The position numbers and the translations under genes were made by a program. Shown here piece after piece: positions 1 to 31,375 of a stretch of DNA of 31,375 nucleotides. The notes under the pieces were generated by a model. It worked only from the letters and a program-made list of their open reading frames with translations, made no database searches and was not told the DNA's origin. Position 1 is the first letter of the stretch. The number at the start of each line of letters is the position of its first letter. The stretch spans positions 1 to 31,375 of the IMG/VR virus record IMGVR_UViG_3300030000_000305; one strand, written 5' to 3'. The stretch is from a virus.

Positions 1-57
1 GGCCGTAATGGGTTCCTAGAACCTTATGAAGATAACTTTAAAGTAGAACTAACATAA
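1..57 (+). CDS. 3' end of an upstream gene (partial)
   Basis: Frame 1 is open from the first base and ends in tandem TAA TAA stops at 55-60, giving an 18-residue tail that ends NFKVELT. The next gene starts 11 bases after the first stop, so this is probably the C-terminus of a preceding gene in the same + strand block. Too little is visible to name it. Confidence 0.5.
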   Translation, partial: GRNGFLEPYEDNFKVELT

Positions 58-68
58 TAACACAAAGT

Positions 69-959
69 ATGAAAACTTTCGATTTCAAATCAAACAATGT
101 TCAAGAAATGGAACTTGATGTTCTAAAACAAACTTACCATGAAAAAAACTTCGATGGTAAACCCTCTTTCAATGGTATCTATCACTATGAGCTTATTGAA
201 CGTATTGGTGCTATAATAGCAAAAAACAATATGGATTTCAATATTGAATCAATCTTTGCCGCTAACAATAAAAAGGCCGGTCGTGATGGTGTATCAGTAT
301 CAAAAGAATTAGAAGCTCAGTATGGAGATAATTCTATTCAAGCGCATGTTCTTCGTCGCGTATTTACTACGATCCGAATTAATGATTTGGAAGATGATGA
401 AACGAACACCGGTCTTGTCGTTGCATTCCACCAAGATGGCATTCAAATAGCTATTGGTCCTAACGTAAAGATTTGTCATAACCAATGTATTTTGGCAGCC
501 GACAGAATGATTTCTACCTATGGTGGAGATGGTAAGATTAAAGACCTGGATAAAGTATTTCAAATCATTGATGATTGGATGCAGAACTTCACTGAGCAAC
601 GTTCACATGACCAAAAGATAATATCACGTATGAAAGCTATTGAAGTTACGTACAATAATACTATGGCGCTTATTGGCCGGTTGAATACCATACGTGTTGT
701 AAAGGATTCTTCTGAAAAGTCATTGAAGAAACTTGAAGCAAATGTGGGTAGAAACTACCCTCTCAATCAAACACAGATTTCTACATTTGTTGAGAACTAT
801 CTATTGGAATGTATCAAGCGTGATTCTACCAATATGAGTTTGTGGGATATCTACAATATCTCTACTGAATTGTATAAGCCAGGTCAAACTGACTTTAGCA
901 ATATAATTGGGCAAAACATCGCCTGGAGTGAGTTTTTATCAAAAGAATACAATTTGTAG
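69..959 (+). CDS. DUF3871/DUF932-like phage protein
   Basis: This is a 296-residue soluble protein with no signal peptide or membrane segment. Two stretches recall the DUF3871 and DUF932 families common in Bacteroidetes mobile elements. One is near residues 119-143, where a strand-like segment leads into GPNVKICHNQCIL, resembling the family's G-x-V-C-x-N-x-C region. The other is near residues 257-290, with SLWDIYNISTELYKPG followed by an NIAWSEFL end. The biochemical role of these families is not established; they often sit beside replication or plasmid-maintenance genes. It starts at ATG 69, 11 bases after the preceding gene, and ends in TAG at 957-959 with the next ATG one base later. The family assignment is from remembered motif patterns and is moderate. 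Confidence 0.62.
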   Translation: MKTFDFKSNNVQEMELDVLKQTYHEKNFDGKPSFNGIYHYELIERIGAIIAKNNMDFNIESIFAANNKKAGRDGVSVSKELEAQYGDNSIQAHVLRRVFTTIRINDLEDDETNTGLVVAFHQDGIQIAIGPNVKICHNQCILAADRMISTYGGDGKIKDLDKVFQIIDDWMQNFTEQRSHDQKIISRMKAIEVTYNNTMALIGRLNTIRVVKDSSEKSLKKLEANVGRNYPLNQTQISTFVENYLLECIKRDSTNMSLWDIYNISTELYKPGQTDFSNIIGQNIAWSEFLSKEYNL

Positions 960-960
960 C

Positions 961-1566
961 ATGAAAGACGTAAATATTGAAAATGCTTTTATAGTATTGA
1001 AAGGTGATCATATGTCAAATGACATTGAGCTTGGTACTATTTTTCTTGAATGCAAATGTGATCGATACAAATTGAATGTTCTTTCTTATGAACGTAAATT
1101 CAAAGATGGAAATACTATTTTTGAATTAGATGTTGAAAATCCAAATGATTTTGTAGCTGATGTATTTAGAAACAATGAAGTATCAGTTAGTTATTGGACT
1201 AAGAATGCAACCGGCCCATTTATTATCGGTATGATGCCAGTTATTTTATTTGATGGAACTATTCATTATCTTCCATTCAATCAATTTGCAGAAGAGAAGC
1301 TATATATGGCTCCCGGCAATCATTTATGGATGGCATTGACAATAGTAAAATACAAAAGCTGTACTGCTACTTTTGGTGAAGGACCTGGTTGGGCGACTAT
1401 CTACAGTATCGATAGCTATCAAGAAGGACAAGGACATGCTCAGGAGCTACTTATTCAAGCAAAAGCATATTACTCCTTACTTGAGAAAGAAATGGCTTCT
1501 ACAGTAGCTTTAAACTCTACTATGGAACATATCTTGGAAAAACTTTCTATTAAAGAGTACAAATAA
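961..1566 (+). CDS. GNAT-like acetyltransferase candidate
   Basis: This is a 201-residue protein. The ATG at 961 is preferred over an in-frame TTG at 907 because the TTG would overlap the previous gene by 53 bases, whereas the ATG follows its TAG after one base. The C-terminal half looks like a GNAT fold. A strand (WATIYSIDSYQ) is followed by a glycine-containing turn and helix (EGQGHAQELLIQAKAY), resembling the acetyl-CoA pyrophosphate loop. A C-terminal stretch (LNSTMEHILEKLSIKEY) resembles the usual last helix and strand. The loop does not match the canonical Q/R-x-x-G-x-G/A exactly, so catalytic activity is uncertain. The first half (strand-rich, with YLPFNQFAEEKLY) is unrecognised. It is the last gene before a long noncoding stretch. 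Confidence 0.45.
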   Translation: MKDVNIENAFIVLKGDHMSNDIELGTIFLECKCDRYKLNVLSYERKFKDGNTIFELDVENPNDFVADVFRNNEVSVSYWTKNATGPFIIGMMPVILFDGTIHYLPFNQFAEEKLYMAPGNHLWMALTIVKYKSCTATFGEGPGWATIYSIDSYQEGQGHAQELLIQAKAYYSLLEKEMASTVALNSTMEHILEKLSIKEYK

Positions 1567-1577
1567 TTAGCGAATTG

Positions 1578-1609
1578 TTTGGTAAACTTATAGAATTGTC
1601 TTTTCTTTG
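1578..1609 (+). promoter_or_regulatory. Bacteroides-type promoter candidate
   Basis: A -33-like TTTG at 1578-1581 is followed after 20 bases by TTTCTTTG at 1602-1609. The Bacteroides consensus is TTTG, 19-21 bases, TAnnTTTG, so this differs at one position of the -7 box and has correct spacing. Transcription would begin near 1615-1618, just ahead of a structured element. Confidence 0.5.
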
Positions 1610-1615
1610 TATCGT

Positions 1616-1731
1616 TATTAATGGTAGATACAAGGACATATAAAAGAAATTAAGGCTATTCTCGGCTATGCTGAAAGCCTTTGAAACCTCTGACATCGTA
1701 TCTACCAGGATTTGTCAGGGGTTTCTCTTTT
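1616..1731 (+). ncRNA. Candidate small structured RNA or attenuated leader
   Basis: There is no open frame of note here. Three complementary pairs are visible: AAGGCT 1652-1657 with AGCCTT 1676-1681; the terminator stem 1683-1695 with 1713-1725; and GGTAGATAC 1623-1631, an exact 9-base complement of GTATCTACC 1698-1706 inside the terminator loop. The last would form a long-range pseudoknot or an alternative fold. The unit is bounded by a promoter-like element at 1578-1609 and ends in a terminator, so it could be a free RNA of about 115 bases. No known RNA family was recognised. The 5' end is inferred from the promoter. Confidence 0.45.
1683..1731 (+). terminator. Rho-independent terminator-like hairpin
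   Basis: The 13-base arms GAAACCTCTGACA (1683-1695) and TGTCAGGGGTTTC (1713-1725) pair along their length with one G-T wobble, around a 17-base loop, and are followed by TCTTTTA. It would end transcripts from the 69-1566 genes and from the promoter at 1578-1609. The loop carries the 9-base complement of an upstream segment, which is unusual for a plain terminator. Confidence 0.65.
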
Positions 1732-1760
1732 ATAGTCTATCGGTGTATAATGTACGTTTG
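1729..1760 (+). promoter_or_regulatory. Second Bacteroides-type promoter candidate
   Basis: A perfect TAnnTTTG box (TACGTTTG) lies at 1753-1760. Twenty bases upstream is TTTA (1729-1732), one mismatch from the TTTG -33 box. It lies just after the terminator and would start a transcript near 1766 reading through the second structured stretch toward RNase H. The -33 box overlaps the terminator T-run, so it may be fortuitous. Confidence 0.35.
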
Positions 1761-2020
1761 GCTATAATCGTAAATCTTCTAAAAGGAAATGGTGTGCGAT
1801 AAGAAGAATGGAGCCAGATTAATCCATGTACCAGTGATACAACACTGAAAGTAATCAAAGTAGAGCATTTGTATTATTACTCTGCCCTGAAAGCGAACGA
1901 CCGACTGCCGGACTGCCTACGCTTAGAAAGGATAACCCTTTCACAACATTTTAATATGGTTGTGGGTAAGGGGTACTTATATCCTTTCTTCTCACTCCCT
2001 CCTTTAAAACTGTCTAATTA
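1761..2020 (+). other. Noncoding structured region ahead of RNase HI
   Basis: No credible gene is visible here. Several inverted repeats are present: CAGTG 1832-1836 with CACTG 1843-1847; AAGCG 1891-1895 with CGCTT 1920-1924; and directly next to it the compound hairpin 1925-1989. The 1880-1925 stretch is clearly richer in G and C than its AT-rich surroundings and includes a repeated GACTGCC, which is typical of a folded RNA in an AT-rich genome. It could be the 5' leader of the RNase HI-ParB operon, a separate RNA, or part of a replication origin. Confidence 0.45.
1925..1989 (+). repeat. Compound hairpin with a perfect 10-base outer stem
   Basis: The outer arms AGAAAGGATA (1925-1934) and TATCCTTTCT (1980-1989) are perfectly complementary. 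Inside them ACCCTT (1935-1940) can pair with AAGGGGT (1968-1974, one bulged G), and CACAAC (1942-1947) pairs with GTTGTG (1959-1964). The three nested helices make a hairpin of about 65 bases. No T-run follows directly, so it is not a typical terminator. Confidence 0.6.
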
Positions 2021-2056
2021 TATACTTATTTAATATATAATATATCTATAAGTATA
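2021..2056. repeat. AT-rich inverted repeat upstream of RNase HI
   Basis: TATACTTAT (2021-2029) and ATAAGTATA (2048-2056) form a perfect 9-base inverted repeat around an 18-base spacer that is almost all A and T. The whole 2018-2083 stretch is extremely AT-rich. It could be an operator, a DNA-unwinding segment or a promoter region for the RNase HI operon; the sequence does not decide between these. Confidence 0.45.
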
Positions 2057-2084
2057 AGTTTATAATAATATATAATAGTATACG

Positions 2085-2750
2085 TTGAAAACTTTTTATT
2101 TCTTTACTGATGGTGCATCAGAACCTACAAATCCAGGGCCTTCCGCTAGTGCTTTTTGTGAACTCTCCGATTATCACGATAACCGTGAATTATATTCTGA
2201 ATCTATTTTTCTTGGATATGCTACAAATAATATTGCTGAATTAAAAGCAATAGATATTTTATTTGATTATATCATTCTCAATTCTAATAAATATCTTTCT
2301 TTAGAAAATATCATTTATGTTTATGCTGACAGTCAATATGCACTTGATTGTATTCGTAAATGGTATCCTGAATGGGTAAGAAAGAATAAATTGAAAGATA
2401 AAAAGAATTTAGAACTAATTAAAAGCATATACATAAAATATATTCAGATAACTGCATTATCAAACATAAAACTTGATTGGGTAAAAGCTCATAATGGTCA
2501 TTGGGGTAATGAAAGAGCTGATGAGTTATGCGTAAAACAGTGTTTAGACAATGCAGGAAAGATTATTGTATCTAAAACTATGCAATCACCTACTGAACAA
2601 TTTAATGCTCTTATACGTGAATCAAATATGCTTAATCAATCTATCAATAATAATATAAAGACATTAAAATCTTTGTATGAAGAAATTGTTGGTGTAAATA
2701 TAGATGAATACTTAATTCTATCAATGATAAAAGAAAAGAATATATTATGA
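2085..2750 (+). CDS. rnhA: Ribonuclease HI
   Basis: RNase HI cuts the RNA strand of RNA-DNA hybrids, removing primers and R-loops during replication. The 221-residue protein shows the full active site: D9 in FFTDGASEPTNPGPSA, E52 in NNIAELKA, D82 in YADSQYAL, and the C-terminal motif WVKAHNGHWGNERADEL with H136 and D146. The RNase H fold fills about residues 1-150; residues 150-221 form an unassigned helical tail. The only reasonable start is TTG at 2085, because an in-frame TAG lies at 2076-2078 and the first beta strand follows at once. The stop overlaps the ParB-like start (ATGA), so the two are probably translated together. A roughly 520-base noncoding stretch precedes it. Confidence 0.92.
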   Translation: MKTFYFFTDGASEPTNPGPSASAFCELSDYHDNRELYSESIFLGYATNNIAELKAIDILFDYIILNSNKYLSLENIIYVYADSQYALDCIRKWYPEWVRKNKLKDKKNLELIKSIYIKYIQITALSNIKLDWVKAHNGHWGNERADELCVKQCLDNAGKIIVSKTMQSPTEQFNALIRESNMLNQSINNNIKTLKSLYEEIVGVNIDEYLILSMIKEKNIL

Positions 2751-4390
2751 ATGAAATTTCTAAAATTTATTTATCAAAAATTATTGCTTCCAATTTAAAT
2801 CCTAGGAAAGTAATAGATCAAAACTCTATAATTGAGTTAGCACAAAGTATTAAATCAGTAGGATTATTGCAACCTATTACTGTACGACTTCTTACAGAAG
2901 ATAATCATTATGAAATTATAATGGGATATCGTCGATTTTGTGCATGTAAATATCTTGAAATGGAAACAATGCCATGTATCATTGTAGAAATGAATGATGA
3001 AGAAGCACTGGATGCAATGATCATTGAGAACTTACAACGCCAGAATATCGAACCTATGGATGAAGCGCGGGCATTTGCTGACCTAAATAACAAAGGTTGG
3101 ACATTTGCTGATATTGCTGTAAAAGTTGGTAAGCCGGTTCAATTTGTAATGCATAGAATACGTTTACTTGAGCTTATTGCTGAGTTTGTAAAAATGTTTG
3201 ATGAAAATGAATTATCTATTTCTCATGCTTATGAATTATGTAAGCTTGACAAAGATGTTCAGTTAGATATTTTCAAAACTCGTTACAGTGAAACAGCTGG
3301 TGATTACTATCGGTGGAATGACCTTAATCTAAAAGATTTGAAATCGAAAATACAAAATCTTGCAAAGAACTTAGACAATGCTTCTTTTAGCTTAGCTGAG
3401 TGTATTACTTGTCAGTTTTGTACTTCTAGTCATGGTTCTTTATTCCCGGACTACAAAATCAATTCTTGTACTAATGGCTTCTGTTATGATGAAAAAAGCT
3501 TTGAACATGGTATGAACAATATCATTCTTGCACATGAAGAAGATACTACTATTATGATTCGTTCATTAGGTACAAGTAATCGAGTTCTTGATAAGCTGAA
3601 AGAATTGAATATACCAGTTGTAGTGTTCAGTACCGATGAATACGATTTTGAGCATGATAATAGCGATGATCTATCCTTTCATGATAAAATGGTCAAGAAA
3701 GGATTTGAACTCGTGTATGGGCTTGATATATGGTCTGGTGGTGATAAGATATTCTATGTAAAAGCAAAGATTACCAAAAAAGATATCGCTGCTGCAGGAA
3801 CAGTTCATCCGGAACTTGTAAAGCTTGACAAAGACCTTGTTCGTAAAGAGGAAATCAAAGAGGAAAAGATTAATGCTGATCTTAGAAGTCTTATTTCCAG
3901 TAGTGATTATCGTGAGATAAGTACACCACTTCTTCCTATCGAAGAAACTGCTTTTATGGCTGTAGTATTCTATATGGCTTCCAATAGTAAATTAAAAGAG
4001 ATAAGAGCAAAATTCAAGAAAGATTTGTCTTACATGGAAAACATACAAAACATGTTGCCCGAGGATATTATTACATTGAAACGGTGCTTTATAAAACAAT
4101 GTATTGTTGGAACAGAAGTAACTCATGATGCCGATGTTCAGAATATCCTTTCATCTATTTCGAATGTATTCTATTCAGATAAGTTTGGGGAGATTGTCAA
4201 AGAACATACGGCCACATGTAACAAACGTAAAGATCGTATTGCTATTCGTAAACAAGTTATTCTTGATGAAATTAATCCGGTAAAGAAAGAAGTTGTTGAG
4301 AAAGAAAAGAAAGTACCTACAAAAGAAAAAGAAGTGCCGGTTGTAGTAGAAGAAAATGAATATGTCAAATTTGGTAACATAGGAGAATAA
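2747..4390 (+). CDS. ParB-like protein with cysteine cluster
   Basis: This 547-residue protein has a ParB/Srx-type N-terminal domain at about residues 5-110: NPR at 18-20, the LAQSIKSVGLLQPITV strand-helix, the GYRRFCA box at 60-66 and ENLQR at 94-98. A helix-turn-helix-like segment follows (WTFADIAVKVGKPVQFVMHRIRLL, about 118-141). In ParB proteins the GxRR and ENxxR boxes bind CTP or another nucleotide. Residues C219, C222, C225, C241 and C246 form a likely metal site of a kind seen in plasmid and phage ParB relatives. The rest is unassigned, with a charged Lys/Glu-rich tail. No ParA-type ATPase is present, so a role in transcription control or as a nuclease is as likely as partition. It overlaps RNase HI by 4 bases and the methyltransferase by 1. 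Confidence 0.85.
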   Translation: MNEISKIYLSKIIASNLNPRKVIDQNSIIELAQSIKSVGLLQPITVRLLTEDNHYEIIMGYRRFCACKYLEMETMPCIIVEMNDEEALDAMIIENLQRQNIEPMDEARAFADLNNKGWTFADIAVKVGKPVQFVMHRIRLLELIAEFVKMFDENELSISHAYELCKLDKDVQLDIFKTRYSETAGDYYRWNDLNLKDLKSKIQNLAKNLDNASFSLAECITCQFCTSSHGSLFPDYKINSCTNGFCYDEKSFEHGMNNIILAHEEDTTIMIRSLGTSNRVLDKLKELNIPVVVFSTDEYDFEHDNSDDLSFHDKMVKKGFELVYGLDIWSGGDKIFYVKAKITKKDIAAAGTVHPELVKLDKDLVRKEEIKEEKINADLRSLISSSDYREISTPLLPIEETAFMAVVFYMASNSKLKEIRAKFKKDLSYMENIQNMLPEDIITLKRCFIKQCIVGTEVTHDADVQNILSSISNVFYSDKFGEIVKEHTATCNKRKDRIAIRKQVILDEINPVKKEVVEKEKKVPTKEKEVPVVVEENEYVKFGNIGE

Positions 4391-5121
4391 TGTCAAAACA
4401 AAGAATTTTATCAGAATGTACAGTAGTACAAAATCGCGTATATCTACCGGAAGAACAAATCGACCGTAAGCTTTATATGGAAGTTGCAAAAGCTTTAGAA
4501 CTTATCGGTGGTAAATGGACTGGTGGTAAAGTAAAGGCTTTTGTATTTGCTGAGGATCCAACAGATTTATTGGCAGAGATAGCCAGTGGTGAAAAACGGA
4601 ACCTAAAGAAAGAACATCAATTCTTTGGTACTCCACCGGAACTTGCTGACAGACTTGTAGAGCTTGCTCAATTAAACAACTATGACCGTGTTCTAGAGCC
4701 TAGTGCCGGACAAGGTGCTATCGTTGAAGCAATGCAACGCAAATGGCATAATATCGTGCCTACATGTGTTGAGAATATGGGACTCAATTCTATTATTCTT
4801 ACAAAGAAACAGATTACTCATTTCTTTCAAGACTTTCTTACTTCAGAATGTAATAGACCATTTGATAAGGTAATCGCTAATCCACCATTCACAAAGAATC
4901 AGGATATTGATCATATCTATAAAATGGTTGAAGTCTGTAAGCCCGGTGGAATAGTAGTATCATGTGTTTCTAATCATTGGAGAGAATCAAATAATAAGAA
5001 AGAAACTGAGTTCAGAGCTTTTCTTGATGGTATGGGTGCTGTTATTGAAGAAATACCAGCTGGTACCTTTAAAGAAAGTGGAACTATGATTGCAGCATGT
5101 ATCGCAATCATTCATGTATGA
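4390..5121 (+). CDS. DNA N6-adenine-type methyltransferase
   Basis: This is a 243-residue S-adenosylmethionine-dependent methyltransferase. Visible motifs are FFGTPPELADRLVELA (about 78-93, the usual lead-in helix), motif I VLEPSAGQGAIVEA (101-114) that binds the methyl donor, and the catalytic motif IV NPPF at 164-167, typical of N6-adenine enzymes (N/D-P-P-F/Y). It is slightly small, and a separate target-recognition domain is not obvious; the first 75 residues might serve. No restriction enzyme lies nearby, so it is an orphan, most likely protecting phage DNA from host restriction or marking it for regulation. The start overlaps the ParB-like stop by one base (TAATG). Confidence 0.85.
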   Translation: MSKQRILSECTVVQNRVYLPEEQIDRKLYMEVAKALELIGGKWTGGKVKAFVFAEDPTDLLAEIASGEKRNLKKEHQFFGTPPELADRLVELAQLNNYDRVLEPSAGQGAIVEAMQRKWHNIVPTCVENMGLNSIILTKKQITHFFQDFLTSECNRPFDKVIANPPFTKNQDIDHIYKMVEVCKPGGIVVSCVSNHWRESNNKKETEFRAFLDGMGAVIEEIPAGTFKESGTMIAACIAIIHV

Positions 5122-5327
5122 CAAACGATAGTACCTTGAATAATGACCTATTTGCTATGTTTCAAGAGCAAGATGCCCTTGAATTTAGTAGATGGGTCAA
5201 TTCAGTAGAGAAGCATGTAAGTAAGATTAAAACGAAGCTATGCAAGTCATGCAACAAAAACAAATTAGAAGTAGTAAACATGCATAAAGCAGAATGTACA
5301 AATTGTCAAACATTAAACTCATTTTAA
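5118..5327 (+). CDS. Small zinc-ribbon-like protein
   Basis: This 69-residue protein ends in a likely zinc ribbon with Cys pairs C42-x2-C45 and C60-x2-C63. The N-terminal half is acidic and helical. The ATG at 5118 overlaps the methyltransferase TGA in an ATGA junction and is preferred over an in-frame ATG at 5097, which would overlap more. It belongs to the tightly coupled RNase HI-ParB-methyltransferase run. The function is unknown; a nucleic-acid or protein-binding adaptor is possible. Confidence 0.6.
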   Translation: MTNDSTLNNDLFAMFQEQDALEFSRWVNSVEKHVSKIKTKLCKSCNKNKLEVVNMHKAECTNCQTLNSF

Positions 5328-5328
5328 A

Positions 5329-5655
5329 ATGTCAGAAGAGAAATTTGATTTATGGTGTATGGTTGAATTATTCGGCCATAATAAGATTGCTGGTAAATGT
5401 ACTGAGCAAAATATAGCAGGAACTAATATGCTTCGTGTAGATGTTCCAGAAACAACAAAACAACCGGCCTTTACTAAGTTCTATAATGGAACAGCTATTT
5501 ATGCAATTAATCCAATTACTGAAGAAGTAGCTACTGATTTAGCAAATAGATTTGAAAGCACACCAGTATCAGTTTATGAAGTAAAAAATATGATTAAACG
5601 TAATATATTAGAATTAGAAGAAAAAGAACCTTTACCATGGGAGGATGAAAAATGA
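5329..5655 (+). CDS. Conserved phage protein, unknown function
   Basis: This is a 108-residue acidic protein. The N-terminal part (WCMVELFGHNKIAGKCTEQ, then LRVDVPE) has the look of a small conserved beta-rich family I associate with phage and prophage genes next to replication functions, but I cannot name the family. A middle strand (FYNGTAIYAINPITEE) leads to helices and a highly charged C-terminus ending PLPWEDEK. It starts one base after the zinc-ribbon gene and overlaps the next gene by 4 bases (ATGA), so it is part of the same operon. Confidence 0.65.
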   Translation: MSEEKFDLWCMVELFGHNKIAGKCTEQNIAGTNMLRVDVPETTKQPAFTKFYNGTAIYAINPITEEVATDLANRFESTPVSVYEVKNMIKRNILELEEKEPLPWEDEK

Positions 5656-5834
5656 ACAAAGAAAATATTAAACGTGCAAATGAACTTGAAAAAGAAATAA
5701 AAGACCTTGAAGTATTAATTCCATACATTGATGCTTGTTTAAACAAATCAGAAGATGGATTTAATGGAATACAAATTGTTCTTTCATCATCTGGTTATGA
5801 AAAAAGCATATACAAAAATTCGTTCCTCAATTAA
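5652..5834 (+). CDS. Small helical protein, apparently frameshifted
   Basis: This 60-residue frame begins with a charged helix (NIKRANELEKEIKDLEVLI) and ends abruptly at TAA 5832-5834. A run of six A residues at 5800-5805 lies just before the end. Reading one base back from that run gives an open continuation to TAA at 5912-5914, whose residues (HIQKFVPQL, then a charged helix) look like the natural second half. The restored product would be about 87 residues with helices at both ends. This could be a sequencing or assembly deletion of one A, a real inactivating mutation, or programmed -1 slippage. The function is unknown. Confidence 0.55.
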   Translation: MNKENIKRANELEKEIKDLEVLIPYIDACLNKSEDGFNGIQIVLSSSGYEKSIYKNSFLN

Positions 5835-5914
5835 TGCCGGTAATTGCTATAATAGCAAAAGATGAAATCAGAAAACAAATCACAGAAAAAGAAGCTGAAA
5901 TTGCAACACTTTAA
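5834..5914 (+). CDS. Downstream half of the frameshifted small protein
   Basis: This frame is offset by -1 from the preceding 60-residue frame and is open from 5801 to TAA at 5912-5914. It contains an ATG at 5834 that overlaps the upstream TAA as TAATG, so a separate 26-residue peptide could be made by coupled re-initiation. The residues (a hydrophobic start, then a Lys/Glu-rich helix) fit better as the C-terminal half of one protein broken at the 5800-5805 A run. Confidence 0.35.
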   Translation: MPVIAIIAKDEIRKQITEKEAEIATL

Positions 5915-5924
5915 ATAACACAAC

Positions 5925-7403
5925 ATGTCACAAGAAATTAAAATTCATATCAAAAATTACAAACTTCTCAAAGAGGGAGAATGGGATTTATCAAATGGTA
6001 CTATCTTCTTCGCACAAGGCGGAAACAAAAAAGGTAAAACTTCTTTCTTGAATCTTATCCAAGCACTCATGGAAGTAAAAGATACTACTGTCAATCCAGT
6101 AACCTTTGGTGAGAAAGAAGGATTTGCTACCGGTACAATACCTGGCGCTGATGGTTTACAATACCAATTCCGTTATGACTTCAATATTGATGGAAAGAAC
6201 AAATTTCAGTTCATTGCTCCAGACAATAAAGTTGTCAAAGGAATTACTGAAATGCGCGCTATCTTCAACTATACTCACTTCACATTGGAAGAGTTCTTTG
6301 AATGGAGTAAAACAGAACCGGGCCGTGCTAAACAACGTGCTATCTTCATGAACTTACTTTCTGAGAAAGACCGTGAAGAGATTTTGAAAATTGATGCTCA
6401 GGTTCATCCAACCAAAGGTACAATGATTGACTCGCGCAAAGTATTGAATGCATCTGTTGACTTCTTGAAAAAGAGTATTGACAATATCGTATTCAATCCG
6501 GAACAACAAAAGCTTATTACTGATGCGCCGGCGATTCAAACTTTGTTTACTGAACTTACTGCTCGTAAAGAAGTAATTGATGAAACAATCAAAGGATTCG
6601 ATACTTATCAAGTGAAGTTGGATGCAGAAAATGCAAAACTGGATCCATTAAAAAAATCGCATGATAAGCAAGTGGAAAGTCTTACTAATTCTATTCGTTT
6701 TGCCAAAGAGGAAATTGAACGCCTTACCAAAGAGTTGGCAGCTGATGAAAAGAAATTGGAAACTGAGAATGCTGAGTACGAAACTTCTGAAAAAGCAATC
6801 ACTGCAGCAATCACTGAATTGAATACTAAGTTCGATGTAAAAGTACTTGAAGCTGCAAAATTGGAATTGGATGGTGATGGTACTGAAAAGAATATCGGTC
6901 TTGCTAAACGATTAGAGATTGGCCAAACAAAAATCAATCAGTATAATCAATTGGATGTATTGGTAAAACAAAAAGCAAAGAATGAAGAAGATTATAAGAA
7001 GAAGGAAAGTGAAGTTAGTGAGTTGGACGAGAAGATTACGACTCTCCGCACCAAGAAGAAGGAAATCATCAAAAACAGCCAGAACATGCCGGTTGGTTGG
7101 TCGATTGATGATGATTATGTTACTATCGATAATATTCCTTTTCTGGAAACTGATATTTGTAAGTCGGAAGCGACTGCTGCGATTGCTCAATTGATGATGC
7201 GCGTCAATAAGGCTCCATTGATGCTTATGGGCGATGCTGAGGCCTTGGGATATGAAGTACTCAATAAGCTTGAGGAAACAGCTAAAAGTCTTGGTAAGGT
7301 AATGCTATTCGCTGAACATGTTCGTTCTGCTGATGAAATGCAATTGGTTTGCTACGATGAAGTTGATCATGAAGTAAAGAAAGAAGAGAAAGAATTGTTT
7401 TAA
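5925..7403 (+). CDS. Rad50/SbcC-like coiled-coil ATPase
   Basis: This 492-residue protein has an ABC/SMC-type layout. The N-terminal Walker A is GGNKKGKTS (32-40) after IKNYKLLKEG, the usual RecF/Rad50 opening. A long charged coiled coil runs from about 195 to 380. The C-terminal ATPase lobe carries PLMLMGDAEALG (a degenerate Walker B/D-loop) and a final strand with FAEHVRS, where many family members have a switch histidine. The signature LSGGQ/E motif is not recognisable; ICKSEATAAIAQL occupies its place. At under 500 residues it is much shorter than SbcC or Rad50. The setting, with a Cas4-like nuclease and a RusA-like resolvase downstream, suggests a recombination or end-processing role. 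No SbcD-type partner is in view. Confidence 0.78.
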   Translation: MSQEIKIHIKNYKLLKEGEWDLSNGTIFFAQGGNKKGKTSFLNLIQALMEVKDTTVNPVTFGEKEGFATGTIPGADGLQYQFRYDFNIDGKNKFQFIAPDNKVVKGITEMRAIFNYTHFTLEEFFEWSKTEPGRAKQRAIFMNLLSEKDREEILKIDAQVHPTKGTMIDSRKVLNASVDFLKKSIDNIVFNPEQQKLITDAPAIQTLFTELTARKEVIDETIKGFDTYQVKLDAENAKLDPLKKSHDKQVESLTNSIRFAKEEIERLTKELAADEKKLETENAEYETSEKAITAAITELNTKFDVKVLEAAKLELDGDGTEKNIGLAKRLEIGQTKINQYNQLDVLVKQKAKNEEDYKKKESEVSELDEKITTLRTKKKEIIKNSQNMPVGWSIDDDYVTIDNIPFLETDICKSEATAAIAQLMMRVNKAPLMLMGDAEALGYEVLNKLEETAKSLGKVMLFAEHVRSADEMQLVCYDEVDHEVKKEEKELF

Positions 7404-7444
7404 TAACTAAAACCTAGTGCGGTATAGGTAAGCCAATAATAATT

Positions 7445-7786
7445 ATGGATTTTAATCATGCAATTAAAACTTATCCAATGATTCAAAGAATTGGATGGAA
7501 TGGTAAAGGACTATTTGTATTTCAACAAGTACCTTCTGAGATACCAATAGCTGTTGTTCCGAAAATGCAATCATTACCTGAAGCAGTAAAATGTGAATTT
7601 ACTCGTCGCTATGATTTAGCTAGTGATAATGGGAATAAAATGATGCAAAATAATAGCCCATTTTTGACTATTCGTTACAACTATCAATTAGCAATAGTTG
7701 ATAAAGAAAACAACATCAATGGATGGGCGCCTTCTGTTTCTGATGCATTGGCCGAAGATTGGATTGAATATATACCGGAGGTTTAA
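7445..7786 (+). CDS. tad2: DUF2829 / Tad2-like anti-Thoeris protein
   Basis: This 113-residue protein matches the DUF2829 pattern from end to end: MDFNHAIKTY at the start, the hallmark RIGWNGKGLFVF (15-26), a PKM segment (39-41), FLTIR (73-77) and the closing GWAPSVSDALAEDWIEY (93-109). DUF2829 includes Tad2, a phage protein reported to sequester the cyclic ADP-ribose signal made by Thoeris, so that the defence effector is not triggered. The distance between the two motif blocks is longer than in minimal members because of an insert at about 45-70. Not every DUF2829 protein has been shown to block Thoeris, so the family call is firm and the ligand is inferred. It has 41 bases of upstream space and is followed after one base by a small Cys-containing gene. 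Confidence 0.85.
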   Translation: MDFNHAIKTYPMIQRIGWNGKGLFVFQQVPSEIPIAVVPKMQSLPEAVKCEFTRRYDLASDNGNKMMQNNSPFLTIRYNYQLAIVDKENNINGWAPSVSDALAEDWIEYIPEV

Positions 7787-7787
7787 A

Positions 7788-8153
7788 ATGGGAAAAGTAT
7801 CAACAATTGATACCAAACGCAATCTTTGTGGTAGTTACAAAAGCAGCTACCCTGATTGCACTGGTCAGCCGGAGTTTGGAGATAATGTCGGAAATGATAA
7901 TGTTATCCGATGTAATAAGTATACAAAGAAAAAAACGAATGTCATTCGCGTAGCAGTAGGTGAAGAGTATTTTGTTTATGTTCTGAAAGATCAAAATGTT
8001 TCTATGAATGATTTCATTTCAAGAAAACGTGTAGAAACAAACAACACTACAGATAATCTGTATTATGAAGTTGGAAACTATTTTCTAACAGAGGGAGATT
8101 GTAATGAAGAGATTGAACGAGTAACAAAATTGAAGAAAAATGGCACAAGGTAA
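7788..8153 (+). CDS. Small cysteine-containing protein, unknown
   Basis: This is a 121-residue protein. The ATG at 7788 is chosen because it follows the stop of the DUF2829 gene by one base and has a GGAGG sequence at 7777-7781; a longer in-frame start at 7698 would overlap that gene heavily. C14, C24 and C42 lie in the first third (LCGSYKSSYPDC, then VIRCNKYTKKK) and might bind a metal. The middle holds short strands (VIRVAVGEEYFVYVL) and the end is a charged helix. No family was recognised. Its last 14 bases overlap the next gene. Confidence 0.6.
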   Translation: MGKVSTIDTKRNLCGSYKSSYPDCTGQPEFGDNVGNDNVIRCNKYTKKKTNVIRVAVGEEYFVYVLKDQNVSMNDFISRKRVETNNTTDNLYYEVGNYFLTEGDCNEEIERVTKLKKNGTR

Positions 8154-8763
8154 ATTAATCAGTTTCGTACCACTGATGAAAAATGGCGTACAAGATACAT
8201 ATAGTGGAAGTAATGGTATGCTTTATAAGTTTACTGTTACTCTTGATAATGCCGGTACACAAGTAACCGGAACAGCAAATAGTAGCAAACAACAACCATC
8301 ATGGAAGATTGGTGAAGAATATACTTATGAAGTAGCAATACAAGGAAACTATACCAATATCAAAAATATGAAGTCTATAAATCAGGCTGGTGGTTTTGGT
8401 GGCAGTGGTGCTCGTGTTCCTAATCCTAGCTTTGTAGTACAGAAATGTCTTGAAGCTTCATTGGAATGTACTTTCAAATTCTTTGAACTTAATCCGGATG
8501 TGTACAAAAGTCAAGCTGCAGAAGATGGTGTATTGAATTTGTTCTATACATTCACATTAAAAGGTGATGAACAACAACGATGGATGAATATTGCCGGACT
8601 TCGCTTTGCCTTACAAAAGATGCAAGCGAATGGTATGTTTGATAAAGCAGAAGGAGTAACACTTACTGCGTGGACTATTGAAAAGGCTAAAACTATTGCA
8701 GCTTCTATGTCCTCAGTAGTAAAAGCTCAAGTAGAATTTGAAAAGGCTAATCCACCCAAATAA
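8140..8763 (+). CDS. OB-fold single-stranded DNA-binding protein candidate
   Basis: This is a 207-residue protein. The first half reads like an OB fold: alternating strands MLYKFTVTLDNAG, VTGTANSS, a PSWKIGEEYTYEVAIQGNY loop-strand, then a Gly-rich QAGGFGGSG linker. The second half is helical (residues 105-205) and resembles the tail of some Bacteroidetes phage ssDNA-binding proteins. There is no acidic C-terminal tip like that of E. coli SSB. The position between a Rad50-like ATPase and a Cas4-like nuclease supports a role in coating single-stranded DNA during replication or recombination. The assignment rests on strand pattern and context, not on a diagnostic motif. Confidence 0.5.
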   Translation: MAQGKLISFVPLMKNGVQDTYSGSNGMLYKFTVTLDNAGTQVTGTANSSKQQPSWKIGEEYTYEVAIQGNYTNIKNMKSINQAGGFGGSGARVPNPSFVVQKCLEASLECTFKFFELNPDVYKSQAAEDGVLNLFYTFTLKGDEQQRWMNIAGLRFALQKMQANGMFDKAEGVTLTAWTIEKAKTIAASMSSVVKAQVEFEKANPPK

Positions 8764-8766
8764 TTT

Positions 8767-8913
8767 ATGCCAGATAGATATTCAATTAAAAAGAATAAAG
8801 AGAATGGATTATTTAATGTTTATTTTGGAACAATGTATTGTTTTACTTATGATACTTATCAAGAAGCAAAAGACCATATTCAAAATATGAAAAAACGATA
8901 TAAAAATGAGTAA
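8767..8913 (+). CDS. Small protein of 48 residues
   Basis: An ATG at 8767, three bases after the previous stop, opens a 48-residue frame rich in Lys and aromatic residues, with a strand (LFNVYFGTMYCFTY) and a final helix (TYQEAKDHIQNMKKRYK). The stop at 8911-8913 overlaps the start of the nuclease gene by 8 bases, the same coupling seen throughout the block, which supports a real gene. The strand-plus-helix layout recalls small phage accessory proteins, but no family was recognised. Confidence 0.55.
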   Translation: MPDRYSIKKNKENGLFNVYFGTMYCFTYDTYQEAKDHIQNMKKRYKNE

Positions 8914-9838
8914 GACATATATCAATCAGTCATTAATAAAAAAGTTCTTCTACAAAGGAGAAAAACGTGATTACTGTGCTATGGCCATAAAGGCTAATAC
9001 TATTGATAAAACAGTAAGTCGGGAATCACTATCAATGACATGTGGTAATTATTTTGAAACACAATGTCTGGGTGCTTCTATTGGTGGCAAGAAAACACTT
9101 GATTTGCCAAGAAAGAAACTTACTGCTAAGCAAATTCTTGCCGGTCAAACAATAGGTGATAAAAAAATTGATCAGATACGTATTGACCAGCAAGTGATGA
9201 TGTTCAACAAACTCAAAACTGAATATCAGATACCAATAGAGAAAGAGATGAATACCCAAGTCGGTGTAAAGAAAATATGGAGTAAGAATGACAATATTAT
9301 CTTACAAGGTGAGATTGATATATTCCCTGCTTCTATTGCATTACCGACACGTGGTTTACGACTTTGTGCTATTGATTTAAAGCTTACTGGTACATTCTCT
9401 GACTATGGTGAGTTCTGTTGGGGTTCTCCAACTAATTTAGACGGCATACAAGGCAAGATGTATCATGAGTTGATACGTGACATTGATTTGGACTTTAATA
9501 TGCAGGAAAACCCTAATAGTACAATTCATCAAGTTTTTACTCCAACAGTAAGAAACATATTAAAGAACAACGATCCTTTATTCTTCTTTTGGGTATTCAA
9601 TTATAAAGAAGCAATAAACAATAAATTTATTGAAGTAGAATATAACAAACTTGCTCAGGCAGAACTTCATGAATCTATCCGTAGAACTGTAGAAGAATTG
9701 AATAAGAATGAACGTGATAACTGGCAAGGTATGGTTCCTAATATTGATAACTGTAGCCAATGCGCGTTGCTATCTTGTCCTTCCCGAACAGAGAAAAAAA
9801 AAGAAATAGAAGAACAACAAAATTTCGAAGTCATTTAA
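8906..9838 (+). CDS. Cas4/RecB-like PD-(D/E)XK nuclease with Fe-S cysteines
   Basis: This 310-residue DNA exonuclease-type protein shows the RecB-family active site: E51 in CGNYFETQ, D138 in LQGEIDIF, D157 and K159 in CAIDLKLTG, and a Q-x3-Y motif at Q182-Y186 (QGKMYHEL). Cysteines C24 near the N-terminus and C283, C286 and C291 at the C-terminus (CSQCALLSC) match the one-plus-three layout of the 4Fe-4S cluster in Cas4, AddB and Dna2 nucleases. No helicase domain is attached and no CRISPR array or cas genes are nearby, so it is a phage recombination or end-resection nuclease rather than part of an adaptation module. It overlaps the preceding small gene by 8 bases and the next by 1. Confidence 0.82.
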   Translation: MSKTYINQSLIKKFFYKGEKRDYCAMAIKANTIDKTVSRESLSMTCGNYFETQCLGASIGGKKTLDLPRKKLTAKQILAGQTIGDKKIDQIRIDQQVMMFNKLKTEYQIPIEKEMNTQVGVKKIWSKNDNIILQGEIDIFPASIALPTRGLRLCAIDLKLTGTFSDYGEFCWGSPTNLDGIQGKMYHELIRDIDLDFNMQENPNSTIHQVFTPTVRNILKNNDPLFFFWVFNYKEAINNKFIEVEYNKLAQAELHESIRRTVEELNKNERDNWQGMVPNIDNCSQCALLSCPSRTEKKKEIEEQQNFEVI

Positions 9839-10035
9839 TGAGTAACGAAAATATCAAATCAGCTATGAATACCTACAATAATGCAATGTTGCTGCGTAGG
9901 TATTTGTTGTCTGACTATATCAAATCAAGAATAGATACAAAAGAGCTTATAAAGGGCATTCAAATGTGTGAAATACTTATTATTACTAATGCATTAATTA
10001 TAAATAAAAATGGCCGGATGGACGAAAGCAGATAG
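9838..10035 (+). CDS. Small helical protein, unknown
   Basis: This is a 65-residue, mostly helical protein. The ATG at 9838 overlaps the nuclease stop as TAATG and is preferred to an in-frame upstream start at 9760. It has a hydrophobic stretch near residues 43-54 (CEILIITNALII), too short and too late to call a membrane anchor with confidence. The last 26 bases overlap the RusA-like gene in another frame. No family was recognised; the position suggests an accessory to nuclease or resolvase functions. Confidence 0.55.
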   Translation: MSNENIKSAMNTYNNAMLLRRYLLSDYIKSRIDTKELIKGIQMCEILIITNALIINKNGRMDESR

Positions 10036-10723
10036 AGCAAAGTTTCTTGAACGATGTGATTCAAGAAAGAATATAATGCCACAAGAAGTAATATCAACAC
10101 AAGGTAGTCTTTTTGAAGAAGTCATTGAAACAGACAGTGTAAATCCTCGATATCAGAAATTACGATTAGTATTACTCTATCCGGAACTTGATACAAATGA
10201 AAAAGGTAATCCTATTCCTAAGCAATCAGCGCGTTTTATGGTTACCCGTTATAGTAATGGACCCAAGAAAGGAGAAATCCTTGTTTATCCAAATAAGCAT
10301 ACCGGTAAGCCTGATGTACTTATTAAATCATATCAAGATGCACGTATCACCAATACAGTAAAAGCATTACAATTACAAGTATTGAAGCAACTTGGAGAAA
10401 TATCATTTACTAAGTTTCGTGGTGCTGTATTTGTTACTCGTCTTGAATTTATATTTAAAGTATCTGATTCGGCACCTAAGTACATGAAAGATGATCTTAC
10501 TGCCGGTACTAAGATTTACTTTAAAGATACGGCTCCCGATTTAGATAACCTTGAAAAGATGATATGGGATGCTATGCAAGCTGAAAAGGCTGAGAAAGAT
10601 GTAAAGAATGCTCTTGTAGGTCTTGTGTATGATAATGATGCACAGATAGTATCTAAGAATGGTATTTTTAAACGCTGGGGTCTTAGGCCAGGCGTCATCG
10701 TAGAAATGGAAGGCCCAATTTAA
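10010..10723 (+). CDS. rusA: RusA-like Holliday junction resolvase
   Basis: RusA-family enzymes are dimeric, metal-dependent endonucleases that cut four-way DNA junctions. This 237-residue protein carries the family core in its C-terminal half: TAPDLDNLEKMIWDAM (174-189, with D177, D179, N180, K183 and D187) and LVYDNDAQIVSKNG (205-218, with D208 and D210). These correspond to the conserved acidic residues and lysine of RusA. It is about twice the length of E. coli RusA; the extra N-terminal part (1-135) has strands and an RFMVTRYSNGPKKGE segment without an assigned role. It lies next to the Cas4-like nuclease, giving a compact recombination and branch-processing set. Confidence 0.85.
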   Translation: MAGWTKADRAKFLERCDSRKNIMPQEVISTQGSLFEEVIETDSVNPRYQKLRLVLLYPELDTNEKGNPIPKQSARFMVTRYSNGPKKGEILVYPNKHTGKPDVLIKSYQDARITNTVKALQLQVLKQLGEISFTKFRGAVFVTRLEFIFKVSDSAPKYMKDDLTAGTKIYFKDTAPDLDNLEKMIWDAMQAEKAEKDVKNALVGLVYDNDAQIVSKNGIFKRWGLRPGVIVEMEGPI

Positions 10724-10733
10724 TAAATATTGT

Positions 10734-10934
10734 ATGATTGAAATTAAAAAAGGAATTGTATTTACTGATGAAAAAAAGGATATACAATATACTATTTCCT
10801 TAGTAACTAAAACAATTGTTCAAGTTACATATGAAGGAGAAATGGTTGAATTTACAAGAGAAGAATTTGAAAGTATAAATAAGTTATCACGATTTGAAAC
10901 AGTGAAAAATGATAAAAAGAAAAGAGCTAACTAA
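10734..10934 (+). CDS. Small beta-rich protein, unknown
   Basis: This 66-residue protein has alternating short strands (IEIKKGIVFT, IQYTISLVTKTIVQVTYEG) and a basic tail (NDKKKRAN). A small beta-barrel or SH3-like fold is possible. It starts 10 bases after the RusA-like gene, and its last 26 bases overlap the next gene in another frame. No family was recognised. Confidence 0.55.
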   Translation: MIEIKKGIVFTDEKKDIQYTISLVTKTIVQVTYEGEMVEFTREEFESINKLSRFETVKNDKKKRAN

Positions 10935-11460
10935 CTACACTAATTCCATAAAGGAAAACATATTTGAAATATACGATAATAAAAAGCATCGGTTATCAAA
11001 TGAATATTTATCATTAGATGCTATTAAAAGTCTTTGTGATTGTTCTCTTGCTAAACGTAAAGGTAAAGAAGCTAATTTTAAATCATTTGGATTAAGTAAT
11101 AATGCCGTTGAACAATACTATGATTATAACTTTGAGGTATTCATAAAGGATAGTGTTGAATATTATCTTGCAATGGCCTATATTCAACTAATTGCTTATG
11201 GTTGGATACATGGTATGGAAATAAGTTTTGAACGCTCTAAATCGATTGATTTCATCCGTTTTAATTCAGCAGATTGTATTACTATAATAGTATCTGAACT
11301 ACAGTTTGAAGAACATCCAAAAATGGAAAAGATAATTAATCAAATGCTATTTCTTATTGAACTTCTTTGTCGACAATGGAAAATTGATTTACATTCTATA
11401 GTAGACCAAACAATAAAATATATTCAAGTAAATAATAAATACAAAATACATGAAGTATGA
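10909..11460 (+). CDS. Helical protein, possible degenerate MazG-like fold
   Basis: This is a 183-residue, mainly alpha-helical protein. The segment FEVFIKDSVEYYLAMAYIQL, followed by HGMEI and later by FLIELLCRQWKIDL and a final long helix, resembles the layout of all-alpha NTP pyrophosphohydrolases of the MazG superfamily. However, the metal-binding Glu/Asp pattern (ExxE, ExxD) is not intact, so it may be an inactive relative or unrelated. A single Cys-containing stretch (SLCDCSLAKRKGKE) lies near residues 41-54. The start overlaps the previous gene, and the stop is coupled to the next start by an ATGA junction. Confidence 0.55.
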   Translation: MIKRKELTNYTNSIKENIFEIYDNKKHRLSNEYLSLDAIKSLCDCSLAKRKGKEANFKSFGLSNNAVEQYYDYNFEVFIKDSVEYYLAMAYIQLIAYGWIHGMEISFERSKSIDFIRFNSADCITIIVSELQFEEHPKMEKIINQMLFLIELLCRQWKIDLHSIVDQTIKYIQVNNKYKIHEV

Positions 11461-11834
11461 TTCCAACAAAATTTTATACTAAAGCAGAAGTTGCTGAAAA
11501 AGAATCAAGAGTAGAAGCATTGATATATCTTGTTCATCAGCTTGCGGACATACAAGAAGGATATATTCTTGATGCAATGGAAATACTGAAAGATGTAGGT
11601 GATTACCGGTTCCGTATAAAACAAGATATTGATAAGTTGAAACACCTTACCGGAACACTTCGAGAAGAAGTATGGAAACGAAACAAAGATAATATTTCTG
11701 CTGTCGTATTATTTGGAGAAGAAAGTGAATCACTCAAAAACGTAATTGAGAATTTCTTCTTTAATCTTGATCTTAATGAAATGGTTCCGGCATGTACTGA
11801 CACAAATGACATTTATCATGAAAAACATAACTAA
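11457..11834 (+). CDS. Helical protein, unknown
   Basis: This is a 125-residue acidic protein that is almost entirely helical, with a charged central segment (FRIKQDIDKLKHLTGTLREEVW) and an acidic C-terminal part containing FFFNLDLNE. It starts at the ATGA junction with the previous gene and overlaps the next by 17 bases. No catalytic motif or known family was recognised. Confidence 0.6.
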   Translation: MIPTKFYTKAEVAEKESRVEALIYLVHQLADIQEGYILDAMEILKDVGDYRFRIKQDIDKLKHLTGTLREEVWKRNKDNISAVVLFGEESESLKNVIENFFFNLDLNEMVPACTDTNDIYHEKHN

Positions 11835-12132
11835 TCTAGCAAAGCAATATGCTACTGAAATACTAAAGAGTAATTCTTTTGATAGTATTCATAGTTTTAT
11901 TGAAAATGGATATATCAATGGATTTAATAAATGTGATGAATTTATTGATATGACATTATTAAAGCATCCAATGAATACTGATATCATAGTAAAAACCCAT
12001 AAAGGGAGTACTTACTTTGGTAAATTCATTTTAATATATGATAATGTTCTATTTCGACCAGACCTTACTAAAGGTGATGAAGATTTAAAATTTGAATATA
12101 TAAAAGAATGGAAAAACGTAATTAATAAATAA
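11818..12132 (+). CDS. Small protein, unknown
   Basis: This is a 104-residue protein. The ATG at 11818 is chosen over a longer in-frame start at 11746, which would overlap the previous gene by 89 bases. The first half is helical (LAKQYATEILKSNSFDSIHSFIENGYINGF), a pattern seen in many small phage proteins. The second half is strand-rich (DIIVKTHKGSTYFGKFILIYDNVLF) and could be a small barrel. No family was recognised. Confidence 0.55.
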   Translation: MKNITNLAKQYATEILKSNSFDSIHSFIENGYINGFNKCDEFIDMTLLKHPMNTDIIVKTHKGSTYFGKFILIYDNVLFRPDLTKGDEDLKFEYIKEWKNVINK

Positions 12133-12137
12133 GTAAT

Positions 12138-12383
12138 ATGACAATAGATAATTCAAACAATTGGATAATAATGACAACTGAACATGTTGTTTTATTTCAA
12201 GGGTCAAAAGAAATGATACAAACAACTTGGGACTGCAATACTCGTACATTAGAGGACTTACAAAGTGAGTATCGACATCTTTATACTGCAGAAGTAATGA
12301 AGAAGATTTATGAAGAAGAACAGATTGATTACAAAGGAGAATTATTATTAATGGAAATACATAACAGCTTAGTCAATGATTAA
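12138..12383 (+). CDS. Small protein, unknown
   Basis: This is an 81-residue acidic protein with an N-terminal strand pair (NWIIMTTEHVVLFQGS) and a helical C-terminal half (AEVMKKIYEEEQIDYKGELLLMEI). It begins 5 bases after the previous gene and overlaps the MazG-like gene by 8 bases. No family was recognised; coupling to a nucleotide pyrophosphohydrolase gene is the only functional hint. Confidence 0.55.
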   Translation: MTIDNSNNWIIMTTEHVVLFQGSKEMIQTTWDCNTRTLEDLQSEYRHLYTAEVMKKIYEEEQIDYKGELLLMEIHNSLVND

Positions 12384-12702
12384 AGTAAGAGATATCACCG
12401 AAGCAAAAGCAATTGATTTGTTTACTTCTCAGTTTGGAAATGATGTTCTTTCTCGTTTTGATAAATTCAAAGAAGAAGTAAAAGAATTATATGAAGCATT
12501 TGATGAATATGAAACATATATTGCTAATGATGTTGTAATGCCACCAGAAGCATTAGAACACCTATTAGACGAGTTTTCTGACGTTCAAGGTACGTTTACT
12601 CATCTATCTAGTTTATTTGGCTTATATCAACAAGAAATGCTTCATAACTGTATAGACAAAGTAACAGGTAGAATGATTGATCCAAACTATAAAAGAAAAT
12701 AA
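12376..12702 (+). CDS. MazG-like nucleotide pyrophosphohydrolase
   Basis: This 108-residue all-alpha NTP pyrophosphohydrolase candidate fits the MazG/dUTPase-like superfamily, which hydrolyses nucleoside triphosphates to monophosphates. The metal-binding residues are visible as an ExxE pair in KFKEEVKELYEAFDEY (about 31-46) and an ExxD pair in LLDEFSDVQG (about 63-72). The C-terminal DKVTGRMIDPNYKRK matches the closing basic segment of phage members. The length fits a single-domain enzyme. In phages such enzymes are thought to clean the nucleotide pool or lower alarmone levels; substrate cannot be told from sequence alone. Confidence 0.72.
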   Translation: MIKVRDITEAKAIDLFTSQFGNDVLSRFDKFKEEVKELYEAFDEYETYIANDVVMPPEALEHLLDEFSDVQGTFTHLSSLFGLYQQEMLHNCIDKVTGRMIDPNYKRK

Positions 12703-12703
12703 T

Positions 12704-13075
12704 ATGTCAACACTAGACGAAAAAGCAAAAGAAAATCAATATCCATACAATTATCCTAAATTTGGAATGTGGGCTGTTGAAATAACAGAATATATAAGTC
12801 GTAATTGGTTTAAAAAAGGTTATGAGTTATGCAAAAAGGAATTTGAAGATAAGCTTCAATGGATTTCAGTTGATGAAAAAGAACCTGAATGTACTATTGA
12901 AGATGAAGGCATTTATTGGTCGGAATATCTTGAAATAAAAGTCAAAGGTTATAATCATCCTTTCATTGGTTATTATGTAAAAGCAAATGACGATCAGTTC
13001 TTTGATTTTATTCATAAAACAGTTGATGAAGGAATTAAACAAGAAGATATTACTCATTATCGTTTCATACCTTAA
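12704..13075 (+). CDS. DUF551-like protein
   Basis: This is a 123-residue protein. The ATG at 12704 follows the MazG-like stop by one base and is preferred to an in-frame TTG at 12677. The C-terminal part fits DUF551: LQWISVDEKEPE at about 48-59, a strand segment (EYLEIKVKGYNHPFIGYYV) and a closing ITHYRFIP, matching the family's W-I-x-V start and T-H-W/Y-x-x-x-P end. DUF551 proteins are common in phages and have no settled function. The N-terminal helix (about 1-45) is unassigned. This is the last gene of the + strand block. Confidence 0.72.
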   Translation: MSTLDEKAKENQYPYNYPKFGMWAVEITEYISRNWFKKGYELCKKEFEDKLQWISVDEKEPECTIEDEGIYWSEYLEIKVKGYNHPFIGYYVKANDDQFFDFIHKTVDEGIKQEDITHYRFIP

Positions 13076-13113
13076 AAATATAAATTTGTATATAATAATT
13101 CTATCTTTTTATA

Positions 13114-13121
13114 TACATTTG
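13114..13121 (+). promoter_or_regulatory. Isolated -7 promoter box
   Basis: TACATTTG is a perfect TAnnTTTG box. The nearest TTTG upstream (13085-13088) is 25 bases away, outside the usual 19-21. A transcript from here would run only about 125 bases to the terminator, with no open frame of note. It may be fortuitous in AT-rich DNA. Confidence 0.25.
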
Positions 13122-13218
13122 TACGTGTTATTTAAAAAGTGAGATTTTTGCAATTTTAGTTAGATTTTTTATACGTCAAAGAGACAGAATGCTGTGAAGT
13201 ATGTAAAGCTCAAAAAGA

Positions 13219-13260
13219 AAGCCATCTTTCCTATTCGTAGGTTAGATGGCTTATTTTTTT
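13219..13260. terminator. Bidirectional terminator between convergent blocks
   Basis: AGCCATCT (13220-13227) pairs with AGATGGCT (13244-13251), and inside it CCTA pairs with TAGG around a TTCG tetraloop, leaving a symmetric TT/TT internal loop. On the + strand it is followed by TATTTTTTT. On the - strand it is followed by a T-rich run complementary to CAAAAAGAAA. It therefore fits both the DUF551 gene side and the end of the 1725-residue gene. Confidence 0.85.
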
Positions 13261-16200
13261 AATTCAATTTTTCAAGATCGTCAACTTCTTTTTGTAATCG
13301 CTTAGCTCGTTTATCAGCAACTTCTTGATAGTGTTCTTTCAGTTCCTGAGCATTCATATCATTTATTTTCTTACGTGCTGTCCAGTCTTGAAGCATGTTG
13401 TCATTATCTCCTAATAACTCCATAAACCATATAGCATCATATACTGGTCCAGTATAAGCAAATAAACGCGTCCACTTCTTTTGTCCTGTCATAAGCCCCA
13501 TGATGTTGTCTATAAGGCCTGACATTGGAACAATATTACTCTTTATGGAGTCATAGTTCGAATAAGAAAGAAGTTCGCTATAAAGCCATGAAAGTTTGTC
13601 CTTATCTCTGTCACTCATTCCATTTGCTGCAAGCATGTTTATACCTACTAAAATAGAAGTAAAGAAAGTAGCACTAATCATTGACCGGGCAAGATTGTAT
13701 TTTGTCATTGGGTCCATCTCTTCCAAATCAGAAAACTTCATATCCTTAGTACGAACAACTTTTACTACATCAGAAAGATAGTTCCACATAGAAGCAAGTG
13801 TTCCCTCTATCATAATTTGTTTCTTGATAGTTTCCCATTCATTATTTTCATTCAGTTCTGCAGTAACGTCGGCACCATAAGATGTCATTCTTCTACTACC
13901 AACTAAATTGAATATCTTCCCTGGCAAGAAAGTACGGAACTGAGTAAAGATACGACCCGAGAATGTATTCCCTAAAAGCATCTTTTGATATTCATCCATA
14001 GCACCAATAATATACTTGTCAGCATACCATTTGAAACGAGTGTTTACTTCTTCAAAATCATAACCCACTTCCATATTTTCAGTATCTTTTATGATACCTT
14101 GGTCAATCATCTGTTTTGTCTTTCTATCCCAGATAGCTTGTTCTTTACCACTGATCATTTTACCCTCTTTATCAAAGTAACGAGTATCTTTCAACTTATC
14201 ATATTTCAATGTATCAGTTGTCTTATCATAGGTATGAGCTTCATAAGAACCATCATGTATCATAAATCCGACCATGGTAGTTAGTCTGGCCGCGATATCA
14301 GAATAGTAATTACCAATATGTGCCAGTTGTGATTGGAAAACGTTCTTATCAATATTTGTTGTAAAAAATGACTCAATAGCTTCCATCTCACTACCATTTA
14401 CTAAACCAAACTTCTTACCTAGCGCCATAACTTTTTTATGGTTCATAGCAAGTTCAAGATTTGCTTTAGTCATATCTTCTGGAGTAGGAAAGTTCAATCG
14501 TTTATTTTCATCAGTAAACATATTAGCAGCCTTAGTAGACAATGCTTCTATGATTTGTGACTGAGTATTGAAATAAGCTGAACGTACCCATACAAGTGGA
14601 CGATAACCAAGAGCCATGAAAGAATAAGCATTAGTGATATTCTTTACAATAGCTGCAGTCTTATCAGTAGGATCATCTTGTGACTTTCCTTTGATAATTC
14701 TGTCAGAATATTCTTTCAAAAATTCATTAGTATATTTCGTTTGAATGTTATACTCTTCTTTTAATATCTGATTCCATTGAATAGCTTTATTCATGGCAGG
14801 GATCATTCTATTCTCAATCTCAATAGTACGAATGCTATCATCTACAAACATGCTAAATACATATTCTAAGTTCATAGTCTTTTTACCATAGAATTTCAAA
14901 TCACCTTTGTATCTATTAGGTGTAGTACTGTCTGTTGGCATAAGTCCCATACGTATCATCTGTTGCTGTATAGACTGCTGAGATCGAAACCGTGAGTTCA
15001 TATGTTGATAATTATCTGAAATCAAATCATTATCAATAGTCACATCTTCTATTCCGGACATAAACTCAGAAATAGCTATTTGATCCCACCCTTTACGAAC
15101 CATCTCTTTGTATTTCTTGTCGCGGAATAACTCTTGTTTAGTCTTTTCCAAAACAGGAATATGCCCTGGAACCATTTTACTCAATAACTCATTACGCAAC
15201 TCTTCTTCTTTCTTTGGCGTTGACCGGCGCGAGTTATCATGCATTGCATTGGCAAGGTAACGTTCTTTTACTGTTTCAAGAATAAGGTCGGCCAGAGCAA
15301 TATCTTCTGTAGTAAGTCCGGCTTTCTTAGCTTCTTCGACATTGTAAGATCCATACAATTGATTATTGAGAATGATAGGAACAATATCACCTTTCTTATT
15401 CTTATCACTATCCTCAGTAAGCAATAACTCTCCTTTCTTGAATAAGTGACCAAATACTTTCTCGGGTTGATTACCGAGGATGTTTAATGACATACCACGC
15501 GATTCAAGTGATTTTGTCAGTGCATCATTAAACTTTGCTTTATAGTCATTCAATTGATTGACAATAATAGATTTTGTTGCTTCGGCTTCTACAGAATAGT
15601 ATTGAAGGATATCAGATTTAATATTGTGGATATTAGTAAACTTCAACCAAGTCTTATTGATATCTTTTACTTGTCCGTTATTGATACCTACACCTTGTTT
15701 GAACCATACAAGATACTGAGTAATCAATTTGTGTTCCGGATTGTTTATCCAATTCTTGTCTTTTATCTCTATTGCCCGGGCACGATCGCTAAGTAGTTTG
15801 AAATGTTCATAACTGTTGAAGTTATCAGTCATAGCATTTTTCTGTACTTCATCCATATTCAATGATTGATAGTAAGCAGCATAATACGTTTCTAGCTTAT
15901 CTCTCCAACTCTGGTATATACTATCCTCATTCCATGCTTTATCATCGCTTAAAAGCTCTTGAAACCATTTATACGATAATGATTTTTCATCCATGACAGC
16001 TTGTACTGATGGAAGAGTAAATAAATCTCTACCATTGGCCATTGCTTGATGAAGAGTAGAAAGCATACGTGGTTGAATAGAAGTACCATTAAAACCAATA
16101 ACACCATAGCGACGTAAGGTAAGTTTCTTATTATTCTCTTGAGCAAGTTTATTCATGCCGGCAATAGTCACTCCGAGTAATACTTGTCGTATATCTCCCT

Positions 16201-18436
16201 GACTATTGCTCATATTAAACTTACGACCTTTTTCTGATTTGTCATTACCTAAGTTTGAAGCAAGTGATTTCTTATGTGAATCCATAAGGTTATCTTGAAA
16301 CCCAAGAACGGAACCGGTTAAGTCAATAAGTGATACATCAACTTTGCTGTCAGACATAGTATGTACTATCACAATAGGATTAAAACCAACAATAGCATCA
16401 TTGTATAATGGTGCCAGCGCTTGTACGTTTGTCATATCCCGATAGTTCATAACAGTAGTCATAGGTTCGTTTATACCAAGCAATTTAATAGAACGAACAA
16501 TGTTCTCAACTACTGTATCAGAGAAACCATATTCAGAGAAAGTATCTTGAATAAGTGTTTCAAGTGGAACAGAAGTATCTGAGATATGCTTATTAAGTAT
16601 TTCGACAATATTGTTGTTGAATGAGTTCATCATCTGCTGACGACGTACTAGCATTTCATTCTTTATACTGGCCATAACTTCATTGTCCGGCATACTATTA
16701 GGATAACTATACATCTTACCATAGTCAACATAGATACGATCCTTATCTCTTTGCCAAAGGTTCGCAAATATGTTTTCAACCATCTTTTCTTTTGCTTCCG
16801 GATTTTCAAAGTTAAGTTGTCCGTACTCTTCATTGTTGATAAGGAATGGAACTACCTCAGCGACATTCTCAATAGGCTTAAATCCTATATCAGCTTCATA
16901 GAAACCATCACTATAATAGTTCTTCAATAACTGTTCTACCTCTACCGGCCCAAAATCAATAATCTTTCTACCATTAAGAATATCTTCTGTCAATGCATTG
17001 AAAATGTCATTCAATGTACCTTTCTCAAAGTTTACATTATCAAGTGCTGAGTTAGCAGTTATTTTACCAGATACTAGATTACCTATTGAAGAGAATAAGC
17101 TACTGACAATATCATATACTTTTCTGAATATATCTTTTGATCGAATAGAAGATACATAGCGATTGTTACGAGCAAGAAACTTGTTTACTTCTTTCTGTGA
17201 AGTCATACCACTTACTGCAGCAGCATATTCATAGAGTTGATGAACCTCGTCAAGCTGCCAATACTTTTTGCGTATCGAGTCCATGATTTCTTTATTGTCT
17301 GCAATTGAATCACGTACTTTACTCATAAACTGATTGTACTTATATCCATCAGTCATTTCAAGAACGTGAATCCATACGTGTGTAAGCTCATGAATAGGAG
17401 TATCAACATTCATTGATTGAGTATTCAAGTGTATTCCGGTAGCATCTACCCACGCGCGATCAGTAGCATGTTCGGTATTACGTGTTGTCTCAAAACTTTC
17501 AACTTGTATTTTAAATCCCGGTACCGCTTTCTCCAATGAATGAATAAACGAATTAGTCTTTTCTGCTGTTGCAATAAACTCTTTACGTAGCTTGTAGTCT
17601 TTAATACCTTCCGTTTCTGCCACTTTCTCCCCTATCTGAATAGATTTACCCGACTTAGTGATAATGTTGTCATTTTCGTCAAGTATGTAATCATTTTCTG
17701 ATATAGTATTCTTAGCAACAAATTTTTTGAATCCAGTAATATCTAATTCAGAACCTAATTGATATACATCATTCTTAGTATATATAGATAAAACTTGATT
17801 ACCCGCATCTAATCCAACAACAGTATCACTATTATCAATTAATTTATCAATATCTATATTTTTATTTACCCATAAATTTTCTCTTTCAGTTTCTCTTCCG
17901 CTTTTATCTATAAGTTCAGCATCTAATTCAATATTGTATTTCCTTAAATCAAGTACATTGTTTGAATTTATGATAAATGGTTTTACATTTTTACCAAATA
18001 CTTTAGCATAATTTTCATCCGGTGTAAAGTATTTCCCATTTTTATTATTTTCGTTTTCACCTCTAAATAATATTTCTTTGTTTTTGCTATCAGGGAATAT
18101 ACTTTCAATATATTTTGAATATTGTTGCTTAGTTCCAATAGTACTAAGTTTATCATTATCATTAAATAATTGATCAACTCCATTTTTAATCTTAGTTGTA
18201 TCTTGACCACTGAGAACAGAAAACTTTTCAGTAAACATATTCGCGCGATACTTCACTGCTTTATCTACACCATAGCGTTCCACTAACTGCTGGTATATTA
18301 AAGATGGATTCCCATCAGCCGTTAAGCTGACAGGATTACCATTGTTCTTTGCATAGATAGTATGTGCTTTACCATCTCCGACGATTGCTGATAAGGCTTT
18401 GTATTCCTTATCATTTTTGTTAGGACATTTACTCAT
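13259..18436 (-). CDS. Giant polyvalent protein: ART-like and HExxH metallopeptidase
   Basis: This is a 1725-residue protein. Residues 1-80 resemble the opening of phage polyvalent proteins. Residues 118-230 resemble an ADP-ribosyltransferase of the ART-PolyVal kind, with LFRGE at 123-127, GKYFTPDENYAKVFG at 134-148, NSNNVLDLRKY and a closing VVGLDAG to VYQLGSE segment. HELTH at 349-353 with a downstream YEYAAAVSG glutamate (about 402) fits a zinc metallopeptidase. A region near 680-790 with VSLIDLTG looks like a PD-(D/E)XK strand but lacks the lysine. A hydrophobic segment near the C-terminus (ISATFFTSILVGINMLA) and a coiled-coil tail follow. It lies 8 bases after the larger giant gene, so the two are probably co-transcribed. 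A packaged, ejected protein is the likeliest role (inference). Confidence 0.9.
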   Translation of the reverse strand: MSKCPNKNDKEYKALSAIVGDGKAHTIYAKNNGNPVSLTADGNPSLIYQQLVERYGVDKAVKYRANMFTEKFSVLSGQDTTKIKNGVDQLFNDNDKLSTIGTKQQYSKYIESIFPDSKNKEILFRGENENNKNGKYFTPDENYAKVFGKNVKPFIINSNNVLDLRKYNIELDAELIDKSGRETERENLWVNKNIDIDKLIDNSDTVVGLDAGNQVLSIYTKNDVYQLGSELDITGFKKFVAKNTISENDYILDENDNIITKSGKSIQIGEKVAETEGIKDYKLRKEFIATAEKTNSFIHSLEKAVPGFKIQVESFETTRNTEHATDRAWVDATGIHLNTQSMNVDTPIHELTHVWIHVLEMTDGYKYNQFMSKVRDSIADNKEIMDSIRKKYWQLDEVHQLYEYAAAVSGMTSQKEVNKFLARNNRYVSSIRSKDIFRKVYDIVSSLFSSIGNLVSGKITANSALDNVNFEKGTLNDIFNALTEDILNGRKIIDFGPVEVEQLLKNYYSDGFYEADIGFKPIENVAEVVPFLINNEEYGQLNFENPEAKEKMVENIFANLWQRDKDRIYVDYGKMYSYPNSMPDNEVMASIKNEMLVRRQQMMNSFNNNIVEILNKHISDTSVPLETLIQDTFSEYGFSDTVVENIVRSIKLLGINEPMTTVMNYRDMTNVQALAPLYNDAIVGFNPIVIVHTMSDSKVDVSLIDLTGSVLGFQDNLMDSHKKSLASNLGNDKSEKGRKFNMSNSQGDIRQVLLGVTIAGMNKLAQENNKKLTLRRYGVIGFNGTSIQPRMLSTLHQAMANGRDLFTLPSVQAVMDEKSLSYKWFQELLSDDKAWNEDSIYQSWRDKLETYYAAYYQSLNMDEVQKNAMTDNFNSYEHFKLLSDRARAIEIKDKNWINNPEHKLITQYLVWFKQGVGINNGQVKDINKTWLKFTNIHNIKSDILQYYSVEAEATKSIIVNQLNDYKAKFNDALTKSLESRGMSLNILGNQPEKVFGHLFKKGELLLTEDSDKNKKGDIVPIILNNQLYGSYNVEEAKKAGLTTEDIALADLILETVKERYLANAMHDNSRRSTPKKEEELRNELLSKMVPGHIPVLEKTKQELFRDKKYKEMVRKGWDQIAISEFMSGIEDVTIDNDLISDNYQHMNSRFRSQQSIQQQMIRMGLMPTDSTTPNRYKGDLKFYGKKTMNLEYVFSMFVDDSIRTIEIENRMIPAMNKAIQWNQILKEEYNIQTKYTNEFLKEYSDRIIKGKSQDDPTDKTAAIVKNITNAYSFMALGYRPLVWVRSAYFNTQSQIIEALSTKAANMFTDENKRLNFPTPEDMTKANLELAMNHKKVMALGKKFGLVNGSEMEAIESFFTTNIDKNVFQSQLAHIGNYYSDIAARLTTMVGFMIHDGSYEAHTYDKTTDTLKYDKLKDTRYFDKEGKMISGKEQAIWDRKTKQMIDQGIIKDTENMEVGYDFEEVNTRFKWYADKYIIGAMDEYQKMLLGNTFSGRIFTQFRTFLPGKIFNLVGSRRMTSYGADVTAELNENNEWETIKKQIMIEGTLASMWNYLSDVVKVVRTKDMKFSDLEEMDPMTKYNLARSMISATFFTSILVGINMLAANGMSDRDKDKLSWLYSELLSYSNYDSIKSNIVPMSGLIDNIMGLMTGQKKWTRLFAYTGPVYDAIWFMELLGDNDNMLQDWTARKKINDMNAQELKEHYQEVADKRAKRLQKEVDDLEKLN
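17378..17392 (-). other. HExxH zinc site of the 1725-residue protein
   Basis: These codons encode HELTH (residues 349-353) in TPIHELTHVWIHVLEM, a textbook zincin helix. A glutamate about 50 residues on, in LYEYAAAVSG, is the likely third zinc ligand. Confidence 0.75.
17747..18085 (-). other. ADP-ribosyltransferase-like region of the 1725-residue protein
   Basis: Residues about 118-230 keep the order seen in ART-PolyVal domains: an R-containing first strand (LFRG), an aromatic-F-T segment (KYFTPD) followed by a helix with AKVFG, an N-rich strand leading to LDL, and a last part with DAGNQVLSIYTKNDVYQLGSE that could hold the catalytic glutamate. The assignment is from pattern alone; residues of the active site cannot be fixed without an alignment. 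Confidence 0.45.
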
Positions 18437-18444
18437 AGAATTGA

Positions 18445-21400
18445 TTATTTACATTTATTTTTTTCATCATTATTATCTGACTCATTATCTTGTGCCGGAG
18501 TACCAATAGCGGGTTCACCTTCTGCAACTTCTTTCTTGCTATCTTTCTTTGCTATCTCACTATCGAATAGTTCAAGTGATCCTTCCAATGTATTCAACAT
18601 TTCAGAACGTTTGCTTTCTGTTGCTTTCATCTCAGCACGTACTGCCGGATTAATCATTTCAACAATAGCACTACGAGCAACCTTTCCATAAGTAGTAATC
18701 CCTACTGACATATCTTCAACTTCTTTATTGAAAGTAGTTTTCTGATTAGCTAAGAAATCAGTTGATGAAATCTTACTAGTAAGTTGTTCCACCATGTTCT
18801 TTCCTTGACTACTGATATAAGCCAATGCACGTGCTTGTACTAATGCTTTTACTATCAATGATTGTTTGAAATTGAGTTGTGCCATAGCAATCTTTATTTG
18901 CTTAATCTCATTGGCATTCTTCTCAGTTTCCACAACTTGAACATCATCAACTAAATTACGAATATATTTATTGATTTTGTTTCTTCTGTGTTCTTCATTT
19001 TGATAGTTCTTCAAGTCCCAAGGAAAGTTCTTTGTCTTTTCTCCGATAGTACTTAATACTTTGTATTTGTAAGCATCAAGAACCTCATTGATAGAATTGA
19101 ATTTGTTCTTATTGTCAAAAATTGATATACGAGTTTCAACACCATCATTTGTAAGAGTATTTATGTTCAACTGACTTAAGAACATATTCCCTTTTACTTT
19201 GTATTCCATTGGTTTTGTAACTTCATTCTCAGTAAGTGAAGTAGCATTCGGATCAAAAATAGAATGTTGTAATGTTCCCTCCTTAAGTTGAATCCTATTG
19301 TTACGTTTCTGAGTATCCATTTCCTTTTGTTCCATACGATAAGTGATATCTGAATCGTTAGCAAGACGATATTCAAAATTAGTTCCTTTTACTTTAATAA
19401 CACGTATTAATTTTCCACTTCTTGTATATAGAAATTGTCCTTCCGATACCCATGCACGTGAACCTTGATGTAATATCAAATCATTATTATCCCGATTAGC
19501 AAGACTAAGATTGTATTCTTCTTCCGGTGTAGTCTGAAATGAGCGTAATTCAGAAGTCATATTCTCTCCGGCCATAGTAGACATACCTAAAGAAGTAATG
19601 TTTCCAAATACTTCATAAGCATTGTTATCATTCAGTTTTAAATTTATTCTATGTCCGGTGTTTACTTTCTCACCATCTATAGTTTTTGTCTCAAACTGAT
19701 AAGCATACTTAGGACTATTTTCATTTACTACTGCTTTTGGACTTAGATATTGTGCAAACTCAGGTTGTAATCCAAGATAGTCATAGATACGCTCACGAAT
19801 GTCTGAATTGAATGTAACGGACTTTCTGTACTTATTTGGTACAAGACTATCAAGACCAAGAGAAGAGCGCAATTCGGCGTATGTATCGTTATACACTTTG
19901 CTTATTGGTCCTTTGTAGAAATCTACACCTATCACTTGAAGTAAACCACCTTGACGATATGACATTCTATTGGCAATAATCTCATAGTTGATAAGCATTT
20001 CTTTATATTCTTTTGGAAGAGAATTAAAGTAGTCTTTCAACTGAGCAACGCGCTGTTCTGTCATTTCTTTAGTATTGACATCAAGTAATAATTTCACATC
20101 AAACTTACCACCAATAGTAAATAGTTTGATAAGAGGATTAACTGCAAATCTTATCCATTCTTCTGCCGGCAACTCACTTTGTACTGTCTTATTCAAATAA
20201 TCAATATTATCAGAATGCTCAACAATATCCATCATAAATTGAGGAAAGTTCTTTACAAATGATTGTCTATCAAAAAGACTTGATAAATCCAAGTTCTGTG
20301 ATGGGTTTTCATAAGTATTACCAACAGCTTGATAGATATACTGACCTTTCATGATAGCACTTTCTCCAATGGTAGCATAGTACTTGTCAAGCATAATATC
20401 GTTTATCGCGGTACTTACTGCAGCGACTTCACCACCGAAGTTCAGTGTTGTTCTATTCTGTAATTTCAAGAATGATTTTACAACATCTTTTTCAATAGCT
20501 TCATTATCGGCCATAAATGACTGTTTAGTGATAAGTTCTTGACGATACAGTTCTTGCAAGATATAATCAATCTGAGGTAAGTTCTTGATAAGTTTACCCA
20601 TATTAATTTCATTAGCTACCAATTGTTCTTGGGAGAACATAAAAGCTTTTTTCTTTTCATCTTGTTCTTTATTGTAAGCATCATTGTTTATGGTATAGTA
20701 AGCCATATGTTTAGCAACATTCATATCACTTGCCGGATTAGAATTGTATTCTTGCAATGACATACCAATAGTTTGTTGTACGGTATTAATCATTGTTCTG
20801 AAATCCTTATCCAATGAAGGAATACCATTACGCATTCCCATGATAGTAGAAAGACGATACAAAGCATCTGCGGTAACACTAAGCTTAGGAACCATTTTCA
20901 TGTAACGTAAACCTTGTATGTCGGTCCTGGCAATATTTATGTTTGCACGAGAACGCACCATTAGTTTTAATTCATTAGCAACTTCTGTAGAAATGCTATC
21001 CAAGTCTTTAATATCAAAATTCGATACATCAGTTTTATCAAAAACAATTTTATTGTTCTTATAAGTAAATAGGTTTTCATCATCAAATCCATTATCTTTT
21101 TTCCATTGTTGAAGTAATTGTTCTTTATCTGATCCAGTAAAGTCATAAGGACTATTTTTGAATGCTTCTTTATTGTTTTTATAATATGAAGTAAGTTCTT
21201 TCATTAGAAGATCATCAATAGACTGTTGTAATAATACATCAGTTGTTTCAAGTTCTAATGAATACTTTTCTGTATCATGAACATTACTTTTCCATGATAG
21301 TCCTTTTGATTCTAACCATTGAGATACATTGGTATTATTGAAATGTTCAATACGAGAAGCTATTTTATCCACTTCTGTTGAGGCCATCTTCCAAAGATTG

Positions 21401-24400
21401 AAGTCAGCACTCTTAGTCATTATAGAAGTCTTACCAGAGTAAGTATGGAATAGATTACGTATATTCTTGTTATTAAAGAAATCATACACTTCACTATTAT
21501 TCATACCATTCAATTTCAGTACTGCAAGAATATTGATACCAACCGGACTAATTGCGTAGTTCGCGAATGTATTGTTCTTGGCATTATCCAATGCTCCTTG
21601 TCCCCATGTTCCTAGTTCAATAACAAAACCATTCAGACCGGTCTTGATTTTACCTTTAGGTGCATTCTCATTGATAAAGTTTTGTATTCCAGAATGGGTA
21701 CCAGTTTCTACAAACTTATTTACTGAGCTTGAAATAATAATGGACGATACTGTCAATGAATTAGCAAGAATACCAATAGCATCAGCACCGGCTTTATTTC
21801 TTGAATACGATTCATAGATAGAACGAATAGAGTTGTTCTGTAAATTATCTACTAATTTTTCTTTCTGTTTCATCACTTCATTAATCTTATCTAATGAAGA
21901 GGTAAGGAATAAAGACTCTTGATTGCCACTATGAAGCGTAATAGTGTTACGTAAGGCATTCATTTTGTTTCTATGACCATCTGCACCTTTTTGAATAATA
22001 TGGCCTTTAGAATCAAGAGAATTAGAATACATTGTCAATGCATCAATATCATAATCGGAGTCATTACGTAATGTCATACCCGTTGGGATATAAACCACGT
22101 TACCACCATTATGAAACATTGCTGTTTTGAACACACCACCCGATCCTAAGAACGTTGCCGGAACACGTGATAAGAATGAAGTATTTGATTCTTCAAAATC
22201 TTTCAATAATTGTTGTGCTTCAGTAAGAATTTGTTCGAGTATTTCACCACTACCCATTAATGCAGCAATTACTTTGTCTGGATTAGCCAGGTCAGTAGAT
22301 TGCAGTTCCATTGAATTGATAGCTTCTAAGATTGATTCATTAGTAGCATTTACTTCTGATTGTAATTCCTCAGTAGTCATTTCTCTAGTACTATCAATCA
22401 AGTTAGCAATACGTTTACTGATAAAACGCTTTCCATCATTATCAACAGAAGGATTTATAAGTTCATCAACATACGTTTCTATTTTCAAGTTTTTGATAGC
22501 TTTACGTATCATTGGTGAGTCTACAAATGCACTCCATTGATTCAATGACATATCAGCATCCTCAGATAGACCGGCCATTAATTTATCATATAAATTAGAA
22601 CTGTCCAATGCAATTCTTTCAGTACCCAAATTGATATGTTGAATGTCTATCAATGATTCATTACTTCTATGACCATATACTTTAGCATATACATTTGGCA
22701 TGGAGATATGACCAACAGTAGTTTTACCATTTACGATATTCATATCTTGTAATCGTTGCATAGTAAATCCTGCAGCAGCGAGTTCTTGATTCATAGCATC
22801 ACTATTATATTCATCAAATGAATAGTCACGATAATTTGTACCGGGTCTTAATTCATTAATAGCATCATTACGAGAATATATCTTACCATCACGTACAAAC
22901 TCTTCTAAGTACTCTCCAACAGTTTGTGTAAGACGAATACCTTTTGTTCTTGCTTGAATAGATTGATTGGCCATGTTACGGTATGACTGTAGTACTTTAG
23001 AACGCATCATAGGCAATTGCATAGAAACATCCATATCACTGAATAATTCAATGAATGCCATATCTTGTCCAGAAGTACGCAAGCTATTTACTACACGATC
23101 ACGCATAAAGTCCATCAATTGTTTTATTGCTGGATCAATTTCTGATTTTTGTTGTTCGGTAAGTGTAGAAACATCATACTTAGACCAATCAATATTTTTG
23201 AATTGTTTTGCAGCTTCTACTTCTCCATACTTAGATATTGATTCTTCAAGTTCTTTACGTAATGCTGTTTGAAGTCCTTGTTTGTTCTCCATATAAGCAC
23301 TGTAAAGACTTGATATCTCAGGATTATTACTAACACCTAAACCGGTAGCATCTTGTTGTGATGGTGCTGCCTGCAGTTTTGCATTGATATCAGTATCTTG
23401 TGATGGATTCATTACTATCTTAGTCTTGGTATTATCCACAACATCCATGTTTAATGGCTGACTGTAATCAACGTCATTTAAGGCATCGTAAGTATTGACT
23501 GAGGTAACTGAACCTTTCTGTGTAGATACTGGCGCCATGAAAGCCACAATGCTATTGTACATGTGTCCGGCACGTTCTATACCATCAGGATTAATAGTTA
23601 TTCTATCTTGATAGTATTGTTGGTTATCTATCCAGTTCATCATATCTACAATGATGTCATTAAACTCTTTTTGATTGTTTTTATCATCATACAATTCTTT
23701 GAACTTATCAGTAAATGAAAGTTTGTTTTCATTAAATGATTCTTCACCAACCCTAGCAACTAACTGACGATCTGTTTCAGCAAGCATACGCATAAACATA
23801 TTTCGGTAGTAGGTATGTTGCATATCAAAACCAGTAATGACTTTATCCCCACGTTTAATCTGTGAGTAAGTACCATCAGCTCTTCGAAAGTTAGTAAGAC
23901 CTTTATACATGGAAGCATTACCAATTACTGTTTTAGTACCACCAATAGAGTTTAAGGTCTGCAAGTAATGGAATGGATTAATAGTTATCTGACCATCTTC
24001 CGGTTTCATCATATTACCATTATTTGCCAATACTTTTTGACCATCAATTTCTTGATAAGTATTACCACCATCAACCATATTATCCCTATAGAATACAATA
24101 GGACTTTCTGTAGTCAATGTAGGTGTATGTAATTGATATCTTACATTATTCTGTACAACTTCTTTCGTTCCTTGGGTAAGTACACTTTGTGCCGGTGTAT
24201 GAATAGGACCATTACGTTTTACCTTATCAAGATAGTTCTTGAAAGAGAATGGATTCAATGAAAAATCATCAATATGATTATTGGCAAACATAGTAGCCAT
24301 ATAGAAACCAAACATAGGTTGATTAAAACGTATCTCTGATTTTTCAAGTTGTTGATAATACGGATTCTTATCAGTAGTATTTGTTGGGTTTTTATCACCA

Positions 24401-27400
24401 ATAGTATTTTTGGTAAGATTATTCATTGACTGAACCGGTTTAAAACCATAGTTCGCAATCATATCAGTAAACTTAGCAAAGTCATTTTCAAATAACCGCA
24501 TGATAGCTCTTTCCAATTTAGGAAGACTTTCTACTTTTCCACTCTTTACATCATTAGTAAGACTTCTAATCTTTTCAATTTTTGATTGTTTATTAATCAT
24601 ATTGAATTGATCTATTTTACCGGTTACTGCATTACCTGGTATAATGACATCAATACCATCAACTGTTTCATAAGAAAGTTCATAACTTCCTTTACCGCTT
24701 AAATCTTTAGTAAGAGAAGTTGCATCAAACATATTACGTAATTGGTCAAAAGTACCATTTGCTTGAGCTTCTTTGGAAACATCAATCATCTGTTTACGTA
24801 ATCCTTTGGTAAAATGAGCTTCATTATTTTCTGCCGGTGCATTCAAGAACTTCGTTTTGGTAGATAATGATTTGTTTATCTCCATAAGTGCGTTGTTCAG
24901 ATTTGAACGTGAAGTATTAATACGTTTTTTGATTTTATCGTATTCACGTAATACTTCTGTTCCGGCAACTGAATAATCAATATTAAAACCATTATCGGTA
25001 TTGATAAGTGTTGACTCTACTTTGGCAAAGATTATTTTACCAGTATCCGATACTGTTGTAGTAGGAACATAAATAACCGGCCGAGCTTTTGATTTTACCA
25101 TTTCTTGCATAAACATGTTGATACTCGTGTCAATGAAGTCAGAAGTATCAATTTTTGTTTTTCCAATAGAAGTAAATCCAAGTGAACGGTTTTCTCCGAT
25201 ACTTTCTATAAAGCCAGTAATCTTAGTTGTATCTGTAGGGTCTTGTTTAAAGGCATCAAACTCTTCATTGAGTGTAGTCTTTAAAGCAACTGAATAAGTG
25301 GCTGTACCCTTAGCTGTGTAACGATGGGTATCATTTGTTTGTCCACCTAGTTTCTGCTGTATAGAAGCAATCATATTTGATGATACAAACATATCTTCCG
25401 GAGTAACATATCTCATAGAAGATACATCATTAGTTATCTCTTCATTTTCTACAATGTCAGGTTGTACTTCAAAAGTAATAAGGTTCTTTGGTGTTGTTCT
25501 ATTTAGGAAGCCAAGAACTATATCACTTCCGGTAATACTCTGGATGCGTGTCAATGGTGATAAACTTTCTTTTGTATTATATCGAATATGATTTAATAGG
25601 TTACGTTGTATGATAACTTTCTTAGCCGGTTTATTAATGTCCTCATTAGCTTTTAAAGTTTCTTCTGTATAGTTTTTAGAATATTGATTATACAATGTAA
25701 TCATGGCACCTAAATAATCAGCCATAAAATCTGATGGAGTAGCATAATTGGCTTGTATCTCAGAATTGAAATTACTTACATATCCAATCTTATTAATAGT
25801 TTTCATATTATCAGTAACCTCTGACCAACTATTAGCAACCATAAGACTCTTGAACATGGCCGGAGTAACACCTTTTAATGCAAACTGTCCTTTGATACGA
25901 TTAAAGATGTCTACTATATGCGCGTATTCTCCTTTGGTATTAAGCATATCAGTAGAGAAAGGTGACATAGTAGTATTACCAAACTTTTTAGATGTAGCAA
26001 TAACACCTTCTTTATTTGCAAATTTGAATCTACCATTTTCGTATTTTAAGAAACTAGTTTTATTAGTAACATTATTATACCGGCTTACCTTAATATCAGT
26101 ATAGTCAATAGACATATTTTCTTTAAAGAATGATATTGAATTTGTGTTCAACTCACCATTCAAAATCTTATATCCTTGAATACGTTTAATCTCTTCGGCG
26201 GTACCTCTCCAAAAGTCTTTATAGTAATGAGTAGACTTCATAGTATCATCATAGTAAGTGAACTTAACCTGGTCTTTTACATTGAAAGAAGTATATACAC
26301 TTACCAATGAATTTAAAAGGTCTTTAGCCTGTTCTATCTTACGTTTTTGATCTTCTTGTTTAGCATCCCATGACCATGTAGCATCAGAGTTCTGCGCTCC
26401 TACTTCTTGTTTCCATTCTTGTTCATTTTGATAAGAACGTTCAAGTAGTCCTTTATAACGACCATCATAGTTTTCTTCTGAGATATAATGATTAGAATAG
26501 TCAAGTGAGAAATCAGTTCCTTTACCTTTTGCTTCAAACATGTAGTTGTACATGCTATGAATTACTTCGGCTGCCGGATTCAAATATCTGTTTGATTCAT
26601 CAATTTCAGAATTATCAATGAATCCTTCCATAATAGATTTTAATGCAGATACTTTATCAGTAACACCATCCATTTGACTTACTCGCATACCAAGGTCTAT
26701 CATCAATGAATGAACTTGTTTCTGATCTAAGAACTTTACTTTTCCGCGGGCATCAAATACAGCACTACCATTTGTATTGATAAGTGGTATAGAACTAAGA
26801 TATAGTTTTTGTATATCGGAAACATTCTGTTCAGAAGAATAACCATCCCAATCAAAACGTTCACCGGCACCCACTTCTTTTTCAAATGAGTCATTCATCA
26901 TATCATATGATGGAAGCATAGTCTGCACAATCATTCTAATATTTTTATCAGAATAGATTTTGTATGCATCAATACTATTCCGGCCATTGATATCAGAAAG
27001 TTTAATATTCAAAGGTTCTCCATTCTCAACAATATCTTTTACTGCCATTTCATTTTCTTCAAGTTCTCCTTGTTCATTTTGAGTAATAACAGTGGCCATA
27101 GTTTCACCATACAATTCTTGATATTCTTTTCCTTCTTCAATAATAGAATTAATACTTTCCGATAATGAATTAATATTACTGTTTTTTGTATTGGAGAAAA
27201 TAGAGTTTTGAAGTATAGACATTCTTAGTCCGGACTTAGCAATAACTAATGATTCAGTATTGTAAAGTTCTTTCTTTAATGCTTCTTCCATCTGACTGGC
27301 AATAAGTAATCGTTTGCTAGAACTTTCATTTGTTGATTGTACTGTTTCTTCAGAAGTAGTATCACTTTCATATTCTTCAAAAGCAATATCTGATTTTTCA

Positions 27401-30400
27401 GTATTCATTTCTGGAACCCTATTAGCAAACTCGCCATTGTTTATTTGATTGTATAAGTTCTTCAACTGTTTGTTTGAACCATATACACCGCGAAGTCCCA
27501 TAACGATATCTTTCAAGAAACTCTTGAACTGATTGTATAAACGCAAAGCAATATTTACATTCTTGTCTTTAGTAGTCGCACGTTCTTGTTTTGCATAATC
27601 ACGAGCAATCCATTCTTCAAGTTCTTTATCACCATTGATAGGTGTTCCTTGTTCATACTTGTTGATTACCTGGGCCGCTTGTAATAGCATTGCTTTAGCA
27701 TCAGTATTTATGAAGTTACGATAGACAACATGTAATACTTCATGGTCAACTGTAGAACGTGGCATCATACCATTCTCTGCTGCTAATGTCATGATAGTAT
27801 TATCTTGTACCATACCACTTGCAGTAAGACCATTTAAACGAATCTTTCCTTCTTGTGTAAGGAATAGTTCAGATTCAGTATAAGACTGTCCTAAACGTAA
27901 AGCAACACGGTCTATTGACTGTTGTATAGGTTCTACATCAGGAGAAGAGTATTGTGTTTCTTCAAGTCCTATATTTGGAAGTTTTTTCTTTCCCGGTTTA
28001 TTTACTGGTGGAGTTGGTGAAGTTATTGGTTCTACTTTATCAAGACCTACATAGAATGATTTATTGTTTATGCCCAAAGCTTGTACATTAAGCATATCAA
28101 TAGTTTCTTTACCACTAACATGAGTAGTATAAGTTTCATTGTTTAATGTCAAGAAATCATATAATCCGGACATAGCAAGATTATCTTTCTTAGAAAGAAA
28201 ATCACTTAGTTCTTTATACTGTGAATCAAAACCACTATTACGATCTTTATCTGTCTTGAAAGAATCAAGATTGATATCCAAGAATGTTTTACTTTTTTGC
28301 TGAATCTTAATAAATGCAAAGATTGCTTTATCAGTTGCCTGAGTAGAGTTCTTTAAAGTAGAAAGGTTCGCGCGCAATAATTTATAAATAGTAGTTTTTG
28401 AGAATGCTGTTTGTTTGGCTTTCCACTTTTGTTCATCTGATAAAATAGTAGATGATAATATTTCTTGTGAAATAAAGTCCTCTTCTGCCTTAATACGTCC
28501 AATGATAGAATCCATAGAAGCATTTGCGCGCTGTTTAATGGTTTCATTCTTGCTAGTAATAGACTGGCTAAACTTAGGCATTTGTACTACTAAACGAATA
28601 CTTTCATTACTATTTAATTGAACATTTAAACGTAATCTGCCATCAATATACAATGGAGTTATATCAGTTTGTGCGCCAGGGAAGTCTTTCAACAAATCAG
28701 TTACCGTTGTCAAATCACTTTCATTATTTGAATACTCTACTTTACGAATACCCATATCATGAAAATCAACATTTACCTTATCAGTAATACTTGCATGAGT
28801 ATCATAGATAGACATGTTCATATCACGTTGTTTAATCAATTCAGATTGAACCGGTGCGAAAATAGGATTATTGATAACAGCATTCCATGCATCTACTAGT
28901 CGTTGTTTCTCAGTTTTCTGTTTTTCAAGTTCAGTTTCCTTTACATCAAATGAAGTATAAGAAATCTTACCACTTCCATCAATACTAATAACTGATGGTA
29001 GAGTCATAGAACCAATAGCATTGGAAAACTTACCACCATTTAATCCCGGAGTAGTAAATATGTCATTGATGATAGAATATACTGGTATATCCATTGCTTT
29101 TATAGATGTACCATTAGGATTTACTGAATGCTTTTTAATAATGGCATTTACATAATCCTCAGCAATAGTTCCCATAAAGATATCTTGAATGGCTTGTAAC
29201 TGTTCTCCTACCAATCCTTTGTTAGTTGGATCAAAAGAAAGAACAATCATATCGTACTTTGCAGTCTTATTATCCTTATCCCATCCGGTAGTATTTTGTT
29301 TCTCAGCTTTTAATTGAAACAAATGTTTATACTGTGATAGGTTCGATATAAAGGCGTCATTTATTGCACGACGTAACTTACCATTCTCTTGACTTAAACT
29401 ATCGCTAGCACCAACTAAAGTAGCACTGGTAGCCCAGAAAATATGTGACTTGTTTTTGTTCTTATCGAATATAGCAGTAGAGTTGTTCAAGAAGCGTTCA
29501 CGCGATAACTGACTTACTTCATTTGGAACAACTGGTTTCACTTCTTCAATGATTGCAGTAGGTACCGAGAAATCTTCGTTATCTGAAAGTACTGTTGATA
29601 CTGTTTGATTTTCGTCAGGGTATATACCGGTTATCTCATACTGAGTAGAGCCATCAGAGAATACAGATTCATTGATAGATAATAATTGAAATATGTCTTT
29701 TTCATTATTGTCATAATAACTTTCACCAACCTTTAATGCAGTTCCTTTATGTTCATAATCTTCAACAGAATTTTCTTCTACTAATGTAATAGGATTCTCT
29801 GTTGATTGACTTGTACGAAGAATACTTTCAAAACCCGTAATATGTTTGATAAGATTATCTTTAATTGAAATATTTGGATCAATAGTATTATTGAATTTTG
29901 TTTGACCATTCCAATTAATAGAAAGGACATCACGATTACCAACTTTCTTTATTTCCCAATCAGCATCTACTGTTGCAGTATCTATTAAATCACCATCAGC
30001 ATTAAAGTAATTAATCTTTAATCCTACCTCTTTACCCGAAGTTTGATTCTGATTATTATTACTAGGGTTTGGAGTGGTCACTGTAGGGTTAGCAATAGGT
30101 GCTGTTGCCACTTTCTGTGCTTCCATACTCATACTATTCATATCAGTATTTAAACCCTGTAAACGCAATGTTTCAATAGCTCTGAATTTTTCCTTTTGTT
30201 GTAGCTGAATAGCATTCAATGCTTCTTCCGGTAAACCAGTAGATGCAGCAAGAGAACGGTCAACATTCAAAGAAGTATCACCAACCATACCATACCAAGA
30301 GCTAGAACGACCAATAGCAGTATAAAGTGCTGAGGCCATTAAACTTGTAGTAATAGGTTTTGCTATCTGACTACTATCAGACTGTCTGAATACAGCATAG

Positions 30401-31375
30401 ATTTCTTTCTGACGTAATCCTTGCAGTAGTTTATTATCATTGACACCGCGACGTAAAGCAAAATAGATTTTATCCTTATTTGCTTCTATTTGTTTTTTAA
30501 GTGTATCATTGTCTTTAGTAAACGCATCCAGTGCATCCTGATCTAAGAAAATAGCTGCTCTATCCGGATTGGTAGCAAGACCATCTATGAACGAGTTCCA
30601 TACATCCATGTGTGATGCAAAGAAACGCGCTCCTAATTTAGTCTTACCACTTATATCTTCTGTCACCTTATCAAACTTTACTATTCTACCAATGGCACCA
30701 ATAGCCGGGCGACATGCTTCTGCAAGTTGACGAAGTAATGGAGAAGTAGCACTAAATTGTTCAGTAAGCATGTGCGTAGTCATTGTCTGCAACATCATCA
30801 AAGGATAATGACCTACAGAACCTGCATCACGCATTTGGAATACATCACCCATGAATACTAATTTGGCTTTTGTATTTACAAAATGTTCTTTGATAGCTTT
30901 CATTTCATTTTCAGAAACAAGTGATGCTTCATCAATAACATAAGTATTTCCTTCTGTAGTATTCATACTCTTCATTCCTTTGATAAAATCAGTATATGAT
31001 ATTACTGTTGGATTTTCAGCACCAAAAGATTGTTTATGTACCTTAGAAAGTTCTTCCGTAATACTTACTACTGTTAGTTTACCTACTGATGATTTCTTAT
31101 CAGTACTATATCCATCAAGTCCGCGAAGTATTCTAAATGCTCTTCCTACAGTGAACTGAGTCTTTCCAGTACCATAATCTCCACCAATAGTCAATGCATT
31201 GCTTAGATAGCTTTCTATGAAGTGATGGCCACCCTTCTCAGTAGCTATTGAATGCATAGGTAAAAAGTAATTTGCAAATAACGACAAAGGACTTGTAAGC
31301 GTTTTATTGCTTAAAAGTCCAACTATTGAATTGATTGCAGCTTCTTGTTCTCCCGTTTCTAATGGTGTATTTGAC
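18445..31375 (-). CDS. Giant helicase-metallopeptidase-RNA polymerase polyprotein (5' partial)
   Basis: The frame is open to the right edge and shows 4309 residues; the true start lies outside. A TTG at 31287 is only an internal codon, because a helicase Q-motif-like GEQEAAI lies upstream of it. Numbering from that TTG: an SF1 helicase spans 1-330 (GDYGTGKT 36-43, VIDEAS 117-122, MGDVFQ 146-151, LYTAIGR 321-327); a Pro/Asn-rich linker lies near 396-416 and another near 1087-1103; a zinc metallopeptidase has HEVLH at 1182-1186 and EEWIAR near 1224; and an RNA polymerase catalytic loop SDYDIDAL has DYDID at 3078-3082. The last 30 residues are acidic and charged. The DxDxD motif matches virion RNA polymerases of crAss-like phages. 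The rest, over 3000 residues, has no assigned motif. Confidence 0.9.
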   Translation of the reverse strand, partial: SNTPLETGEQEAAINSIVGLLSNKTLTSPLSLFANYFLPMHSIATEKGGHHFIESYLSNALTIGGDYGTGKTQFTVGRAFRILRGLDGYSTDKKSSVGKLTVVSITEELSKVHKQSFGAENPTVISYTDFIKGMKSMNTTEGNTYVIDEASLVSENEMKAIKEHFVNTKAKLVFMGDVFQMRDAGSVGHYPLMMLQTMTTHMLTEQFSATSPLLRQLAEACRPAIGAIGRIVKFDKVTEDISGKTKLGARFFASHMDVWNSFIDGLATNPDRAAIFLDQDALDAFTKDNDTLKKQIEANKDKIYFALRRGVNDNKLLQGLRQKEIYAVFRQSDSSQIAKPITTSLMASALYTAIGRSSSWYGMVGDTSLNVDRSLAASTGLPEEALNAIQLQQKEKFRAIETLRLQGLNTDMNSMSMEAQKVATAPIANPTVTTPNPSNNNQNQTSGKEVGLKINYFNADGDLIDTATVDADWEIKKVGNRDVLSINWNGQTKFNNTIDPNISIKDNLIKHITGFESILRTSQSTENPITLVEENSVEDYEHKGTALKVGESYYDNNEKDIFQLLSINESVFSDGSTQYEITGIYPDENQTVSTVLSDNEDFSVPTAIIEEVKPVVPNEVSQLSRERFLNNSTAIFDKNKNKSHIFWATSATLVGASDSLSQENGKLRRAINDAFISNLSQYKHLFQLKAEKQNTTGWDKDNKTAKYDMIVLSFDPTNKGLVGEQLQAIQDIFMGTIAEDYVNAIIKKHSVNPNGTSIKAMDIPVYSIINDIFTTPGLNGGKFSNAIGSMTLPSVISIDGSGKISYTSFDVKETELEKQKTEKQRLVDAWNAVINNPIFAPVQSELIKQRDMNMSIYDTHASITDKVNVDFHDMGIRKVEYSNNESDLTTVTDLLKDFPGAQTDITPLYIDGRLRLNVQLNSNESIRLVVQMPKFSQSITSKNETIKQRANASMDSIIGRIKAEEDFISQEILSSTILSDEQKWKAKQTAFSKTTIYKLLRANLSTLKNSTQATDKAIFAFIKIQQKSKTFLDINLDSFKTDKDRNSGFDSQYKELSDFLSKKDNLAMSGLYDFLTLNNETYTTHVSGKETIDMLNVQALGINNKSFYVGLDKVEPITSPTPPVNKPGKKKLPNIGLEETQYSSPDVEPIQQSIDRVALRLGQSYTESELFLTQEGKIRLNGLTASGMVQDNTIMTLAAENGMMPRSTVDHEVLHVVYRNFINTDAKAMLLQAAQVINKYEQGTPINGDKELEEWIARDYAKQERATTKDKNVNIALRLYNQFKSFLKDIVMGLRGVYGSNKQLKNLYNQINNGEFANRVPEMNTEKSDIAFEEYESDTTSEETVQSTNESSSKRLLIASQMEEALKKELYNTESLVIAKSGLRMSILQNSIFSNTKNSNINSLSESINSIIEEGKEYQELYGETMATVITQNEQGELEENEMAVKDIVENGEPLNIKLSDINGRNSIDAYKIYSDKNIRMIVQTMLPSYDMMNDSFEKEVGAGERFDWDGYSSEQNVSDIQKLYLSSIPLINTNGSAVFDARGKVKFLDQKQVHSLMIDLGMRVSQMDGVTDKVSALKSIMEGFIDNSEIDESNRYLNPAAEVIHSMYNYMFEAKGKGTDFSLDYSNHYISEENYDGRYKGLLERSYQNEQEWKQEVGAQNSDATWSWDAKQEDQKRKIEQAKDLLNSLVSVYTSFNVKDQVKFTYYDDTMKSTHYYKDFWRGTAEEIKRIQGYKILNGELNTNSISFFKENMSIDYTDIKVSRYNNVTNKTSFLKYENGRFKFANKEGVIATSKKFGNTTMSPFSTDMLNTKGEYAHIVDIFNRIKGQFALKGVTPAMFKSLMVANSWSEVTDNMKTINKIGYVSNFNSEIQANYATPSDFMADYLGAMITLYNQYSKNYTEETLKANEDINKPAKKVIIQRNLLNHIRYNTKESLSPLTRIQSITGSDIVLGFLNRTTPKNLITFEVQPDIVENEEITNDVSSMRYVTPEDMFVSSNMIASIQQKLGGQTNDTHRYTAKGTATYSVALKTTLNEEFDAFKQDPTDTTKITGFIESIGENRSLGFTSIGKTKIDTSDFIDTSINMFMQEMVKSKARPVIYVPTTTVSDTGKIIFAKVESTLINTDNGFNIDYSVAGTEVLREYDKIKKRINTSRSNLNNALMEINKSLSTKTKFLNAPAENNEAHFTKGLRKQMIDVSKEAQANGTFDQLRNMFDATSLTKDLSGKGSYELSYETVDGIDVIIPGNAVTGKIDQFNMINKQSKIEKIRSLTNDVKSGKVESLPKLERAIMRLFENDFAKFTDMIANYGFKPVQSMNNLTKNTIGDKNPTNTTDKNPYYQQLEKSEIRFNQPMFGFYMATMFANNHIDDFSLNPFSFKNYLDKVKRNGPIHTPAQSVLTQGTKEVVQNNVRYQLHTPTLTTESPIVFYRDNMVDGGNTYQEIDGQKVLANNGNMMKPEDGQITINPFHYLQTLNSIGGTKTVIGNASMYKGLTNFRRADGTYSQIKRGDKVITGFDMQHTYYRNMFMRMLAETDRQLVARVGEESFNENKLSFTDKFKELYDDKNNQKEFNDIIVDMMNWIDNQQYYQDRITINPDGIERAGHMYNSIVAFMAPVSTQKGSVTSVNTYDALNDVDYSQPLNMDVVDNTKTKIVMNPSQDTDINAKLQAAPSQQDATGLGVSNNPEISSLYSAYMENKQGLQTALRKELEESISKYGEVEAAKQFKNIDWSKYDVSTLTEQQKSEIDPAIKQLMDFMRDRVVNSLRTSGQDMAFIELFSDMDVSMQLPMMRSKVLQSYRNMANQSIQARTKGIRLTQTVGEYLEEFVRDGKIYSRNDAINELRPGTNYRDYSFDEYNSDAMNQELAAAGFTMQRLQDMNIVNGKTTVGHISMPNVYAKVYGHRSNESLIDIQHINLGTERIALDSSNLYDKLMAGLSEDADMSLNQWSAFVDSPMIRKAIKNLKIETYVDELINPSVDNDGKRFISKRIANLIDSTREMTTEELQSEVNATNESILEAINSMELQSTDLANPDKVIAALMGSGEILEQILTEAQQLLKDFEESNTSFLSRVPATFLGSGGVFKTAMFHNGGNVVYIPTGMTLRNDSDYDIDALTMYSNSLDSKGHIIQKGADGHRNKMNALRNTITLHSGNQESLFLTSSLDKINEVMKQKEKLVDNLQNNSIRSIYESYSRNKAGADAIGILANSLTVSSIIISSSVNKFVETGTHSGIQNFINENAPKGKIKTGLNGFVIELGTWGQGALDNAKNNTFANYAISPVGINILAVLKLNGMNNSEVYDFFNNKNIRNLFHTYSGKTSIMTKSADFNLWKMASTEVDKIASRIEHFNNTNVSQWLESKGLSWKSNVHDTEKYSLELETTDVLLQQSIDDLLMKELTSYYKNNKEAFKNSPYDFTGSDKEQLLQQWKKDNGFDDENLFTYKNNKIVFDKTDVSNFDIKDLDSISTEVANELKLMVRSRANINIARTDIQGLRYMKMVPKLSVTADALYRLSTIMGMRNGIPSLDKDFRTMINTVQQTIGMSLQEYNSNPASDMNVAKHMAYYTINNDAYNKEQDEKKKAFMFSQEQLVANEINMGKLIKNLPQIDYILQELYRQELITKQSFMADNEAIEKDVVKSFLKLQNRTTLNFGGEVAAVSTAINDIMLDKYYATIGESAIMKGQYIYQAVGNTYENPSQNLDLSSLFDRQSFVKNFPQFMMDIVEHSDNIDYLNKTVQSELPAEEWIRFAVNPLIKLFTIGGKFDVKLLLDVNTKEMTEQRVAQLKDYFNSLPKEYKEMLINYEIIANRMSYRQGGLLQVIGVDFYKGPISKVYNDTYAELRSSLGLDSLVPNKYRKSVTFNSDIRERIYDYLGLQPEFAQYLSPKAVVNENSPKYAYQFETKTIDGEKVNTGHRINLKLNDNNAYEVFGNITSLGMSTMAGENMTSELRSFQTTPEEEYNLSLANRDNNDLILHQGSRAWVSEGQFLYTRSGKLIRVIKVKGTNFEYRLANDSDITYRMEQKEMDTQKRNNRIQLKEGTLQHSIFDPNATSLTENEVTKPMEYKVKGNMFLSQLNINTLTNDGVETRISIFDNKNKFNSINEVLDAYKYKVLSTIGEKTKNFPWDLKNYQNEEHRRNKINKYIRNLVDDVQVVETEKNANEIKQIKIAMAQLNFKQSLIVKALVQARALAYISSQGKNMVEQLTSKISSTDFLANQKTTFNKEVEDMSVGITTYGKVARSAIVEMINPAVRAEMKATESKRSEMLNTLEGSLELFDSEIAKKDSKKEVAEGEPAIGTPAQDNESDNNDEKNKCK
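22042..22056 (-). other. RNA polymerase DxDxD catalytic motif
   Basis: These codons encode DYDID within VVYIPTGMTLRNDSDYDIDA. The context, a strand ending in a proline and then S/G-D-aromatic-D-I-D, is that of the double-psi beta-barrel loop that holds the catalytic magnesium in crAss-like phage and related two-barrel RNA polymerases. SRVPATFLGSGG about 30 residues before it and KAGADAIGILANSLT about 90 residues after it fit the same enzyme class. Confidence 0.8.
27448..27840 (-). other. Zinc metallopeptidase-like domain of the giant protein
   Basis: VDHEVLHVVYRNF gives HExxH at 27730-27744. ELEEWIARDYAK follows about 40 residues later and offers the third ligand. The end of the region (QLKNLYNQINNGEFANR) matches the close of metallopeptidase domains found in phage polyvalent proteins. 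Confidence 0.7.
30298..31375 (-). other. SF1 helicase domain of the giant protein
   Basis: Motifs occur in the correct order for a RecD/Pif1-like SF1B helicase: Q-motif GEQEAAI upstream of residue 1, Walker A GGDYGTGKTQ, Walker B YVIDEAS, motif III LVFMGDVFQMRD, motif IV LTEQFSATSPLLRQLAEACR and motif VI ALYTAIGRSSS. All key residues are present, so the domain is probably active in ATP hydrolysis. Confidence 0.8.

Follow-up and report, generated by a model that had tools for sequence, protein, structure and literature searches.

Background

The polymerase gene of crAss-like phages is, according to a review, a hallmark of the group that can reach about 6,000 residues (PMC10136315), and the large multidomain proteins with a DxDxD motif that these phages encode are described as extremely divergent (PMC7886860). 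The structural reference is phi14:2 gp66 (PDB 6VR4; gp77 in KC821624 and g066 in NC_021806). Three polymerase-associated proteins are described from crAss001 virions, together with a model of ejection with partial unfolding (PMC10172136). In single-chain two-barrel polymerases the partner barrel precedes the catalytic barrel (PMC10770324), and the same source describes P23-45 gp96, a two-barrel virion polymerase within a 5,002-residue phage protein, and suggests that fusions of this type may link the entry of DNA to the first transcription.

From the records matched in our searches we hand-picked 14 public crAss-like polymerase genes, and six of them exceed 4,300 residues, all from Suoliviridae (cr272_1 with 6,386 residues, the maximum, cr273_1 with 5,794, cr118_1 with 4,946, cr50_1 with 4,774, cr1_1 with 4,551 and cr52_1 with 4,464) and all with an HExxH pattern upstream of the polymerase motif. 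The polymerase genes of cr272_1, cr124_1, cr52_1 and cr273_1 (loci L020, L041, L042 and L044) contain 36-41 in-frame TAG codons. Public labels on the giant polymerase are partial or misleading in L041, L042, L043 and L052, where they read DNA helicase, exonuclease V, nuclear pore complex protein-like and DprA-like.

Results

The giant gene and its source phage

The stretch analyzed here (the window) is a virus record of 31,375 bases, and its features are collected in Table 1. The largest is a minus-strand frame that runs uninterrupted from the window edge to its stop, with 4,280 residues counted from the first TTG (31287); since the edge truncates it at the 5' end, the protein has at least 4,309 residues. 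Residues are numbered in the open frame throughout, so that DYDID begins at residue 3107, which is exactly residue 3078 from that TTG, as the sequence-only reading of this DNA had placed it.

Table 1. Features of the giant polymerase gene and its neighbour in the window.
Feature	Positions	Strand	Remarks
Giant polymerase gene, 5' end lost at window edge	18445..31374	-	4,309 residues here
AAA_30 helicase segment, residues 62-222, Walker A GGDYGTGKT	30709..31191	-	Pfam PF13604, E 1e-10
Zincin peptidase-like domain 1, residues about 1170-1320, borders approximate	27415..27867	-	HExxH and downstream E
RNA polymerase core, residues 2257-3194	21793..24606	-	27-row profile, 51.0 bits, E 6.7e-16
Partner (beta-like) barrel region, residues about 2368-2671	23362..24273	-	approximate, inferred; model 62-365
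Catalytic (beta-prime-like) double-psi barrel with insertions, residues about 2808-3157, predicted	21904..22953	-	model 502-851
ISMPNVYAKVYG, residues 2890-2901	22672..22707	-	within the predicted catalytic barrel
DYDID, putative catalytic metal-binding aspartates D3107, D3109, D3111	22042..22056	-	I and all three D invariant across 30 rows
ALDNAKN, conserved element downstream	21574..21594	-	its D invariant in 22 rows of alignment A2
Downstream neighbour gene, 1,725 residues, second zincin motif HELTH at 17378-17392	13259..18436	-	

Five IMG/VR loci belong to the same phage (96-100% identity across a 1,001-residue query), and they include longer contigs. In one of these, G002 (86,401 bases), the giant is intact, with 5,834 residues and an ATG start, and it stands after the structural genes and before a gene of 1,561 residues. 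This copy and the giant in the window share 94.8% identity across 4,309 residues, their 4,309 codons align with zero gaps, and dN/dS between them is 0.088 overall and 0.023 at residues 3069-3313, which indicates purifying selection; the gapless alignment together with the low dN/dS argues that the giant frame is real. The 1,725-residue neighbour in the window is the positional counterpart of phi14:2 gp76 and crAss001 gp49.

The G002 contig gave PHROGs matches to terminase (E 3.6e-60), portal (E 3.2e-41) and major head protein (E 1.8e-27). A tblastn search with TerL against 50,697 phage records matched 136, all below 60% identity, with the best 15 of the 136 at 25-28%, and the six phages among those 15 whose taxonomy was obtained are all Crassvirales and all Suoliviridae. 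The head protein matched 17 records, the best 15 of them at 22-25% identity, and the gene order resembles that of phi14:2 and of Suoliviridae. By its TerL and head protein matches this is thus a divergent crAss-like (Crassvirales) phage. The position of its helicase differs from that in the two Suoliviridae giants scanned, and we do not file it as Suoliviridae.

Near the start of the plus-strand block of the window, RNase H and ParB-like genes adjoin at 2085-4387 (+). A methyltransferase-like ORF lies at 4390-5121 (+). Its top three PHROG matches by score include inner portions of very long phage protein profiles (1,259 to 3,431 positions), so that the ORF resembles a giant-protein domain turned into a separate gene.

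Homology of the core to phi14:2 gp66

When the giant or its motif region was searched directly against PHROGs, PDB sequences, INPHARED and GTDB genome contigs, no match was found. A search of 317 targets with an HMM built from 14 named crAss-like cores left the giant unlisted at E<=10, with other G002 frames reaching 7.5 bits, and after two bridges were added the giant again stayed unlisted at E<=10 (best shuffle, 3.3 bits). The link to gp66 requires environmental relatives. In hhalign, two near-identical copies of the giant gave 16% against the 14 cores (score 40.4) and 90.7% once the bridges were added (66.0). Taken segment by segment, the two motif-bearing segments reached 32.4 and 40.5 against the 14 cores and 44.8 and 66.0 with the bridges, and the motif-free controls (for each profile four other segments, one reversed and six shuffled) stayed at or below 28.7 and 27.5, respectively.

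The relatives came from IMG/VR. The core in the window matched G006 at E 9.6e-11 over query residues 466-626, and the crAss-like HMM gave the 6,663-residue giant of G006 25.7 bits. A second scan, in which loci were fetched by patterns including SD[YF]DID and retained by tblastn resemblance to the giant, yielded 61 loci, 56 of them not from the source phage (G006 again among them). One of the 56, L086, matched across the full 701-residue query (27% identity, E 2e-48), and the remaining 55 gave shorter matches, mostly only around the motif. A 27-row profile that left out the window giant, its G002 copy and L086 then matched the giant at the bit score given in Table 1, from which a large bias correction (33.9 bits) is already subtracted; the best of 200 shuffles reached 0.9 bits and the reversed sequence was unlisted at E<=10. 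It should be noted that this profile leans towards the giant, since its rows were chosen partly by motif patterns and by tblastn resemblance to the giant itself. The match, about 900 residues long, reaches well beyond the DYDID motif. Searched against all PDB sequences, the 30-row profile A3 found 6VR4, the phi14:2 polymerase, at E 4.4e-68, with the runner-up at E 0.052, and hhalign of A3 against phi14:2 gave 99.9% (E 3.9e-33). These profile computations show homology between the core and phi14:2 gp66 across about 900 residues.

Sixteen residues are at least 90% conserved in 28 rows and identical in gp66, namely K2386, R2387, K2507, K2620, Q2673, G2812, Q2817, R3070, P3072, S3078, S3106, D3107, D3109, I3110, D3111 and N3136, and the invariant K, K, Q, R, P, S, D, D, I and D of the alignment are all unchanged in gp66. 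D3107, D3109 and D3111 align with gp66 D1361, D1363 and D1365. The invariant K2507 (23854-23856) and K2620 (23515-23517) correspond to gp66 K1027 and K1065, and we infer that both belong to the active site of the partner barrel.

The motif by itself is weak evidence, and it is the sequence around DYDID that identifies the polymerase. A scan of IMG/VR with the pattern xDYDIDAL returned 19 stretches, five from the same phage and 14 others, and of these 14, judged by the look of their context, 13 lie in unrelated proteins and one in a polymerase (G006); we therefore rejected the motif alone as evidence. The presence of D[FY]D[IVL]D in all 61 loci of the second scan was likewise set aside, as the search pattern itself contained the motif.

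Predicted structure and the two barrels

A first model (residues 2587-3436, pLDDT 55.7) had 6VR4 as its best match (Foldseek E 2.5e-3, Z 11.9). A second model (residues 2307-3336) has a mean pLDDT of 60.9 and a pTM of 0.62, with many core blocks at 75-93, so that its confidence is moderate overall and uneven in the partner barrel. Foldseek again placed 6VR4 best, at E 1e-7 with the runner-up at 0.11, and VIA aligned model residues 61-856 onto chain residues 874-1505 (Z 15.2, rmsd 4.0, 474 residues). After 6VR4 the VIA Z scores were 13.8 for QDE-1, 11.1 for ZmRDR2, 9.4 for P23-45 gp96, 9.2 for P74 gp62 and 8.9 for P32 gp64, and beta-prime and Rpb1 chains among the best 50 matches listed had 8.9-8.6. 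The predicted fold is not independent of crAss-like polymerases, as the alignment behind the model contains them.

The matches also indicate where the two barrels would lie. Single-chain enzymes align from about model residue 62 (gp62 from 40), whereas the multi-subunit chains among the matches listed align from residue 494 or later, mostly to 843-853 and in three cases to 870-892. Model residues 502-851 align with about residues 345-495 of E. coli beta-prime and with Rpb1-type chains, and in the model the DxDxD sits in a double-psi barrel. Model residues 62-365 are aligned by single-chain two-barrel polymerases and lie outside the range of the beta-prime chains. From these two starting points, and from the order known for single-chain enzymes, it follows that the partner barrel would lie upstream of the catalytic one, probably around the invariant K2507 and K2620, and the model thus places two barrels in one polypeptide. 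The sequence-only reading had offered ISMPNVYAKVYG as a candidate for the partner barrel. This segment corresponds to model residues 584-595, within the stretch aligned with the beta-prime and Rpb1 catalytic barrel, and it was rejected in that role, as it would belong to the catalytic DxDxD barrel itself.

The two comparisons named in that reading, a structure prediction set against gp66 and a profile search with crAss-like alignments, both came out in favour of a crAss-like virion-type polymerase core, the second although the 14-core HMM did not list the giant.

The helicase, the zincin motifs and their placement in relatives

The polymerase core, an N-terminal helicase and a zincin motif all lie in one chain of 5,834 residues, in keeping with the earlier claim that the core shares its chain with a helicase and a peptidase. 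The order is an unmatched N-terminus of ~1,500 residues, the AAA_30 helicase, the zincin with HEVLH at residue 1211 (27730-27744), the polymerase core and a C-terminal part. The helicase is likewise N-terminal in G002, L086 and L121; G006 has a Walker A pattern only, and Pfam gave no families in either of the two pieces searched. The first 1,500 residues of the giant showed no significant homology to phi14:2 gp78 or to the Suoliviridae N-termini, and the best N-terminal comparison was that of G006 with gp78 (E 0.002, 14% identity). Within this region in G002 (L015:8661-13160), residues 611-630 exceed a 19-residue hydropathy cut and residues 388-430 look hydrophobic by eye; such stretches might fit a channel or ejection role.

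The HExxH and downstream E of the G002 copy align with the zincin region of the six Suoliviridae giants. Across the 56 relatives, in which many frames are truncated by locus ends, HExxH occurs in the same frame as the polymerase motif upstream of it in 32 and downstream in 17. Fourteen relatives bear DYDID, and HExxH follows 803-1,192 residues past the motif in eight (L087, L098, L099, L121, L125, L127, L130 and L131) and is absent there in six. Five of the eight also have an upstream HExxH; L130 is cut short, and L098 and L099 are without one. L125, L127 and L131 share one sequence from 38 residues ahead of the motif onward. When the downstream HExxH of five loci was aligned, G006, L121 and L125 resembled the second zincin of the source phage, and L098 and L099 did so less. 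The break between the polymerase gene and its neighbour is thus not essential. G006 (L076/L077; IMGVR_UViG_3300001335_000566, 23216-43207, -) has two HExxH and the polymerase motif in its 6,663-residue frame, and the product of the neighbour gene seems to be fused there to the polymerase.

Comparison with described polymerases

The core shares with phi14:2 gp66 its single chain, a DxDID motif (DFDID in gp66, DYDID here), the invariant K1027, K1065, Q1240, R1322 and P1324 and a gene with a zincin motif next to it. In contrast, gp66 has only 2,180 residues, HExxH and Walker A patterns are absent from its chain, and identity is 9-14% in sequence and structure alignments. The giant is thus much larger than gp66, as the sequence-only reading had stressed, but its size is not exceptional among crAss-like polymerases, given the six public giants, and it belongs to an already known kind.

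The Suoliviridae giants resemble the source phage in having a chain of more than 4,300 residues with a zincin motif upstream of the core, and cr272_1, the only one checked for this, has a neighbour gene with its own HExxH. An AAA_30 helicase is present in the polymerase chain of both giants scanned, cr118_1 and cr50_1, but there it is C-terminal of the core, whereas in the source phage it is N-terminal of both zincin and core. Three of the six Suoliviridae giants have in-frame TAG codons, in contrast to none in the giant gene of the window. The likeness to QDE-1-type RNA-interference polymerases (Z 13.8 over 269 residues) is one of predicted fold only, as these are cellular enzymes without a giant fusion. 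P23-45 gp96 is likewise a two-barrel polymerase within a giant phage protein, but in that long-tailed phage the fusion partner is described as the tail tape measure and the clamp domain as absent (PMC10770324).

Discussion

Based on the profile matches and the predicted fold, we propose that the DYDID segment very probably forms the catalytic centre of a crAss-like virion-type RNA polymerase with both barrels in a single chain. By analogy with studied relatives, whose roles are drawn from PMC7886860, PMC10136315 and PMC10172136, the giant would be made late and packed in the virion, would enter the cell ahead of the DNA in a partly unfolded form, and would then refold and, independently of the host polymerase, transcribe the early genes. 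The same cargo would also bring in the helicase and the zincins.

The sequence-only reading had raised delivery of the enzyme within a polyprotein. On this view the chain's own zincins would cut it, either while the virion is assembled or once it has entered the cell, into a helicase, a polymerase and further parts. The idea is suggested by the zincin motif within the chain, by the second one in the neighbour gene and by the 17 relatives whose frame has an HExxH past the polymerase motif. We consider it unlikely, in that the downstream HExxH is absent in the other 39 of the 56, the pattern can arise by chance, and a zincin could instead target host proteins or be structural. Moreover, neither a cleavage site nor a processed product was seen, and the polymerase proteins identified by mass spectrometry in crAss001 virions come from separate genes (PMC10172136). 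No report of cleavage of crAss-like giant polymerases was found among the matches listed in the open-licence literature. Two further readings concern whether the protein is packed in the particle and whether it is a polymerase at all. Phage P23-45 offers in gp64 a precedent for a non-virion polymerase (PMC10770324), made in the cell for later genes, but the giant gene comes after the structural block on the same strand, an arrangement shared with phi14:2, whose equivalent genes carry a structural annotation from mass spectrometry, and such a role is very unlikely here. Giant multidomain phage proteins are also known to be used in host conflicts (PMC5512222), and the giant could be a polyvalent anti-defence protein of this kind, with a barrel other than that of a polymerase; this is highly improbable given the predicted fold of the core and its gp66-type invariant residues.

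Returning to the virion polymerase, we can extend the proposal into a speculation that we regard as rather improbable as a whole. An environmental crAss-like lineage would deliver one chain of 5,800-6,700 residues, made up of an unmatched and perhaps channel-forming N-terminus, a helicase, a zincin, the two-barrel polymerase and in some members a second zincin, which would be cut or trimmed in the cell by its own peptidases, so that entry, unwinding and first transcription would be mechanically coupled.

What is worth keeping from this analysis is the divergent lineage, the corrected barrel map and the variable placement of the helicase and the second zincin. The giant crAss-like virion polymerase would thereby be extended to a divergent lineage that ordinary family searches miss, and the residues that survive such divergence are revealed. 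The variable fusion of the second zincin, and a helicase that can stand on either side of the core, may serve as natural experiments on whether these parts act as a single machine.
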